In this document: positions 1 to 64,000 of the stretch, piece by piece | How positions within the stretch are numbered: the first letter of the stretch is position 1 | Layout of the letters: every line of letters starts with the position of its first letter | Assembly (NCBI RefSeq): GCF_003591035.1 | Contig: NZ_QYUO01000001.1 | Coordinates: 2,852,001-2,916,000 of the forward strand | Source: Noviherbaspirillum saxi | Lineage (GTDB): Bacteria > Pseudomonadota > Gammaproteobacteria > Burkholderiales > Burkholderiaceae_D | DNA: 64,000 nt | Direction of reading: 5' to 3' | The notes under the pieces: model-generated | Databases searched by the model: none | What the model was told of the DNA's origin: nothing | What the model saw: the letters and a program-made list of their open reading frames with translations, nothing else | Made by a program: the position numbers and the translations under genes

Positions 1-2
1 CC

Positions 3-1001
3 CGGCGCATCGAAAAGCGGCAAAAGGCGATCGAGTCCGCCAACACGTTCGAGGCCATCGCCCGCGAATGGCACCAGCACAAGGTCGACTCGTGGCAGCC
101 CCGGACAGCCACCAACGTCCTGTACCGACTGGAAAAAGATGTGTTCCCGTTGATCGGCAAGTACCCCATCAAGGACCTCAAGGCCCCCGTCATTCTCGAC
201 ATGCTCAGGCAAATCGAACGGCGCGGCGCAGTGGAGATGGCCAAACGGCAGGCGCAGGTATGCGGGCAAATCTTCCGCTATGCCGTCGCCACGGGCGTGG
301 CTGAATACGACCCGGTGCCCAGCCTGCGCGGCGCTTTGAGGCCGACGCCGAGAGGGCATCACGCGGCGATCACGCCGGATGAGCTGCCGGAATTCCTCCG
401 CATCCTGGCAAAGAACGAAGTCCACATGTCGCCCCCGACGCGGATACTCACGCGCCTGATGCTGCTGGTGTTTGTGCGCACCAGCGAACTGACAGAAACG
501 CCGTGGAGCGAAATCGATCTTGACCATGAAGAATGGGTGATCCCCTGGCAGCGCATGAAGATGGGGAAGCGCAAGATCAACCCGCGCAAGGTCGACCATC
601 ATGTGTTCCTGCCGCGCCAGGGCTGGGCGCTGCTGCGGGAACTGCACACGTTTACGGGTGGCGGCAAATATCTTTTCCCGAACCGGAATGACCATGAGCG
701 CCCGGCCAGCAATTGGGGAATATTGGCGGCGCTAAAGCGCATGGGATACAGCGGCAGGATGACCGGACACGGCTTCCGTTCATTGGCGATGGGCGTGATC
801 AAGGAGCGGCTCGGCTACCGGCATGAAGTGGTGGACCGGCAGCTGTCGCACCAGTCCGGCGACACCTACGGCGAAGCCTACGATCGCGCCGAGTTCAAGG
901 AGGAGCGTAAGAAAATGATGCAGGAATATGCAGACTACCTGGATGCCGTTGCAAGCGATCAGGCAGCTACCCGCGGACGCCAAACATTAAGACTTAATTG
1001 A
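3..1001 (+). CDS. P4-type tyrosine integrase, 5' end outside window
   Basis: The reading frame is open to the first base, so the N-terminal arm-binding domain lies left of the window and 332 residues are visible. It is a site-specific tyrosine recombinase of the P4/CP4 integrase family, expected to insert the island at a tRNA 3' end. Catalytic landmarks are the first Arg in FVRTSEL, the H-x-x-R box in GHGFRSLA, the His of LSHQ and the nucleophile Tyr in YGEAYDR. The tRNA/attL normally sits upstream of such a gene, hence outside the window. It reads toward the defence genes, so it probably marks the left end of the island. Confidence 0.9.
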   Translation, partial: RRIEKRQKAIESANTFEAIAREWHQHKVDSWQPRTATNVLYRLEKDVFPLIGKYPIKDLKAPVILDMLRQIERRGAVEMAKRQAQVCGQIFRYAVATGVAEYDPVPSLRGALRPTPRGHHAAITPDELPEFLRILAKNEVHMSPPTRILTRLMLLVFVRTSELTETPWSEIDLDHEEWVIPWQRMKMGKRKINPRKVDHHVFLPRQGWALLRELHTFTGGGKYLFPNRNDHERPASNWGILAALKRMGYSGRMTGHGFRSLAMGVIKERLGYRHEVVDRQLSHQSGDTYGEAYDRAEFKEERKKMMQEYADYLDAVASDQAATRGRQTLRLN

Positions 1002-1409
1002 TGGCAGAAAGCAGCCTGTCCAGGTTGCTGGTCGAACGACTGCTATGTTTACCAGCGGACATTCGCGAAGACTTGCCAGTAGGCAGCAACCGGCCAATTC
1101 CAGCCTTTCGCGGATTTGCTCCATAGCTGCCATTGGATTCGCGTGCTGCTCCGAAGCCGCCAGTGACACGAAATCGTACAGCCTTGCCATTTTGGCGCGC
1201 CGCAGTGACGCGAAAACGGCAAAATCAAACAATCTTCCATCGGGCAGGCAACGCCCCAAAGCCGCCAGTCGCGTTCCTTATTGATCCGGCATAGGTTTGC
1301 CGAGCCTAATTTTCCAGAAGGCATTGCCGGTTTGAATACTAAATAAATCTGAATTGATTGGTCAGCGTTGTCGGGATTTCGCGCCGAGCGAGTGCATCAA
1401 ATAAGATCG
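1002..1409. other. Intergenic, no confident gene
   Basis: About 400 bases between the integrase and the transposase relic. A minus-strand frame (987-1259) contains a protein-like stretch, FVSLAASEQHANPMAAMEQ, but it has no convincing start or ribosome site. I see no tRNA or clear repeat here. Confidence 0.5.
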
Positions 1410-1832
1410 ATGATGCATGTAGCGAGGACGGCGATGGAACGAAGCGACAGCAGGCTACTGCCGGTAGCGGCGCTCAACGAACGGCGGCGCGCAGTGATCT
1501 TGCGCTTGAGCGGAATGAAACTCGATCAGGTATGCGCGTTGTCGGAATTGTCCAAGGGAGTCGTCATTGCGGCAGTCCGAGCATATCATCGCGGCGGCTG
1601 GGAAGCGGTGGCCGTGCAAACGCATCGCGGCCCGCACAAGGGCGAAGGCTGCCTGCTCGATGAGGAGCAGCAACAGGCGATCCAGAACCTGATCCATGAC
1701 CGGATGCCAGACCAGTTGGGTTTGCCGTTCGCGTTATGGAGTCGGCCGGCGGTGAGCGCGCTGATCGAGCACGAATACGGCCTGACGCTGCCGGTGCGCA
1801 CAGTGGGCAGTCGCTTTTTAAAAGGGAAATAG
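1410..1832 (+). pseudogene. IS630-family transposase, N-terminal relic
   Basis: This 140-residue frame matches the N-terminal DNA-binding part of IS630-type transposases: a helix-turn-helix segment (RRRAVILRLSGMKLDQVC), the linker box DQLGLPFALW, and the start of the second HTH (LPVRTVG). Normally the sequence continues with a GRYLKRWGF-like segment and a DDE catalytic domain. Here it breaks after TVG and stops within 8 residues, so the catalytic domain is missing. It is a dead fragment next to the integrase. Confidence 0.8.
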
Positions 1833-1835
1833 CGG

Positions 1836-3332
1836 TCAGCCACTATTCTTAGATTGTCGCCGCTTTCGTTTCGGTTTGTCATTTAGCGGCGCGTACGACA
1901 CCAGGTCAGTGTATTTTTCGAGTAGGTCGGGATTTTTCTTTAAACGCTCCTCGATCTCGTCCCGCGTCCACCAGTCCGCCGTAAATTTTTGGTCCGAGCG
2001 AATTTTTTCCAGTAGAGACGTGAGGCCGGACGAAATGGATGCGTTCGTAATGAGGAAATACCCCTCATAGCCCCCAAGGTAGAGCACTTCAAAGGGACCC
2101 GCTCCATTTGGAATCCCCAATGTCTTTTGCGAAAACTTGCATTGCACGACAAACTTCGTGATCTGAAGCGGCTGATCACCTTCATATACCGGTATATCGG
2201 TAGGGCTATAAGTCACAATTTCTGCAATTAGATCCCTACCTTGATCGGGCTGCATCGTGGGCGAGACTTTGCGCACCCGTTGGACATCCGGCTCCCTGCC
2301 CAGCAGTTCTCTACAAAGATCTTCAAAGCGGGCGGCGTCGCCCTCCGCATTCCAATTTAAAGGCGCATTCTCGTAAAGAAAATCGATCTTTCGTCGCACA
2401 GCAACGGAGAACTTGTCCCGCTCATCGTTAAATCGACTCAAACCAAAATCACCACGTTGCGACACCAGCCAGTCTCCCGAGAGAAAGATCATATGCGACT
2501 CAGTAGCCAAGACCTGGGTGTCCTCATCGCTTAAAGCTTTTAGTAGTAAAAGTGCCTGCTTGATTTCCGAACCCGCATAGTAATGCCGTAGATTTTTCGT
2601 CTTGAAATAAACACTATGGTCATCCGCGAGTTCGCTCCGTCCGGCGACAGTTTTGGGTAGTGTTGAACCGAGGATTTTACGAATTAACGGTGACTTTAGC
2701 GCAGTAATTCCACTTTTGTAGATCTGAACGTATGTCCAATCAGGCTTGCATCGCTCCACGGCTACTACGTCGTCGGCTTCCAATTCGACCGACGCAGCCA
2801 CCACATCCCTGAGTGCATGAACATGTGGGCGATCCCATGCGTACTCAGAATTTTTAGAGGACTCGGAAAAGTACCACATCAAGAAGCAGAGAAAGTTTCG
2901 ATACAATGAAAGAGTGGCGCCGAGCTTTGCCAAGCCCGCGTCGTCCTGTGAAATAATGGACAAATTGGGTTGCGTTACGATCGCATGGCGACCGTACAGC
3001 TCTTCATCAATCCCGGAAAACGGGTGTTTAATATCCCACAGCGTGACAGACATATCCTGCACAGCGCATGTGACTGAAAACAGCATCGACAAACAGTCGT
3101 GCAAATCAGTACGTTCTCCGTTGTAGGTCCAGGAGGAAGTACGGAACGTAAAGAAAGCAAGAATGAAATTTGAACTGTCGCGCTCCAAGTTCAAAAAGAA
3201 GTCAGCCCCATAGGGGTCCGTTACGGTCAACAGCTCCCTATCTCGAACATTCAAGATGAGGCCAAATTGGCTTACCAATTTGCTCAACTCTTCGAAGAAT
3301 GGGGGATCAAAGTCGCTCGCCGTATCGCTCAT
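1836..3332 (-). CDS. Mrr-like PD-(D/E)XK restriction endonuclease
   Basis: A 498-residue protein. Its last third carries a restriction-endonuclease fold of the Mrr type: FEDLCRELL (about 336-344), the metal-binding Asp in DQGRDLIAEI (about 363-372), and the Q-x-K-type box VVQCKF (about 395-400). The N-terminal 320 residues match nothing I know and may be a sensor or target-recognition region. The gene lies 145 bp downstream of, and codirectional with, the last gene of the ssp-like operon. It could therefore be an extra restriction arm of that system or an independent type IV enzyme. Nuclease fold is likely; substrate is unknown. Confidence 0.7.
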   Translation of the reverse strand: MSDTASDFDPPFFEELSKLVSQFGLILNVRDRELLTVTDPYGADFFLNLERDSSNFILAFFTFRTSSWTYNGERTDLHDCLSMLFSVTCAVQDMSVTLWDIKHPFSGIDEELYGRHAIVTQPNLSIISQDDAGLAKLGATLSLYRNFLCFLMWYFSESSKNSEYAWDRPHVHALRDVVAASVELEADDVVAVERCKPDWTYVQIYKSGITALKSPLIRKILGSTLPKTVAGRSELADDHSVYFKTKNLRHYYAGSEIKQALLLLKALSDEDTQVLATESHMIFLSGDWLVSQRGDFGLSRFNDERDKFSVAVRRKIDFLYENAPLNWNAEGDAARFEDLCRELLGREPDVQRVRKVSPTMQPDQGRDLIAEIVTYSPTDIPVYEGDQPLQITKFVVQCKFSQKTLGIPNGAGPFEVLYLGGYEGYFLITNASISSGLTSLLEKIRSDQKFTADWWTRDEIEERLKKNPDLLEKYTDLVSYAPLNDKPKRKRRQSKNSG

Positions 3333-3476
3333 ATTCGTCCTGGGATCAATGATCTAGTCCAGTGAAGGCCGCACTCCTGTCGCGCCGGCATACCCGCTTG
3401 CTGCAATTCCTTTCGCAGCGGTAAATTCCGTGTCGATAAAAATCAGCATGTGAGCGACTAATGTCCGCAAACTGTG

Positions 3477-4430
3477 TTACCACTTCGCCCTAAAGATTTC
3501 GGAGTAGTTGGCTGTGTTCATCTCGAAGCGGTCCGGTTGAAAATATAGCAGCCATCTCATCAGCGTCTGCCAGTCGTTGGTGGAACTGTCTGTGCCACTA
3601 ATCTGCTTTAAAAAAGCTCGCATTTCACCAAATCGGCGGGCCGTCAGCGCAAAGTGCGCCACGTGCGACACCATAGGCGACGACATAAGCGCGGTACCGA
3701 CGTGAGCGGAGAAGCTGGATGAGGTAAGGCCGCTCGGCAAATCGAGGCACCCAAGATCATCTACGGCGGCAAGGAACGCCTCCCCACTCAGGTCCGCTCG
3801 ATTGCCAAGATAGACTTGAAAGATTAGCTCAGGGGTCCGGCACGAAGGTAACCATTCTGCCCAACTGCGACTAGGCGTTGGCGGGAGAATTCCTGCGTCC
3901 GGTGACGAGGTTGGTGACGCCGCCGGTTCGGGCGGCGCGAGGGGCTTGGACCAAGTGGCGGCCGCCGCCGCAACCGCCCGCTCCATGGCAGCATGCATTT
4001 CGTCAGTGACCGCAACGCTTGCGTCTAAGAGCACCTTTTCAAACAGGTCGGTCTGTGGTGTCCGCTCAAGGAATACGCCAAGTTCCAAATTGGCGTTCGG
4101 TGCGTATCCTAGCGCTGCAGCGGTAATGTTGCTGGAGCCCACGAAGACTTGGCCATCGAACCGAAAATATTTGGCGTGAAGCGGATTAATGAGGCGCAAG
4201 GACGTGTCTGGGCGGCTGCGCAGCGCGGGCCAAATCGTAAGGTCGCTAACGCCGGCCAGGATCTCCTCCGCCCGCCAACGCGTATAGCAAACTAGTGGAG
4301 CGGCACCGGCCTTTTCGAGAACTTTCTTCAGGGCACCGAGTTTAATGAAGGGAGCGACGAGCACAATCTGTTCGCTAGCTTGCTCAGCAAAGTGCTCAAG
4401 CTGGTGCCCAACGCTCTCCCAATGAATCAC
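3477..4430 (-). CDS. sspH: PLD-superfamily nuclease-like protein (SspH candidate)
   Basis: A 317-residue protein with one clear phospholipase-D catalytic half-site: LHAKYF followed by GSSNITAAALG (about residues 84-107), the H-x-K ... S-x-N pattern seen in PLD-fold nucleases and associated with restriction helicases. The C-terminal 150 residues are unrecognised. The start is GTG, 2 nt beyond the stop of the upstream GHKL gene, so translation is probably coupled. As the last gene of the operon it is the best candidate for the DNA-cleaving subunit of an SspFGH-type restriction module. The fold is well supported; the symbol is inferred from order. Confidence 0.6.
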   Translation of the reverse strand: MIHWESVGHQLEHFAEQASEQIVLVAPFIKLGALKKVLEKAGAAPLVCYTRWRAEEILAGVSDLTIWPALRSRPDTSLRLINPLHAKYFRFDGQVFVGSSNITAAALGYAPNANLELGVFLERTPQTDLFEKVLLDASVAVTDEMHAAMERAVAAAAATWSKPLAPPEPAASPTSSPDAGILPPTPSRSWAEWLPSCRTPELIFQVYLGNRADLSGEAFLAAVDDLGCLDLPSGLTSSSFSAHVGTALMSSPMVSHVAHFALTARRFGEMRAFLKQISGTDSSTNDWQTLMRWLLYFQPDRFEMNTANYSEIFRAKW

Positions 4431-4432
4431 AT

Positions 4433-6265
4433 TTAATCCTCTTGCAAGAATCGCCTTGCAATGCGGCCCCAGTCGAGGCGAGCATCTTGAGCTCTTTGTC
4501 GTAGCGGCCCGTCGGTCTGCTCGTCTTCATAACGAGCCCAGGCCATGAGCAGCAGCTTTAAACCGTCCAGCGCTCGATTTAGCCGGGCAGCAACCTCTTC
4601 AGGCGAGATATCTGCCGATTCCTCCTCAATTCCGTTTTCAAGGACATCCACCAGTCGCGGGTATGCTGGATGTGTAGTATTGAGGGTGATAATGAGCGCG
4701 CCGCCTTTGGGTTGCACTGAAAAGAATGCCGGCGAATCGATCGCCGCCTCGACGAAGACGTACTTCAGCGAATCCTTGACCGTATTGGCGGCCAGTTCGT
4801 GCGCGAGCTGTTCGGGCACCCCTTGATTCACAAGGGTGCTTTCGATCTCCGTCTGCTTCTGTTGTGGAGGCAGTTTCTCGCCGGCGTCGCTTTGGCCACG
4901 ATGTCCCTCGGTTTGACGTTCTTTCGTTTTTTCCGTCGCTTCCTGTTCAGGACTGTCAGGATCGGCCGGTATATAGCGCTTCTTGCCGCCGCGAGTATTT
5001 TTGGTCTGCGCCTCGATCGTGCGGCGCAAATGGCTCAGTCGACTGTCTATGAGCGTTGCCAAGGACAAAAGCGGAGCCCTTGGATCGTCATCCGAGTCCA
5101 GCTCTTCCCTTACTTGTGCGAGCGTCTTTTTGCCGCCGTCGGTGAGCGAAGCAACATCCATTTGCGCGATTTCGGAAAAATTCCGTGCTTGCTGTTTGTT
5201 GTTTGTAACGCCGAACAACTCATCCAGGGCAGGCGGGAATTGCACCTCTACGCCCCACCAGCGTTCGCGTGGGTCATATTGAATGACAAAAGACTGGTCC
5301 AGATCCAGCTCGCGATCGGCGCGCACAATTGAAACGCCAACGTTTTGCCGTGCGTGCTTGCCATACGGGAGCGCGCCGGCTTGTTGCGTCTTACGAGCTT
5401 CCTCTTTGGCCAAGGAGAAACGTACCTTTACAACGTGGTCCGCGCCGCGGAAGCGAATTGTTTCCGTCGTCTCAAACAGATCCTCACCGCCCCAGGGGTT
5501 GAACATAGGGGTGTCGTTATATGGTGCCGGCGTAGAGCTCGGCGCCATGAGATAGCCCGGATCATTGGGCAAAGCGGAGCGCTCGATGAAATTTGCAGAT
5601 TGGGGACGGTCATAGTCAAATCCGACCAAGCGAATACTTGCTTTGTTCTCATGCAAAAACTTTCGATACATCCGCCCGATAAGCAACTCTGAATTGTCCA
5701 TCAGGGTCTTCGCGGTCTTCCAAAGGCAGCGATCAATTTGCGACCACAGTACCAAGGTGCCAGTTTTGCCGAAGTTCTTTCCCACTTTACGCCACACATC
5801 CGGGATTGGCTTCTTTGCAGGATCCGGAACGGTCTTCAAAGTGCCGGCTTCTATGTCTCCGAGGTCCAAGTAGGTATGGAGCGCGTTGTCGGGACCATCC
5901 GTCCAACTCCAAACGTCGACACGGCGGCATTGGGAAATTGAAGAGGCTGGGAGGCCCATTCCAAATTTCCCCATTCCCATTTGCTCGCTTTGCTTGAGAT
6001 GAGTGCCGTTACCAAATTGCAGAGCCATTTGGAGCACTTCAGCATCCATGCCTTTGCCGTTATCGAGCACCGCGATTTCAGAAATCCTGGTTCGACGCTG
6101 AGTTCCTACGAATACCTGCTGCTCACCGCAAAGCAGTTCAACCCTAGTAGCGCCCGCCTGGATCGCGTTGTCCATTAGCTCCGCCAGCGCGTGAGCAGCG
6201 TTTTTATATCCGTTGTCACGCATGGCCTTTACAGCCAAGTGAACCGGCACAATATCTGCACTCAT
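4433..6265 (-). CDS. sspG: GHKL (Hsp90/MutL-like) ATPase (SspG candidate)
   Basis: A 610-residue protein. The N-terminal 200 residues form a GHKL ATPase: N-box ALAELMDNAIQAGA (about 27-39), G1 box LDNGKGM (about 67-73), and G2 box GMGKFGMGL (about 97-105). A basic, glutamine-rich linker follows near 430-470. Such MORC/Hsp90-like ATPases recur in defence islands as DNA clamps or remodelling subunits. I chose the ATG at 6265 because it overlaps the helicase stop as ATGA; a longer in-frame start at 6289 lies inside the helicase gene. The place in the operon (helicase, GHKL, PLD) suggests the restriction half of the ssp locus. Symbol assignment is tentative. Confidence 0.6.
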   Translation of the reverse strand: MSADIVPVHLAVKAMRDNGYKNAAHALAELMDNAIQAGATRVELLCGEQQVFVGTQRRTRISEIAVLDNGKGMDAEVLQMALQFGNGTHLKQSEQMGMGKFGMGLPASSISQCRRVDVWSWTDGPDNALHTYLDLGDIEAGTLKTVPDPAKKPIPDVWRKVGKNFGKTGTLVLWSQIDRCLWKTAKTLMDNSELLIGRMYRKFLHENKASIRLVGFDYDRPQSANFIERSALPNDPGYLMAPSSTPAPYNDTPMFNPWGGEDLFETTETIRFRGADHVVKVRFSLAKEEARKTQQAGALPYGKHARQNVGVSIVRADRELDLDQSFVIQYDPRERWWGVEVQFPPALDELFGVTNNKQQARNFSEIAQMDVASLTDGGKKTLAQVREELDSDDDPRAPLLSLATLIDSRLSHLRRTIEAQTKNTRGGKKRYIPADPDSPEQEATEKTKERQTEGHRGQSDAGEKLPPQQKQTEIESTLVNQGVPEQLAHELAANTVKDSLKYVFVEAAIDSPAFFSVQPKGGALIITLNTTHPAYPRLVDVLENGIEEESADISPEEVAARLNRALDGLKLLLMAWARYEDEQTDGPLRQRAQDARLDWGRIARRFLQED

Positions 6266-7881
6266 TCCGTTCGCCACACGTCCTCCCAATTTGAAAATGC
6301 GCTTTCGACGCTATTAAATCCAGGTAGCCCTGGATCGACGACGGTAACAATTTCAGCTTCGGCATTGCCGCCAGCGCGCAATCCACGAATCGCTCGACCA
6401 ACCATCTGGCTATAAAGCACGAGGGACAATGTGGGACGTGCGATCACTGCGGCACTTGTTTTTGGTGCGTCGAAGCCTGTGGTGAGTATACCGTAGTTGC
6501 AAAGCACAAAAGGCTGCTCATCCGGCGTCTGGTAGGACTCAATAATTCTGGCCCGTGCTTCCTTCGAAGTATTGGTGGTGACGCTATATGCCCTGCAGCC
6601 GCGAGCGGCTAACACGGTCGCAAGGATGTCACTCTGGGTGACAGACGCCGCAAAAACAATAATGCGGTTGTGATTGCCGCACAAGCGCTCAATTTCGGCG
6701 ATGACCTGAAGTGACCGCTGAGTGTGTGCGCCTATGCGGTCCAGGTAGGTTTCTGGGAGCTCCAGCGTCTCCGCAAGTTGCTTCTTTTCTTTTTCGGTAA
6801 GCTGAACTCCGGACCGACATTCTAATTGCCGATAGGTGGCCCGCGCGAGGTACTGCTGATCGATCAGATACTGTACTGGATTGGCATAGCCATCGATTTT
6901 CAATGTAACCTTTTGCCGGCCGAAGAAGTCCGCCAAATCCTGGTCGGCATTTACGTCATTCCAAGTGCGCCCCGGCGTTGCAGACAGCCCCAAAAGCCGA
7001 CTTCCGCGATTGCCCTGAACCAGCACATCAAGTAAGAAACGATACGTTTGCGCGATTGCTTGGTGCGCTTCGTCCATCACGACGAACGGTCTTCTGGTCG
7101 CGAGTGATGTGATCACTGAAACGTCCGCCTTCGTGCGAGCGTAGAGCTTTGGTAGTCCAGCAACCACGATTCCATCGGTGACCTGGCGAACGTCACATTC
7201 GTGCGGACCCCAGAACCTGTAGATATTAATTTTCCTATTGCCTAGGGATTGCCACGCCTTGCTAAACTCTTTTACGGCTTGGTCACAGAGTTCCTCAGAA
7301 TGGGCCAACCACACTGCCACACGCTGATTTCCGTCCCGCAGGTAGTTTGCGACCAGGTTCATTGCCGTCCGTGTTTTCCCCGCGCCTGTAGGCATATGCA
7401 GCAGCGCTCGACCGATTTCGCTGGCTAAGGCGCGCTCAGTTCGCGCCTGGACGTCGATTTGATGCGAAAACAGGGGGTAGACAGCATTGCACTCAACGAC
7501 TGCAGGAACCGGCTCGACTATGGGAACGGGAGGGACCTCAACCTCGAAAAAGGCAAAGGTGGCGTCACGGACCTTTTTCTGCTTGAAGTTTGCTTGAGTG
7601 AGAGTTACATAGGGACTTTCGTCGGCGCCGCCAGCGCCGATAGCTGCAACCAACTCGACGGCTTCTTGTTGGCGCAGGCTGTGCAGCAGATCGGCGCGAA
7701 TCTGTGGGTCGTCCAGGAGACCCGCCTCCGTGCGCAGCCCTAGCAATAATTCGGTTAGCTTCGCTGGCGATTCAAGACTTTTGTCCAAAAGCCGTACTAG
7801 CTCACTGGTATCAGGGCCAAGCCATTTGGTTAGGGCGAGGACATCTATACGACTAAGTACCTGACGGAGCTTGTTGGTCAT
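6262..7881 (-). CDS. sspF: DEAD/DEAH-box helicase (SspF candidate)
   Basis: A 539-residue superfamily 2 helicase. The first 135 residues are unassigned. Motif I is MPTGAGKT (about 163-170), motif II is the DEAH box VMDEAHQ (about 268-274), motif III is SATPGR (about 300-305), and motif VI is QMVGRAIRGLR near residue 500. It resembles the SSL2/type III restriction helicase branch. It lies 17 bp downstream of the sulfurtransferase gene and overlaps the GHKL gene by 4 nt. Its likely role is ATP-driven translocation for the restriction complex. The helicase call is firm; the symbol follows from context with sspBCD. Confidence 0.65.
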   Translation of the reverse strand: MTNKLRQVLSRIDVLALTKWLGPDTSELVRLLDKSLESPAKLTELLLGLRTEAGLLDDPQIRADLLHSLRQQEAVELVAAIGAGGADESPYVTLTQANFKQKKVRDATFAFFEVEVPPVPIVEPVPAVVECNAVYPLFSHQIDVQARTERALASEIGRALLHMPTGAGKTRTAMNLVANYLRDGNQRVAVWLAHSEELCDQAVKEFSKAWQSLGNRKINIYRFWGPHECDVRQVTDGIVVAGLPKLYARTKADVSVITSLATRRPFVVMDEAHQAIAQTYRFLLDVLVQGNRGSRLLGLSATPGRTWNDVNADQDLADFFGRQKVTLKIDGYANPVQYLIDQQYLARATYRQLECRSGVQLTEKEKKQLAETLELPETYLDRIGAHTQRSLQVIAEIERLCGNHNRIIVFAASVTQSDILATVLAARGCRAYSVTTNTSKEARARIIESYQTPDEQPFVLCNYGILTTGFDAPKTSAAVIARPTLSLVLYSQMVGRAIRGLRAGGNAEAEIVTVVDPGLPGFNSVESAFSNWEDVWRTE

Positions 7882-7898
7882 TGTTATTTAACCCTGGG

Positions 7899-8741
7899 CT
7901 ATTTGTGACAGATTAAACAGGCGCCGCCACCTTCCTCCTCAAGATATAACTCGTCGATGTCCATCAATTCGGATTTCTGAGGGCGCAGGGGATTTATTCT
8001 AATCCGAGCGTACTCCCGCTGCTTACGAATATTGAAATCTGCCTCAATTGCGGCGACTCGCTCAGGCTGCTCCAATTCTTCAAGCGACTCGCGTTGGGTC
8101 CAGGTGAATGGCGAGCCGTGCTCCAAAGCGCTTTTTTCGTAGGCCTTTGCTTCCTCAAACTTATCCGGGTGTTCTTTCTTGAGACGCACCCATTCGATCT
8201 TTTGCTGGAAAAAACAGAACGTGCAGCCGCTACGGGACCGCCAGTCGTAATACTTGGGCATGCCGACGCCGGAAGCATCAAGCAAATCATAGACGCCCAT
8301 CTTGTCCACTCCATGTTCGCGGAACGGCAGTTGCACGATCAGATTATCGTGCTGCGAGATCAGTCCTTCTCGATGCTCTTCATCCGCACGGATGGCAACA
8401 TAGCTGTACACCTTGTCACCACTTTCAAGCCATGGGCGCACCCAATTTTTGAATGGTAGGAGCTTCAGCTGCCTTGTACACCACCGAGTCTGAGGATTTG
8501 GCAGAAAGTGTCCATACTCGCGAAGCCAGAAGTCGAAATCGCGGTGCGGATTGAGGCGTTCAATTTGCTTGCCTAGAAAGCCCTCTAACTTCGCCAGGAA
8601 ATCATATACCTCAGGAAGCTCCTTGCCCGTGTCGGTAAAAAAGTAGCTTATATCCAGATGCGGATATTTCTGTCGCATGAAAATTGCGAGCGCAGCGCTG
8701 TCCTTGCCGCCTGATATGCCAAGTACGTGACGCTCATTCAT
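7899..8741 (-). CDS. sspD: PAPS-reductase-family sulfurtransferase, SspD/DndC-like
   Basis: A 280-residue ATP-pyrophosphatase of the PAPS-reductase family. The PP-loop is GISGGKDS near the N-terminus. The family box CTRQLKLLPF follows, then two CxxC pairs, GCTFCFF and the C-terminal CLICHK, consistent with a four-cysteine metal or Fe-S site as in DndC. In phosphorothioation systems this subunit activates DNA or sulfur through AMP chemistry. I use the ATG at 8741, which gives an 8-nt overlap with sspC; the longer frame from 8786 would run deep into sspC. Family membership is clear; assignment to Ssp rather than Dnd rests on the DUF4007 and ATPase partners. Confidence 0.75.
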   Translation of the reverse strand: MNERHVLGISGGKDSAALAIFMRQKYPHLDISYFFTDTGKELPEVYDFLAKLEGFLGKQIERLNPHRDFDFWLREYGHFLPNPQTRWCTRQLKLLPFKNWVRPWLESGDKVYSYVAIRADEEHREGLISQHDNLIVQLPFREHGVDKMGVYDLLDASGVGMPKYYDWRSRSGCTFCFFQQKIEWVRLKKEHPDKFEEAKAYEKSALEHGSPFTWTQRESLEELEQPERVAAIEADFNIRKQREYARIRINPLRPQKSELMDIDELYLEEEGGGACLICHK

Positions 8742-11700
8742 GGCTCGCTCCTTGTTTAGCACCCAACTTCTCAAACACCGTTGCACCCACTTCAGCGATC
8801 GCCGCGAGAAATACCTCGCGTTTCAGTTTGCCGTTCGCCATTTTTGCCAGCAACTCCTTGACGAGCGCATCGACCGCAATGCTGTCGCTTTCAGATACGT
8901 CAAACGTACCAGTCACCGTTTTTTTGGATCCAAATACGACGCCAATAGCACGACGAGTCGCTGGCCGGCCGCGGATCTGCGCAAGTGACTCCAGGCGGCG
9001 GAACTCCATTGCCCACGTCAATAGCTGCACCTCTCCGGCGTCGATGTCGTGGTCATTCCAATCGCGACTTGGTTTCCCGAGGGCCAACATCAGCAACCCT
9101 TCGATGTCCACTAAGGAGCCCTTGTATTCCGACAACCGCGTCGCAAACGCTTCCAACTTGAAATCAGCACCGACCCCATTCACCGTGTTTCCGCGCGCGT
9201 TGAGCGACTTTGCGCTGCCCTGGTGGTCTAGGGCCTCGAACATTCGTTTTTCGACGGCCCTAAGGCGCAGATCAAAGACCTCACTCAGCTCTCCCGTAAC
9301 TTCTGCGATCCGTTGAGCGAGCTGATTTGGGTTACGTGTTTCCAGGATGAGCGGCAGATCTGCAAATAACACCTTATGCGGGTCAGAAGCAGTAAGCAGC
9401 ACGCGGCGCACCTCCTGAGCCTCCTTTGACAAGAGGGTAGTTCGGCGTGCCCATGAAGGCAGCGCAAAGACGAGTGCCACCAAAGCACGCGCTGAATCAA
9501 GCGCATCAGGGGCTACCGGCGAACCCAACCGAGCGCTTAGCGCCGCGGATAGTGCCTCCAGCATTTTCTTTTCGCTCGCCTCAATACGGACAAAACGCCA
9601 GCCGATACGCTTTGGATCTTGCAGCCACTCGTCAATGTGAGCGTCTGTTACCTCTGGCGTGAACATGCGCTCAATGTATAAAGCGAGGTGATTGCGATTC
9701 ACCAAGAAGTACGCCAGGGCGAAGATCGGAAGCAGACCCGCCTTTACTCCCAGCGGGGGAGCTTGCCAGACTTTGTAGAGATCGGAAAGGCTTACGATGT
9801 CTTCTGAGTTTGCGAACAATTCTCGTGCCGCCTCCCAAACGGGCGCCATGGAAGCGCTTCTCACGTTCCCACCTGGCTCCGTAAATCGCCAGGCGCCTTT
9901 TTTCTCCCGATGCAGGCCCAATGCACGAACAACAGTGTGGTACAGGCCAGCATCCGCAGAGAATGAGGAGTAGCCCAAATTTTCCTGGCTCACATTATTG
10001 AGCATCGCATGCAGCAGCTCGCGTTGCGCTTTTGCGGCATTGCTGGAGAGTTCATCGCGGTTGATCAACTCACTATGGACAATAGGCGAGTTGGTAAAAA
10101 TGTCGTCCGCTATCTCCGAGGCCAAGTGGGAAAGCCCTTCGGCACTAGTGTGCGTCCTAACGTGTCCATCGTGTGCGTAGGACCAAGTCGCGCTATGAAA
10201 CGCCTCGCGCAGTTCGTCCGACAGCATGGAACGTGTGGCTTGGGTCCTAGAGGCAATCTCGCGCATCGCGATATCATCGCCGTCGAGTTGCTGACTATTC
10301 TTCCGAACATATTCCAGAGCCGCAAGTTCGCCGACTAAATCCTCGATTCGATCAGCGTTCGTCGGGGCGCCTACTAGCAGTCCTCGACCTTGTGCGATCT
10401 TTGCCAATTTCTTGGTCATTTTTAGACGTGCGTCTGCGTCTACATGCAGGTCGCGTTGTGCCAGTACGAGAAGGAATTCTCCGCACTGGCTTCGTCTTGG
10501 GGCGAATTTAGTTAGGTAGGATTCGACCTGTGTCTCGTGGATAATATTCCGCGAGAACCACCGCATGGCGCCGGTATTCCAATAGTGACGGCGAGCCGTA
10601 ACAGGCCCAAGATCGACCAGGTCGCTCATCCTCGACAGGTCTATCGCGCCTAGTTGTGTTTTGGCGTCACGAACCGCCGCCTCAATGTCAAAATCGCTGC
10701 CCGCGTAGACGCCATACGCCTCCAGATGCTTGCGGTAGATGAGAATCGATGCAGATGTGAGTTCGTTGAAAGCCTGTTCGATCGACTTTTGGTCGGACGA
10801 GTTGACGCAAGCCACGAGAAGATCTTTCTCGGCAGCCAACCCTGAACCATTGCGCAGAATCTCGATCAGCCCGACCGTTTTTACCAGCTCGACATGCAGG
10901 CACGAGAACCTTGCCTCTGCACGTTCAATGGCCTCAGCGCAGATTGCCCAGCGATGGCCGTCGGGTGAGGCCGCAATCGCAGGCTCAAAATTGGCCCGCA
11001 GATAGTCCCAGAATTGATGCGGCCAATAGTAGCTCGCCGGACTTGCGTCAAGACCGCGAATCACTTCGGTGAAGCCTAGGGGCTCCGCAGACGCCAAGAA
11101 GCTAAAAACGCTACGCTCGTTTTGCCCGAAGCGTTTTTTGGAGGCCGGGCCGAGCATTGCCGCAGTGACGGGATGCAGAGGCCAACAGGCGTCGAGCAGA
11201 TCCTTGATATCCGAAGCAGCGCTTGGTCGGCGTTTGCGAATGACCTTTGCCACACGCTCGGCAACTTTGGACGACGTGCGCTGATGATCCAAGTTGACTT
11301 GCAATGCGCGCCCAATGAGGGACACCATCTCGTCGGAGCCCGCCACCAGTGGGATATCGACGTACCGTCCTTGCACCTTTGCCCACTCTTGCTGCGTTGC
11401 TTGGCCAAGGCGTGAGGCATATTGCTCAAACGACTGATGGAGGATGCCGATGACGACCAAGTTGCCTTTGCAACGGCTCGCCGCCTCCGCAAGCTCTTGA
11501 TAGAAGCCGATATCTTCGCCAGTTTGAGCAGCGTATTCCAGGAATTTGCCCAGCTCGTCGACAATTAAAAGGACGCCGCCTACGTCATCGCGTGTTTCGG
11601 CCGCGCGTACCAATTCGGCCACTACGTCACGCCGCCCATCCGTTTGGGGCTTACGCCCGCGTGTGCCACGAAGGCGAGAATCAATGGCAGAACCAATTTC

Positions 11701-12078
11701 ATCAATGATCGAGGTACGCTTGCCGACGACGGGCAACACTGCCCAAGGCTTTCTGCCGCCAAAAAACTTTTGTATGCCGTCGCCGGCGCCGATGGCGAGC
11801 GCCGAGCGTGCCGCCTTCCGAACCGGTGCGTCTCCGCCTGCAATAGAGGCTAAGGCAAGCGCCAACGAAGATTTACCTCCGCCGTACGGACCGGTCCAAG
11901 TAAAAGCCCTCTGCTGCGTATTGACCAAATGATTCGCGGTCGTTTCCAGGACGGTTTGTGCCGAGGGCTGCAAAATGTATCCCTGCATTGCATCGACACG
12001 CCCGAAATCGGCGTCCAATCGAATCGACCGCAAAAACTGCCGATTGACGTCAATGTGATCTGAAAGCTTATCGACCAT
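8734..12078 (-). CDS. sspC: Large P-loop ATPase, SspC-like
   Basis: A 1114-residue ATPase. Walker A is GPYGGGKS (about 63-70) and Walker B is LLIVDELGKFLEYA (about 170-183). A long helical remainder carries no catalytic motif I recognise. ATPases of this size between a DUF4007 gene and a PAPS-reductase gene correspond to SspC of single-strand phosphorothioation loci. It overlaps the upstream sspB by 11 nt and the downstream sspD by 8 nt, so the three modification genes are translationally coupled. It probably organises nicking and sulfur insertion with SspB and SspD. The ATPase call is certain; the symbol is likely. Confidence 0.7.
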   Translation of the reverse strand: MVDKLSDHIDVNRQFLRSIRLDADFGRVDAMQGYILQPSAQTVLETTANHLVNTQQRAFTWTGPYGGGKSSLALALASIAGGDAPVRKAARSALAIGAGDGIQKFFGGRKPWAVLPVVGKRTSIIDEIGSAIDSRLRGTRGRKPQTDGRRDVVAELVRAAETRDDVGGVLLIVDELGKFLEYAAQTGEDIGFYQELAEAASRCKGNLVVIGILHQSFEQYASRLGQATQQEWAKVQGRYVDIPLVAGSDEMVSLIGRALQVNLDHQRTSSKVAERVAKVIRKRRPSAASDIKDLLDACWPLHPVTAAMLGPASKKRFGQNERSVFSFLASAEPLGFTEVIRGLDASPASYYWPHQFWDYLRANFEPAIAASPDGHRWAICAEAIERAEARFSCLHVELVKTVGLIEILRNGSGLAAEKDLLVACVNSSDQKSIEQAFNELTSASILIYRKHLEAYGVYAGSDFDIEAAVRDAKTQLGAIDLSRMSDLVDLGPVTARRHYWNTGAMRWFSRNIIHETQVESYLTKFAPRRSQCGEFLLVLAQRDLHVDADARLKMTKKLAKIAQGRGLLVGAPTNADRIEDLVGELAALEYVRKNSQQLDGDDIAMREIASRTQATRSMLSDELREAFHSATWSYAHDGHVRTHTSAEGLSHLASEIADDIFTNSPIVHSELINRDELSSNAAKAQRELLHAMLNNVSQENLGYSSFSADAGLYHTVVRALGLHREKKGAWRFTEPGGNVRSASMAPVWEAARELFANSEDIVSLSDLYKVWQAPPLGVKAGLLPIFALAYFLVNRNHLALYIERMFTPEVTDAHIDEWLQDPKRIGWRFVRIEASEKKMLEALSAALSARLGSPVAPDALDSARALVALVFALPSWARRTTLLSKEAQEVRRVLLTASDPHKVLFADLPLILETRNPNQLAQRIAEVTGELSEVFDLRLRAVEKRMFEALDHQGSAKSLNARGNTVNGVGADFKLEAFATRLSEYKGSLVDIEGLLMLALGKPSRDWNDHDIDAGEVQLLTWAMEFRRLESLAQIRGRPATRRAIGVVFGSKKTVTGTFDVSESDSIAVDALVKELLAKMANGKLKREVFLAAIAEVGATVFEKLGAKQGASHE

Positions 12079-13006
12079 AAGCCCTCCGCAATATTTCTTT
12101 CATCTTTTCTTTCATCGGCTCCTTGCCGACGCGGCTGACTTGGCGAATGCCAGCTGAATCAGTCCACTCCAGATAGGCGCGGGTAACATCGAAAATTCGC
12201 GACAGTCGATCGCCTACGGAATCTTCGTCCAGTTTGAAGACCCGCCCAGGTGAACCGTAGTCATGGGCAATCGAATTGAACGATAGTGTCGATTGCGTGT
12301 TTTTCGCCGCGGCCTCCCAGCGGCTCCAAAAATCGAGGAGTGCGAACGCAAACACCTCGTCTGGAAGGGAATATTGCGGCCCACGATGAAAATGATAGGT
12401 GTCTTTCGCACTCATGGAGAGCAGACCCAGGTCGGAAAGTAACGGCTCCGCGCTATCCTCTGTCGCGTTTTTCAACGCAACGGAGGTGTAGCTGCGGAGG
12501 CATACCTCGACATCTCGGGCGAGCGTCGTATTCGAACGGACCGCTTTATTCGCCTCCGCATACTCGTCTATTAATGCCACTACGTCGGCCGAGCGGAAGG
12601 ACTGACCCTGCAAATAGTTAAAAACGACATACCAAGTGGCCGAACGTGCCGCCCTGCCGGCAAGCATCCAATGAACAAGCCATATGGTCGCCTCACGTTC
12701 GAGATACGGGTCGCAACCGCGCACGCCAAAGAGAAGGTCGCCGATCTCTCCGCGGGTAAAGCCATCCTTGCCCGCCTTGCGAATCACATCGCATGCGAGT
12801 GCCCAATGTTTGATCGACGACACCATGTTTTTACCGACGCCGAAACGTTGGATAGCCTCGTCGTCGGCGAACACACCCTTCGGGGCGTACTCCGGATATG
12901 GTTCAATTTGGGAGAATGCCTTGCGCAACCAAAGTTGCCGCAGCGGAAAAGTTTCGTGCCCAGAGAATACGGGCTCGATATCGGCAGGGAATCGAATTAT
13001 TGTCAT
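12068..13006 (-). CDS. sspB: DUF4007 family protein, SspB-like nickase
   Basis: A 312-residue DUF4007 protein. The N-terminal signature is VFSGHETFPLRQLWL, with FGVGKNMVSSIKHW some 45 residues further on. From memory of the SspABCD literature, SspB carries this domain and nicks DNA so sulfur can be inserted on one strand. I place the start at ATG 13006; a TTG at 13042 would add 12 residues (MKRLLTGRSLQS). Neither has a strong ribosome site. It is the first gene of the minus-strand ssp operon, which faces the divergent small gene across a short region of repeated AAATGAGC motifs. Confidence 0.7.
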   Translation of the reverse strand: MTIIRFPADIEPVFSGHETFPLRQLWLRKAFSQIEPYPEYAPKGVFADDEAIQRFGVGKNMVSSIKHWALACDVIRKAGKDGFTRGEIGDLLFGVRGCDPYLEREATIWLVHWMLAGRAARSATWYVVFNYLQGQSFRSADVVALIDEYAEANKAVRSNTTLARDVEVCLRSYTSVALKNATEDSAEPLLSDLGLLSMSAKDTYHFHRGPQYSLPDEVFAFALLDFWSRWEAAAKNTQSTLSFNSIAHDYGSPGRVFKLDEDSVGDRLSRIFDVTRAYLEWTDSAGIRQVSRVGKEPMKEKMKEILRRAYGR

Positions 13007-13114
13007 AGACTGGAGACTTCTGCCAGTTAGTAAGCGTTTCAACTGGTGAAGTCTACCAGCTTGACCGATGGTCAGCTAGAGGAGAAACCCGTTTTGTTGC
13101 AGTTTTACCCAGGG

Positions 13115-13183
13115 AAATGAGCCTTTTTGCTCATTTTTAAGATACTGTACACCCATACAGCTCTATAGTTGATAAAAATGAGC
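13115..13183. promoter_or_regulatory. Candidate operator repeats between sspB and divergent gene
   Basis: The 8-mer AAATGAGC occurs at 13115-13122, as its inverse complement at 13129-13136 (making a hairpin with a CTTTTT loop), and again at 13176-13183 across the start codon of the divergent small gene. Three copies within 70 bp of an AT-rich divergent intergenic region suggest repressor binding sites controlling the defence operon. No repressor gene is obvious next to them. Confidence 0.4.
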
Positions 13184-13503
13184 ATTTTGCTTCTACCAGC
13201 CCTAAGCAATCGGTTGTCGGAGATTGAAGCCGCGCCACGTTCGTGGTTGGATGGCCATTCCTTTTCCTCCGAACTTGATGCACTAGCGTCAAACACCGCC
13301 AATCTGACCGATGAAGAGCGGCGCGGCTGCATTGCCGAGATCATCGCCCACCGCTTCCACCCAACTACGCCCGCAGATCGAGGTCCTTGGGACTCATATT
13401 TCGGACCGACGTCATCTGGGACGGATCAGAACGGAAATGAAGTCTATATTCCTGACGCAAAGCAGATCGACGCAGAGATTATCGAATATTGGAAGGTGCG
13501 CTC
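13178..13503 (+). pseudogene. Small gene truncated by IS3-family insertion
   Basis: From ATG 13178 this frame gives about 108 native residues with a coherent protein look: TDEERRGCIAEIIAHRF, then GPWDSYFGPTSSGTDQNG and YIPDAKQ. It then runs into the left end of the insertion sequence at 13504 and stops four codons later. No continuation is found beyond the right end of the element, so the 3' part is lost. The function is unknown. It was transcribed divergently from sspB, a usual place for a regulator or accessory defence gene. Confidence 0.55.
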
Positions 13504-13537
13504 TGTAGTGGTCTAATTTGCGCAGACACCTCGATAA

Positions 13538-14754
<1,217 letters not shown>

Positions 14755-14866
14755 CCACTACAATATCGACAAGCCGTCCCAAATGATCACCGCGTTGGGC
14801 ATTCTGGCGCATTCATTGGCGTCGAATGACGAGTCGGCGACCCGCTTGGGTAGCGGTGATAACCGT

Positions 14867-14904
14867 GCGCGCGCATCCTGTATGGATAGGCAGGATGTGC
14901 GCGC
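14867..14904. other. 14-bp inverted repeat (hairpin) beyond alpA
   Basis: The arm GCGCGCGCATCCTG (14867-14880) and its near-perfect complement CAGGATGTGCGCGC (14891-14904) enclose a 10-nt loop, 12 bases past the alpA stop. There is no T-run, so it may be a factor-assisted terminator or a binding site rather than a classic terminator. Confidence 0.5.
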
Positions 14905-14915
14905 ATTTCACGACT

Positions 14916-15137
14916 TCATCTTTTTTCGACACGGCTCGCCTTCACGCGCGACTCCGCCCACGCCGCGATCTCGCTGCGTATCCATGCAGACGAGCGAGTC
15001 GACAATTTCACCGGCGCCGGGAACTCCCCCTTCTTGATCGCCGCATAGATACTGCTTCTGGACTTCCCGCTCAGTGCCAGTACCTCCGGCAATCGCATGA
15101 AGCGGATTTCCTGCCGTGACGCCGATTCAGTTTCCAT
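14916..15137 (-). CDS. AlpA-family prophage/island regulator
   Basis: A 73-residue protein with the AlpA/excisionase-type winged helix: FMRLPEVLALSGKSRSSIYA, then KKGEFPAPVKLSTRSSAW and IAAWAESR. The family acts as transcriptional activator or directionality factor for P4-like islands. The ribosome site AAAGGAG lies 6 nt before the ATG. A GC-rich hairpin follows the stop. Excision control of the island carrying the 1-kb integrase is plausible but not shown. Confidence 0.88.
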   Translation of the reverse strand: METESASRQEIRFMRLPEVLALSGKSRSSIYAAIKKGEFPAPVKLSTRSSAWIRSEIAAWAESRVKASRVEKR

Positions 15138-15538
15138 GTTTTTCTCCTTTCGATTTCAAATTAAATTAAATGAATGAATTGCGATATCAAGGGCGCACGT
15201 CGCTTGCCGCAAAGCGCTTGTAACCGCACGCCAACGCCTTTCAAAAAGGGATGCGTTTCTGCCGTATAGAACGTTCCTCAAGACACCAGGATGCACGGCG
15301 CAACGCGTCTGCGGGCCGTTTCTCAGAATTGGAAACAGATGGCACAGGCGGCGACTGTCTCGGAACGCGAACGCCAGTTCAAATGCATGAATGCGGCACA
15401 ACAATGCCGATCGTCAGCTGCGTTGGCCTGAAAAATACACATAGCGCCGAACGCGATACTGTGCGAGGCATCCGTGATGCCTGTTCCGATACGCGAACAG
15501 AGGACGCCCGTATGACAATCGCACGCTGAACGTGCCTG
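15138..15538. other. Intergenic, nothing recognised
   Basis: About 400 bases upstream of alpA. Frames here are not protein-like. A short palindrome AGGCAT-CCGTG-ATGCCT lies near 15470. The AT-rich stretch at 15150-15180 probably holds the alpA promoter. Confidence 0.4.
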
Positions 15539-16456
15539 TCATTTCTTCGTCTCTGCACGGGGATCTGGCCTTCCCTGTGCTACGGCTCTCGCCTCTCGGG
15601 ACCAGCTCGTGCCAACAGGGTTGACAACGGATGCCATTCGGCGGGTGTTTTCACGGGCTGGCTTTACCGCATTTGGCGGAGGGGACACCAGCTCCCCGAG
15701 ACTCTGGCGAGAAATGCGCGGCAAGCCGGCCTCCGGGGTGGTAAGTCCATCCAGTTGTCGCGCCCCCGTCGCTGACAAGATCGAGCCGTCCGCCAAAAGG
15801 CCTCGCTGACTGTCATCTGACGTGTCGCGACTGCGTCGCCGCAAACTGCTCGGCCACCTGGCGTAATCCCGCGCGGTACGTACCGCTTTGCGCTCCGTCT
15901 CCCATGCCAGCACCGTACCGGCAATCTGCAGAACGGCACGCTTGAAATGCTTCTTGCGCCGGTCGGCCGTATTGCCGCTGATGAGATTGACGGCCGCCAG
16001 CGTTTCCAGCATCACCATCAGTTGATCGATCTTCAGCACGAGCTTCAGATAACGCAGTTCGTCGCTTGAGATCACGTGTGCGCTGACCACGATCGGCTCG
16101 TCCGCATATTCGACCGATCGCACGACGCCGTTGTCCTCGCACAGCTTCTTTGCTGCCGCGATTTCCCGCTTCGCCTGATCCATGCACTGGTCGATGCGTT
16201 TCCGGATGTCCTGCTCGACGCTGTCGACCACTTCCTTCGGAAACTGCTGACGCGCCTGCGCCAGCATGATGAACATGTTCGCCTGAAAGCTGTTGAAGCT
16301 GCGCGCGAACACGCGCTTGATCTCGGGGCTGCGCAATACGACGTCGAACGGAATATGACTGCCTTCATACCGGGTCAGGCGCGACTTTGCAATCTTCGCC
16401 AGCATCCGGGCGTTGAATTCGTCCGGATCGCATTCAATTGCCGTGCTGTTTGCCAT
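15539..16456 (-). CDS. Conserved island protein, function unknown (possibly AcaB/DUF1845-like)
   Basis: 305 residues from an ATG preceded by GGAGGG; the longer frame to 16819 lacks a ribosome site and is not protein-like upstream. The conserved-looking body covers the first 200 residues (SHIPFDVVLRSPEIKRVFAR, then SFNSFQANMFIMLAQARQQF and a charged helical segment). A basic, low-complexity tail follows. Proteins of this shape occur in integrative elements and plasmids, and I suspect the DUF1845/AcaB group, but I cannot confirm it from sequence alone. No membrane segment or signal peptide is seen. Confidence 0.55.
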   Translation of the reverse strand: MANSTAIECDPDEFNARMLAKIAKSRLTRYEGSHIPFDVVLRSPEIKRVFARSFNSFQANMFIMLAQARQQFPKEVVDSVEQDIRKRIDQCMDQAKREIAAAKKLCEDNGVVRSVEYADEPIVVSAHVISSDELRYLKLVLKIDQLMVMLETLAAVNLISGNTADRRKKHFKRAVLQIAGTVLAWETERKAVRTARDYARWPSSLRRRSRDTSDDSQRGLLADGSILSATGARQLDGLTTPEAGLPRISRQSLGELVSPPPNAVKPARENTRRMASVVNPVGTSWSREARAVAQGRPDPRAETKK

Positions 16457-16737
16457 CTTCAATTGCCCTCCACTCGCATGCGCGCCAATGGATGTTCCCG
16501 GTAGCCCGAGGAACAGACTATATGCGCTGACGCTATTCCGACCGAACGGCTTGATCCAGCTGAAATCAAGGAGTTCAGAGTGGGATTTCGGCATCAGCAA
16601 CGCAATTGCCGCGAAGCGCACTGGCCAGCGACGTCTCGGGACGGAGCAGACAGTCCAACTGCGCTTTCCGTTTGCCCAATGACGCCTCGGGTATGACTGG
16701 AAAGCTGCTGTAGAACCTCCAGGGTCATGCTGGAGAG

Positions 16738-16938
16738 CTACCGACGAACATCCCGGCACGCGTCCTTCACAAACTCGCACCTGGCAACTTCTGCGTAACC
16801 ACTGAGGAACGACGCACACGCCATTTTTCTTCGCCAGACCGTGTAGCGCAGAACCAGAGGACAGCCTTCGTCGCGGGTCAAGTGCCGGCGCGGCGTGGCG
16901 GCCGACCAGGAATTGTTAGACAACACGTCGGCCACCAA
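16738..16938 (-). CDS. Short ORF homologous to one at 26.6-27.0 kb (doubtful gene)
   Basis: A 66-residue frame with a TTG start. Its first 40 residues align with those of a frame ending at 26974: both begin MV and share the pattern W..A.PR..LT...G.PL.LR. The two DNA stretches are related over some 200 bp including flanks. It may be a genuine small island gene, a decayed copy, or a conserved leader mistaken for coding. It lies about 280 bp upstream of the minus-strand gene ending at 15539. Confidence 0.25.
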   Translation of the reverse strand: MVADVLSNNSWSAATPRRHLTRDEGCPLVLRYTVWRRKMACASFLSGYAEVARCEFVKDACRDVRR

Positions 16939-17022
16939 TTAGGCCGTCATCCGGAGCTATTTTGCATGGCGCATCAAGTCGCCGCCTTGACAGGTGCGCG
17001 TCTTTTTCACACACTGATCATG
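16814..17022. repeat. Homologous segment, copy A (pairs with 26848-27065)
   Basis: This stretch and copy B share many blocks in the same order: a GCACACGCC/TCGCACGCC start, CGCAGAA.CAGAGG, GGTCAAGT.C.GGCGCGGCG, a TTAGAC end, CACCA.TTAG, ATTTTGCA, and TTGACA..TGCGCGTC...TTCAC. Identity is roughly two thirds by eye. The copies lie about 10 kb apart, in the same orientation, and each is upstream of a minus-strand island gene. Confidence 0.55.
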
Positions 17023-17602
17023 CACTTCGCGCTCATCGCGAGCGCACCCTCCATCGCGGAGGCCCCGAGTCGAACTCGGGCGTTTCGGTCGTTACCCGAA
17101 CCTGGCATTACCCGGCGCGCTGGGATCAGCCGCCCATGATGTTCCCATAGAAGTTCGGCGCGTTTTCGCCCTCCCCGGCGAAGGTTTGTCGCGTCGCCAA
17201 CGTAGCGTCTTCACGGGCGGAGCAAGCGTGACGCCCGTGAGCAATCCGGCCTGCTGTCATTGGACGCCTTCAGATAGACACGGATTGACTTGTGTCGTGC
17301 CGACGGCCAGAGCGCGTCTGCGCTTTAGCCTGATAAGTAGCCCTCGTACGCGCGCTGATGCGTGTCCCGTGAGCGGCATCGGATATGGCGTGATCGACGA
17401 TCCATATCCCTGTGCTGGCGCATCAACGCATTCGATGCGCCATTTTCTCTCTTGCCTGTTTCTTTGGAGTGCGCCTACGCATGGCATCTGCCCTGCGTGT
17501 TCGGCGTGACGTCGTCCTCGAGGCGGCGCGCGCCGTTTCCAGCACTCGCCCGATCGGCGGCCCGCTCATGGGGCCGATGGATGCTTTCGGAAAGGAGACC
17601 AT
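16973..17602. other. Intergenic stretch without a supported gene
   Basis: No frame here has both protein-like composition and a ribosome site. A small palindrome CCCGAG-TCGAA-CTCGGG lies near 17070. It recalls a tRNA T-arm but lacks the rest of a cloverleaf. Confidence 0.4.
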
Positions 17603-17839
17603 ATGAAAACCATGAGTTGTTTGACCCGGGCACGCGCCCGGGTGTCGCAGCGGTGCCTTGGTGCCGGCTGTGCCCGCCTCCGTGGCGGGGACACGCACAT
17701 CGGCGAAATCCGATGGCGTGCCCACAAGCACATTTTGAAGACCACTTCCATCCACGCTTCAGCGGCTACCGGGCCGGCGCCCGTGCACGGCAGCCATTGC
17801 GGTCCGCGGCTGCCGTGCGTGACAGGAAGGACCGATTGA
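17603..17839 (+). CDS. Possible small leader ORF (78 aa) upstream of recombinase operon
   Basis: It has a strong, well-spaced ribosome site (AAAGGAGACCAT before ATG), but the peptide is basic and unlike any family I know. A GC-rich hairpin (ACCCGGGC-ACGC-GCCCGGGT, 17624-17643) lies inside its start, and another (GCACGGCAGCC/GGCTGCCGTGC, 17785-17818) near its end. Such hairpins fit a regulatory leader better than an ordinary gene. Confidence 0.25.
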   Translation: MKTMSCLTRARARVSQRCLGAGCARLRGGDTHIGEIRWRAHKHILKTTSIHASAATGPAPVHGSHCGPRLPCVTGRTD

Positions 17840-17890
17840 CTGCGTGCCGCCGGCTTGCGACGGCCATTATTACTGGAAAGGAACCGAGCA

Positions 17891-18454
17891 ATGTTGCTAC
17901 CTCTTGTTTCATCCACCGATGCGACCGCCCTGGGCGAACTGGGCTCCGGCGCCCCGCGCCCATTGCCTCGTCCGCGCGAACTGACCCGCACGTTGTGGGC
18001 TGACTACGGCACCCCGGACGGCTATGCGTTTTCCTGGGGCCAGCTGCTCGAACGGACCAGTCGGCTGCCGGATCCCGACACCGAGCGCTACACCGGCGTT
18101 GCCTGGACCATCGTTCCGACGCTCGCGTGGCGCAACCTGTTGCCGCGCCTGCAGGCTTGCGGCTGGCACCTCTACCACGTCTTGCGCCGTGCCCGGGGCG
18201 ATGGCACCGAATGCATCAATGTCCCCGTTCCGGCATCCGTCTATGTGCAGTGCCTCACGTGCGTCGAACTGGCCACGCTGACGACGCTGTGCGAAGCCGA
18301 TGCGCAAGCGGCACGCGCCTGGATCGCCGACCAGTTCGTGCCGCATGACCTGCCGCTCGTGCTGGAGGCCTATCAGGAGCATCTGGGCGAGCTGGTGTAT
18401 TACCGGCGCGAACTGGGACTTGCCGAGGCTGCAGAAAATGGGGGTGCCATATGA
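17891..18454 (+). CDS. Uncharacterised protein, first gene of recombinase operon
   Basis: 187 residues from an ATG with the site AAAGGA upstream. I do not recognise a domain. The sequence is soluble, Leu-rich and well behaved (FSWGQLLERTSRLPDPD, then CINVPVPASVYVQCLTCVEL). Its stop overlaps the next start (ATGA), and that gene in turn overlaps a tyrosine recombinase. It may be an accessory DNA-binding or directionality factor; this is inferred from context only. Confidence 0.6.
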   Translation: MLLPLVSSTDATALGELGSGAPRPLPRPRELTRTLWADYGTPDGYAFSWGQLLERTSRLPDPDTERYTGVAWTIVPTLAWRNLLPRLQACGWHLYHVLRRARGDGTECINVPVPASVYVQCLTCVELATLTTLCEADAQAARAWIADQFVPHDLPLVLEAYQEHLGELVYYRRELGLAEAAENGGAI

Positions 18455-19119
18455 TCGCCGCCCTTCATCTGCCCGCCACGCTGGCCGGCCAGCCGCTTGC
18501 CGCGTGCGGCATGCCGCCCGAGCTGGCGGCGCTGTTGTCGCTGCATAACATGACGTGCGCCGACGTCATCGGGACCTGCTGGAGCCAGTCCGGCACGGTG
18601 CACGTCACCCTGCAAAATGAATTCGAGGATGCGCTCGGCTATCACTTCGACTGGGGCTGGGTGATCCCGGCGATGCCGCGCTGGTATGTCGATGATGACG
18701 GCAAGGCCGGCCCGCCCGTATGGCGGTTCGTGCCCACCGCCGTCTGGCAGGAGCTTGCGCAAGCCGGACGCCTTGCGGCCCCGGTGCATGACATCATCGG
18801 CCAAGCGTCGAAGCCGGTGCGCTACGGCATCAGTCAAGTCATGCGCGCCCCCTTGAGGCTCCACGGCACCGATCCGTCGTTCAGCGCGGATATGCACTAC
18901 GAAGAGCTGGAGCGCGCGCTGCCGCACGACCTGTGCACCCTGTGGCCGTACTGCGCCGAGGATGCCGATCCGGCCGTGCTGGTGCAGTGGCTCGAGCGCG
19001 CGTTCCTGCCCCGCGCCATGCTGGCGCTGCTGCGGCTGCTCAAGTCGGCGGCGCTGGCGCGCATTCATGAGATCGAGAAACAGCAGCTTGGCAACGCATC
19101 GAAAGGAGGACGGCCATGA
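18451..19119 (+). CDS. Uncharacterised protein, second gene of recombinase operon
   Basis: 222 residues, overlapping its neighbours at both ends by 4 nt (ATGA each time), so the three genes form one tight translational unit. No known motif, signal peptide or membrane helix is visible. A Trp-rich middle (YHFDWGWVIPAMPRWYVDDD) is its most distinctive part. A role with the recombinase downstream is likely from coupling, but no function can be assigned. Confidence 0.6.
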   Translation: MIAALHLPATLAGQPLAACGMPPELAALLSLHNMTCADVIGTCWSQSGTVHVTLQNEFEDALGYHFDWGWVIPAMPRWYVDDDGKAGPPVWRFVPTAVWQELAQAGRLAAPVHDIIGQASKPVRYGISQVMRAPLRLHGTDPSFSADMHYEELERALPHDLCTLWPYCAEDADPAVLVQWLERAFLPRAMLALLRLLKSAALARIHEIEKQQLGNASKGGRP

Positions 19120-20177
19120 GCCACAATCCTGACTGGAAGACGCGGCTGCAGGCAATCCTCAACGAACACAACCACCGCCACGCGAAGCGTCACAAGGAGG
19201 TATCGCACCGCACCCGCGACGCGCGCGCGAGTACGGTGTTCATGCTGTTCAGTCTGTTGCGCGATCTCGGTTTTCAGCCGGATCCGCCGAACCTCGACGG
19301 CACGCACGTCAAATATCTGTTCTGGTACCTGACCTGCGATCCCCGGATTGCCGATCTTTGCCGCCGGCGCGGCGTGCCGATGCTGCCCAAATCCCATAGC
19401 GCGGCGTATCTGCAATTCCTGGCCAGCACGCTGCGCACGTTTGCCGGGTGGATCAACAAACCCGGCCTGATCCTGCCGCCCGAGCGCTACGGGATTGATC
19501 CTGCCCTGTTTGAACGTACCTATGTGGCGCAGGAGGACAAGGGTTGGGCCGCGCACGACATCGATATCCCGCAACTGCTCGCGCGTGTCGCGCGCATCGA
19601 CGAGCGCGTGGCCATCATGCTGGAGCTGGTGTGGCGGTTCGGCCTGCGCCGCAAGGAAGCGGTGATGTTCCAGCCGCACCTGGCGGTGGTGCCGGCCGGG
19701 CTGGTGCCGATTGACAGTCCAATTGCCGAGCAGTACATCACCTGCCTGTCGGTCGAGCGCGGCACCAAGGGCGGGCGCCTGCGCCTGATCCCGCTGGTAT
19801 CCGATGCGCAGCGCGACGTGATCGAACGCGCCAGGCGCTTTGCGCCGTATCCCGCGTCGTATCTTGGCCATCCCGGCAGGACGCTGCTGCAATCGCTGGA
19901 CCGCTACAAGAACGTGCTGAGCCAGGCCGGCATCACGAAGAAGGAACTGGGCATCACCGGACACGGCTTGCGGCATACGTTCGCTGGCGACAAGTATTTT
20001 GAGCTGGCCAAGGTGGCATGTCCAATTCGTGGCGGTGATCCACTGCGTGATCCAGACCTGCTGGAGCGCGTGTTACGCAGCGTGTCCCAGCAATTGGGTC
20101 ATAACCGGACGTCTATCAGTCAGGCCTATCTGGGCTTGATGACGCAACGTGAAAGCGATACCAACTTGAATATCTGA
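19116..20177 (+). CDS. Tyrosine recombinase / phage-type integrase
   Basis: 353 residues. Catalytic landmarks in order: Arg in RFGLRRKEAV, a Lys-bearing beta-hairpin around GTKGGRLRLIPL, H-x-x-R in GHGLRHTFA, the His of QQLGHNRTS, and Tyr in SISQAYLG. It looks complete. It belongs to the integrase-domain proteins found as the third gene of small mobile operons rather than to the P4 type seen at the left edge. The window thus holds two recombinases of different lineage, and this one may move the middle part of the island. It is the last gene of the overlapping triplet. Confidence 0.85.
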   Translation: MSHNPDWKTRLQAILNEHNHRHAKRHKEVSHRTRDARASTVFMLFSLLRDLGFQPDPPNLDGTHVKYLFWYLTCDPRIADLCRRRGVPMLPKSHSAAYLQFLASTLRTFAGWINKPGLILPPERYGIDPALFERTYVAQEDKGWAAHDIDIPQLLARVARIDERVAIMLELVWRFGLRRKEAVMFQPHLAVVPAGLVPIDSPIAEQYITCLSVERGTKGGRLRLIPLVSDAQRDVIERARRFAPYPASYLGHPGRTLLQSLDRYKNVLSQAGITKKELGITGHGLRHTFAGDKYFELAKVACPIRGGDPLRDPDLLERVLRSVSQQLGHNRTSISQAYLGLMTQRESDTNLNI

Positions 20178-20333
20178 CGCCATAACCGTGTACGGTGCCA
20201 TTTTTCGCATAAACGATGTTGGCGGAGGAGCAATAAATGCTGCCATAATGTGAAGTTATGGCGACGCTGAAAACACCATTGGACATGGCCGTCGCGTCTT
20301 CATTAGATAGAAGCGACATTCAGTGGATGGCGA

Positions 20334-21422
20334 ATGAAAGACAATATCGTAAAAATCCTTCAAGAAACGCCTTGGCTCAAGGGACGCGAAATCGCTCATC
20401 GGCTCAACGCTGACAAAAAAGAAGTGAATGCGTTCCTCCACAGTCACAGCGACCTTTTTGTTCAAGATAACGAATTTTTCTGGTCCTTGGCGAACCAATT
20501 CCGTGTGGAATTTGCAAAGAATACTTGGATAACCAGCGCATCATTTGAACATTCGCTTGCGCGCTGCGGATCGCCGCTCGACGATGATTGTTCATCTGTG
20601 GTTTTTGTGCTTCCAGAAGGTTGCAAAGTCCTACTTGAGGCAGCGGCTCGTCTGATGGCCCTATGCAATCAATTGGCCTGGAAGGGCAAGCGAGTCGTTT
20701 TGGATTTTTCCGACAGCGGTTCCACGCGTAGCTACTTCAACCGTATTGGGTTCTTTGATCATCTTGCACCAGCTGTCACGGTGATTCCCGCGCGTCCAAC
20801 GGTGTCTGGTGCGGAGATCTTTCGTGGAAACGCCGACACGCTCATGGAATTTGGTGCGATCGACCCGATCGCGCCGGATGAATCGATTCCCGTGCAGTTG
20901 AAACATAGTTTCGTGAATCATGCGGGCGAAGAATATTCTCAGCCAGCATTTACCGTCCTCGCAGAATTGTTCGATAACGTACGTGATCATGCAGAATCGC
21001 CGCTCCCTGGATTCGCCGCACTGCAATGCTATAAAGCGACGAAAGCGCCGCACATTCAGACGGTCATTTCCGACAGTGGCAAGGGGATCGTCGAAACGCT
21101 CAGGCCTATTCTGCAGACAAGGTATCCGGACGTCGCAAACAAAATCGCCGAAGCTGGCGATGCTGCCGATGCTCATCTCGTCAGAGAAATTTTCGAACGC
21201 GGGCAGATTACCCAATGCGAACCGGGACGCGGTCTCGGGTTAAAGGCAAGCGGGGATGTTGCTGCAAAATTCAAGGCAAAGATATCTATTAGACAAGAAA
21301 CGTTTGAAGTGATCTTGCAGTACACAGGGGCGAAACGCCCCAAGTTTACTCATTCGTTGAACCTGCCCCGCATTCTCGGAACACATATTTGTTTCGATTT
21401 TTTACTTGACCAAAGAGCGTAA
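20334..21422 (+). CDS. HTH + STAS-like + GHKL ATPase regulator
   Basis: 362 residues in three parts. A winged-helix-like N-terminus comes first (about 1-50, WLKGREIAHRLNADKKEVNA). An alpha/beta segment resembling STAS-like folds follows (about 85-150, RVVLDFSDSGSTRSYFNRIG). Last is a GHKL ATPase with N-box ELFDNVRDHA (about 211-220), G1 box ISDSGKGI (about 245-252) and G2 box GRGLGLKASGDVA (about 298-310). No phospho-acceptor His region is seen, so it is more like an anti-sigma-type kinase or ATP switch. It is followed at once by a STAS-like DUF4325 gene, a kinase/antagonist-type pair, directly upstream of the ubiquitin-like operon. Confidence 0.7.
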   Translation: MKDNIVKILQETPWLKGREIAHRLNADKKEVNAFLHSHSDLFVQDNEFFWSLANQFRVEFAKNTWITSASFEHSLARCGSPLDDDCSSVVFVLPEGCKVLLEAAARLMALCNQLAWKGKRVVLDFSDSGSTRSYFNRIGFFDHLAPAVTVIPARPTVSGAEIFRGNADTLMEFGAIDPIAPDESIPVQLKHSFVNHAGEEYSQPAFTVLAELFDNVRDHAESPLPGFAALQCYKATKAPHIQTVISDSGKGIVETLRPILQTRYPDVANKIAEAGDAADAHLVREIFERGQITQCEPGRGLGLKASGDVAAKFKAKISIRQETFEVILQYTGAKRPKFTHSLNLPRILGTHICFDFLLDQRA

Positions 21423-21441
21423 ATCTCCTTAAATTAAAGTG

Positions 21442-22005
21442 ATGAATGAGAAGACTCACATAATCGACCTTCATGAATTGGTTGATAACTCACACCCGCA
21501 CGGCAATGCGCAAGGCAAAGAGGTCTACCGAAAATTGGTAGATTTAATCGATGCCGAACCGAATTGCCGCGTGTTTGGTATCTCACTCAAGAATATCGAC
21601 GCCACTGATGCCTCCTTTCCGCGGGAAAGTGTCGTTTCGGTCGCCAAACACTATCGGGAAGAAAAAGGTCTTTTTCTGATACATATCAAAACTCGCGATA
21701 TCGTTGACAACTGGAAATATGCCGCAGTAGCAAAAGAACAACCGTTGATCATTTGGTATCCCAAGAATGAATACGAGATCATCGGTCCGGAGATCAATTC
21801 AGCTACGCGAAGCTTGGTCAATTACGTGATCGAGCGAGGTACGGTGTCCACTTCTCAAACCGCGCAAGACCTCGACATCTCAGTCCAAAACGCCAGCACA
21901 AGGCTTAAAAAGCTGTTCAGCCAAGGCTACATCCTCCGCTCCGAAGCCATCTCGGAAACGGGCGGCATCGAATATTTGTACGAAGCCATCAAATATTCTG
22001 ATTAA
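21442..22005 (+). CDS. STAS-like (DUF4325) protein with C-terminal winged helix
   Basis: 187 residues. The N-terminal half fits the STAS-like DUF4325 fold (LVDNSHPHGNAQGKEVYRKL, then CRVFGISLKNIDATDASFPR). The C-terminal 65 residues are a MarR-like winged helix (VNYVIERGTVSTSQTAQDLD, then SVQNASTRLKKLFSQGYILR). A GTG three bases earlier is an alternative start. The site CTTAAATTAAAG lies just before the start, and a related palindrome lies before the next operon. The protein may therefore be a DNA-binding switch under control of the GHKL partner, regulating itself and the ubiquitin-like genes. That model is inference. Confidence 0.7.
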   Translation: MNEKTHIIDLHELVDNSHPHGNAQGKEVYRKLVDLIDAEPNCRVFGISLKNIDATDASFPRESVVSVAKHYREEKGLFLIHIKTRDIVDNWKYAAVAKEQPLIIWYPKNEYEIIGPEINSATRSLVNYVIERGTVSTSQTAQDLDISVQNASTRLKKLFSQGYILRSEAISETGGIEYLYEAIKYSD

Positions 22006-22082
22006 ACTCCTTGATTTAACCAGAAAACCATCGTAGTATTGTTTGTGAATCCGCGTGGAATCGATGCGGGTTAAGTTAAACA

Positions 22083-22095
22083 GCTTAATTTAAGC
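22083..22095. promoter_or_regulatory. Palindrome GCTTAATTTAAGC before the ubiquitin-like operon
   Basis: A perfect 13-nt palindrome lies 13 bases before the ATG of the 58-aa gene. Related AT-rich words occur just upstream (GGTTAAGTTAAAC, near 22069) and before the DUF4325 gene (CTTAAATTAAAG, 21428-21439). They look like binding sites for one regulator, possibly the winged-helix DUF4325 protein. Confidence 0.4.
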
Positions 22096-22108
22096 AGAAA
22101 GGTAAAAT

Positions 22109-22285
22109 ATGTCTACAAATCCGCCCAAAGGGGACGGCCATCGTAACGGCGCAGTCCGTCAACGCTCCCAGACGCAAACGCCGTCCGGCAACTGGGTAAA
22201 ACGTGACACCAACAATGGCCAGTTCATGGACATGAAAACGTCCGACAAGACGCCATTCAAGGGTGTCCGGAAAGAACGCAAGTAA
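22109..22285 (+). CDS. 58-aa conserved small protein heading the ubiquitin-like operon
   Basis: The ribosome site AGAAAGG lies 5-6 nt before the ATG. The peptide begins MSTNPPKGDGH and ends with the well-ordered block SGNWVKRDTNNGQFMDMKTS, then KTPFKGVRKERK. Short proteins with GNWVKRD...G.F...K....PFKGVR.E tails are widespread in bacteria and of unknown role. Its place 50 bp before the ubiquitin-like gene suggests a partner or substrate of the pathway. The highly basic Lys-rich tail could be a conjugation target; this is speculation. Confidence 0.65.
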   Translation: MSTNPPKGDGHRNGAVRQRSQTQTPSGNWVKRDTNNGQFMDMKTSDKTPFKGVRKERK

Positions 22286-22335
22286 CTACATGGGGGGCGG
22301 AAGCCCTCGCTCCACTATTCTCCGAAAGGAATCTT

Positions 22336-22653
22336 ATGAAATCCGAAATGCATTCTCCAGATCAGCAAGCCGACAGTGCCGGCGCTGCGGCGCACGGTGG
22401 CAATACCGACCAAGCGCACGAGTACGAAATTGTCGTCAATGCGCGGCAAGTCGACGTCTCCAAGGGCACGCTCTCTTATATCGAGGTCGTCCGACTGGCG
22501 TTCGAACACCCCGTGATCGACGAGAACACCATCTATACCGTCGCCTACAAGCGCGGCCATGGAGACAAGCCGGAAGGCACCATGGTCGATGGCGACACCG
22601 TGAAAATCAAGAATGGGATGATCTTCTATGTCACACCAACTAATCGATCGTAG
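22336..22653 (+). CDS. Ubiquitin-like modifier (multiubiquitin-domain family)
   Basis: 105 residues. A 26-residue disordered N-terminus precedes one beta-grasp domain of the bacterial multiubiquitin family: HEYEIVVNARQVDVSKGTLS, IEVVRLAFEHP, IYTVAYKRGHG, and the closing IKNGMIFYVTPTNRS. Only one ubiquitin-like unit is present and the tail ends in TNRS, not GlyGly, so trimming or a non-standard conjugation end must be considered. The ribosome site AAAGGA precedes the ATG. The gene overlaps the E1 gene by 26 nt. Role: protein modifier of a bacterial ubiquitin-like pathway, usually linked to phage defence. Confidence 0.8.
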   Translation: MKSEMHSPDQQADSAGAAAHGGNTDQAHEYEIVVNARQVDVSKGTLSYIEVVRLAFEHPVIDENTIYTVAYKRGHGDKPEGTMVDGDTVKIKNGMIFYVTPTNRS

Positions 22654-23800
22654 TCCAGACCTGAAGCGCCTGCGGGACGAAGGATACGAAGTTGAAATTC
22701 GTTCCCAGCATCTCCTGGTGCATGGAATCCCGTACCTCAACGCGACCGGAACGGCGCGGCGCGGCACCCTCGTGTCGGACTTGACCATGGCTGGCGACGT
22801 AACCGCCCGCCCAGGCAGTCACGCCGCCCATTTCATAGGAGAGCATCCGTGCCGGAAGGATGGAACGCAAATCTCGCAAATTAAGCACGGGACCGGCAAC
22901 AATCCGCTCGCACCCGACATCATGGTCAACCATTCGTTTTCCAACAAGCCTGCGAACGGCTACGCGAATTACTATGAAAAGATGACGACGTACATCGCGA
23001 TCATCTCGGCGCCTGCGCAGTCGGTTGACCCGTCGCTTACCGCGAAGACGTTCAAGCTGATCGAGTCTTCCGAGTCGGATTCGGTGTTCAAGTACCTCGA
23101 TACATCGTCCAGCAGGGCCGGCATCGGCGCCATGTCGGCAAAATTCAAGGGCTTGAAGATCGCGATCATCGGCTTGGGCGGAACTGGATCGTATACGCTG
23201 GACCTCGTCGCAAAGACAGAAGTAGCTGAAATCCACCTCTACGACAAAGACAAGCTGCTGCAACACAATGCATTTCGATCGCCGGCGGCACCGTCGCAAG
23301 AAGAGTTGTTCACACAACCTCCCAAGGTTGCGCATTACTATCATCTCTACTCGAAAATGCGCCGCGGCATCGTTCCTCACGAAACCTTCGTCGACGAATC
23401 GAACGTCCACGAACTTGCTGACATTGACTATGTGTTCATCTGTGTCGACAAGGGTTCCGTCAAGCGGCCGATCATCGCAACGCTTCAAGCGGCTGGAATT
23501 CCGTTCATCGATGTAGGCATGGGCGTACATGCGGTCGGCGACAAGCTGTGGGCCACTTTGCGCGTCACGACCAGCTCGAAAAAGAAGACGGATCACGTGC
23601 TGACGCGCATTTCGTTGTCCGACGATGATGATGACAAGTATTCGCAGAACATCCAGATCGCCGATCTGAATTGCTTGAATGCGGCACTCGCGGTGCTGAA
23701 GTGGAAAAAGCTCTGCAGTTTCTATCTCGACGAAGAAAACGAGCACAACAGCACCTACACGACGAGCATCAATCTTTTCACGAGCGAAGACAGATCATGA
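22628..23800 (+). CDS. E1-like ThiF-fold adenylyltransferase with DUF6791-like N-terminus
   Basis: 390 residues. Residues about 1-170 form an N-terminal domain resembling DUF6791, with a single cysteine (GEHPCRKDG, C75). An E1/ThiF Rossmann domain follows: GLGGTGS (about 182-188), Asp in HLYDKDKL (about 206), the Asn/Arg pair in HNAFRSP (about 214-217), and an ICVDKGSVKRP segment. C272 and C349 are further cysteines that might carry the thioester. The protein should adenylate the ubiquitin-like tail with ATP. No separate E2 gene is seen, so the N-terminal domain might do that job. Its stop overlaps the next ATG (ATGA). Confidence 0.8.
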   Translation: MSHQLIDRSPDLKRLRDEGYEVEIRSQHLLVHGIPYLNATGTARRGTLVSDLTMAGDVTARPGSHAAHFIGEHPCRKDGTQISQIKHGTGNNPLAPDIMVNHSFSNKPANGYANYYEKMTTYIAIISAPAQSVDPSLTAKTFKLIESSESDSVFKYLDTSSSRAGIGAMSAKFKGLKIAIIGLGGTGSYTLDLVAKTEVAEIHLYDKDKLLQHNAFRSPAAPSQEELFTQPPKVAHYYHLYSKMRRGIVPHETFVDESNVHELADIDYVFICVDKGSVKRPIIATLQAAGIPFIDVGMGVHAVGDKLWATLRVTTSSKKKTDHVLTRISLSDDDDDKYSQNIQIADLNCLNAALAVLKWKKLCSFYLDEENEHNSTYTTSINLFTSEDRS

Positions 23801-24246
23801 TGCGCACGCAAGCTCTCGTACCGAAATTCAGCGAATTCATTCCGAAGAACATTGAGGATGGCATCCTCTATGTCTCGCTGCCCTACGGAACCGCCGTTCA
23901 TCGTTGCTGCTGCGGATGCGGCAATGAGGTCGTCACGCCCCTGTCTCCCGCAGACTGGAAAATCAGAATCGATGGCGAATACGTATCGCTCGATCCCTCG
24001 ATTGGCAATTGGCATCTCGCATGCAAATCCCATTACTGGATACGGCACAACAAGATTGTCTGGGCAGCGCAATGGAACGAACATCAGATCCGCGCCGGCC
24101 GCATTCGCGATCAAGCCGCCAAGAAGCGCTATTACGATAAAGCCGTCACGCCAGCCTCTAGCGGCGACAGTACCAACCAAGTACACGGCGCTGACGTTCC
24201 GCGGTCAGTTGGAATCTGGGCATGGATTAAATCGTGGTTTTCGTGA
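23797..24246 (+). CDS. DUF6527 family protein (BubE-like)
   Basis: 149 residues starting at the ATGATG that overlaps the E1 stop. Family signatures: a Cys cluster HRCCCGCGNEV (about 36-46), LDPSIGNWHLAC (about 65-76), KSHYWIRHNKIVWA (about 77-90). Conserved Cys, Ser and His suggest a metal-bound or hydrolase-type active site. I recall this family as the BubE/peptidase-type component of bacterial ubiquitin-like operons, possibly trimming the modifier or removing conjugates. A hydrophobic C-terminus (VGIWAWIKSWFS) may contact a membrane or partner. The family call is good; the catalytic role is uncertain. Confidence 0.7.
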   Translation: MMRTQALVPKFSEFIPKNIEDGILYVSLPYGTAVHRCCCGCGNEVVTPLSPADWKIRIDGEYVSLDPSIGNWHLACKSHYWIRHNKIVWAAQWNEHQIRAGRIRDQAAKKRYYDKAVTPASSGDSTNQVHGADVPRSVGIWAWIKSWFS

Positions 24247-24295
24247 CAGCACCCTACGGTCGAACTATCCACCTGGAGAAAGGAGAGCGAAAAGC

Positions 24296-24370
24296 CTAAC
24301 GTAACCGCCGGCCACCGCAATTGGCCAATGCTGCGAACGCGGGACGCTGCTTTCACCGGCGTTACGTTTA
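24296..24370. other. Bulged inverted repeat between DUF6527 gene and next gene
   Basis: TAACGTAACCGCCGG on the left pairs with CCGGCGTTACGTTTA on the right, with one bulged base on each strand and an internal loop of about 45 nt. It starts with GCCTAAC, recalling an attC end, but the right side lacks the GTTRRRY partner. It could be a terminator or a structured RNA element. Confidence 0.35.
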
Positions 24371-24488
24371 ACCGAATCATGATAAGAATGACAGGACCAA
24401 TATGACTACTGCACCTCCGCATTCATCTCAAGATTACCTGCAAAATCCAAATAATTTGGCGAAATCCTAAACGCATACGAGGTAACTG

Positions 24489-25568
24489 TTGAAAATCAGC
24501 GAACTCATCAAAACGTGCTTTGCACACGATCTAGACGGAAAGCAAACTGATGTTTGCGTAAGCAGCATCGCAGTAAATCTCCTGAAACCGACGATGCCTG
24601 TCGTCGCTATTGAAATGAAAGCGTCGGACGATCTGTTCCGGATGATGGTTACCGCCGACGACGCGCATATTTTCGTCGAAGGCGGTGTCTTTCATTTCAA
24701 TGCACTTTACGTGGTCACGAATCATTTTCCGGCGCCCAGAATCTATTTCATCAAAATGGAGGACCTGCTGCAAGTCGCGAGCTTGGGTTCTTATCTGGAC
24801 CGACGAGGGATGAAATTGCGACCGATCGATGGAAAAAAATTCTCCCAGTTGATTGACGATCGACATTATGGGGACCGCTACCAGCAATGGCATCGCCGCT
24901 GGGAAGCGAACAGCAAGACGTTCAAAGGGTTACTCGATGGCCGAATCAAGAATACCGCCGTAGAGCAAGGAATGTGGTTATCGTCAGATGGTAATTGCTT
25001 GGTCTGCGGCGACAGGACTGATCGCATGTCAACGGCCACGGTCATTGGCAAGACGGGCATGATGATTGGCCTTCAATTGTGTCAAAGACATGAGGCCGAA
25101 GCACAAAATCAATCGACGCTGCTCGAATTCATATCAATCAAGATGCGAGTGCCTGCACCGTTCCTGAGTGGGGCGAAGGTTACTTTGCATAGTGACATGA
25201 CGATATCGATGTCATGCGACGCCATATACAATGAACTGGATTGTGAGATAGAAAAGGTCGAAGAAAACACGATCACAGCACTTAGAAAATCGGGTTTCCG
25301 GATAATCCTTCGACAAGATGGACTGACTAACTACGCTTACAATATTCAAGATCCAAATCGGGTACCTATTTCCCGAATTGATTCGGCCGATCATCATAAC
25401 GTTGAATATGGTCCGGACCATCTTCATCGGAATCTCAGTAAGTCGAAGAAGAACATCGTCGAGCCAAGTTTCACGTACGGCTTCGCGATAGCGGATCTTA
25501 AAGTGATAAAACAACTCGTCGAGGAGGCGGAATCTCAATGGAGTAATTCGTTGAAAGCCTCACAGTGA
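24489..25568 (+). CDS. Uncharacterised 359-aa protein next to the ubiquitin-like operon
   Basis: The start is TTG with GAGG 6-8 nt before it. No family is recognised. The N-terminal 120 residues look alpha/beta. A zinc-type pair CLVCGD (about 172-177) is followed by CQRH (about 200-203), so a C-x2-C ... C-x2-H ribbon in mid-protein is likely. A hairpin AAAGCC-(10 nt)-GGCTTT at the stop may terminate the transcript. It lies 242 bp after the DUF6527 gene on the same strand, so it may be an effector or target of the pathway. That is context only. Confidence 0.55.
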   Translation: MKISELIKTCFAHDLDGKQTDVCVSSIAVNLLKPTMPVVAIEMKASDDLFRMMVTADDAHIFVEGGVFHFNALYVVTNHFPAPRIYFIKMEDLLQVASLGSYLDRRGMKLRPIDGKKFSQLIDDRHYGDRYQQWHRRWEANSKTFKGLLDGRIKNTAVEQGMWLSSDGNCLVCGDRTDRMSTATVIGKTGMMIGLQLCQRHEAEAQNQSTLLEFISIKMRVPAPFLSGAKVTLHSDMTISMSCDAIYNELDCEIEKVEENTITALRKSGFRIILRQDGLTNYAYNIQDPNRVPISRIDSADHHNVEYGPDHLHRNLSKSKKNIVEPSFTYGFAIADLKVIKQLVEEAESQWSNSLKASQ

Positions 25569-25575
25569 CGGCTTT
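25554..25575 (+). terminator. Weak hairpin terminator after 359-aa gene
   Basis: AAAGCC and GGCTTT pair around a 10-nt loop that includes the stop codon, with one further T following. The T-run is short, so efficiency is doubtful. Confidence 0.35.
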
Positions 25576-25644
25576 TGACCGTGTGCTGGATCGTCTGTTA
25601 CTGACTTGGTTGACCCATCGCTTTCCAAGCGGTGTCTTGGCTGG

Positions 25645-25881
25645 TTATCCGGCGCCCCTCGTTTCTTCAACGGCCATGCAGCAACGGCTATACTCGCGGT
25701 CGATCAGCCAGTGCAGGAACCGGGTGGCTTCCGACACGCCCCAGTAATAATGCTTGCAGTGCGCGATGTAGGCATCCAGGTCTTCAATGGTTTTCACATC
25801 GTCCGGCGCAAAGCCTGTGATTTGCGTGAAGCGCGCGACCTCGCGTGGGGTCAGCCGGATATGGTTTCCTAGACGGATCAT
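25645..25881 (-). CDS. Small uncharacterised island protein (78 aa)
   Basis: From ATG 25881 the peptide is regular (MIRLGNHIRLTPREVARFTQ, then DDVKTIEDLDAYIAHCKHYY). The upstream extension of the frame to 26094 reads as non-coding. AAAGGAGAG lies about 15 nt upstream, a longer spacing than usual. No domain recognised. It is codirectional with the gene at 25971-26414 and probably transcribed with it. Confidence 0.5.
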   Translation of the reverse strand: MIRLGNHIRLTPREVARFTQITGFAPDDVKTIEDLDAYIAHCKHYYWGVSEATRFLHWLIDREYSRCCMAVEETRGAG

Positions 25882-25970
25882 GGTTTGACCACTCTCTCCT
25901 TTCTTACTCCGCACGTGCAGACCGGCGACGAATGACGGTTCACCAGCGGCCTGCCGTGCGCGACGCAGGT

Positions 25971-26414
25971 TCAGGCCAGCTTGCCCGGCAAATTCAGATG
26001 GGCATCGATCTTGTCGGAGAAACCCTCGGGGTCGTTGCGGTAGCGTTCGATCTCGTCCAGCACCCGATGCTGGCCGTCGGCGCTGCGCATCCATCCCGGT
26101 CCCCAGCGCCGGTCCGCATAGCGTTCAAAGCGCGCGGTGTCGACTCCGAGCCCGACCGCTGCGGCAAGAACCTGGTCCGCATCGACCGTCAATGCCGGGT
26201 CCGGGCATGCCTGGACAATCGCGCGCTCGATGTCGTCGAACGGACGGCTCTCGGTGACGCCGCATTCGGACAGGCTTTTTGCAACGCGATAGTCCGCGAT
26301 CTGCCTCGCCGGCGCCTTGATTCCGACGCCAGCCGGAATGTGCGCCTGCCCTTCCCCGGGCAGCGTGGCAACGACGGGAAGTGCGTCCCGAAGGGCGTCA
26401 AGGGCATGTTTCAT
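25971..26414 (-). CDS. Uncharacterised island protein (147 aa)
   Basis: The ATG at 26414 is preceded by CAGGAG. The sequence has several helical, charged segments (FDDIERAIVQACPDPALTV, then HRVLDEIERYRNDPEGFSD) and no membrane or signal segment. It is typical of hypothetical proteins of integrative elements. A homologous segment (copy B) lies upstream of it, as copy A does upstream of the 15.5-kb gene. Confidence 0.5.
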   Translation of the reverse strand: MKHALDALRDALPVVATLPGEGQAHIPAGVGIKAPARQIADYRVAKSLSECGVTESRPFDDIERAIVQACPDPALTVDADQVLAAAVGLGVDTARFERYADRRWGPGWMRSADGQHRVLDEIERYRNDPEGFSDKIDAHLNLPGKLA

Positions 26415-26626
26415 GCTGAGGCTCCTGTGCAATACGCGTGATCTCGCTTCACCAGCATCGCGCGGGAACCCGTTCGTTCAAGTCGCGTTCCGCGCCCTGT
26501 TTCGCCAGGCAAGCTGGGGGCCCGCAAACGGTTGCTTCGCGCTGCACGAACCGTCCGATACGGTCTCTTACTCGCCTGGACCGATTTCCTGCGATGGACA
26601 AGCCGTTTCCGGCGCGCTTGCCCATG

Positions 26627-26974
26627 TCATGCGTTCGAGGGTGGAGGCGTTCGGCAATTGCCGTCAGGCGACGGCGCGACGTGATGCAATGGGCTCAATC
26701 TGCGCGTTCCGTGTGCGCAGACACACGCCGCGGGATGGTTGACGTGCGACTCGAGAGCGACTGGGGAACAACTGGGCACGTACCGGGTTCGCGCATTTTC
26801 CGGGTACTCATACCCGGGAACGACTGGAGAACGACTGCAGTGCGACTCGCACGCCGTGTTTGCCTCCTGGTCCGCATCTCGCAGAAACAGAGGTAACCCT
26901 TCGCCCCGGCAGGTCAAGTCCTGGCGCGGCGCAGCGACCGGCCACGCGCTTTTAGACTTCACGCTGGACACCAT
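26627..26974 (-). CDS. Short ORF homologous to 16738-16938 (doubtful gene)
   Basis: 115 residues from ATG 26974. Only the first 45 residues align with the ORF at 16.7 kb (shared PR..LT...G.PL.LR). The rest is rich in Pro, Ser and Cys and looks non-coding. Either a short gene ended earlier in the ancestor, or this is a conserved leader. Confidence 0.2.
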   Translation of the reverse strand: MVSSVKSKSAWPVAAPRQDLTCRGEGLPLFLRDADQEANTACESHCSRSPVVPGYEYPENARTRYVPSCSPVALESHVNHPAACVCAHGTRRLSPLHHVAPSPDGNCRTPPPSNA

Positions 26975-27065
26975 TTAGACATTTTGCAAGCGCGGTTCCG
27001 GCGCTGGCTGAAATTCCGCGAGATTGACATGCGCGCGTCGTGTTCACGACACCGGAGCCGTCAGA
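26848..27065. repeat. Homologous segment, copy B (pairs with 16814-17022)
   Basis: Same block order and orientation as copy A, about two thirds identical by eye, with small gaps. It lies between the 26.4-kb gene start and the end of the 27.1-kb gene. Confidence 0.55.
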
Positions 27066-27071
27066 TGCCCG

Positions 27072-27590
27072 CTAGTCCCGCCGGTTGCGTCGGACGACTT
27101 TCCGCTGTCCGCTACCCGGGCGCTGCACCTCCCGCAACGCGCGCTGTATCACCGCCGCACGCAGGTGCCGGGTGACGTAACGGATCATCACTGCCATCAG
27201 CAAGTACGACAAGACGGCCGGCGGCAGGATCAGCAGGCCGACGTCACCCAGCCAGCTCGCGAGTGCGATCAGCAATGCCGGCGGCACCCACAGATCGCGC
27301 AGTCGCAACAGCGGCGGCGGATCGACGCCCAGATAGTTCACGCTGATCCCGGTCGACCAGTTGACGATGCCGCGTACCGCAAGGGCATCCGTGAGCATAG
27401 TGATCTCATGTCCGCGTCGCGCCGGCAGGGTGCGGGTATGAATCGTGAACTGGTGTTCGCGTCCGGCAGGATCGTGCAGCCAAAGCTCGTACCGCTCGGC
27501 AGGACCATACCGGCCACGCCAGTAGAGATGGACGTTGGTATGGCGGCGCAGATCGACGATGTGTCCGTGTGTTGCTTGCAGGTGAGACAT
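27072..27590 (-). CDS. Predicted inner-membrane protein (172 aa)
   Basis: The N-terminal 95 residues are soluble (VDLRRHTNVHLYWRGRYG, then DPAGREHQFTIHTRTLPARR). A hydrophobic hairpin follows (LWVPPALLIALASWLGDVGL, then LILPPAVLSYLLMAVMI), then a very basic cytosolic tail. The ATG chosen at 27590 gives the shortest plausible start; its ribosome site is weak. Family unknown. Codon use is GC-rich like the neighbouring island genes. Confidence 0.5.
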   Translation of the reverse strand: MSHLQATHGHIVDLRRHTNVHLYWRGRYGPAERYELWLHDPAGREHQFTIHTRTLPARRGHEITMLTDALAVRGIVNWSTGISVNYLGVDPPPLLRLRDLWVPPALLIALASWLGDVGLLILPPAVLSYLLMAVMIRYVTRHLRAAVIQRALREVQRPGSGQRKVVRRNRRD

Positions 27591-27608
27591 GGTGGAAGCT
27601 CTCATTGA

Positions 27609-28097
27609 TCAATGAGGGCAGCCTGCAACGAGTTCGTGCAACGTCAAGCCCACGCGGAACAAAATCGCAACCGGCGCATTGGCGAATTTCTGTAAGAGCT
27701 GGACCTGACGGAGGGTCGCTCGACCGGCATCCCGAAAATCTCGAAGGTCACGGCGGTCAATGGCTCGCCTGCGGCGCTGTTTGAGACGGATGACGAGCGG
27801 GCGTCGTTTGTCGTTCGGCTGCCGGCGCACCCGCTGGCGAAACGGACGACCGTGGATGTGACCGTGGAAGTCGCGGCTCTGCTGCAGGTGATACAGGGGA
27901 ACATCCCCATACCAGCCATGCAGGCGGCGATGGGGCTCAGGAATGCAGAGCATTTCCGCAAAGCATACCTGGCGCCAGCCATGACAGCGGGCTACCTGGA
28001 AATGACCCTGCCGGATACGCCGCGCAGCACCAGGCAACGCTATCGCCTGACGCCTCTCTGCCTGCAACGACAGCGCGACCTCAAAGGCAAGCCATGA
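27609..28097 (+). pseudogene. AlbA_2/Fic-type ATP-binding protein, C-terminal relic with nonsense codon
   Basis: The frame reads NRNRRIGEFL, then TAA (27693-27695), then ELDLTEGRSTGIPKI and on to HFRKAYLAPAMTAGYLEMTL and QRYRLT. In intact homologues the first block is followed by a Lys before ELDLTEGR, so AAA has become TAA. The end block is the typical C-terminus of RecG-like/AlbA_2 ATP-binding or Fic proteins that accompany type I restriction genes. The N-terminal two thirds are missing. Its stop overlaps the ATG of the next fragment, as in a former operon. Confidence 0.75.
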
Positions 28098-28234
28098 GCG
28101 AATACACTGAAACCGAACAGCCCTTTGTGCAGTTCGTCGATGGTGACGATTACCGTGGCACTCCGGACATGACCAAACTCACTCTGCTGCGGAAGTACCT
28201 TTTGGGAACTTCGCATCGGAGGTCGAAGAATTGA
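28094..28234 (+). pseudogene. Possible 5' remnant of a type I restriction hsdR
   Basis: 46 codons beginning MSEYTETEQPFVQFV, which resembles the start of HsdR subunits (M.EY.EVE.PF...). The match is lost after some 15 residues and the frame stops at 28234. It is coupled by ATGA to the AlbA_2 relic, the usual hsd gene order. It may be only a short scar of a deleted restriction locus. Confidence 0.4.
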
Positions 28235-28372
28235 AAGACGTCATGTTCGTCGGGCTCGGGCCCGCAGGTCCAAAAGATGCTGGACCGTCTGATTTGTGAA
28301 ATGTGTTTCGTGACAAGTAGTTCGGCTGCTTCAGCCATCTGCGACGTGGCACCTTAAATGAAAATAACTTTA

Positions 28373-28401
28373 TTGCGGATATTTCGTTTATTTCGTATAA
28401 T
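28373..28401 (+). promoter_or_regulatory. Promoter of the HTH/PIN toxin-antitoxin pair
   Basis: TTGCGG (28373-28378), a 17-nt spacer and a perfect TATAAT (28396-28401). Three TTCGT-containing near-repeats (TTTCGTTTA, TTTCGTATAA, TTCGTTTATA) cover the -10 region and are candidate operators for the antitoxin. Confidence 0.6.
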
Positions 28402-28431
28402 TCGTTTATAGTGGTTTTGAAGCCTCTTTCA

Positions 28432-28470
28432 CCTTCAACGGCAATTTGTGAAACAAATTGCCGTTGAAGG
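28432..28470 (+). other. Perfect 18-bp leader hairpin
   Basis: CCTTCAACGGCAATTTGT (28432-28449), loop GAA, then its exact complement (28453-28470). It sits in the expected 5' leader, about 50 nt before the antitoxin ATG, with no T-run after it. It may be an operator for the HTH antitoxin or an RNA hairpin controlling translation or stability. Confidence 0.75.
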
Positions 28471-28522
28471 GTTCGGCACACTGAATCATTTGCGCGCACT
28501 TTTAAAACCCAGGAGAAATGAC

Positions 28523-28996
28523 ATGTCCAGCAGCCTCGATCTTGAAATGGTCTTGGATAGCAAGGAAGATCTGGAGCTCGCAAAAGCTGCTCAGCGTTGC
28601 ATCGTCAGTTCGCTGGATCACTCCAAGGCCATCAATATTGCCATCGTTGAAGATGGCGTGGAGCGCTTGAGCGAATCGCCGGTGCTAAGACTGCCACCGA
28701 AAGTATTGCGCCTGTTTGCTGACGTCCTTGGCTCGTTGGCACAAGGCAAAGCGATCGCCGTCATGCCCAAGGAACTCGATGTTACGACGCAAGAGGCGGC
28801 GATGTTCCTCAATGTTTCTCGTCCTTATCTTGTCCGACTGTTAGAAGAAGGCAAGATCCCATTTCATAAAGTGGGAACACATCGAAGAATACGATTTGAA
28901 GATGTAGTCCAGTACAAGGAAGACCGGCAGAAAATTTCCAAGGACGCCCTGCAGAAGCTGGCCGATCAAGCCCAGGAGCTTGGCATGGGGTATTAA
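28523..28996 (+). CDS. HTH antitoxin of excisionase/MerR-like type
   Basis: 157 residues from an ATG after AGGAG. The N-terminal half is helical and lacks known motifs. The C-terminal half is an excise-type helix-turn-helix: LDVTTQEAAMFLNVSRPYLV, then RLLEEGKIPFHKVGTHRRIR and FEDVVQYKED. The stop and the ATG of the next gene overlap by one base (TAATG). Gene order, coupling and the PIN partner identify it as the antitoxin. It probably represses its own promoter upstream. Confidence 0.85.
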   Translation: MSSSLDLEMVLDSKEDLELAKAAQRCIVSSLDHSKAINIAIVEDGVERLSESPVLRLPPKVLRLFADVLGSLAQGKAIAVMPKELDVTTQEAAMFLNVSRPYLVRLLEEGKIPFHKVGTHRRIRFEDVVQYKEDRQKISKDALQKLADQAQELGMGY

Positions 28997-29574
28997 TGGC
29001 CGGGTCTTACAGCTATACCGTAATTCTCGATGCGTGTGTCTTATATCCGGCACCGCTGCGGGACTTGCTGTTGAGCCTCGCTGCCGAGGGGATATTCCGC
29101 GCTCGCTGGACCTCAATCATTCAGGATGAATGGACAAGAAATGCATTAGCCAATCGTCCTGATTTGAAACCTGATGCACTTCGCAATACCGCAACGTTGA
29201 TGAATCAGGCAGTCGAGGATAGTTTGGTGGAAAACTTCGAGTATCTGATCGAGTCACTTTCACTTCCTGATCCAAACGACAGGCATGTCCTTGCCGCTGC
29301 GATTGTGGGCCACGCAGATGCTATCGTCACTTTCAATCTCAAGGATTTTCCTGAAGCGACGACCAAGGTCCACGGCATTGAAATCCTGCATCCGGATGAT
29401 TTCCTTATTGCGCAATATGACTTGGCTCCCGTGAAAATGCTCAAGATCGTCAAGGCACTCCGCGAGCGGCTCAGGAAGCCACCAAAGACGGCACAAGAGC
29501 TCATCGCCACGTACCAGTCCCAAGGCTTGCCGCAAACTTGCCAGTTGCTGGAAGATGCCATCGAATTGATCTGA
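28996..29574 (+). CDS. PIN-domain toxin
   Basis: 192 residues of the PIN_3 class. Acidic active-site residues are seen in VILDACVLYP (Asp near 11), Glu in QDEWTRNAL, the Asp pair in DPNDRHVLAAA, and Asp in IVTFNLKDFP. PIN toxins are metal-dependent ribonucleases that cleave tRNA, rRNA or mRNA. Translation is coupled to the HTH antitoxin. The C-terminal 60 residues (LKIVKALRERLRKPPKTAQE) are a basic helical extension common in this subgroup. Confidence 0.88.
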   Translation: MAGSYSYTVILDACVLYPAPLRDLLLSLAAEGIFRARWTSIIQDEWTRNALANRPDLKPDALRNTATLMNQAVEDSLVENFEYLIESLSLPDPNDRHVLAAAIVGHADAIVTFNLKDFPEATTKVHGIEILHPDDFLIAQYDLAPVKMLKIVKALRERLRKPPKTAQELIATYQSQGLPQTCQLLEDAIELI

Positions 29575-29651
29575 ATCAGCTCGCTATCCGCGTCAGGATT
29601 GTCAACGATAACGAGGCCAGGACAGACGCGTGAAAATTTAGCAGGCGAAAA

Positions 29652-29792
29652 ATGGGGCACATCACTTTCACCCAGGTTACCGGGGAAGTCACCGATGAAG
29701 TCGCCGGGGAAGTTGAGAGACGCTGCCGGTTCTGGACGACGAGATGTAGTGGAAGGTGTCCCAGCAGGCACTGAAGCCTATGCAGACCGTAA
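29652..29792 (+). pseudogene. Second degraded AlbA_2/Fic-type C-terminal relic
   Basis: A frame starting MGHITFTQVTGEVTDEVAGE has the Val-Thr-Gly-Glu-Val linker typical of RecG-like/AlbA_2 proteins. Continuity requires a shift into the frame reading LPVLDDEM, a stop, then VSQQALKPMQTVNF. At least one frameshift and one nonsense codon are needed, so it is dead. Confidence 0.45.
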
Positions 29793-30047
29793 ATTTTTGA
29801 TGGTATCAGTGACGGTATTTCTGATTTTCAAAAACAGAAAATCCTTCATCCATGCGGGTTTGCGCAGACTGTTCCACTCCACCTATCCCTGCAGCAGGAA
29901 ACCGACCAGGCAAATTGTGAAAATTCTGAAGCTTTTCCATTGCTTTCATACGCCCGCCAATACGATGAGGGCGCAATGCGTTTCGCCCTGGCCCAATGCT
30001 TAACGCATCTCTTGAGCGAGTACCGACAGGATGAAGGCCGCAAGTAA
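29793..30047 (+). pseudogene. 5'-truncated gene fragment, 84 codons, no start
   Basis: A continuous coding-like frame with no usable start: FDGISDGISDFQKQKILHP, then FPLLSYARQYDEGAMRFALA and LTHLLSEYRQDEGRK before TAA at 30045. The family is unknown. It begins just after an in-frame stop, so its 5' part was lost, perhaps in the event that formed the island edge. It ends 18 bp before the curli cluster. Confidence 0.5.
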
Positions 30048-30065
30048 TATGTCAGACACCGGCAT

Positions 30066-30380
30066 CTATGGCCGAGGCGTGGTGCAATTGAATTGATAGG
30101 TATCAGCGGCCCTGCCGTCTCGTTGCAAGACCAGTTCGACTTTGCAATGTCCTGTATTGGCGTTTATCGTTACCTGAGCCAGAGGAGTTGGATCTGCCGC
30201 CTTCACGGCCACCTGTCCGCGCTGACTTATGCGGGAAGTGCCGGACTGCGCTTGCTGTGACAACTCCATGCGAAATCCCAACTGCATATCGTTGACGCTC
30301 TTTACGTAGGGAATCACCAGCAGTTGTCCAGACTGTGATGTGGTGTCCAGCCATACCTGCAAGTCAGCGTCGCCAATCAA
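30066..30380 (-). CDS. csgH: CsgH/CsgC-like curli accessory protein
   Basis: The conserved block SGTSRISQRGQVAVKAADP, then AQVTINANTGHCKVELVLQR and DGR, matches the CsgH-type beta-sandwich that restrains curlin aggregation in the periplasm. The best start is TTG at 30380, with AAGGAG 6 nt upstream (104 aa). The longer frame to 30464 has no ribosome site. Neither start gives a signal peptide, which is odd for a periplasmic factor. Last gene of the minus-strand curli cluster. Confidence 0.6.
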   Translation of the reverse strand: MIGDADLQVWLDTTSQSGQLLVIPYVKSVNDMQLGFRMELSQQAQSGTSRISQRGQVAVKAADPTPLAQVTINANTGHCKVELVLQRDGRAADTYQFNCTTPRP

Positions 30381-30481
30381 ATTACACTCCTTCAAAAATA
30401 TCGACGAAAAAAGACGGACGACGAGTCGCCCGCCTTGATTGCACCAAGCGGCATTGCCATGCAACGCTTGGCGGACACTGC

Positions 30482-32260
30482 TTAGTGCTGCCAGATGGCG
30501 GCGTGGTTGGTGTTGCCGACCTGGTTGATCGAAGCAACATGGCTATTGCCGGTTTGCAGAATCGCTGCTGTGTTGCGTGCCGCGTAGCTTGTCCCGTCGC
30601 CGTTTTGCGCGATGCTTGCGAGGCTGCCGCTGCCGAACTGTGCAATCGTGGCATAGCCCCAGTCACCGCTTTGAGCGATTGATGCGGTCAGTGCATTGCC
30701 GCTGCCCTGGTTGATCAATCCATCATTGTTGTTGCCGCTCTGAGTGATATTGGCCGACGAGTTTGCTGCAAAGTTTTGCGATACCAATGCCCGGTTCAGC
30801 ATGCCATCCTGCGCTATGGTTGCGGAACTGGTATTGCCGCCGTTTTGCATCACGTTCGCAATCTGGAACGAACCATTCTGGCTGACGGATGCAACATCCT
30901 TGTAGCCGTTCATTTGCGTTACGCTGGCCACATTGCTGTCGCCTGACTGAGTCACAGTCGCTTCAAACAAACCTTGTGCCACGCCGCCGCCCGGGAATAC
31001 GGAGGCGCCGCTTTGGTGGATCGAGGCAATCTGGTTATTGCCGGACTGGTCGACAGTCGCCTTGCTGAAATCAGCCAAGCCACCTTGGGTCACGTTCGCT
31101 GTGTGCAGAGAACCTGCCTGATTGACATATGCATTGCTCGACCAGGTATCTGTCTGCAGGACATTTGCCTTGCTGCCGTTGCCGGACTGTGCCACCGTCG
31201 CGCTGCCGTTTCTTGCGCCTGCGTTTTGGTTGACGATTGCGCTTTGGCTGTCACCAGTTTGGGTGACCGTTGCCTTCTGATTGACTGTATTGTTCTGATT
31301 AACCAATGCAGTGCTCTGATAGCCGTTCGACTGGGTGACGACCGCAGTATTGGCATCGCCCGCGGTCTGGTTGACCGTGGCGATGAACTTGCCTTCGGAA
31401 ACCATGCCACCAGGGAAGTAGCTTGCACCGCTCTGATGGACGGTTGCCGTATGGTTGGTGCCGGACTGGAATACGTTTGCATTGCTATAGTCAGCCAGGC
31501 CGCCTTGCGTGACGTTTGCAGTATTCGAGGAATTCTGCTGGGTCACGGACGCGTTGCTGAACCAGGTATTGGTTTGCAGGACGGTTGCTTTATTGTTTTC
31601 GCCGGACTGGATGACCACGGCGCTGCCATCGTGCGAACCCGCGCTTTGTGTGATCGAAACGATTTGTCCATTGCCGATCTGGTTCACCAGTGCAGATTGG
31701 TTTGCAACGCTGTCCTGCAGAATGCTCGCGGTATTTCCTGCGACAAGACCATCTGCCTGAGTGACAATGACGCTGCTGTTGTTGGAGTTGACGGTCGTGA
31801 CCGTTGCAGTCTGGTTTGCGCCGGTCTGCATGACTGAAGCTTGATTGACCGTGCCTGACTGGGTGATCACCGCATTCTGATTGTCGCCGGTCTGCGTTGC
31901 GGAAGCCTGGTTGCCGTCGCCGGACTGCATTGCTTGGGCATTGCTGTTCGTCGCCGTATCCTGAATGATACCGGCAACGTTGTTGTTACCATTCTGATCG
32001 ATCAACGCTGTGACGGCGCTGCTGCTTTTTTGCAGGATGCCAGGGGCGGCAGCCGGATCGCTCGGGGTTGCGCCCGGAACACCTGCTTTATTGCCGTTGC
32101 CGTTTTGCGTAATCGCGGCGGAAGAACCGGAGACAGCATTCTGTTCGATGTAAGCATCGTTGCCGGATCCAGTGGACGAGATTGTTGCCTGCGCAAATGC
32201 CGAACCGGCGGAATACGCAAGGCTGATGCCGAGGGCAAGAGCGGTCAGTTTAATTTTCAC
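30482..32260 (-). CDS. csgA: Very long curlin (CsgA-like fibre subunit)
   Basis: 592 residues: a Sec signal peptide (cleaved near SAFAQA), then some 25 imperfect curlin repeats built on N-x5-Q and Q-x-G/N-x-N patterns such as SVSQNGSFQIANVMQNG. E. coli CsgA has about five. Two long blocks are internally duplicated: VFQSGTNHTATVHQSGASYF near the middle recurs as VDQSGNNQIASIHQSGASVF further on, with GG.V/GG.F linkers after each. It should be exported by CsgG and polymerise into amyloid. A serine-rich, low-cysteine composition fits an extracellular fibre. Confidence 0.88.
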   Translation of the reverse strand: MKIKLTALALGISLAYSAGSAFAQATISSTGSGNDAYIEQNAVSGSSAAITQNGNGNKAGVPGATPSDPAAAPGILQKSSSAVTALIDQNGNNNVAGIIQDTATNSNAQAMQSGDGNQASATQTGDNQNAVITQSGTVNQASVMQTGANQTATVTTVNSNNSSVIVTQADGLVAGNTASILQDSVANQSALVNQIGNGQIVSITQSAGSHDGSAVVIQSGENNKATVLQTNTWFSNASVTQQNSSNTANVTQGGLADYSNANVFQSGTNHTATVHQSGASYFPGGMVSEGKFIATVNQTAGDANTAVVTQSNGYQSTALVNQNNTVNQKATVTQTGDSQSAIVNQNAGARNGSATVAQSGNGSKANVLQTDTWSSNAYVNQAGSLHTANVTQGGLADFSKATVDQSGNNQIASIHQSGASVFPGGGVAQGLFEATVTQSGDSNVASVTQMNGYKDVASVSQNGSFQIANVMQNGGNTSSATIAQDGMLNRALVSQNFAANSSANITQSGNNNDGLINQGSGNALTASIAQSGDWGYATIAQFGSGSLASIAQNGDGTSYAARNTAAILQTGNSHVASINQVGNTNHAAIWQH

Positions 32261-32310
32261 TTCATTCTCCTAAATGATAAGGGCTGTAATGCTGAGGTGA
32301 TCCAGTGCCC

Positions 32311-32835
32311 CTAATACTGGATCACCTTCGCTGCAAGGCCGTTGCCATGCTGCTGTACCAGCAAGGTGGGGCTGAGCGGGTTTTGCTGGATGTTGATAAC
32401 GTTTGAATTTCCGGCCTGCTCGATGATGGCGCGCTGCCCTTCCCCTGCCTGCATGACACTGGCACGATTGGCATGCCCTGACTGCACCAGCGTGATGTCA
32501 TTGCCGTTGCCTGATTGATAGGAGGCGAACTGGTTGGCGCGCCCCTGCTGAATGGCGTCGATGTCGTGCCCATAACCGCTCTGACTGATTTGCCCGGCAT
32601 GCTGGTTTCCCTGCTGCGTCAGCGTTGCATCATTCAGATTGCCGACCTGACTGATGCGGGCCAGGTGGGCGTGCATGCCCACCGCGCTGAATTCGGCCGG
32701 CCCGAGCTCTGACCGAACCGCCATGTCGCTGGCGAATCCCGGGGCGGCGATTGGCAGGACGATCGCAAGCCTTATCCACCGCAGGGCGAGAAATGCGGCT
32801 GCAGATGTATAGACGCGATGAAAGATGGCGGTCAC
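32311..32835 (-). CDS. csgB: Minor curlin, nucleator (CsgB-like)
   Basis: 174 residues. A hydrophobic signal-like N-terminus (about 1-36) is followed by four to five curlin repeats (ARISQVGNLNDATLTQQGNQ, then QISQSGYGHDIDAIQQGR and IEQAGNSNVINIQQNP). It is short like CsgB and lies directly upstream of the long curlin, the csgB-csgA order. Its role would be to nucleate fibre growth at the outer membrane. Confidence 0.85.
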   Translation of the reverse strand: MTAIFHRVYTSAAAFLALRWIRLAIVLPIAAPGFASDMAVRSELGPAEFSAVGMHAHLARISQVGNLNDATLTQQGNQHAGQISQSGYGHDIDAIQQGRANQFASYQSGNGNDITLVQSGHANRASVMQAGEGQRAIIEQAGNSNVINIQQNPLSPTLLVQQHGNGLAAKVIQY

Positions 32836-32874
32836 GATCTTTTGCCTTTCATGAAATGGACGAAATTCGCAAGC

Positions 32875-33801
32875 CTAGTTGCCGACCATGCGCTCGGGCT
32901 CCGCTTCGACAGCGGGAGCATCCTCGAGCTGGCTGAGGTATTCGCTGCTTTCCTTCAGATAGGCCTGCAGCACGGGCGAACGCCAGTCAGCGTCGTTCTT
33001 CAAGGCCCAAACCTTGTCCTGTAAACCTTGCACGATCAGATGCGCGACCCCGGCTTCAATCGCTTCCTTCACGCACAGCTGCGACGGCTCGTTGCGGGTG
33101 TAGCCGGCTTCCAGCTCAAGCAGCTCCTTGAAGTTGACGAAGCGGAAAACACCGGTCGAGAGTTCGTACGAATAGATGGTCTTGGTTGTTGAAACGCTGT
33201 TGAGGATTTGCCCGCTGCGAATGTCGACGGTCCTGAGAGTGACGGTGACCTGATCGACCCGGTATTGCGTCTTGGCGCCGACGCCAAGGTAGCGTGCACC
33301 GGCGCCGCCGGTTCGCACATTGGTTTCGTAGGCGACAATGCCGCCCTCGATCAGTATCGTCGCCGGCACCAGCGCCGGCAGGTTGATTGTCGGATTTTTG
33401 TCCTGCGGAGTTTCAAGCGCCCGAACGATCTTCCTTTCAGTAAGCAGGTTCTGCAGATTTTCCCGCTCGACCGGCGTAAACCAGCCGGAATCCTTCAACG
33501 CCTTGACCAGCATCGATGCCGCACCTTGCGTGACGGTGGTCGAGAATGAACTGTCGGGAGCGGGCTTGTACTGCCCCGTCTGATCACGAAAGCCATACAC
33601 CGCCGCGACGACTTTCCCTTTAGGCTCGGGCAAGCGAAGCAGGTCGCGCGTCACGCGTGTCGGGGGCGTAAGCTTAGCGTTCGCGACGGCATTGGACGGC
33701 GCTTGCATCGATGCGCAGCCGGAAAGAAAGGCCACCAGCAGAAATAGCGAAACCATGCGAGCCCACGTGACCGCAACATGGCTCAATGAATCAAGACTCA
33801 T
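32875..33801 (-). CDS. csgG: Curli secretion channel lipoprotein CsgG
   Basis: 308 residues with a lipobox FLSGCAS (Cys 29) and the CsgG core: VAAVYGFRDQTGQYKPA, then LLTERKIVRALE and GARYLGVGAKTQYRVDQVTV. CsgG forms the nonameric outer-membrane pore exporting curlins. The start overlaps the csgF stop by 4 nt (ATGA), so EFG are translationally coupled. The C-terminal 30 residues form an acidic extension. Confidence 0.95.
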   Translation of the reverse strand: MSLDSLSHVAVTWARMVSLFLLVAFLSGCASMQAPSNAVANAKLTPPTRVTRDLLRLPEPKGKVVAAVYGFRDQTGQYKPAPDSSFSTTVTQGAASMLVKALKDSGWFTPVERENLQNLLTERKIVRALETPQDKNPTINLPALVPATILIEGGIVAYETNVRTGGAGARYLGVGAKTQYRVDQVTVTLRTVDIRSGQILNSVSTTKTIYSYELSTGVFRFVNFKELLELEAGYTRNEPSQLCVKEAIEAGVAHLIVQGLQDKVWALKNDADWRSPVLQAYLKESSEYLSQLEDAPAVEAEPERMVGN

Positions 33802-34247
33802 GGCTGCCCCACCTGGAACGAAGTCGAGGCACCGGTCACCTTATCGGTGGTGGTTACCTGCAGCAAGCCACCGCCAAGGTCGGAAATCTGGATGGAGAAA
33901 TTTCCTGTACTGACGGTACCGGGCACAAGTTGCCCGTTTGCGCCCATGATTCCCGAGGTGGCGGCCGAAGCAAGGCGACTCAGCACGGAACGTTCGAGGA
34001 TGTCGTTGAACTGCTGCAGCGAGGATTGCTGATTGGTCTTGCCGGGTAGCGGGGCGTCCGGATCCTTGGTCTTGTTTTGCGCCTGTGCCGCATTCAGCAG
34101 GACCGAACCGTTCAGTACGTTGCCGCCAAATGCAGGATTGACCGGCGTGTAGACCAGTTCGGATGCACCGGCGGATTGCAGCCACAGGCTGGCCGCTAAC
34201 AAGACAGCAAGATGAAATAGGTGACAGAGCCGCTTCATGCTTTCCAT
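33798..34247 (-). CDS. csgF: Curli assembly factor CsgF
   Basis: 149 residues with a signal peptide ending near GASELVYTPVNPAFGG, which is the conserved N-terminus that plugs into CsgG. A Gln/Asn-rich middle and a beta-rich C-terminus follow. The ATG at 34247 is used; a TTG at 34268 overlapping csgE, or an ATG at 34238, is possible. It couples secretion to nucleation by CsgB. Confidence 0.93.
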   Translation of the reverse strand: MESMKRLCHLFHLAVLLAASLWLQSAGASELVYTPVNPAFGGNVLNGSVLLNAAQAQNKTKDPDAPLPGKTNQQSSLQQFNDILERSVLSRLASAATSGIMGANGQLVPGTVSTGNFSIQISDLGGGLLQVTTTDKVTGASTSFQVGQP

Positions 34248-34264
34248 GCGTATCATCCAAGTCG

Positions 34265-34717
34265 TCAAAGTTCGTCCGGACCCAGATCGGGTTCCCGAAA
34301 TAACAGGCGCTCCACTTCCGTGTCCGCGACCATCTGATAAACCGCTTCCGTTGCCTGTTCGCTCAAGGCTTTGATCCCGGCTCTGGCCGTCGGCAGTGGG
34401 GCCTGGAAAATCCGGCGCTGCCGGAATTCGATCCAGACCTGACTGCCCCAGCGCGCCGATGGCCGCTCGGTGATTGAAATCGCGTATCGCTCACTCAAGT
34501 CACGATCGCGCCAGTTAGCGACGAAATACTGAAAAAACTCTTGTCCGGCGACCGTGACTGCCTGATTGACGACGACACCGCCAAAGGAGTCGTGCGAATC
34601 GGCTTTTGCGGCGATCGAGACATTCGTCGCAGCAGCAGCGATAACGGGAACGCCGTAAGCCGCCAGCGCGGCAGTAGCGAATACCCACACCATCAATGCA
34701 CCAGCCTTCATTCGCAT
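34265..34717 (-). CDS. csgE: Curli specificity factor CsgE
   Basis: 150 residues with a signal peptide (cleaved near VIAAAA) and the CsgE domain: GVVVNQAVTVAGQEFFQYFV, then WIEFRQRRIFQAPLPTARA. CsgE caps the CsgG channel on the periplasmic side. It is the first gene of the csgEFGBA cluster. An AT-rich upstream segment (34770-34815) likely holds the promoter. No csgD regulator gene is nearby. Confidence 0.93.
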   Translation of the reverse strand: MRMKAGALMVWVFATAALAAYGVPVIAAAATNVSIAAKADSHDSFGGVVVNQAVTVAGQEFFQYFVANWRDRDLSERYAISITERPSARWGSQVWIEFRQRRIFQAPLPTARAGIKALSEQATEAVYQMVADTEVERLLFREPDLGPDEL

Positions 34718-35024
34718 TTCCTTGCCATAAAATCAATTGTCTTTTAGGCAACCAAAGGAGGGCGATGTTGATGGCAAAATTAATAATTGTCAATAAATTA
34801 ATTGACTATTTTGTAACATCGGCGGGGGTTATTACCGTGCTTTCGGAACAGCACCGAGGGCGTGACGGGAGAAGGTGGGGGGCACCCCGGTGATATAATG
34901 CGGGCGCTTGTCTGCAGTGCTTTTGTAGAATTCAGCTGCAAAATATCCTCTGCAGACGCGAGACGGACACCCGGTTGCGCAGCCAACCGATTCCTTTTGC
35001 CAGATACGGCGGCTTCTTTACCAT
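34718..35024. promoter_or_regulatory. Divergent region between csgE and the miaB block
   Basis: An AT-rich stretch (34770-34815) lies on the csgE side. A perfect TATAAT (34894-34899) faces the miaB side and would start transcription of the small exported gene and miaB near 34906. No gene is seen here. Confidence 0.45.
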
Positions 35025-35372
35025 ATGGGGTTTGAGATGTGGCAGCGCCCCCTCTTCCTTTTACTTTTTTTCGCGTCCATCGCCATGCCAGCCGTTGCGG
35101 TGGAGCGTCCATTTCCGCCCCACGCCAAGCGCGGCAAGATGACGCCTGCACCGTATCCGGCGATCGTGATGGAAGGTCAACAAAGACAGCTGGCGCCGGG
35201 CGCGCGCATATGGAATGAAGACAATCTGGTGCAGATGCCAGCCTCGCTGCGCGGCAGCGATCTGATCGTCAACTACACCGAAGATGCCAACGCCCATATC
35301 GACCGAGTCTGGATTCTCGATGCCCATGAGGCGAGCGAATCGATCGTTAAACAAACAAGTCGCAAGCAGTAA
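35025..35372 (+). CDS. Small exported protein upstream of miaB
   Basis: 115 residues with a clear signal peptide (LFLLLFFASIAMPAVAVERP). The mature part contains PPHAKRGKMTPAPYPAIV and a WNEDNLVQMPASL segment. A second ATG at 35037 is equally likely. Proteins of this form sit beside miaB in Burkholderiales from memory; the function is unknown. Expected in the periplasm. Confidence 0.7.
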   Translation: MGFEMWQRPLFLLLFFASIAMPAVAVERPFPPHAKRGKMTPAPYPAIVMEGQQRQLAPGARIWNEDNLVQMPASLRGSDLIVNYTEDANAHIDRVWILDAHEASESIVKQTSRKQ

Positions 35373-35378
35373 AACACC

Positions 35379-36719
35379 ATGTCCAAAAAAGTCTTTATCA
35401 AAACCTTTGGCTGCCAGATGAACGAGTACGACTCGGACAAGATGGCAGATGTGCTGAACGCCGCCGAAGGACTCGTCAAGGCCGAAACGCCGGAAGAAGC
35501 CGACGTCATCCTTCTCAACACTTGCTCGGTGCGCGAAAAGGCGCAGGAAAAAGTGTTCTCGGACCTGGGTCGTCTGCGCGAGCTCAAGCTGACCAAGCCG
35601 GACCTGGTGATCGGGGTCGGCGGCTGCGTCGCATCGCAGGAAGGCGAAGCGATCGTCAAGCGTGCACCTTACGTCGATGTCGTGTTCGGACCGCAAACCC
35701 TGCACCGCTTGCCGGAGCTGATCAATCAGCGCCGCGCGACCGGCCGTTCGCAGGTCGACATCAGTTTTCCCGAAATAGAAAAGTTCGACCATCTGCCGCC
35801 CGCCCGGGTCGAGGGCGCGACCGCATTCGTGTCGATCATGGAAGGCTGCAGCAAGTATTGCAGCTATTGCGTGGTGCCTTATACCCGCGGCGAAGAAGTC
35901 TCACGGCGCTTCGAGGATGTGCTGGCCGAAGTGGCGGGATTGGCCGCCCAGGGCGTCAAGGAAATTACCCTGCTGGGGCAGAACGTCAATGCTTATCGCG
36001 GCACGATGGCCGACGGCGAAATCGCCGACTTTGCCTTGCTGATCGAATATGTCGCGGAAATTCCGGGCATCGAACGCATCCGCTTCGTCACCAGCCATCC
36101 GAAGGAATTCACGCAGCGCCTGATCGATACCTATGCCAAGGTACCCAAACTGGTCGATCACCTGTACCTGCCGGCGCAGCATGGTTCGGATCGCGTGCTG
36201 ATGGCAATGAAGCGCGGCTACACCGTGCTGGAATACAAATCGGTCATTCGCCGCTTGCGCGAAGTGCGTCCCAACATTTCGGTTTCCAGCGATTTCATTG
36301 TCGGCTTTCCCGGCGAGACCGAGGCCGACTTCGACGCGTTGATGAAGCTCATCAATGACATCGGCTATGACACTAGCTTCAGCTTTGTTTTCAGCCCCCG
36401 TCCCGGCACGCCGGCCGCCAATCTGGCCGACGACACGCCTTATGAAGTCAAGCTGAAACGCTTGCAGCACTTGCAGGCAACGATAGAAGCCAATGCACGA
36501 CGCATCAGCCAGGACATGGTCGGCAGCGTACAGCGCATCCTGGTCGAAGGTCCGTCGAAAAAGGATCCGCAGGAACTGCAGGGCCGCACCGAGAACAACC
36601 GCGTCGTCAATTTTTCGGCCGGTCCGCATCCCGAGCGCCTGGTCGGACAACTGGTTGATGTCACTATCGTGCAAGCCTTCCCCTATTCATTGCGTGGCGA
36701 ACTAGTCATCAAACAATGA
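35379..36719 (+). CDS. miaB: tRNA-2-methylthio-N6-dimethylallyladenosine synthase MiaB
   Basis: 446 residues, full length. UPF0004 domain with [23 protein letters not shown] and GCVASQEGE. Radical-SAM triad in [23 protein letters not shown] domain at the C-terminus (RVVNFSAGP... region). It adds a methylthio group to i6A37 of tRNAs using two Fe-S clusters. It heads a block followed by phoH, ybeY, corC and lnt. Confidence 0.97.
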
Positions 36720-36744
36720 ATCTCAGCGAAACGAACAATTCACT

Positions 36745-37761
36745 TTGAAACCAAAAATTCCTGCCCAACCACAACATTTCATTCCGGAGCCGCTAGACAA
36801 CAAGCGTCTTGCGCATCTGTGCGGCCCAATGGATGAAAACCTTCGGCAAATTTCAGCTGCGCTCGACGTCACCATTTTCCGGCGCGGCGAAAAATTCATC
36901 ATCAGCGGCGCCAATGCATTGCGTGCGGTAGAACTGCTGGAAAACTTTTACCAAATCGCAGACAAGGTGATTTCCGTCGAAGACGTACAGCTCGCTCTGG
37001 TAGAGCAAAGGGCGGGTACTCAGGAAGACGAAGCCAAGACCGAAGAAGCCGAGGCGGACGATGCCGAGCATATCGCGCCCGCCCTCAAAACGCGACGCAG
37101 TGACTTGCGTGGCCGCACACCGCATCAGAATCAGTACCTGAAGGCAATTCTGGAGCACGACGTTACCATCGGCGTCGGCCCTGCCGGCACCGGCAAGACT
37201 TACCTCGCGGTGGCCTGCGCGGTCGATGCGCTGGAACGCGATGCGGTCAAGCGCATCGTGCTGACGCGCCCGGCGGTCGAAGCCGGCGAGCGTCTCGGTT
37301 TTTTGCCGGGAGACCTGACGCAGAAAGTCGACCCCTATCTGCGTCCGTTATATGACGCGCTCTACGACTTGCTGGGCTTCGACAAGACGCAAAAAATGTT
37401 CGAGAAGCAAGTCATCGAAATTGCGCCGCTGGCCTATATGCGCGGCCGCACGCTGAATCATGCTTTCATCATTCTGGACGAAGCGCAAAACACTACGCCC
37501 GAACAAATGAAGATGTTTCTGACCCGGATAGGCTTCGGCAGCAAGGCGGTGGTCACCGGCGACGTCACGCAGATCGACTTACAGCGTACGCAGAAAAGCG
37601 GCCTCGTCGATGCCGTGCAGATTTTGAAAAACGTACGCGGCATCGCGTTCACCTATTTCACCAGCGCCGACGTCGTGCGCCACCCACTGGTTGCGCGCAT
37701 TGTCGATGCCTATGAAGCAGCGGGCACATCCCGAACCATAAGAAATGTCGCAAAAAAATAA
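36745..37761 (+). CDS. ybeZ: PhoH-like ATPase (YbeZ)
   Basis: 338 residues from a TTG start; no ATG lies before the conserved body. Walker A is [11 protein letters not shown] and Walker B is FIILDEAQN, with [16 protein letters not shown] between them. An N-terminal KH-like segment precedes the ATPase. YbeZ partners YbeY in 16S rRNA processing and ribosome quality control. It overlaps ybeY by 17 nt. Confidence 0.95.
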
Positions 37762-38200
37762 GCTGAGCTTATCCGTTCAATATCCCGACCCGCGCCTCAA
37801 GGAAATCATTCTCCGCACCAATCTGCGGCGCTGGGTGCAGGCTGCGCTGTTCGCACCGGCCGAACTGACAATACGCTTCGTCGATGCGGAAGAAGGCCGT
37901 ACGCTGAACCGCGAATATCGCGGCAAGGACTACGCGACCAATGTGCTGACGTTTGCTTATACTGAAGACGAGGAAAGCGAAGTCACGCAAGCCGACATCA
38001 TCCTTTGTACCGATGTGCTGCAGCGCGAAGCCGATGAGCAAAAGAAATCGGTGCAAGCGCACACTGCGCATCTGGTCGTGCATGGCGTATTGCATGCGCA
38101 GGGCTACGACCATGAAACGGACGAGGAAGCGACCGAAATGGAACAGCTCGAAATTGAAATTCTGGCAACGTTGGGCGAAGCGAATCCTTACAGCGCTTAG
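37745..38200 (+). CDS. ybeY: Endoribonuclease YbeY
   Basis: 151 residues with the metal site [16 protein letters not shown] (H-x3-H-x5-H pattern) and the family box [13 protein letters not shown]. It matures 16S rRNA 3' ends with YbeZ. The overlap with phoH suggests coupled translation. Confidence 0.96.
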
Positions 38201-38288
38201 ATTCCGGACAAAACCGGAACGGGAATTCAAGTTTTCAGCCATGCATTTGTTGTATCCTATACCTCCCTGAACTACGGCTCCCCGCCAT

Positions 38289-39176
38289 ATGCAAGATCAC
38301 CCTAGTGGTGCCAAGTACATTGACACCAAACCACAGCGGTCACTATTCGAACGCCTGACCGCGCTTATTTCCCCCGAGCCAGAGAATCGTGCCGAATTGC
38401 TTGAAATTTTGCACGATGCCCATGAACGCAACCTGATCGACGCCGATGCGCTGTCGATGATCGAAGGCGTTTTCCAGGTATCCGACCTCTCCGCCCGCGA
38501 CATCATGGTGCCGCGTCCGCAGATGGATGTGATCGATCTGACCAAGCCAATCGAGGAATGGATGCCGGAAGTGCTGGAAACCGCGCACTCGCGTTTTCCA
38601 GCTGTCGATGGCGACCGTGACAAGGTTGTCGGGATTTTGCTGGCAAAGGATCTGCTTCGTTATTACGCCGAAGAATCCTTCGATGTGCGCGACATGCTGC
38701 GTCCCGCAGTCTTCATTCCAGAGTCCAAGCAGCTCAATGTATTGTTGCGCGACTTTCGTGCCAACCGCAATCACATGGCGATCGTGGTCGATGAATACGG
38801 CGGTGTCGCCGGCCTGATTACGATTGAAGACGTGCTCGAACAGATCGTCGGCGATATCGAGGACGAATACGACTTCGATGAGGAAGAAGACAATATCATC
38901 CCTGTCAGTAATGGTTCGCGCGGCGTACGCTGGCGCGTCAAGGCATTGACCGAGATTTCGCAGTTCAACGAATCGCTCAATGCCAGCTTCTCCGATGTCG
39001 ACGTCGACACGATAGGCGGCCTTGTCGCCAATCATCTGGGCCGTGTGCCGCGCAAGGGAGATGTATTCGACATCGATCACTTGCGCTTTGAAGTATTGCG
39101 TGCCGATGCACGCCAGGTGCATGTGCTGCTGGTCGAAAAGCTGCGGCCGTCCCCCGCCCTGGAGTCCATGTCCTGA
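38289..39176 (+). CDS. corC: CorC/HlyC-type CBS-domain transporter-associated protein
   Basis: 295 residues. Tandem CBS domains (DIMVPRPQMDVIDL, then FPAVDGDRDKVVGILLAKDL and MAIVVDEYGGVAGLITIEDV) precede a CorC_HlyC C-terminal domain (WRVKALTEISQFNE). It has no membrane helices and belongs to the soluble CorC (YbeX) group involved in Mg/Co efflux or rRNA metabolism. It precedes lnt with a 4-nt gap. Confidence 0.93.
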   Translation: MQDHPSGAKYIDTKPQRSLFERLTALISPEPENRAELLEILHDAHERNLIDADALSMIEGVFQVSDLSARDIMVPRPQMDVIDLTKPIEEWMPEVLETAHSRFPAVDGDRDKVVGILLAKDLLRYYAEESFDVRDMLRPAVFIPESKQLNVLLRDFRANRNHMAIVVDEYGGVAGLITIEDVLEQIVGDIEDEYDFDEEEDNIIPVSNGSRGVRWRVKALTEISQFNESLNASFSDVDVDTIGGLVANHLGRVPRKGDVFDIDHLRFEVLRADARQVHVLLVEKLRPSPALESMS

Positions 39177-39180
39177 CCGC

Positions 39181-40713
39181 GTGAAGAATTCCTCTACCCT
39201 TCGACTTCCCTCCTATGCCATGCCACTGAGCGCCCTGTTTGCCGGGGCGCTCAGTGTTTTCGCTTTTGCGCCGTTTGGCCTGTGGCCGTTGCAGATATTG
39301 ACGCTTGCCTTTGCTTTCTGGCTTGCGCTGCGCGACGCATCCGTTTCCCGCAGCGCGTGGATAGGATGGGCTTACAGTTCCGGCATGCTGATCGCCGGTG
39401 TGCACTGGCTGTATATCAGCATGCACCGCTACGGCGGCATGCCGGGGTGGATGGCGGCAATAGCGGTCGTCTTGCTGGCAGTGGCGCTGAGTATCTACGC
39501 GGGCCTGGGCTTTGGACTGGCAAGCTGGCTGCGCCAACGCCGGGCGGCCGGGGCCAACATGACGGCCATGCTGCTCTTGCCTGCGATGTGGACGCTGGCC
39601 GAATGGCTGCGCGGCTGGATGCTGACGGGTTTTCCCTGGGTCGGCGCCGGCTATGCACACACGGTCGGACCGCTGGGCGGATATGCGCCGATCGGCGGCG
39701 TCTATGGCATTGCGCTGGTATCGGCACTCATTGCAGGCTGCCTGGCCCTGCTCCCCACCAAACGGCTGCCGCTGGTGCTCGCGGCAAGTTTGCTGGCGCT
39801 TGGGCTCGGCTTGAGATCCGTAGAATGGACTGCCGCGCATGGCGAACCGATTTCCGTGCGTCTATTGCAAGGCAACGTACCGCAGGAAATGAAGTTCGTG
39901 CCGGAACGGATACAGGCATCGCTGTCGCTCTACCATGACATGATTTCCGCGCAGCCGGCCAATCTGATCGCGACGCCCGAGACCGCGATTCCCTTGCTGT
40001 CGACCCAGCTGCCGCCGGACTATATCGGCTTGTTATCCGATTTTGCGCGCCGTGCCGACAGCCATGTCATCCTTGGCATTCCTGTCAGCGACGGTCCGCG
40101 CGAATACGCCAACAGCGTGATCGGCTTGTCGCCGACAGCGAGCGCGCCGGCCTACCGCTATGACAAGCATCATCTGGTGCCTTTCGGCGAATTCATTCCG
40201 CCCGGATTTCGCTGGTTCGTCGACATGATGCATATCCCGCTTGGCGACTTTAATCGCGGCAAACTTTTGCAGGCACCGTTTGCGGTACGCGACCAGTGGA
40301 TCATGCCCAATATCTGTTACGAGGATTTGTTCGGCGAAGAGATCGCCGCGCAACTCGCCGCAGGCGGTACACCCGGAATGCCGCGCGCGACCATCCTGCT
40401 CAATGTGTCGAATATTGCATGGTTCGGCGACTCAATTGCATTACCTCAACATTTGCAGATTTCTCAACTGCGCGCGATGGAAACTGGACGTCCGATGCTG
40501 CGCGCGACCAATACCGGCGTGACCGCGGTGATCGATTCCAGAGGTAATGTCGTCGATCGCCTGCCACCATTCGAGCGCGGCGTGCTGTCGGCCAATGTGC
40601 AAGGCTATGACGGCCTGACACCGTATAGCCGTTTCGGCAATGTCCCTGTGATCATCATCGCTTTGCTGCTGATCGGCGCTAGTGGGTCACTTGGCAACAG
40701 GATACGCAAATAA
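39181..40713 (+). CDS. lnt: Apolipoprotein N-acyltransferase
   Basis: 510 residues from a GTG 4 nt after corC; upstream in-frame codons lie inside corC. Several N-terminal membrane helices precede a nitrilase domain: catalytic Glu in TPETAIPLL, Lys in the following helix region, Cys in IMPNICYEDLFGEE. It acylates the N-terminal Cys of lipoproteins in the inner membrane. The last 35 bases of the gene form the left arm of a long inverted repeat (40679-40843), so the final residues are part of that element. Confidence 0.95.
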   Translation: MKNSSTLRLPSYAMPLSALFAGALSVFAFAPFGLWPLQILTLAFAFWLALRDASVSRSAWIGWAYSSGMLIAGVHWLYISMHRYGGMPGWMAAIAVVLLAVALSIYAGLGFGLASWLRQRRAAGANMTAMLLLPAMWTLAEWLRGWMLTGFPWVGAGYAHTVGPLGGYAPIGGVYGIALVSALIAGCLALLPTKRLPLVLAASLLALGLGLRSVEWTAAHGEPISVRLLQGNVPQEMKFVPERIQASLSLYHDMISAQPANLIATPETAIPLLSTQLPPDYIGLLSDFARRADSHVILGIPVSDGPREYANSVIGLSPTASAPAYRYDKHHLVPFGEFIPPGFRWFVDMMHIPLGDFNRGKLLQAPFAVRDQWIMPNICYEDLFGEEIAAQLAAGGTPGMPRATILLNVSNIAWFGDSIALPQHLQISQLRAMETGRPMLRATNTGVTAVIDSRGNVVDRLPPFERGVLSANVQGYDGLTPYSRFGNVPVIIIALLLIGASGSLGNRIRK

Positions 40714-40843
40714 AAGCGATGGATTTTTGTGTCAGGCTAGGCGCCAAGCACAGCGATAGCGGGTCTATCGCGCGCATTGGCAACGACGCATGGCGCGAAA
40801 AGACACGCTTTTATGCGTATCCGGTTGCCAAGTGACCCACTAG
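40679..40843. repeat. Palindromic repeat element, copy A (before glyQ)
   Basis: An outer inverted repeat pairs 40679-40718 with 40806-40843 (CTAGTGGGTCACTTGGCAAC against its complement, one mismatch and a small bulge overall). An inner hairpin GCGATAG-CGGG-TCTATCGC sits in the loop. The central 100 bp (from GATGGATTTTTGTGTCAGGC to AAAAGACACGCTTTT) matches copy B in inverse orientation. The left arm lies inside lnt. Confidence 0.8.
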
Positions 40844-40965
40844 TTGGTGGCGCGGACGCGGCAGCGCCAAGAATGCGCCTGCTGCCGGTAAAACCCGCTA
40901 AAATCTACGGTTTGGCAAATTTCCCTCTTTCATCCCGGCCGCTTCGGCAGGCGGGCAACGATACG

Positions 40966-41877
40966 ATGCTCACATTTCAACAAGTCATTCTCAAGCTGCA
41001 GGAATACTGGGATGCGCAAGGTTGCGCGCTGCTCCAGCCCTACGATATGGAAGTCGGCGCCGGTACCTCGCATACCGCGACCTTCCTGCGCGCGATCGGA
41101 CCGGAGCCTTGGCGCGCCGCCTATGTGCAGCCTTCGCGCCGCCCCAAGGATGGCCGCTATGGCGAAAATCCGAACCGCATGCAGCACTACTACCAATATC
41201 AGGTGGTGCTGAAGCCGGCGCCGGAAAACATCCTCGACCTGTACCTGGGGTCGCTCGAAGCGCTCGGCCTCGACCTCAAGCAGAACGATGTGCGCTTTGT
41301 GGAAGACGACTGGGAAAACCCGACGCTGGGCGCCTGGGGCCTGGGCTGGGAAGTCTGGCTCAATGGCATGGAAGTCACGCAGTTCACTTACTTCCAGCAG
41401 GTGGGCGGTCTCGATTGCAAACCGGTGCTGGGCGAAATCACTTACGGCATCGAGCGCCTGGCAATGTATCTGCAAGGTGTAGAAAACGTGTACGACCTGG
41501 TGTGGACCGAATGGCAGGAAAACGGCGTCACCAAGCGCCTGACCTACGGCGACGTTTTCCACCAGAATGAAGTCGAGCAATCGACCTTCAACTTCGAACA
41601 TACCAATACCGAATTCCTGTTCTCGCTGTTCGGTAATTACGAATCGGAAGCCAAGCGCCTGATGGAAGTGCCACTTGCGTTGCCAGCCTATGAAATGATT
41701 CTCAAGGCCGCGCATACCTTCAATCTGCTGGATGCGCGCGGCGCCATTTCGGTCACCGAGCGCGCCGCCTACATCGGGCGCATTCGCAATCTGTCGCGTG
41801 CTGTCGCACAGGCTTTCTACGAGTCGCGCGAAAAGCTCGGATTCCCGATGTGCGGCGACTCCCGCAAGGCAGCGTAA
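40966..41877 (+). CDS. glyQ: Glycyl-tRNA synthetase alpha subunit
   Basis: 303 residues starting [15 protein letters not shown], the usual family start. The longer frame from 40777 runs through the upstream repeat. Class II motifs: [20 protein letters not shown], then [14 protein letters not shown]. It forms the alpha2beta2 enzyme with GlyS. Palindromic repeats flank the gene on both sides, copy A before it and copy B after it. Confidence 0.97.
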
Positions 41878-42034
41878 TACCAATCGCATCCCATAACGTG
41901 CCATGAAACCGCGTCTTTTTCCGCCTGCCTGCGTTGCACTCGTCGTCAATAGCACCGCTATTGACTCCTCCTGCGCCTTGCCAGTCAAAAAAATCCATCG
42001 ATTTCATCTGGCACGTTACGTGATGGGATTGGTA
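41878..42034. repeat. Palindromic repeat element, copy B (between glyQ and glyS)
   Basis: The outer arms 41878-41903 and 42009-42034 pair at 23 of 26 positions (TACCAATCGCATCCCATAAC against its complement). The inner hairpin is GTCAATAGC-ACC-GCTATTGAC. Read on the minus strand, the core CGATGGATTTTTTTGACTGG to AAAAAGACGCGGTTT aligns with copy A, but the outer arms are unrelated in sequence. It follows the glyQ stop directly. Confidence 0.8.
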
Positions 42035-42106
42035 TAGCCGCCGGCCCGACGCCGGCATCCACCGTAAAGACAACAAGTTCCGGCCACGCCGGGACGACTG
42101 CACACC

Positions 42107-44191
42107 ATGACACAGACACTGTTAGTCGAACTGCTCACTGAAGAACTTCCGCCGAAGGCGCTTGCCAAGCTCGGCGATGCGTTTGCCAACGGCATTTTCA
42201 ATGGATTGAAATCGCGCGATTTCATCGACGCCGACGCGGTCGCGACATCGTATGCGACGCCGCGCCGGCTCGCGGTTGCGATCACGCGCGTTCGCGCAAC
42301 GTCGCCGGATAAATCGATTCGCGAAAAGGTATTGCCGGTATCGGTCGCACTCGACAAGGAAGGCAATCCGGCCGCACCGCTGGCAAAGAAACTGGCCGCA
42401 CTGGGCTTCCCCGACCTTAACATCAGCGAGCTGGAACGCGCGTCCGACGGCAAAGCCGAAAGCTTTTTCTATACCTATACCGCGCCCGGTTCGACGCTGC
42501 AGAACGGCTTGCAAGCCGCACTCGAAGAAACCCTCGGCAAGCTGCCCATTCCCAAGCTGATGAGTTACCAGCGCCCCGATGGCGAAACGGTGCAGTTCGT
42601 GCGTCCCGCGCACAAGCTGATCGCTTTGCATGGCGCCGAGATCGTGCCGATCACGACGCTGGGCCTGAGCGCCGGACGCGTGACGTTGGGACATCGCTTC
42701 CTGTCGCAAGGCGAGCTGAGCATCGACAGTGCGGAATCCTATGCAGCCGTTCTGCAGGAACAGGGCAAGACCATTCCGTCAGGCAGTGCGCGCAAGGAAA
42801 AGATCCGTGGCGAATTGCTGGCCAAGGCCGGCAGCGACAAGGTATTGATGCCGGAATCGCTGCTCGACGAAGTCACCGCGCTGGTCGAATGGCCCGTCGT
42901 CTATGAATGCAAATTCGAGGATGCCTTCCTGTCGGTGCCGCAGGAATGCCTGATCCTCACCATGCAGACCAACCAGAAATACTTTGCACTGACCGATGCC
43001 GCCGGCAAGCTGCGTTCGCGCTTCCTGATCGTCTCCAACATCGAGACCGGCAATCCGCAGCACATCATCGGCGGCAACGAGCGCGTGGTGCGTCCGCGCC
43101 TGTCGGATGCGAAATTCTTTTTCGAGCAGGACAAAAAAAAGAAACTGGCCGATCGCCTGCCCGGACTTGCCAATGTGGTTTATCACAACAAGCTCGGCAC
43201 GCAGGGACAACGCACCGAACGCGTGAAGGTTCTCGCCGGCCGCATCGCCGCTGCGCTGAACGCCGATGTGGCGCTGGCCGAGCGCGGCGCGCTGCTGGCC
43301 AAGACCGATCTGTTGACCGACATGGTCGGCGAGTTCCCGGAATTGCAAGGCATCATGGGCACCTACTATGCGCGCCATGATGGCGAGCCGGATGAAGTTG
43401 CCCTGGCCGCCTCCGAACATTACCAGCCACGCTTTGCCGGCGATGCATTGCCATCGACCGCGACCGGCACCGTCGTCGCGCTGGCCGACAAGCTGGAAAC
43501 CCTGGTCGGCATCTGGGGCATCGGCCTGCAGCCGACCGGCGACAAGGATCCGTTCGCACTGCGCCGCCATGCGCTCGGCGTGTTGCGCATGCTGGTCGAA
43601 AAGCGTCTGCCGCTGGCATTGAGTGAATTGCTGGGCGATGCCGCGCAGCTGTTTGCCGGCAATGCCAATTTCAAGGACCCGACCGCCGATGTGACCGCCT
43701 TCATGCTCGACCGCTTGCGCGGCCTGCTGCGCGAACGCGGCTATGCGCAAAATGAAATCGAAGCCGTCGTCGCGCAAAATCCGGACCGCCTCGACAACAT
43801 CGTCGAACGCCTGGATGCAGTCAAGGCATTCGCCGCACTGGTCGAAGCCGAATCGCTGGCCGCCGCCAACAAGCGCATCACCAACATCCTCAAGAAAACC
43901 GAGGGCGCAAGGAATACGGTACAGCAGGGCTTGCTGAAAGAAGCGGCCGAGCAAGGCCTGTATTCGGCAATGACCCAGCTCAAGCCGCAAGTCGATGCGG
44001 CCTTCGCCAAGGGCGATTTCGCCGGCACACTGAAATCGCTGGCGCAGCTGCGCGACAACGTCGATTCCTTCTTCAATGATGTGATGGTGATGGCGGAAGA
44101 CGAACAGCTGCGTAACAACCGCATCGCGCTGCTGTCCGATCTGCACGGCATGATGAATCGGGTGGCCGATATTTCGAAGCTGGCTGCATGA
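42107..44191 (+). CDS. glyS: Glycyl-tRNA synthetase beta subunit
   Basis: 694 residues of normal length. Starts [19 protein letters not shown]. Conserved boxes are [21 protein letters not shown], the HD-type helical region around [14 protein letters not shown], and an anticodon-binding C-terminus. It provides tRNA binding for glycine charging. Its stop overlaps gmhB (ATGA). Confidence 0.97.
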
Positions 44192-44766
44192 GCGTGAGCG
44201 CTAGCATGAAGCTCATCATTCTCGATCGCGACGGGGTGATCAACTACGACTCCGACGAATTCATCAAGTCGCCGGATGAGTGGATTCCGATCCCCGGCTC
44301 GCTGGAAGCGATCGCCAGGCTGAACCAGGCAGGCTATCGCGTCATCGTCGCGACCAACCAGTCCGGCATCGCGCGCGGCCTGTTCACCATCGTGACGCTC
44401 AATGCGATTCATCAGAAACTGCACGCCGCCGCCCAGCAGGTCGGCGCCGATATCGATGCGATTTTCTTTTGCCCGCACGCGGCAGACGACAATTGCGATT
44501 GCCGCAAACCCAAGCCGGGCATGCTGCATGAAATCGCTCAGCGCTTCGAAGTCAGCCTGAAGGGCGTGCCCACGGTCGGCGACTCGCTGCGCGACCTGCA
44601 TGCCGGTTTCGTTGCCGGCTGCTCGCCCCATCTGGTGCTGACCGGCAAAGGCGAAAAGACGCGTGACAAAGGCGGCCTGCCGCCCGGTACAACGATCCAT
44701 GCAGACCTCGCGAGCTTCGTCGACGATTTGTTGAAAAAGTCCGCCGACGTCCAAAGCTCGACATAA
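44188..44766 (+). CDS. gmhB: D-glycero-beta-D-manno-heptose 1,7-bisphosphate 7-phosphatase
   Basis: 192 residues of the HAD superfamily: [20 protein letters not shown] (nucleophile Asp), [11 protein letters not shown], a zinc loop [18 protein letters not shown], and [11 protein letters not shown]. It acts in heptose synthesis for LPS core. An internal ATG at 44206 ([10 protein letters not shown]) is an alternative start. It is translationally coupled to glyS. Confidence 0.93.
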
Positions 44767-44845
44767 AGCGCGGCATAATCACGCAGCGGTATTTGCAAGC
44801 CTTGTTATTTCAGTGCCGATCCGGTCGGCCGCTTCTGGAGATGTG

Positions 44846-45631
44846 ATGTCCACCCCCTTCCTGTTTCTGCGTTCAGTGGTCTTTACACTGTTGATGACGG
44901 TTGCGACCCTGATCTGGGCGCCGGTGTGCTTCGTGTTTGCGCCGCTACCATATAACTACCGCTATTTCCTGACCGGCTTGTGGAACCGCTTCGTGATCAA
45001 CAGCGCGCGCATCGTGTGTGGCATCCGCTATCAGATCAAGGGCGCGGAAAACCTGCCCGATTCGCCAGCCATCGTGCTGTCCAAGCATCAGTCTGCCTGG
45101 GAAACCATTTTTCTTTTTTATGCCTTGCCGCGGCCGCTGGTCTACGTATTCAAGAAAGAGCTGCTGTACATCCCGTTCTTCGGCTGGGGCCTCGCCCTGC
45201 TGCGCATGATTCCTATCGACCGCAGCAAGGCCAAGGATGCGTTCGCGCACGTCGTGGAACAGGGGAAGAAGCGGCTGGCCGGCGGCCAATGGATCATCAT
45301 GTTCCCGGAAGGGACGCGCTCTTACGTCGGCAAGCAAGGCAAATACAAGAGCGGTGGCACGCGCCTGGCGATCGACACCGGCGTGCCAGTGATCCCGATC
45401 GCGTTGAATGCCGGCGAGTGCTGGGCCAAGAATTCCTTCATCAAAAAACCGGGTTTGATCACAGTCTCGATAGGCAAACCGATCTCTTCGACTGGCCGTA
45501 CGCCAAGTGAGCTCATGCAACAAGTTGAAAATTGGATAGAATCCGAGATGCGGGTGATTTCCTCGCCCGACATTTATTCAAACGACAAGGTCTCACATTC
45601 TCTTGAAGCTGCTACGCCAGACTCCGCCTGA
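44846..45631 (+). CDS. plsC: 1-acylglycerol-3-phosphate acyltransferase
   Basis: 261 residues from an ATG with TGGAG upstream. One N-terminal membrane helix (VVFTLLMTVATLIWAPVCFV) precedes acyltransferase motifs: KHQSAWET (an H-x4-[DE]-like block), IPIDRSKAKDA, FPEGTRS, and VPVIPIALNAGECW. It makes phosphatidic acid at the inner membrane. Its 3' end overlaps the next gene. Confidence 0.93.
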   Translation: MSTPFLFLRSVVFTLLMTVATLIWAPVCFVFAPLPYNYRYFLTGLWNRFVINSARIVCGIRYQIKGAENLPDSPAIVLSKHQSAWETIFLFYALPRPLVYVFKKELLYIPFFGWGLALLRMIPIDRSKAKDAFAHVVEQGKKRLAGGQWIIMFPEGTRSYVGKQGKYKSGGTRLAIDTGVPVIPIALNAGECWAKNSFIKKPGLITVSIGKPISSTGRTPSELMQQVENWIESEMRVISSPDIYSNDKVSHSLEAATPDSA

Positions 45632-46526
45632 CCCCCAACAGCTCGCGCTGCAGCTCGACTTTTTTTCACCCGATACCTCGTCGCAACCCAGCGTCGACCA
45701 ACCGGCACCGAAACACATACCGCCCCGCGGCACGATGCCGCGGCAGGAGCCGCCGGAACTCTTCCCTTCGCCGACATCCTCGGCCCCGCCGCTTGCCAGC
45801 GCCGGGCGGCGGCGCCTACATGTCGGCGACCATATCCTCGAATACCGGCTGCAACGTTCCAAGCGACGCACCATCGGCTTTTTGATCGATGAAGACGGCT
45901 TACGGCTTACCGCACCGCGCTGGGTGCCGATCGCCGAAATCGAAAGCGCGATCCGGGAAAAGCAGCGCTGGATATTCACCAAGCTCAGCGAGCGGCGCGA
46001 ACGTTCGGCGCGGCGGCTGCAACCGCAAATGCAGTGGTGCGACGGTGCTACGCTGCCCTATCTCGGCGGCGAACTCACGCTACGCATCCTCAATGCACAG
46101 GCCGCAGGCATTGCCTATGATGCGGCAACGCGCGAACTGACCGTCTGCCTGCCGCCGGAGGCGGGTGAACAACAATTGAAGGACCGGGTCCAAGGATGGC
46201 TGCAAGCAGAAGCGAAACGCCTGTTTGCCGAACGTCTGCCCCTCTATGCGGAAAAGCTTGGCGCCAGCTATCAATCGTTCGCGCTATCGTCGGCAACCAC
46301 GCAATGGGGTTCCTGCACGGCGGAAGGAAAGATCCGGCTGAACTGGCGGCTGATTCATTTCGCATTGCCGATGATAGATTACGTCGTCGCGCACGAACTG
46401 TCGCATCTGCGCGAGATGAACCATAGCCCGCGCTTTTGGGCAACCGTGCAGTCGATCTTTCCGGAATTCGAGGCGGCCAAGCGTGCGCTGCGGAATAGCG
46501 GCCCGGAAACACTGCCAATTTTCTAA
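45603..46526 (+). CDS. YgjP-type (DUF45) metallopeptidase
   Basis: 307 residues from a TTG overlapping plsC; the conserved part begins about residue 75. The zinc site is [19 protein letters not shown] (H-E-x2-H ... H), with [19 protein letters not shown] before it, the M48/YgjP-like signature. The Pro-rich first 70 residues are poorly conserved, and an ATG at 45735 could be the true start. Cellular substrate unknown. Confidence 0.88.
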
Positions 46527-46543
46527 ACATTCAAGGATCAAGC

Positions 46544-46924
46544 ATGCGCATACTTCACACAATGCTGCGGGTCGGCGACCTGCAACGCTCCATCGACTTT
46601 TACACCAAGGTGCTGGGCATGAGCCTGTTGCGCACCACCGACCGGCCTGAACAGAAATACACCCTGGCCTTCGTCGGCTATGGCAAGAATCCGGACCATG
46701 CGGAACTTGAGCTGACCTATAACTACGGCGTCGACAAGTATGACCTGGGAAGCGCATACGGCCACATCGCGATCGAAGTCAGCGATGCCTACAAGACGTG
46801 CGAAGCGGTGAAAGCCCAGGGCGGTACGGTCACGCGCGAAGCCGGCCCGGTCAAGGGCGGCAACACCATCATCGCGTTCGTCCAGGATCCGGACGGCTAC
46901 AAGATCGAATTCATCCAGCGCTAA
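46544..46924 (+). CDS. gloA: Lactoylglutathione lyase (glyoxalase I)
   Basis: 126 residues. [50 protein letters not shown], and the metal-ligand end [14 protein letters not shown]. It isomerises the methylglyoxal-glutathione hemithioacetal. The ribosome site CAAGGA lies 10 nt before the ATG. Confidence 0.96.
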
Positions 46925-46945
46925 TAAAAAATTCAAGGGACGGAC

Positions 46946-47686
46946 ATGCACGTTTCAACATCCTCAATCGAAGAAGTATTCCATGCTCCGGTCGTCGCCA
47001 AACTGCGCGAAGACCTCGCGCTGGCGTTAAGGGCGGCGGCGCATCATGGCCTTGGTGAAGGCGTCTGCAATCATTTCAGCGTCGCCCTGCCTGGCGATCA
47101 GCCGCATTTTCTGTTGAATCCGCGCGGCCTGCTGTGGAGCGAGGTACAGGCCGACGATATCGTGATGATCGATGAGGCTGGCAACAAGCTGGCCGGAAGG
47201 CATGAGGTCGAACCGACCGCCATGATCATTCATGCCGCGATCCATCGTATCGCGCGCAAAGCCTGCGTGCTTCACACCCACATGCCCTACGCGACGGCGC
47301 TGACGTTGACCGAAGACCGCGGTCTCGATCCCATGCTGTCGCAGAATGCGATGCGCTATTACGGCCGCGTTGCGATTGACGGTCGCTACAATGGCCTGGC
47401 ACTCGACGTCTCCGAGGGGGAACGCATTGCCAATGCGATGAATGGCGCCGACGTCCTGTTCCTCGGTAATCACGGCGTCGTTGTGTGCGGTGACCGAGTC
47501 GATTATGCCTATGACGACCTGTACTATCTGGAACGCGCCTGTGCGGTGCAGGTGATTGCACAATCGACCGGTAGAAAACTGATCCCGATCGATGACGCTG
47601 TTGCGCGGCGCGTGGCGGAACAAATGCAAGGCGAACGGCTGCAATCGGAGCTTTTCTTTGAAGCGTTGAGACGTAGCGTGCGCTGA
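46946..47686 (+). CDS. Class II aldolase/adducin family protein
   Basis: 246 residues. Zinc-ligand boxes: EGVCNHFSVALPGD, then VLHTHMPYATAL and FLGNHGVVVCGDRVD. The family includes fuculose-phosphate aldolase relatives and decarboxylases; the substrate cannot be told. It follows gloA by 21 bp on the same strand and may be cotranscribed. Confidence 0.88.
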   Translation: MHVSTSSIEEVFHAPVVAKLREDLALALRAAAHHGLGEGVCNHFSVALPGDQPHFLLNPRGLLWSEVQADDIVMIDEAGNKLAGRHEVEPTAMIIHAAIHRIARKACVLHTHMPYATALTLTEDRGLDPMLSQNAMRYYGRVAIDGRYNGLALDVSEGERIANAMNGADVLFLGNHGVVVCGDRVDYAYDDLYYLERACAVQVIAQSTGRKLIPIDDAVARRVAEQMQGERLQSELFFEALRRSVR

Positions 47687-47801
47687 CACGGCTTAGCCGC
47701 TTCGGTCTAGCAAAGCGGGCATGACGGGAAAAGGCGGAAGGCCTGTTCAATCGGGGTAGCCTGCCTTAATCCTTCATGGACGCCAGCGTTCTACCGTCAC
47801 A

Positions 47802-48893
47802 TTACTCCGGACGGCATTGAACGATCGCGAGTACCTGATCCGCAATCCTGTCCCAAGTGAACTCCTGCGCGAACGCCAGGTTCCGGCTGCTGGTCTGCTC
47901 CCAGCGAGTGCGCTGTTCGAAGCTTTCTATTTCGTTCAGCCATGACGCATGATCCAGATGCGCGGCATAGCACGGATGATCGCCTGCCCATACCTTGACG
48001 CTATCGAGCGCATGCGTGATGACCGGCACCCCGGCCGCCATGCCTTCGAGGATGGTCAGACCGAAGCTTTCAAGATCGGTCGGATGCAGCAGCAGGAAAG
48101 CCTGCCTTAACATGCGTGCAACGTCTTCGGCCCGCTGGCGGCCATGCAAATGAATGCCGGACGCCGGACCATAGTTTGCCTGCATGCTCGCCTGCAGCGG
48201 GCCGTCGCCGATGATATCCAGCCGGTAACCTCTGGCCGCCAGTCCGCTGCGCACGAAAAAGTCCGCCAGCCAGTCGATATGCTTGCTCTTGTCCAGGCGT
48301 CCGACAAATACAAGGCGCCGGTCGTGCGGATACGCCGGCAATTCGGGCGGGAAAAACACTTCGTCCACACCCAGCGGCAATGACTGCACATCCACATGCC
48401 ACTTGCGCTTGGCGCGCGGCGCGGCACGATAGCCGAAGAAACGAACGCGCTGTGCCGGCACGCGCCGGAAAAAGCCGCGCATCGATACCCCGGGCAGCAG
48501 ATGATGACAACGTGCGCGCAAGGCGGGATACTGCCTTTCGAGCAGATAGGCATCGGCTTCGTAAAAGCTCACGATGGCGTCATAGCGCGTCAGGTCGATA
48601 TCGCTTTTGGCCAGCGAACGGAAAAAAGAGTAACTCTCGATCTTGAAGCGGCTGGTCATCAGCAGCTTGCTCAGCAAGCGGTTGTAACGGCTGTCGCGCC
48701 CGAGAAAAGGCAGCGTCAACAATTCGAAGCCGGTGCTGTCGATCAGCGGCTTGCCGGACGGCGTCGCGCTCAGCACGGTCAACTCCACCTTGTCCTTGAC
48801 CCGACGCGCGAGTTGGCCAACCACCGTTTCCGTTCCGCCGATATAGCCGGCGACGGTGGGACAAATGAACAGGACTTTCATGCCGCTCTTCAT
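47802..48893 (-). CDS. Glycosyltransferase family 4 protein (GT-B)
   Basis: 363 residues from the ATG overlapping the upstream stop (ATGA); a slightly later ATG at 48881 (MKVLFICPTVAGYIGGTE) is also possible. Donor-site features: LVFVGRLDKSKHIDWL and the E-x7-E-like SFGLTILEGMAAGVPVI. It transfers a sugar for LPS or another envelope glycan. It is coupled to the O-antigen ligase-like gene. Confidence 0.88.
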   Translation of the reverse strand: MKSGMKVLFICPTVAGYIGGTETVVGQLARRVKDKVELTVLSATPSGKPLIDSTGFELLTLPFLGRDSRYNRLLSKLLMTSRFKIESYSFFRSLAKSDIDLTRYDAIVSFYEADAYLLERQYPALRARCHHLLPGVSMRGFFRRVPAQRVRFFGYRAAPRAKRKWHVDVQSLPLGVDEVFFPPELPAYPHDRRLVFVGRLDKSKHIDWLADFFVRSGLAARGYRLDIIGDGPLQASMQANYGPASGIHLHGRQRAEDVARMLRQAFLLLHPTDLESFGLTILEGMAAGVPVITHALDSVKVWAGDHPCYAAHLDHASWLNEIESFEQRTRWEQTSSRNLAFAQEFTWDRIADQVLAIVQCRPE

Positions 48894-50089
48894 GCGGTCG
48901 CTCCCTGCCGCTGCATGCATGGCAATCCGGGGCGCAGCAGACTGCCCTGCAAGCCGATGAACAGCATCAGCCAGGCATGGCTGACGGCACCCATGAACAT
49001 GGTATTGGTCATGCTGCCGACGATGCAGACAACTGCAAACGCGAACACCACGCCGCCTTCAAATGACTGCCTGTGCCGCCAGCCGGTCCACAGTACCGCC
49101 GCATACAGCCACAGCAATGCAGCCAATCCGACCAGTCCATAGCTCGATGCAAAGAACAGGAAGGCATTGTGCGGCTCGACAAACCCCTTGGCTTCGGCCG
49201 TCAAATGACGATTATTCCAGGCGCGGGCAAAGCCGCCCTGCCCTGCACCGAATACGGGATGGGCGCGCACCACCTCAGCCGCGGTATTCCACATGTCGAC
49301 ACGATAGCCAAGCGAGGTTTCCTTGCGGTCCTGCTGCATCAGCTTCAGATCGCTGATGCCTTCGTTGATGCGCTTTTGCACACGCGGCGACAGGCCGACC
49401 AGCAGTAGACCGATCAGGCAACCCACCAGTACCAGCTTGCGATTTTTTTGCGCGACCATATTGCCGACCACCAGCGGCAGCAGCAACAGCAGCGACAGCA
49501 ATCCGCTGCGTCCATCGCCTGAAACCAGTCCGATGAAAAACAGCCCCATGCCGGCGAGGCAGGCCAGTCTGACGATACGCCGGCTGTCGTGCTTGTAGAG
49601 AATCGACAGCAGCACCGTCGCGATCGCCAGCAACTGCGAATACAGGATGTAATTGCCCAGTGCCGCCAGGCCGGTTGCCAGATGTACTTCTCCCGGGAAG
49701 CGAATCTGCACGTAACAGAAAACGATGAAGACGCCTGCGACAAATGCGCGTATCCACGGCATGACCGGCATCCTGCTCGACGCCAGGTAGACGATAAAGG
49801 CCGCTATCCAGTAATAGCTGAGATTGAGTTCGGTATGGCCGGGATCTTCATGCAGCAATAGCGACAATCCCGGCAGGATCGCCAGCAGCAATGCCGGCGC
49901 CAGCCACGGCTGGGGACGAAATCCGCGCCATGCCTCGACAAAGCGCTCACTGCAAATGAAGAGTATGGAGGCAACCAGCAGCGTGATATACAACAGCGGC
50001 TTCGAAAGGGGGAGAAAGAAAAACGCGGCCGTCATCGCGTACTGCGCCGCTGCGCCCGATGTCACCAACTGCCTCATGTAGTCGACCAA
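48890..50089 (-). CDS. O-antigen ligase/polymerase family membrane protein
   Basis: 399 residues with about ten hydrophobic helices and the large periplasmic loop typical of WaaL/Wzy (FGAGQGGFARAWNNRH, then FVEPHNAFLFFASSYG). The H-N-A-F motif is the family hallmark. It joins or polymerises O-polysaccharide on lipid A-core. It lies upstream of, and coupled to, the glycosyltransferase. Confidence 0.85.
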   Translation of the reverse strand: MVDYMRQLVTSGAAAQYAMTAAFFFLPLSKPLLYITLLVASILFICSERFVEAWRGFRPQPWLAPALLLAILPGLSLLLHEDPGHTELNLSYYWIAAFIVYLASSRMPVMPWIRAFVAGVFIVFCYVQIRFPGEVHLATGLAALGNYILYSQLLAIATVLLSILYKHDSRRIVRLACLAGMGLFFIGLVSGDGRSGLLSLLLLLPLVVGNMVAQKNRKLVLVGCLIGLLLVGLSPRVQKRINEGISDLKLMQQDRKETSLGYRVDMWNTAAEVVRAHPVFGAGQGGFARAWNNRHLTAEAKGFVEPHNAFLFFASSYGLVGLAALLWLYAAVLWTGWRHRQSFEGGVVFAFAVVCIVGSMTNTMFMGAVSHAWLMLFIGLQGSLLRPGLPCMQRQGATA

Positions 50090-50273
50090 TCCTTGTCATT
50101 TCTATTGATATACCGCTGGTCGTTCTGCATGTTCTGCTACGTCATCCGCTTAAAACCGAGTAATTTTTGTGTTGCCGACCGGCACGCGGATTATAACGGT
50201 CAACCGCCCGGATGACGCAAAATCCGACTGGGTCTCCGCATCATTCCGGAGCATCCTTGATGGTTCAAAGCGC

Positions 50274-50301
50274 AATAAAAAAGGCAGGCGTAGCCTGCCT
50301 T
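50274..50301 (-). terminator. Rho-independent terminator of the Ala/Lys-rich gene
   Basis: On the minus strand AAGGCAGGC pairs with GCCTGCCTT around a TAC loop, followed by a run of six T residues. It lies 28 bp past the stop of the gene at 50329. Confidence 0.9.
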
Positions 50302-50328
50302 GCAATCGAGGGTGTGCGGCGATTGTGG

Positions 50329-50682
50329 TTACTTGGAAGCCTTGTCTGCCCTCGCATCAGCCTTGTCGGCCTTGGCATCCGCGGCAGCCGACTCCTTGTC
50401 GGCCTTCGCATCCGCCTTCTTCTTCGATGCCTTGGCATCGGCTTTTGCCTTTTGCTTGTCCGCCTTGGCGTCCGCTTTCGTGGCCTTTTCATCGGCCTTG
50501 GCATCTGCTTTCGTGGCCTTTTCATCGGCCTTGGCAGCTTCCTTGGCGTTCTTGCTGTCAGCCTTGGTGTCGCTGCTCATAGTCGATGACGACGACCCGG
50601 CCGCCGGTGCGGCGGTATGGGTGGCGGCAAATGCCGAAGTCGCAAACACGCTGGCGATCAACATGGCAATCAGTTTGTTCAT
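50329..50682 (-). CDS. Secreted Ala/Lys/Asp-rich repeat protein
   Basis: 117 residues from an ATG with AAAGGAG. A signal peptide (MNKLIAMLIASVFATSAFAA) is followed by a low-complexity, helix-prone mature part of repeated ADKADAKAD-like units (KADEKATKADAKADEKATKA). It is periplasmic and highly charged. Such proteins in Burkholderiales have no proven role; a polyion-binding or stress role is possible. Confidence 0.8.
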   Translation of the reverse strand: MNKLIAMLIASVFATSAFAATHTAAPAAGSSSSTMSSDTKADSKNAKEAAKADEKATKADAKADEKATKADAKADKQKAKADAKASKKKADAKADKESAAADAKADKADARADKASK

Positions 50683-50852
50683 GGTTTCTCCTTTCTGATA
50701 GTGGGAGCAATTCAACAAGATCAGTCTAGACAAACGGTGCGCCAGCAATAGATAAAAAATAAAAAGTTACAAGTTTTGCCAGAGAATCTTTCCAGATCAA
50801 AACTTCATCGACGCTTGAATTCATACGGCTGACTCGCCGGCTAATTCGCTGC

Positions 50853-51764
50853 TTAAAACTGATCCCAGTGCGGGTCCGGACCGAAGTGAGCGAGCAAATG
50901 ATCGATGAAGGCCCTGACCTTGGGCTGCATGTAACGATTCGGCATATAGACCGCATACATGCTCATGTCGGGATTGGCCACGCTGTCGGGCAGGATCTCT
51001 TTCAGACGGCCGCTCTTGAGATGGTGGCCAAGAATATAGGTCGGAAAAAGCACGATCCCCAGGCCATCGAGCGCCAGTTGCAGCAGCACCTCGGAATTAT
51101 TGACGCGGCACTTGCCGTTGACCGACAGCGATATTTCCTTGCTGCCGGTCTGGTAGCGCCAGCCGCTGCGCAGCGCCGGAATGCCCTGGTAAACCAGGCA
51201 TTGGTGCTGTGCCAGTTCCTGCGGCGTACGCGGCGTGCCGTGCCGCTCAAGATATTCCGGCGAGGCGCAGGTCACCCAGCGCACCGGTGCAATGCGGCGC
51301 GCAATCATGTTGGCCGGCGGATTATCGCTGATACGGATCGCCAGATCGTAGCCTTCCTCGACGATATCGACCGGACGGTCGGTCGCGTTCAATTCGACTT
51401 CCACTTCGTCGTAGCGCTTCAGAAAAGTCTGCAGCGCCGGCGCCAGGTGCAGCGAAGCAAAGATCACCGGCGAAGTGATGCGCAATACCCCGCGCGGCTC
51501 GACCTGTAGCTGGGTCACGGTTTCGGCCGCCGCATCGATTTCCTGCGCAATGCGGGCGCAGTGTTCGTAATAGGCCGAACCGATCTCGGTCAGGCTCATG
51601 CGCCGCGTGGTACGGTTCAGCAGCCTGACGCCGAGCGCGCTTTCCAGATTGCTGACCTGCTTGCTGACCAGGGATTTCGAGGTTTTCAGTTGCTGCGCGG
51701 CCGCCGAAAAGCTGCGGGTTTCAACCACTTTCGCGAAAGCCATCATTTCCACCAGGCGTTCCAT
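50853..51764 (-). CDS. LysR-family transcriptional regulator
   Basis: 303 residues from MERLVEMMAF. HTH FSAAAQQLKTSKSLVSKQVS, then SNLESALGVRLLNRTTRRMS. The substrate-binding domain belongs to the group with PRGVLRITSPVIFASLHLAP. An ATG 15 bases earlier is an alternative. It is divergent from the DUF2917 gene, the usual layout for a LysR regulator and its target. Confidence 0.93.
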   Translation of the reverse strand: MERLVEMMAFAKVVETRSFSAAAQQLKTSKSLVSKQVSNLESALGVRLLNRTTRRMSLTEIGSAYYEHCARIAQEIDAAAETVTQLQVEPRGVLRITSPVIFASLHLAPALQTFLKRYDEVEVELNATDRPVDIVEEGYDLAIRISDNPPANMIARRIAPVRWVTCASPEYLERHGTPRTPQELAQHQCLVYQGIPALRSGWRYQTGSKEISLSVNGKCRVNNSEVLLQLALDGLGIVLFPTYILGHHLKSGRLKEILPDSVANPDMSMYAVYMPNRYMQPKVRAFIDHLLAHFGPDPHWDQF

Positions 51765-51821
51765 GTCTGCTCCCGTCATTGTGTCGCAATGGGCCTTGCC
51801 ATATGCTGAAATTGTCCATCA

Positions 51822-51842
51822 TTGGAAACAATCTTATTCCAA
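51822..51842. promoter_or_regulatory. Candidate LysR operator TTGGAA-N9-TTCCAA
   Basis: A perfect 6-bp inverted repeat with 9-nt spacing (a T-N11-A-type LysR box) in the divergent region between the LysR gene and the DUF2917 gene. TTGACG follows at 51844 and could be a -35 element for the plus-strand gene, though no clear -10 was found. Confidence 0.55.
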
Positions 51843-51933
51843 TTTGACGGATTGTAAATACATAGGGACAAACGATAATGAGCTTCATGGAGGCAATATC
51901 CTGCCTTCCGATCCGAGAAACCTGGAGATCACC

Positions 51934-52305
51934 ATGAATGCCAAAGTTCACAAGACTTCCGTAGCCGACGCTGTCACCACACACGACAGCGCCATGCACA
52001 AGCTCGCCCCAGCCGGCGAAACCATCACACTCGACCAGGCGCAAGCCGCGCATTTGCACGATGCAGCCGGCTGGACCGTGCGTGCGCTCGACGGCAGCGT
52101 CTGGATCACGCAGGATGGCGATATCCGCGACGTGGTGCTGGAAACCGGCGAAGCCTTCGTACTCGACCGCAACGTCCCTGCACTGCTTTCACCGCTCGGC
52201 AAGGCACGCATCAGCGTCAGGCTCGACACCTGCTGCGAGCAGAAGCAGCCGCGTCGCGCCGGCATGACTGCCCTGCCGGCCAGCGCACGCCTGTCCATCG
52301 CATGA
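51934..52305 (+). CDS. DUF2917 family protein
   Basis: 123 residues after GGAG. The family core is LDGSVWITQDGDIRDVVLET, then GEAFVLDRNVPALLSPLG, a cupin-like small beta domain. Function is unknown; in Burkholderiales it is often divergent from a LysR gene, as here. It precedes the acetyltransferase by 1 nt. Confidence 0.8.
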   Translation: MNAKVHKTSVADAVTTHDSAMHKLAPAGETITLDQAQAAHLHDAAGWTVRALDGSVWITQDGDIRDVVLETGEAFVLDRNVPALLSPLGKARISVRLDTCCEQKQPRRAGMTALPASARLSIA

Positions 52306-52306
52306 T

Positions 52307-53074
52307 GTGGAGCATGCCATGGGTAGCCTGTTTCCCTTTTCGCTCGACTGGAAGGATTATCTTCCATTCGGGCTGAACGGCTCGAACGCGCCCGGCCAGG
52401 CCGATGATGCCGATGTGCGCGATACCTTCCGCTTGCGCAACGGCACCGCAGTCACGCTGCGCGCGGTACGGGCCGATGACGCCGATCGCATACAGTCGCT
52501 GGTACATGACTTGTCGATGGAAAGCCGCTACCACCGATTCTTTTATCCGCTGCATGAATTGCCACCCGACATGCTGGCGCGTTTCACGCTGAACGATCCG
52601 ACCGGGGCGATGACCGTGCTTGCCGTGATCAGAAGCGGCGACAGCGAAGTGGCCATCGGCATGGCGCAGTATGTCGCCGATCCCTATCCCTTGCGCGGCG
52701 AATTCGCGGTGGTGGTCTCCGATGAATGGCAGCGCAGCGGCCTCGGCACGCGGCTGATCCAGACGCTGATCTGCGTCGCGCGTGCGGCCGGCATCACCCA
52801 GCTTGAAGGCGACGTGCTCGCGGAAAACGAAGCGATGGTACGGCTGATGGTCAGCATGGGCTTCGCACTGGATACGCATGAAGACGGCGCATATCTTTGG
52901 AAGGCGTCGAAGGTGTTGAGCACTCCGGAATGGGGATGTTCATCGCTGGCGGACATCGCAGCGCGAGCCCGGCATAGGGAAGTCAGGATGGAGCTAACCG
53001 GTCCTAAGCAACAAACTCCATCCCGGACTGCATCACCCCGATCAGGGCAGCCTTGTTCTCATTGCTTTCGCTGA
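52307..53074 (+). CDS. GNAT-family N-acetyltransferase
   Basis: 255 residues. Acceptor part LRAVRADDADRIQSLVHDLS; acetyl-CoA loop FAVVVSDEWQRSGLGTRLIQ (Q/R-x2-G-x-G); closing ENEAMVRLMVSMGFAL. The type matches GNATs fused to acyl-CoA synthetases, here alone. Its 3' end overlaps the convergent gene by 71 bp; the true stop region is loosely conserved. Target unknown. Confidence 0.88.
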   Translation: MEHAMGSLFPFSLDWKDYLPFGLNGSNAPGQADDADVRDTFRLRNGTAVTLRAVRADDADRIQSLVHDLSMESRYHRFFYPLHELPPDMLARFTLNDPTGAMTVLAVIRSGDSEVAIGMAQYVADPYPLRGEFAVVVSDEWQRSGLGTRLIQTLICVARAAGITQLEGDVLAENEAMVRLMVSMGFALDTHEDGAYLWKASKVLSTPEWGCSSLADIAARARHREVRMELTGPKQQTPSRTASPRSGQPCSHCFR

Positions 53075-53969
53075 AGCCGATCAATACATCGGCGCGGCCC
53101 CATTGATTGGTATCGAGCAGGTTCGACCACATGGCAAAGCCGCCGGAATCCGGTTCGCGATGCAGCACATTCTTGTACAGCAGCGTGACAAACTGCGCAG
53201 TGCTTACATTGGTGCCGTACTTGGTAATGAACTCGGTCGACTGCTGAAACATGGTCGAGACCTCAGTCAAACTGTGGCCTTGATCCATGTAATTCATCCA
53301 GGTCGCCAAGCCGCCGGTATCCGGTTTGCGATCGAAGGCCGCCTGATAAAGCCTGTAGGCTTGACCCGCACTGCCGCCGGTGTCAAATGCCAGGGCCTTG
53401 TCCGAAAAGGCCACACGCTCCACATTGCGCAGTGTGTCGACGCCATCGGGTCCGCTCACCGTGAGCGTACCGCCGTTCTGCGTAATCTGGTAAAGGCTGC
53501 GCGCGCCATTGAAGTATGCGGTGTCGTTTCCTCCGCCGCCATCGATGGTGTCGTTGCCGCCGAAGCCGCGCAGCGCGTTGTTGAATGAATTGCCAAAGAG
53601 GGTATCGCCGCTTGCATAGACTCTTTGTTCCGCCAACACTGCGGTGACATCGTTCGCGCTGAAAGCCATGCTGCCGTTGGCGGACAGCAGCGTCTCGTTA
53701 CTCGCGGTATGCACATAGCTTATCGAGGTCACCACGATGGTGGTATACGAAGTCAGGGTAAAGCCGATATTGCCGGTAAAGCCTCCGGCAAACCCGACAG
53801 CAACCGCAGCAGGCTGACCGAGCGCCGGTGCGTCGCCGACCCAGCTTGGCGTAATACTGACAATGGAGCCGAGCAGATTCTGGTTGGCGGTAGACAGCGC
53901 GGTGCTGGCCGCCATATTGCCCAAGCCATACTTGCTGGCCGCATCGTGAATCTGGTAGGTCATTCCCAT
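53004..53969 (-). CDS. DUF4214 protein with RTX-type calcium-binding repeat
   Basis: 321 residues. Internal GGNDTIDGGGGNDTAYF (about 134-150) is a glycine/Asp-rich Ca-binding nonapeptide pair. Two DUF4214 units follow (YRLYQAAFDRKPDTGGLATW, then LLYKNVLHREPDSGGFAMWS). No signal peptide is seen, as usual for type I secreted or S-layer-associated proteins. Likely cell surface or exported; the secretion system is not nearby. Confidence 0.85.
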   Translation of the reverse strand: MGMTYQIHDAASKYGLGNMAASTALSTANQNLLGSIVSITPSWVGDAPALGQPAAVAVGFAGGFTGNIGFTLTSYTTIVVTSISYVHTASNETLLSANGSMAFSANDVTAVLAEQRVYASGDTLFGNSFNNALRGFGGNDTIDGGGGNDTAYFNGARSLYQITQNGGTLTVSGPDGVDTLRNVERVAFSDKALAFDTGGSAGQAYRLYQAAFDRKPDTGGLATWMNYMDQGHSLTEVSTMFQQSTEFITKYGTNVSTAQFVTLLYKNVLHREPDSGGFAMWSNLLDTNQWGRADVLIGFSESNENKAALIGVMQSGMEFVA

Positions 53970-54536
53970 TGCGCAGTTTCCTGTTATTGATACGTTAAAA
54001 ATTACGCCGACAGCGGGTCCGTTTTTTCAGCCACGCCGTCGAAGCGATTGAACCACCATGATTAACAAGTCAACAATTAAAGCGGAAATCGGCAGCATCC
54101 GCAAGCGCATTGCGCAATGCCCGCCACACTCTCCCATAATTATGTGAGGACATTTACCGTGTCCCGGCTTAGATTTACCTCATCTAACGGAAAACGCGAG
54201 CAGCAATGGCCCTCGCATCAACGACACCTGCCAGGATTCGGTTGGCTGAGATCGATGCGGTGCGGATGGAACACTCTATGTCCGTATTCGTGGAGAACAG
54301 TTGAAATCAGTGTGGCGCATCGATCGCGATAAAAGGCGATGGCGTCAATGCGGTATGTGGCGAGGGTATGCCGACTTGCGATTTTGGGTTGAATTGGGCA
54401 CAGGGGAATCCGGAGAACTTGGGGATGTAGCGAAGTCATGCGAGATGCATGCTTGCGCTGCTATGGGATGCGGGTGCTCGACTGGGCGAAGTTTTGCGGT
54501 AACGACCGGCCGGCGATGAAAATCCCTACTTTAAGC
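53970..54536. other. Intergenic, no confident gene
   Basis: About 570 bases at the edge of the type VI effector region. A 72-codon plus-strand frame (54301-54519) with a TTG start is Arg/Trp-rich and has no ribosome site; I do not accept it. No inverted repeats of note. Confidence 0.4.
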
Positions 54537-55073
54537 CTAGTCTTCCAGTGACTTGAAGTCTTCCGTTGCAAGGGCATCGTATGCGAGCTCGGCAATGTTT
54601 GCAGACGCGCTATCTGTGCAACGAAGGCGGCGCACAATGTGCCCATTCTTCTTGACCACCAACCCTGCACTGAATTCGGGGGCTCTTTCTCCATTTTCGG
54701 CTCTGATTTTGCTTGTGGTGCGGTCATAGACGACATAGTCGTATGGCGGGACGGAAAATCGCAGGTGTGTTTCCCCACCACCCGCATAAGCTGTGGAACT
54801 GGTAAGGAACATCAAGTCAGGAGGTTGTCTTCCACTAGGATATTGCATTTCAATCCTCTTCTTCGTTCCGAACCTGTACTGAAGGTGACCTCTATTTTTT
54901 GTCAATATAGGTGACGCGCAAACAGATACTGTCTTTGACTGAACACTACAACTGAAGATGACGTCCTCATCGCCGCCGCACAACGTCTTAGAATATCGAG
55001 AATTTGCTGATGCATGTTCCGCTATACCGAGAACGAGCAGCGCCGTGATTCTGGGCAGTGATTTAATTTTCAT
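54537..55073 (-). CDS. Hypothetical exported protein (178 aa)
   Basis: From ATG 55073 there is a signal peptide (MKIKSLPRITALLVLGIAEH, Ala-rich end). Mature part: CGGDEDVIFSCSVQSKTVSV, then CASPILTKNRGHLQYRFGTK and VCASP-type cysteines. A beta-rich periplasmic protein. The pattern FSC.....K.VSVCAS....G.L.YR.G is seen in small secreted proteins of many proteobacteria, often beside T6SS effectors. Function unknown. Confidence 0.65.
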   Translation of the reverse strand: MKIKSLPRITALLVLGIAEHASANSRYSKTLCGGDEDVIFSCSVQSKTVSVCASPILTKNRGHLQYRFGTKKRIEMQYPSGRQPPDLMFLTSSTAYAGGGETHLRFSVPPYDYVVYDRTTSKIRAENGERAPEFSAGLVVKKNGHIVRRLRCTDSASANIAELAYDALATEDFKSLED

Positions 55074-55158
55074 TTGTTCTTGGCTCGGATGTGTACCGTG
55101 GCACGTCAAACATTAATAGCGTCTACCAGAATACCACTGCTACGTTTCGCCTGACCGA

Positions 55159-55208
55159 GGAATCAGGTCTTACAACAGCTTATCCAGTGAGTTGCAAGAC
55201 CTGATTCC
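55159..55208. other. 18-bp inverted repeat between exported gene and relic
   Basis: GGAATCAGGTCTTACAAC (55159-55176) pairs at 17 of 18 positions with GTTGCAAGACCTGATTCC (55191-55208), loop 14 nt. No T-run follows on either strand. It may be a bidirectional terminator or a recombination scar. Confidence 0.6.
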
Positions 55209-55259
55209 ATTCTCTGTGGTCCCATGCTTGTTAAATGACGTATTCATAATTGTTTAACT

Positions 55260-55483
55260 TTATTTAGGATAGGCTGTATGAATCAAGTATCCACCTTTTC
55301 CATCTTGGATTAGAACCAAATTAACATTCGGCAGCAGGCGTTCTGCCGAGTACCCGGGAAACTCGTCTAGCGATTTATATTTAAAGCTTTCTCCTACGAT
55401 CCATGGTCCGCATACTCGTAACAGCGCATTTTCATCCCAGTCGTTAAGTTATATTCTTTCGCGTAAATTATTGTTTTCCGCAT
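55260..55483 (-). pseudogene. Frameshifted short gene, possible orphan immunity protein
   Basis: One frame gives MRKTIIYAKEYNL. After a single missing base the next frame gives NDWDENALLRVCGPWIVGES, then LDEFPGYSAERLLPNVNLVL and GGYLIHTAYPK before TAA. Joined, it is a coherent protein of about 74 residues, so the gene is broken by one 1-nt deletion near 55443 (TTAAC where TTAAAC is expected). Its place after a toxin/immunity pair suggests an orphan immunity gene. Confidence 0.6.
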
Positions 55484-55510
55484 CGCATCTTCATCACTTC
55501 GCTCGGGCAA

Positions 55511-56278
55511 CTAATGTCTTAAACTTAGGAACCTCTGTTTTATCTCGAGAAGGGTCGCCAACCCATTGAGCAATTCAACCAGCCATATTCGATTTTTCTC
55601 ATTCGATGACCAATTTACTTTTGTCACATGTTCCAAAGTTTTGATCATTTCGTGATTGTGATCACTCGCGATGCTGCGAAGCAGCGAAATTGCGTTCGCA
55701 TACTCTTTTTCGTCAAGAAAATTTGCCATTCGATTTGCTGATGCGATGAAGTACCGCTCCGCCGGCTTTCGGCTTGGGGCTCCATATAGAACGGATTTTT
55801 CATAAAATTTCGCGAACTCGTTAGTTATTGCGTCACGCGCAGCAAGTTTGACGCAAGGCACAGCGCTTTCCCAGACACCACACCGTCCGTCCACATATGG
55901 AAGTGGCTCACCTTCCATCACCGTTGCGTAGTAATCGTGCATTCCGAAGTGTTTCCACGCCCCCGATTCACTGGCTGGTTTCCCTGATCTCAATGCATTG
56001 CGATGTCTTCTTTCTATCTCATCAGCGAGCGAACGTAAAAAATCTCGGATTTCATCGTCCGTATGACCTATCGTACATGGAACGGCATCTTCAAACGAAT
56101 CATCAATTTCAAGTAGCGACACAATCTGATGTAAATATGTGGCAGTTGACTCAAAAGGTAATTTTGGATTAATCAGTGATTGAAAGACTTTTTCCATATC
56201 ACCTTTCATCGGATGACTAAATTGCGCTGCATACGTCAAATATCGCAGGTAGGATTTGTGTTCGTTTGAAATCGCCAT
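55511..56278 (-). CDS. Uncharacterised protein, candidate immunity to the PAAR effector
   Basis: 255 residues, mainly helical, no signal peptide or membrane helix (YLRYLTYAAQFSHPMKGDME, then DDEIRDFLRSLADEIERRHR and EYANAISLLRSIASDHNHEM). Not a family I can name. It lies 70 bp downstream of the PAAR-toxin gene on the same strand, the normal immunity position. AT content is higher than in the core genes, a sign of recent transfer. The role is inferred from position only. Confidence 0.5.
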   Translation of the reverse strand: MAISNEHKSYLRYLTYAAQFSHPMKGDMEKVFQSLINPKLPFESTATYLHQIVSLLEIDDSFEDAVPCTIGHTDDEIRDFLRSLADEIERRHRNALRSGKPASESGAWKHFGMHDYYATVMEGEPLPYVDGRCGVWESAVPCVKLAARDAITNEFAKFYEKSVLYGAPSRKPAERYFIASANRMANFLDEKEYANAISLLRSIASDHNHEMIKTLEHVTKVNWSSNEKNRIWLVELLNGLATLLEIKQRFLSLRH

Positions 56279-56348
56279 GCTATTTATTCCTGTTTCACAT
56301 CAAAAATTATCAGATCCGCTTTAATCCACTAGAACATTGAGGCGCAGC

Positions 56349-57620
56349 TTAGTGTGAATAAATGTCAGGAAATATGGACTCAATAGATACGCCCTTATTT
56401 TCTAACTCATTCATCGCCTGCAGCAGAAAATCAACGGAAGGTTTGTAATGTCCGCTTTTATTGGAAATTTCAACGATGAGGCCATCGTAGGATGTCAGTT
56501 CTCCGGCCGCGGCAACTGGTTTACCCGCCAAAAAGCTTGAGTGATGAAATTCACCGACCTCTGCATATTTATAAGCGAAGAAATTTCCCTCTCCGTCCAT
56601 GACAAAGATAGCCTTCCCGTTAGGTGTATCGGTTGTATCGAAAAGACTCCCATCGGCTTCATAGGCCTTTCCATCCTTAAATACCAGTCGATATTCTGCT
56701 CTTTCCGACTCAGATAAATATGTAACTTGACGCCCTGGCCAGACCGAGTTTTCGGCCTCATTTTCTGACATATATTTTCCATCCATTTTCTTAACTTTAT
56801 ACCTTCCGGTTGATGGCTTTAGATCTATTTTGATATTCCCCCCGCTCATTCCAAGCGTTCCAGGCTGAACATCAATAGTTACCCGCTTAGCAAACCCCCA
56901 AGTCTTTGGAGCTGCCTTTGCTCCGGCAAAACCGCCGACCAGAGACCCAGCAAGTAGCGACCACTTTTCCCCATCTGACCCGGCGCCAAAGACCTTGCCG
57001 CCTAGCACCTCTCCAAGTTTTCCACCTGCAGCACCTGCGATCAGTCCTCCAATAGCCACCACCGGCCCAGCCAAGGCCACTGCACTCGCTCCTCCAATAA
57101 GGAACAGAATGCCGTGAACCCGTCCTGGTACAAGGTGTTCGGGTGTAATTGGATCAGTCTGCGTTACCCCACCGCCAATGAAGACGTTGTTAGATCCCCC
57201 AGTGATTACCGCACCGCATGAGATCTTGTCACTGACACGGGCAGCGGGTAATCCATTGATAAACACGGTCGGACTGCCGGTTGCGATCAGCGGATGCGGA
57301 TTGGAGTGCTTGGAACAATGTGCAATGTCGATATGCGCGCGGCCTGCACGGAGTCCGTTTGTGAAGACATTGGCGGAACAAGCACCTACGATAGCTCCAC
57401 ATACCTCTTTGGGTGCCCAGCTCATCGTACTAAACAGATCGCCAAGTCCAGCGCCGAAAGCTGCAGCTCCTCCAATAATCGCTGCGGCAGCTAGACCACC
57501 TGTACCGACAAGTGCCACGCCAACAACCGCGATCCCGGCACCAATCAGTAGACCGCGCAACAACCAGCTCATGCTGGGGCTGTGGCCGATCGGATCCCCA
57601 AGACGTGCTGCTTGTGTCAT
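56349..57620 (-). CDS. PAAR-domain T6SS effector with C-terminal toxin-like domain
   Basis: 423 residues. MTQAARLGDPIGHS opens a PAAR domain interrupted by a hydrophobic hairpin (about 18-58), then resumes with the PAAR repeats (VFTNGLRAGRAHIDIAHCSK, then VFINGLPAARVSDKISCGAV). A second Gly-rich hydrophobic region (about 170-235) fits a translocation segment. The C-terminus (about 290-423) has GEFHHSSFLAGKPVAAAGEL and VEISNKSGHYKPS, a domain shared by polymorphic toxins. Two membrane regions predict need of an Eag/DcrB-type chaperone, which the upstream gene supplies. Confidence 0.8.
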   Translation of the reverse strand: MTQAARLGDPIGHSPSMSWLLRGLLIGAGIAVVGVALVGTGGLAAAAIIGGAAAFGAGLGDLFSTMSWAPKEVCGAIVGACSANVFTNGLRAGRAHIDIAHCSKHSNPHPLIATGSPTVFINGLPAARVSDKISCGAVITGGSNNVFIGGGVTQTDPITPEHLVPGRVHGILFLIGGASAVALAGPVVAIGGLIAGAAGGKLGEVLGGKVFGAGSDGEKWSLLAGSLVGGFAGAKAAPKTWGFAKRVTIDVQPGTLGMSGGNIKIDLKPSTGRYKVKKMDGKYMSENEAENSVWPGRQVTYLSESERAEYRLVFKDGKAYEADGSLFDTTDTPNGKAIFVMDGEGNFFAYKYAEVGEFHHSSFLAGKPVAAAGELTSYDGLIVEISNKSGHYKPSVDFLLQAMNELENKGVSIESIFPDIYSH

Positions 57621-58519
57621 TGATTCGGATCTGAATTTTGCATAGTGATCGACGATGCAAGTGACAAGCGCTCAAAGTGTCGTTCAATGGCAGGAATGCT
57701 ATTCATCGGAAACTTGCCTCGTACCTGTCGAATGCGATCCATGCAAAGCGAGAGCGGCAAGCGATCTGTTGCGGAGCATTCTCGAAGCAGATACTTACCG
57801 CCGCTACGCCATATGATTCCGGTATTCGGTTGAACGAAGTCGGGCTTCAAAGGATTGCCCTGGCAATCAAAAAACTCCCAAAGCCGGTCTTCAACTTCTA
57901 TTGGATTTATGAGACGGCAAGCTTCTTCTTCATTATCGAATATATGGAGCAGGCGATCTCGTACTGCCAACGCGAAGATGTAGGGCGGATCGGTAGGCGA
58001 CGTATCGGTCGGCGCTGTAGCCGTCGGCTCGTCCAACATATCTTCTAGCTGTGGCCCGACATCACTCGCTTCTACAAATGGTTGCCGTAGCCGTATGCTG
58101 TCAAGCAAGTCGTCAAAGACCTGATTCCAATGATCGCTGAAAGGCTTCGGGCAGGTTGCGGCAATCATAAGCGCCTGCACTGCGTCGGTATCGCCCTGCG
58201 TCGAGGCAGTGATCACCTGCCGTTGATGCATACGTATCCCATCGTTGTTCCAACGATAGATGATTTCGATTGCCGGTATATCACTCAGTGTACGATCGAT
58301 GCTGCCGGTCAGCTCGAAAATTGGAAGCGCGCGTTCGAGTTCTGCGACCAGACGATCCTTGAAATGCTCCAGGTGCTCTTCCGCTTCGAGATTCGCACGC
58401 GATATGACGACATTGAATTCGTTTGGACCGTCTTCGGACGTCACGAACATATGTACGGTTTTATCTTTGAGTTCCGTAGGAAGCGTAAACGTTGCTTCGT
58501 TGATTTGGTGTTGGTTCAT
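57617..58519 (-). CDS. DcrB/DUF1795-like T6SS adaptor (Eag-type chaperone)
   Basis: 300 residues from ATG 58519; the extension to 58642 reads back into the next gene and looks non-coding. The N-terminal 150 residues follow the DUF1795 pattern (TFTLPTELKDKTVHMFV, then FNVVISRANLEAEEHLEHF and FSDHWNQVFDDLLDSIRL). A second, unknown part of 130 residues follows the Thr/Pro linker. Such proteins hold the membrane segments of PAAR effectors. The stop overlaps the PAAR start (ATGA), which supports the pairing. Confidence 0.75.
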   Translation of the reverse strand: MNQHQINEATFTLPTELKDKTVHMFVTSEDGPNEFNVVISRANLEAEEHLEHFKDRLVAELERALPIFELTGSIDRTLSDIPAIEIIYRWNNDGIRMHQRQVITASTQGDTDAVQALMIAATCPKPFSDHWNQVFDDLLDSIRLRQPFVEASDVGPQLEDMLDEPTATAPTDTSPTDPPYIFALAVRDRLLHIFDNEEEACRLINPIEVEDRLWEFFDCQGNPLKPDFVQPNTGIIWRSGGKYLLRECSATDRLPLSLCMDRIRQVRGKFPMNSIPAIERHFERLSLASSITMQNSDPNQ

Positions 58520-58596
58520 AACATGAAATTTGCCGGGATAAGAATCGAGACCACTCCTTTTTGTGTTGATATGGAGTGCTATTTTCAGAATAGGCT

Positions 58597-59001
58597 TTAC
58601 TCCAATTCGTCCGCCCGGCGCGCTGTCATATCGAGATAGCAACTACCAATAAGAATTGGTTCTAAGGTTTTACCTTCTTCCAAAGAACCCGCGAGCTCGC
58701 ATTCTTTGTTGCGAAACTGTATCCATGCTTGTTGAGCAGTCCTAAGTTTCTTTTTTACGTGACCTTCCACGCTCTCAAAGTAGCGCTTGTAGTTTCTATT
58801 CAATCTATTGTCTTGAATACTTAACTCCCTACCTATGCACGAGCGCATCTCGATGGTGACTCCTTCTGCTTTATCCATGCAGCTTCGATAGCTTTTAGAA
58901 TAATTCGGCTCTGCTAAAGAACTGTCATGTGCGAGCGCATTCGTCAGTTGGTTCAAAGCGAGAAATACAATCGCCAGGCTTATCGATGATAGTGTTCGCA
59001 T
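58597..59001 (-). CDS. LprI-like lysozyme-inhibitor-family protein, probable immunity
   Basis: 134 residues with a signal peptide (MRTLSSISLAIVFLALNQLT) and the LprI/DUF1311 pattern of paired Cys and helices: YRSCMDKAEGVTIEMRSCIG, then LNRNYKRYFESVEGHVKKKL, AQQAWIQFRNKECEL and SCYLDMTARRADEL. Located in the periplasm. It starts 28 bp after the stop of the vgrG with a lysozyme-like end, so it most likely protects the cell from that effector. Confidence 0.8.
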   Translation of the reverse strand: MRTLSSISLAIVFLALNQLTNALAHDSSLAEPNYSKSYRSCMDKAEGVTIEMRSCIGRELSIQDNRLNRNYKRYFESVEGHVKKKLRTAQQAWIQFRNKECELAGSLEEGKTLEPILIGSCYLDMTARRADELE

Positions 59002-59028
59002 AATAAATATATTGTTTGACGCCATTGG

Positions 59029-62000
59029 TTAATCCTGTTCCTGCTGCAATACGACCAATGCATCTTTTCTTTCTTTTGCATAGCGCGCTTGCAAATTTGC
59101 TTTTATGTCTGGCTTTAGTTTCTTTGACTTTCCGACGTAGCTTGACCGATGGTCATAAATCGCATTTATCAGTGCCTTGTCGTAATCAAGGCTGTCAGGT
59201 TTGAGCTTGACTGACTGAACTGCTTCCGCAATAAACCCCGCTGCTCCTTGATGCTGCACGGAGCAGGACCAGACCACATCCTTCAACGTCTCAGATTGAT
59301 TCAAAAGATTCACTCCCGTTTGCTTCTTTACGCTCGCCAGAACGGGCTTGTAATGCGTACGCTCGATGAAATTATGCTGAGCATCTTCGAACTGCTTCGG
59401 CGACTTGGCCGCAATCTCTTTCCACTTCTTCCCAAAATCTCCATCCCGAACTGTGGGGTCCAGCCCCTTAAACTCGTGCGCCCACTCCGCGCCTTCTGCT
59501 CTCAAGAAGCTTTGCACCATACCTTTCTTGGATGCGAGCTGATAGCTGCCGTATGAAACTCCACCTGGATCGCCAACGCCAGTGGATACGGTTCCGACTC
59601 CCCGACCAGATGTTTCATGCTTTCTGGATAAATGCCCAATGCGCTTTCCGTTACCGCTCCGCGCAGGCGTTGATGGCTTGGGCGCAGTTGCAGGAGTTTG
59701 CACAGCCTTCGGCCCTGTGACCTTCGGCGCTGCTAGGGCAGGATCTTGCCGTCCACCTGCAGCCGGAGGTGCCTTCGCTGTGCTAGCCGCACCTGCTGGC
59801 ATAACCGGAACGGACGGTGCAGGTGCAGGAATCTGAGCCGGTGACGGGGCCGGCGCAGCCGCTCCCGCATTCGTATTCAAATCAATCCGCCCAGACCCAA
59901 TCACATCCACATGCACACCCTGAATCGTGATCTTTCCGCTCGCATCAAGAAGAATCTTGCTCGCGCCGACTTCGAGCGTGATGGCAGTGGCGGCCTTGAG
60001 GTGGATGAACTCGGTTTGCGATTCCATCTCGATCTTCTTCTTGACCGTGGTGATCTGGAATCCGCTGGTGATTCTATTGGTCTGGCTTGCGCCGTTGACG
60101 ATGGTGGCTTGCATGTTCTGCACCGTGGTCACCATGTCTTTTTGCGAATGGATATTGATGAGCTCGTGGCCCTTTTTGTCATGGATCACCATTTCGCAAT
60201 AACCGCCGCCGCCAGGCGTCGACCGACTCTTGAAACCCATCATGTGGGCGGCGTCGGGCAAGGCGTACGGCATCGGCTGGCTGACGTTGTATAGACGGCC
60301 GGTGCAGACCGGGCGGTCGGGATCGCCTTCGAGGTAATCGATGATGACTTCCTGCGCAATGCGCGGGATCGCGACGGTACCCCAGTTCTGACCGGCCCAT
60401 GGCTGCGATACGCGAATCCAGCAGGAACTGGTTTCGTTGTGGCGGCCGTAGCGGTCCCAGTGGAACTGAACCTTGATCCGTCCAAACTTGTCGGTGTGGA
60501 TCTCGGCGCCTTTCGGACCGACGACGGTTGCCGTCTGCGGGCCCGGCATGCGCGGCTTGGCGTGTGTCAGGCGCGGCCGATACGGGATCTTGCGCCGTAT
60601 GCAGGTGAAGGAATTTCCATAAACGGCGCTGCCGCCACGCTCGAAGTAATTGTTGCGGGCGCTGTACGACACGGATAGCACGACAAAATCGGCATCCGTC
60701 GGATTTTCCGGCTTGAACCATTCATGGTTGGTCAGGATGAAGGTCTTTCCCGGCTGTAGTCCACGGCAATCCGACGTGCCGGCAAAGACTTTGGCTTGCC
60801 ATTCAAAGACTTCGAGCCTTTGTTTCGCTTCGCGGGCGCCGTCTGTGACATTCTTGTAGTTGAAGGCGGGATTGCCATCGAAGATTTCCAGCTTCGGGAC
60901 ATCTCCCTGTTCCGCAACAGTGGGGAGCTCGACATATTGCGGTGTGAGCGGCGCCTTGAAGTCAAAGGTGTTGAGCGCGACCTTTGCCGATTGCAGCGTG
61001 CGTTGCGCGCCGATGTGGGTAATCGCATCCTTGTCTTGCGTGCGGTTGCCGGCGTTGAATTCTATCTTTGCGTGAAGCGGGTGCGGCTTGCAGCAGGCCT
61101 CACTGCTCGATGTATCGGCAATGACCATCTTGTGGCCGGTCGCATGGTGCTCGAAGTAATAGAACAGGCCATGCTTTTCAAGCAGACGGCATACGAAATT
61201 TTCATCGCTCTCGTTGTATTGAACGATGTAGTTTTCGGTTGGACAGCTCTTGGTCAAACGAAACTCGTAATCGGCAAAACCGCTATAGTCTTCGCTGAAT
61301 ATTGTTGTCAGTACGCTGACGACACTCTCGTCCTGGAAGATGCGGCAGTTCACGCGCCGCGTCAGGTACGCCAGCCAGGGCACGATCTCGGCGTGATAGA
61401 ACGCAAAACCACCGTCGGAATGCGAGAACGCAAAGCTGTTCACGTAACCGTTGATGTAATGCGCATCCGTCTGGTCATGCTGGATGCCGATGGTGACGTT
61501 TTTGCCGATCATGTCCTTGAGGTCGATGTCGGCGTTCGTTGCAATGAGCGTCAGATGAAAACTGAAGAGTTCGGACAGGCCGGCGCTGCCATGGAAGGAT
61601 TCGATCTGCAAGGTCTTGTCGGCGGGCAGAGCGGCATAGAACCGCAGCAGCCGGGTTTGATCCGAAAACCCAGGCAGAAGGCCGACAGAAGCCCTCGCCA
61701 TGCCAGGCTCGATCTCGTCCCCGCTGTCGCCGGCGGGTGCTGGTCTTGGCATGAAGGATGGGACTTTGGCGGCAAAATCATTGATGGCCCGTCCCGACAA
61801 AGGATGATCGGCGATGACCGCATTGGTCTGTGGTGCGCTTACAGGCTTGCCGGCTTTGCTTTCGGCGTAGGCCACGAGCTTTTGCGCGACCTTGGCCGCA
61901 GTTGCCGCCTTGGCGATGTTCTTGTTCAGACCGCCCGCCGCGGACAACCCTTCCATCAGGGCGTGATGTGCATCGCCCGTCTTCATGGCCTCGATGGATT

Positions 62001-62109
62001 TCATTGCGGAAGCGACGGGTTTTAACAGCTTGTCCGCGCCGAAAGCGGACAAAGGCAAAGAATCGATGAGTTCGCCTTTGTTTTCGTTTTCAACCGGCTT
62101 GGAAGACAC
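59029..62109 (-). CDS. vgrG: VgrG spike with C-terminal peptidoglycan-hydrolase-like domain
   Basis: 1026 residues. An unusual 170-residue N-terminal helical extension precedes the VgrG/gp27 part (LRFYAALPADKTLQIESFHG, then FSFHLTLIATNADIDLKDMI). The gp5 OB-fold follows (GPKGAEIHTDKFGRIKVQFH, then SCWIRVSQPWAGQNWGTVAI and PRIAQEVIIDYLEGDPDRPV), then a DUF2345 region and a Pro/Ala-rich linker (about 765-850). The last 170 residues (HETSGRGVGTVSTGVGDPGG, then VSYGSYQLAS) resemble lysozyme/chitosanase-like domains of evolved VgrGs. It is thus tip and effector together; no T6SS sheath genes are in the window. Confidence 0.9.
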   Translation of the reverse strand: MSSKPVENENKGELIDSLPLSAFGADKLLKPVASAMKSIEAMKTGDAHHALMEGLSAAGGLNKNIAKAATAAKVAQKLVAYAESKAGKPVSAPQTNAVIADHPLSGRAINDFAAKVPSFMPRPAPAGDSGDEIEPGMARASVGLLPGFSDQTRLLRFYAALPADKTLQIESFHGSAGLSELFSFHLTLIATNADIDLKDMIGKNVTIGIQHDQTDAHYINGYVNSFAFSHSDGGFAFYHAEIVPWLAYLTRRVNCRIFQDESVVSVLTTIFSEDYSGFADYEFRLTKSCPTENYIVQYNESDENFVCRLLEKHGLFYYFEHHATGHKMVIADTSSSEACCKPHPLHAKIEFNAGNRTQDKDAITHIGAQRTLQSAKVALNTFDFKAPLTPQYVELPTVAEQGDVPKLEIFDGNPAFNYKNVTDGAREAKQRLEVFEWQAKVFAGTSDCRGLQPGKTFILTNHEWFKPENPTDADFVVLSVSYSARNNYFERGGSAVYGNSFTCIRRKIPYRPRLTHAKPRMPGPQTATVVGPKGAEIHTDKFGRIKVQFHWDRYGRHNETSSCWIRVSQPWAGQNWGTVAIPRIAQEVIIDYLEGDPDRPVCTGRLYNVSQPMPYALPDAAHMMGFKSRSTPGGGGYCEMVIHDKKGHELINIHSQKDMVTTVQNMQATIVNGASQTNRITSGFQITTVKKKIEMESQTEFIHLKAATAITLEVGASKILLDASGKITIQGVHVDVIGSGRIDLNTNAGAAAPAPSPAQIPAPAPSVPVMPAGAASTAKAPPAAGGRQDPALAAPKVTGPKAVQTPATAPKPSTPARSGNGKRIGHLSRKHETSGRGVGTVSTGVGDPGGVSYGSYQLASKKGMVQSFLRAEGAEWAHEFKGLDPTVRDGDFGKKWKEIAAKSPKQFEDAQHNFIERTHYKPVLASVKKQTGVNLLNQSETLKDVVWSCSVQHQGAAGFIAEAVQSVKLKPDSLDYDKALINAIYDHRSSYVGKSKKLKPDIKANLQARYAKERKDALVVLQQEQD

Positions 62110-62410
62110 GTGTTTCTCCTAACGACAAACGTAGGCGAAACAGGTTTTAGGTATAAAGCCTCAGTTACGCCCGATTAAATGTTGGCATAACAATAACATA
62201 TTTTTCGGAAATTAATGCTTTTTTGATAATGAATTGTTTAACTGCATGGCATGAAGACATCAAAGTCCTATGTCACTGAGAACGTGCTTATCAGATATAT
62301 TGCAGCAAGGAGTAACGGCTATTACGGTTTTTGCGAAGATAGAAGTCAGCACCTGTCGAACAACGCCGGTATGGGTTGTATGCGCGCATCTTCACGCGTT
62401 GACAGTTATC
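62110..62410. promoter_or_regulatory. Intergenic upstream of vgrG
   Basis: About 300 bp. The part next to vgrG (62150-62250) is AT-rich and likely holds its promoter. No gene is supported: the plus-strand frame at 62270 overlaps the end of the membrane-protein gene and is not protein-like. Confidence 0.4.
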
Positions 62411-64000
62411 TTATTTATTGATTTGGCTGGCAAGCTCAGTGGATGCAACACTGAGCTTCATGCTCTTGACGAAAATTCCGATTGCTCGCTCATCTTCGTT
62501 GAAGGCCACACTGCGCGGTGACGCGGCATCCGGCAGCGAGAACACAATAGAGACTTTACCGTTTCGGGAACGTATGGATGCGCCATCGACATGAATGTTT
62601 TTTATCGCCTCGTTGGCATTGGACAGCTCCCATTTTGCACTCAAATGCCCGTTAACAAGGACAGTAACCCGCTGCGTCGGATGCGGAGTCGCCACAAATG
62701 GCAGAAACTTGAGTTGCAGCTTGTATGACTCGGCATCCGAACTGTTCAGGGTCATCGAAACTTTTGCCTTGTTTCCGTCCGTCCATCGACCGTCGCCCTC
62801 CGGCATATGCCATCCTTCCCTGGCATACTGCTCTATGCCACCGCCGCTTCCAAACTCGAGCACACTGTCCAGTTCATATCGTTGCGGCGGCTCTGGATCT
62901 TTCAGGCCGCAAGCAGTCAGGCACCCGCGATAACCGGGCGCTACGATGTTCAGTTGATCGACTGAACCAATAAACCCATCCTGGTTGAAATTGTCTACGG
63001 CTTCGGCCCATAAGGCCCGATCATTGAACACGTACAGCGTGTCGGACCGAAAGCGACCGGCTTCCATGGCGGCCCTGAGTTCTTCCTTTGCAGACGAGAG
63101 CTTGATTGGATCGATTCTGGCAAAGTAGCCGCCGTTGACGGACATGCGGTTGTCAGACGCAAGCAATGCCAGCGGACCATAGTTCGGCGTCAGGAAACCA
63201 GGGGTAACAAACGCAATTCTTCGATACAACTTCGGCACTTCATCCCAAAACGGAGAGGCCAGTGGCGTCTTCCAATTCGTGCTCCAACGCTGACGCAATC
63301 GTCCCGACTCATCGCTCAGGTCAATAGCCTGCACGACGAATAACAGTGTGAGGATAGCGATTGCTGCATTACGCGGCATGGACTTGAGATACACGGCAAA
63401 CAGCGCCAGAAGCAACATATAAACCACGGGCCAGGCAAATCGGCCCGATGCCCTGAACGTTCCGGTAAATGGCTCAAGAAACGCGGGATAGGAATACGCA
63501 AATAACTCTCGAGGCCCGAAAGCCACCTGATTGGATAATGCAAACAGAAGGAATCCGATTCCGAGTATGCACAGAGGGACTATGCCATCGGCAAGTTTTC
63601 CCTCGCGCTTTCCTTTGAACCAAAGCACTGCCGCCAGCACACATAGCAGCCATAGCCCCGGACCCAAATAAGTAAACCCTTCGTAATCGCCATGAGGAAG
63701 CGAGGTATCGCCAAAAATTGGCCAGTCCAAGGATGGGCGGATCGGCTCGAGCAGGTTCAGCCGAAAATACCCGAAACCCGCCTGGGTCGGCGAAGCACCA
63801 AGCATGAAGTAACCTGCACTCGTCGCGACAACGCCTATCACCAGAAAAATCAGGGCTAACTCGGCCAGTCCGCTCGAAGCCCGCATCTTGCGGGCAACCA
63901 CGCGTCGAATGAGGTCCGTCAGCCATATTGCCCCGACCATCGCCAGGAGGTAGGCGTGAATAAGGCAAGTAAGGCCGGTCAATAACGCCCAATGCCGCTT
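62411..64000 (-). CDS. DUF6311-like polytopic membrane protein, 5' end outside window
   Basis: At least 529 residues visible; the frame is open to the right edge, so the start lies beyond. The visible N-part has about seven membrane helices (ELALIFLVIGVVATSAGYFM, then GLWLLCVLAAVLWFKGKREG and YMLLLALFAVYLKSMPRNAA). A soluble, beta-rich C-domain follows (about 230-520, ending near LSVASTELASQINK). This layout fits DUF6311 proteins, GT-C-like glycosyltransferase relatives. Likely an envelope glycan role; substrate unknown. Confidence 0.75.
   Translation of the reverse strand, partial: KRHWALLTGLTCLIHAYLLAMVGAIWLTDLIRRVVARKMRASSGLAELALIFLVIGVVATSAGYFMLGASPTQAGFGYFRLNLLEPIRPSLDWPIFGDTSLPHGDYEGFTYLGPGLWLLCVLAAVLWFKGKREGKLADGIVPLCILGIGFLLFALSNQVAFGPRELFAYSYPAFLEPFTGTFRASGRFAWPVVYMLLLALFAVYLKSMPRNAAIAILTLLFVVQAIDLSDESGRLRQRWSTNWKTPLASPFWDEVPKLYRRIAFVTPGFLTPNYGPLALLASDNRMSVNGGYFARIDPIKLSSAKEELRAAMEAGRFRSDTLYVFNDRALWAEAVDNFNQDGFIGSVDQLNIVAPGYRGCLTACGLKDPEPPQRYELDSVLEFGSGGGIEQYAREGWHMPEGDGRWTDGNKAKVSMTLNSSDAESYKLQLKFLPFVATPHPTQRVTVLVNGHLSAKWELSNANEAIKNIHVDGASIRSRNGKVSIVFSLPDAASPRSVAFNEDERAIGIFVKSMKLSVASTELASQINK

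What the first reader, a model, noticed from the sequence alone, without database searches (positions are those of the whole stretch)
20334..25568. GHKL/STAS switch pair joined to a ubiquitin-like conjugation operon
A GHKL-ATPase protein (HTH + STAS-like + ATPase) and a DUF4325/winged-helix protein sit directly upstream of a 58-aa protein, a ubiquitin-like protein, an E1 with DUF6791-like N-terminus, a DUF6527/BubE-like protein and a 359-aa protein with a possible Cys/His metal site. The parts of the modifier pathway are known from bacterial Bil/Bub-type loci. The switch pair and the 359-aa protein as fixed partners would be new. The shared AT-rich palindromes before the DUF4325 gene and before the small-protein gene suggest common control.
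Basis: partly seen in the sequence, partly recalled or inferred. Interest (0 to 1): 0.85.

Follow-up and report, generated by a model that had tools for sequence, protein, structure and literature searches.

The report
Damage-switched bacterial ubiquitin-like operon
A bacterial defence island carries a ubiquitin-like protein-tagging operon behind a two-gene kinase/repressor switch that matches a DNA-damage switch published in 2026, so the main find is a further example of a known arrangement, with a few small features that look new.

Summary
In detail: seven genes and the palindromes are where stated. The switch pair is CapK+CapS (Chambers et al., EMBO J 2026, PMC13373217), a ssDNA-activated kinase and the repressor it phosphorylates, already reported upstream of Bub (bacterial ubiquitination-like) operons. 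All nine functional residues that I checked are kept and both published operator types are present. The operon (one ubiquitin-like domain, DUF6791+ThiF E1, DUF6527 protein) lacks the E2 and JAB domains of the published CapKS-Bub locus and fits a JAB-less variant listed by Iyer 2006 (row 6e). Ubl-E1-DUF6527 order held in 12 of 12 relatives read; none has CapKS, 10 have other regulator types (some weak matches). The 359-aa protein (Cys/His site plus TumE-toxin domain) looks like a mobile neighbour: 0 of 8 other copies lie beside Bub or CapKS genes. Apparently new: two CapS boxes 73-74 bp apart in 4 of 8 CapKS loci; and the 58-aa protein (PADLOC candidate PDC-S38) sits beside WYL or XRE-ImmA/IrrE regulators in 12 of 19 other genome loci, so it is not Bub-specific. 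New member of a known kind; a role against phage is unproven here, and for Bub according to that paper.

The parts
20334..21422 (+). CapK: GHKL kinase (HTH-STAS-GHKL by homology)
   Evidence: HATPase_c E 6.6e-5; 43.7% identical to E. roggenkampii CapK, with W68, N218, K237, K239 all kept as W65, N215, K234, K237
21429..21437 (.). narrow CapS operator TTAAATTAA just before capS
   Evidence: 17 of 24 bases equal the published narrow oligo in register; overlaps a weak promoter-like site 21406-21435 (4 found in the region, 5.5 expected by chance)
21442..22005 (+). CapS: STAS-winged-helix repressor (ORF opens at GTG 21439; ATG 21442 is in my view the likelier start)
   Evidence: 47.8% identical to E. 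roggenkampii CapS; S54, N145, K151, G169, G170 all kept; PDB 9z71 E 4.5e-52
22002..22019 (.). wide CapS box 1, overlapping the capS stop codon
   Evidence: TTAAACTCCTTGATTTAA, 15 of 17 consensus positions
22076..22093 (.). wide CapS box 2, before the 58-aa gene, 74 bp from box 1
   Evidence: TTAAACAGCTTAATTTAA, 17 of 17 consensus positions; 19 of 24 bases equal the published wide oligo
22109..22285 (+). S38: basic 58-aa protein (PADLOC PDC-S38), first gene after the CapS boxes
   Evidence: PADLOC E 2e-30; calculated pI 11.0; 18-row alignment with 14 invariant columns
22336..22653 (+). Ubl: single multiubiquitin-type domain ending TNRS, no fused E2
   Evidence: Multi_ubiq E 3.4e-17; PDB 9cd2 E 2e-16
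22628..23800 (+). E1: DUF6791 + ThiF adenylating domain, overlapping the Ubl gene by 26 bases
23797..24246 (+). DUF6527 protein (same place as BubE in L023; probably protein Y of Iyer 2006) with a Cys/His cluster
   Evidence: DUF6527 E 2.2e-25; C37, C38, C39, C41, H73, C76, H79
24489..25568 (+). TumE-domain protein with an internal CxxC...CxxH site (TTG start): neighbour, not shown to be part of the system
   Evidence: TumE 4.9e-6; 46 homologues; fold predicted at mean pLDDT 87.3, no solved match at E 0.001
19116..20177 (+). tyrosine recombinase next to the cargo (context only)
   Evidence: Integrase_1 4.5e-8; GC 64% in this stretch against 48-54% in the cargo

Best explanation
This is a CapK/CapS-regulated operon of the Bub kind, in its DUF6791 (JAB-less, E2-less) branch, inside a defence island. 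Without DNA damage CapS dimers sit on the narrow box at capS and on the two wide boxes before the 58-aa gene and keep capS and the operon off (inferred from homology and operator identity). Damage or infection makes single-stranded DNA; CapK binds it and phosphorylates CapS on the serine equivalent to S54 (S59 here); the CapS dimer falls apart and the operon is expressed (shown in print for E. roggenkampii, inferred here). The E1 then adenylates the C-terminus of the ubiquitin-like protein and passes it on, with DUF6791 as the fused substrate- or carrier-handling domain, the DUF6527 protein as accessory or target-recognition factor and S38 as a co-induced small basic accessory (inference). The target and the benefit to the cell are unknown.
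For: CapK and CapS homology with all 4 + 5 functional residues that I checked conserved; a solved relative that is by sequence the published CapS; narrow and wide operators of the published type at the published relative positions; published binding, phosphorylation and ssDNA activation; Ubl-E1-DUF6527 order in 12 of 12 DUF6791 relatives read; the only solved Ubl match, 9cd2, ends in the same 40 residues as the Ubl of the DUF6791 locus L008; the closest solved E1 is BubCD; CapKS followed by a Ubl+E1 operon in 5 of 8 CapKS loci read, window included; gene overlaps Ubl/E1 and E1/DUF6527; SspB, SspC and SspD matches at 7899-13042 in the same window.
Confidence: 0.88

Rival explanations
1. The ThiF/Ubl/DUF6527 genes are a small biosynthetic or sulfur-transfer module (ThiS/MoaD-like), not a protein-tagging pathway.
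Against: Best sequence match is BubCD (4.7e-10) and Foldseek ranks eight BubCD chains first; the Ubl is of the multiubiquitin family and ends in T-x-T-[DNS]-[KR]-S without a di-glycine in the window and 12 of 12 relatives; no thiamine or molybdopterin gene is annotated beside the cassette in L014-L016, the three plasmid loci with annotation.
Confidence: 0.1
2. The 359-aa TumE-domain protein is the toxic effector of the system, with the Ubl operon as its controller.
For: Directly downstream on the same strand, similar base composition; TumE is a tested translation-blocking toxin family (PMC10584680, passages); and PMC4963859 (passages) reports potential TA loci (COG2856/DUF955) next to 70% of multiubiquitin genes.
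Against: 0 of 8 other copies near Ubl, E1 or CapKS; 0 of 12 E1 relatives have it; 242-bp gap before it. I noticed no antitoxin-like gene beside it, but ran no TumA model. The COG2856/DUF955 genes of the 2016 paper may be ImmA/IrrE-type regulators like those next to the relatives here (inference).
Confidence: 0.08

Closest known systems
CapK+CapS-controlled Bub operon of Enterobacter roggenkampii (PMC13373217; a plasmid copy with the same CapS accession read here as L023)
   Same: CapK then CapS, narrow operator before capS, two wide boxes 74 bp apart after capS, then Ubl, E1 and DUF6527 genes
   Different: There the Ubl is BubAB (two Multi_ubiq stretches plus a Prok-E2_E domain) and the E1 is BubCD (Prok-JAB + ThiF); here one Ubl domain, no E2, DUF6791 in the JAB place, and a 58-aa gene first. 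The letters A to E are assigned by me from the names of the solved chains and the gene order
PolyUbl operons, row 6e, variant with 'domain X' in place of JAB (Iyer, Burroughs, Aravind 2006, PMC1779556; passages and table rows seen)
   Same: Ubl (one listed species has a solo Ubl), E1 with a non-JAB N-terminal domain, Cys/His metal-binding protein Y
   Different: The passages seen mention no CapKS and no 58-aa gene; identity of domain X with DUF6791 and of Y with DUF6527 is my inference
CapW- or CapH+CapP-controlled Bub operons (219 of 544, PMC13373217 section 7)
   Same: The DUF6791 Ubl-E1-DUF6527 cassette follows WYL or HTH+ImmA/IrrE genes in L014-L016
   Different: WYL or HTH+ImmA/IrrE regulators instead of CapKS
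TumE-TumA toxin-antitoxin (PMC10584680, passages)
   Same: C-terminal TumE/DUF6516 domain in the 359-aa neighbour
   Different: Extra N-terminal part and CxxC...CxxH site; no antitoxin noticed beside it (no TumA model run)

Membership tests
CapK+CapS | CapK with GHKL active-site Asn, ssDNA-site Trp and Lys pair | tested here: met
   N215, W65, K234, K237
CapK+CapS | CapS STAS phospho-serine and wHTH contacts N145, K151, GG169-170 | tested here: met
   S59, N151, K157, G175, G176
CapK+CapS | narrow and wide TTAA palindromes before capS and before the next gene | tested here: met
   21429-21437; 22002-22019; 22076-22093
CapK+CapS | ssDNA-activated phosphorylation and derepression | not testable with these tools
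   needs protein; published for the E. roggenkampii pair
Bub operon, BubAB/BubCD/BubE type | multiubiquitin Ubl + E1 + DUF6527 in that order | tested here: met
Bub operon, BubAB/BubCD/BubE type | Prok-E2_E and Prok-JAB domains | tested here: not met
   absent at E up to 1 in window proteins, present in L023; so it is filed under the DUF6791 branch. Whether the authors of the Bub papers count that branch as Bub I could not read
Iyer 2006 row 6e, domain-X variant | Ubl + E1 with a distinct non-JAB N-terminal domain + Cys/His protein | tested here: met
   identity of DUF6791 with domain X is inferred, and the exact C-x3-C-x(35-38)-H-x2-C spacing is met only approximately (C37/C38-C41, H73-C76)
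E2 (UBC/RWD) fold for DUF6791 | detectable profile or fold match to E2 | tested here: inconclusive
   hhalign against 3 BubB-type sequences: score 9.6, not significant; no E2 model in Pfam for 30 of 30 members; structure rows covered residues 156-390
TumE toxin | TumE/DUF6516 domain above the curated cut-off | tested here: met
   26.9 bits against 23.4
TumE-TumA system | adjacent TumA antitoxin | not tested
   no TumA model was run; none was noticed by eye

The most novel reading that the evidence does not exclude
S38 is a shared, so far unnoticed component of damage-induced defence units: a small basic protein made first whenever CapW, CapKS or XRE-ImmA/IrrE regulators release their operons, whatever the effector cassette, perhaps acting on nucleic acid or on the regulator. 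In this locus it is coupled to a one-enzyme ubiquitin-like ligase in which DUF6791 replaces both E2 and JAB, under a seven-turn two-box CapS operator.
Probability: 0.2. Interest if true: 0.65.

Novelty: new member of a known kind. Interest (0 to 1): 0.36.

Why it matters
It extends the published CapKS switch to a Bub-like branch without E2 and JAB domains and gives a compact system in which to ask how a bacterial E1 might conjugate without a separate E2 or a protease. The two CapS boxes at 73-74 bp give a testable rule for repression, and S38 offers one small gene that may be common to many DNA-damage-induced defence operons.

Tried and rejected
The DUF4325 label: not returned. Fixed seven-gene unit: rejected by the neighbourhoods read. 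TumE protein as effector: no support. The hairpin at about 24298-24370 as an attC-like or otherwise meaningful structure: z -0.76, 41 of 200 shuffles fold as well; dropped. Rfam at E 0.5 on 19000-26500: nothing. DUF6791 as E2 or JAB by profile comparison: neither significant, 3 sequences a side only; the VIA-align rows span residues 156-390, so DUF6791's fold is untested. TumE-protein fold: no solved match at E 0.001. The 359-aa protein in 72,556 plasmid and 50,697 phage records: no match at E 1e-5; in 369 class genomes only the window's own. DNA of the Vibrio S38 copy (L020) in the E. coli genomes: none. CapS in viral contigs: none confirmed. One literature search for PDC-S38 gave one unrelated yeast paper. 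A search on DUF6527, DUF6791, multiubiquitin, BubE and 'bacterial ubiquitin-like' found 16,917 papers because 'bube' matches names such as Buber; of the 30 listed, PMC4963859 was on topic and PMC11354881 perhaps (not opened). That the two-box operator and the S38 pattern are new rests on section 9 and passages of PMC13373217 and only.

Rows dropped before counts. Of the 11 CapS plasmid loci read (of 43 records), 5 (L089-L093) have no recognised CapK and were left out of the CapKS count. In the S38 counts the two overlapping matches in G009 count once (that match has an in-frame stop, so it may be a broken gene), G365, found in both searches, once, and the window not at all; the viral locus L043 (phage context, no regulator seen) is outside the 19. 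The DUF6791 count uses 9 genome-contig loci and 3 of 115 plasmid records; L003/L011 (two Edaphobacter MAGs), L008/L009 and L006/L007 are close pairs, so fewer than 12 are independent. Viral loci L094-L100 are not in it: L094 has CapP/CapH-like neighbours, L095 and L097 begin at or inside the E1, L096 shows no regulator, and L098-L100 were weak matches not read. Two of the eight other 359-aa loci are partial (L085, L086). The shuffles scanned one strand, the real gaps both, and the consensus comes from the published site, so the E. roggenkampii score there is circular.
Full report
What is there. Seven co-directional genes lie at 20334-25568. Family searches give a GHKL ATPase, a winged-helix protein, a 58-aa protein that PADLOC lists as PDC-S38, a single multiubiquitin-type domain, a DUF6791+ThiF E1, a DUF6527 protein, and a 359-aa protein whose C-terminal part matches the toxin family TumE. 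The Ubl and E1 genes overlap by 26 bases; the same 26-base overlap is annotated in L014, L015 and L016. The stretch 20-26 kb is 48-54% GC against 63-67% in the stretches directly beside it (17-20 and 26-28 kb); other parts of the region (12-17 and 28-30 kb) are 50-59%. With the recombinase gene beside it, it looks like acquired cargo (inference). The same window holds SspB, SspC and SspD matches at 7899-13042, so I call this a defence island.

The switch pair is known. A paper of June 2026 (PMC13373217; abstract, sections 7, 9, 11, 12 and passages read) names a HTH-STAS-GHKL kinase CapK and a STAS-wHTH repressor CapS, found first beside 59 of 544 Bub operons and then, among 443 capK homologues all followed by capS, in front of 231 Bub operons. 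[quoted passage not shown] Aligned to the E. roggenkampii proteins (read here as L023, which carries the CapS accession named in the paper), the window pair is 43.7% and 47.8% identical, and every residue that I checked is kept: CapK W68, N218, K237, K239 and CapS S54, N145, K151, G169, G170. The nearest solved chains are 9z71 and 9z72.

The operators are of the published type. TTAANTTAA occurs 4 times in the window (0.23 expected), 3 of them here; TTAA-N10-TTAA occurs 3 times (0.21 expected), all here. The site before capS equals the published narrow oligo at 17 of 24 bases and the site before the 58-aa gene equals the wide oligo at 19 of 24. Of six CapKS loci scanned (window, L020-L023, L053), four have an exact narrow box at capK-capS (not L020, L053) and five have an exact wide box after capS (not L022).

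A detail not in the section of the paper that I read (section 9, which names one wide palindrome): there are two wide boxes, the first overlapping or just after the capS stop, the second before the next gene. They start 74 bp apart in the window (22002, 22076), in L021 and in L023, and 73 bp apart in L053; L020 has two weaker boxes 85 bp apart in opposite orientation, and L022, L087 and L088 show no such pair: 4 of 8 loci. In the second boxes of L021 and L053 the TTAA half-sites are not all exact (15 of 17 each). Single boxes of at least 14 of 17 positions arose in 1-7 of 2000 shuffles of these gaps (6 loci; one strand scanned). Since 74 bp is about seven helical turns, CapS dimers would face the same side; joint binding is my inference.

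Neighbourhood tests. Twelve DUF6791 loci from elsewhere (9 from genome contigs; 3 of 115 plasmid records; some are close pairs) all have Ubl before and DUF6527 after the E1. None has a match to CapKS, S38 or the 359-aa protein. Regulators recognised in 10 of 12: WYL in L014 and L016; HTH and/or ImmA/IrrE-type (CapH/CapP-like) in L003, L006-L011 and L015, several at low scores (15-36 bits in L003 and L008-L011); none in L004 and L005. So regulators appear to be exchanged in front of one cassette. Conversely, of 8 loci with both CapK and CapS (window, L020-L023, L053, L087, L088), 5 are followed by a Ubl+E1 operon (window, L022, L023, L053, L088), one by SAVED/nucleotidyltransferase (CBASS-type) genes (L020), one by genes of unknown function (L021), and in L087 an insertion sequence follows; S38 is first in 3 of 8 (window, L020, L021). 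CapS was found in 2 of 343 genomes of the family and 43 of 72,556 plasmid records.

The 359-aa protein. Its family (46 homologues at E 0.001) keeps C170, C173, C198, H201. Outside the window it was found in 6 of 382 other genomes sampled from the family (the tally of 7 of 383 includes the window genome) and in 2 viral contigs; in none of these 8 places is a Ubl, E1 or CapKS match near. Two of the eight are partial (L085, L086). In L012 and L013 it lies, by my reading of the ORFs, among phage genes; in L083 it follows a reverse-transcriptase gene. I take it as a mobile neighbour.

S38. The 58-aa protein is in 10 of 369 class genomes and 12 of 398 phylum genomes, the window's genome included in both, and in 72 of 72,556 plasmid records. 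Of 19 other genome loci read, 9 have a WYL-type regulator beside it (L044, L045, L047, L048, L049, L052, L065, L067, L069), 3 an XRE-ImmA/IrrE regulator (L050, L051, L066), and 7 neither (L046, L064, L068, L070-L073; L072 is at a contig end and L073 is a weak match) (Pfam confirmed WYL in L048 and L069 and HTH + Peptidase_M78 in L066). Of 10 plasmid loci read (of 72 records), 2 have CapKS, 5 WYL (L030 only by a Pfam match below its cut-off) and 3 neither, one of these at the record start. A YdjM-type gene follows in L020, L044, L045, L047, L048, L051 and L066 (PF04307 confirmed in L020 and L048). No matched control genes were counted, so this is a hint, not a measured enrichment.

How it most likely works. 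Shown in print for the relative: ssDNA to CapK, phosphorylation of CapS, derepression. Shown here: the residues and operators. Inferred: that the cascade runs in this host, that the E1 activates and transfers the Ubl, that the DUF6527 protein and S38 are accessories. The paper says that Bub has not been shown to protect against phage (passage), so a general stress role stays open.

Verdict. The odds are as first written; the check changed wording and disclosures only.

Noticed in passing
window 22109-22285; L020, L021, L024, L025, L027, L028, L044, L045, L047, L048, L049, L052, L065, L067, L069: The 58-aa PDC-S38 protein recurs next to WYL or CapKS regulators of unrelated cassettes; an alignment of 18 copies from several phyla is 51-82% identical to the window copy.
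   Followed up: partly
L020:5176-5544, L048:1425-1784, also L044, L045, L047, L051, L066: A YdjM-type gene (PF04307 in L020 and L048) often follows S38. That E. coli YdjM is SOS-regulated is from recall.
   Followed up: no
window 22002-22093; L021, L023, L053: Two wide CapS boxes 73-74 bp apart.
   Followed up: yes
window 3477-13042: Defence genes on the minus strand: SspB, SspC, SspD matches with a ResIII helicase, an MzaB-like GHKL protein and a DrmC-like protein.
   Followed up: no
window 28448-29574: Excisionase-type HTH protein followed by a protein close to the RSP_2648 PIN family (below its curated cut-off), possibly a toxin-antitoxin pair.
   Followed up: no
L088:3508-7500: Sphingobium plasmid: CapK-like and CapS-like genes, multiubiquitin protein, two unannotated genes without Pfam matches at E 0.01, and a stand-alone ThiF: a further Bub-like layout without DUF6527 or DUF6791 matches.
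   Followed up: partly
L003, L006-L011, L015 (upstream of the Ubl gene): PMC4963859 calls the COG2856/DUF955 genes next to multiubiquitin genes toxin-antitoxin loci; the ImmA/IrrE-type genes seen here suggest that at least some are CapH+CapP-like regulators (inference).
   Followed up: no
L023:3853-8475: The legend of Fig. 1C of PMC13373217 calls the E. roggenkampii locus CBASS-associated while its text calls it Bub; the copy read here is annotated multiubiquitin/ThiF/DUF6527.
   Followed up: no
L083:3178-7348: By its longest ORF, a TumE-domain relative overlaps the end of a 1022-aa reverse-transcriptase gene by 32 bases.
   Followed up: no
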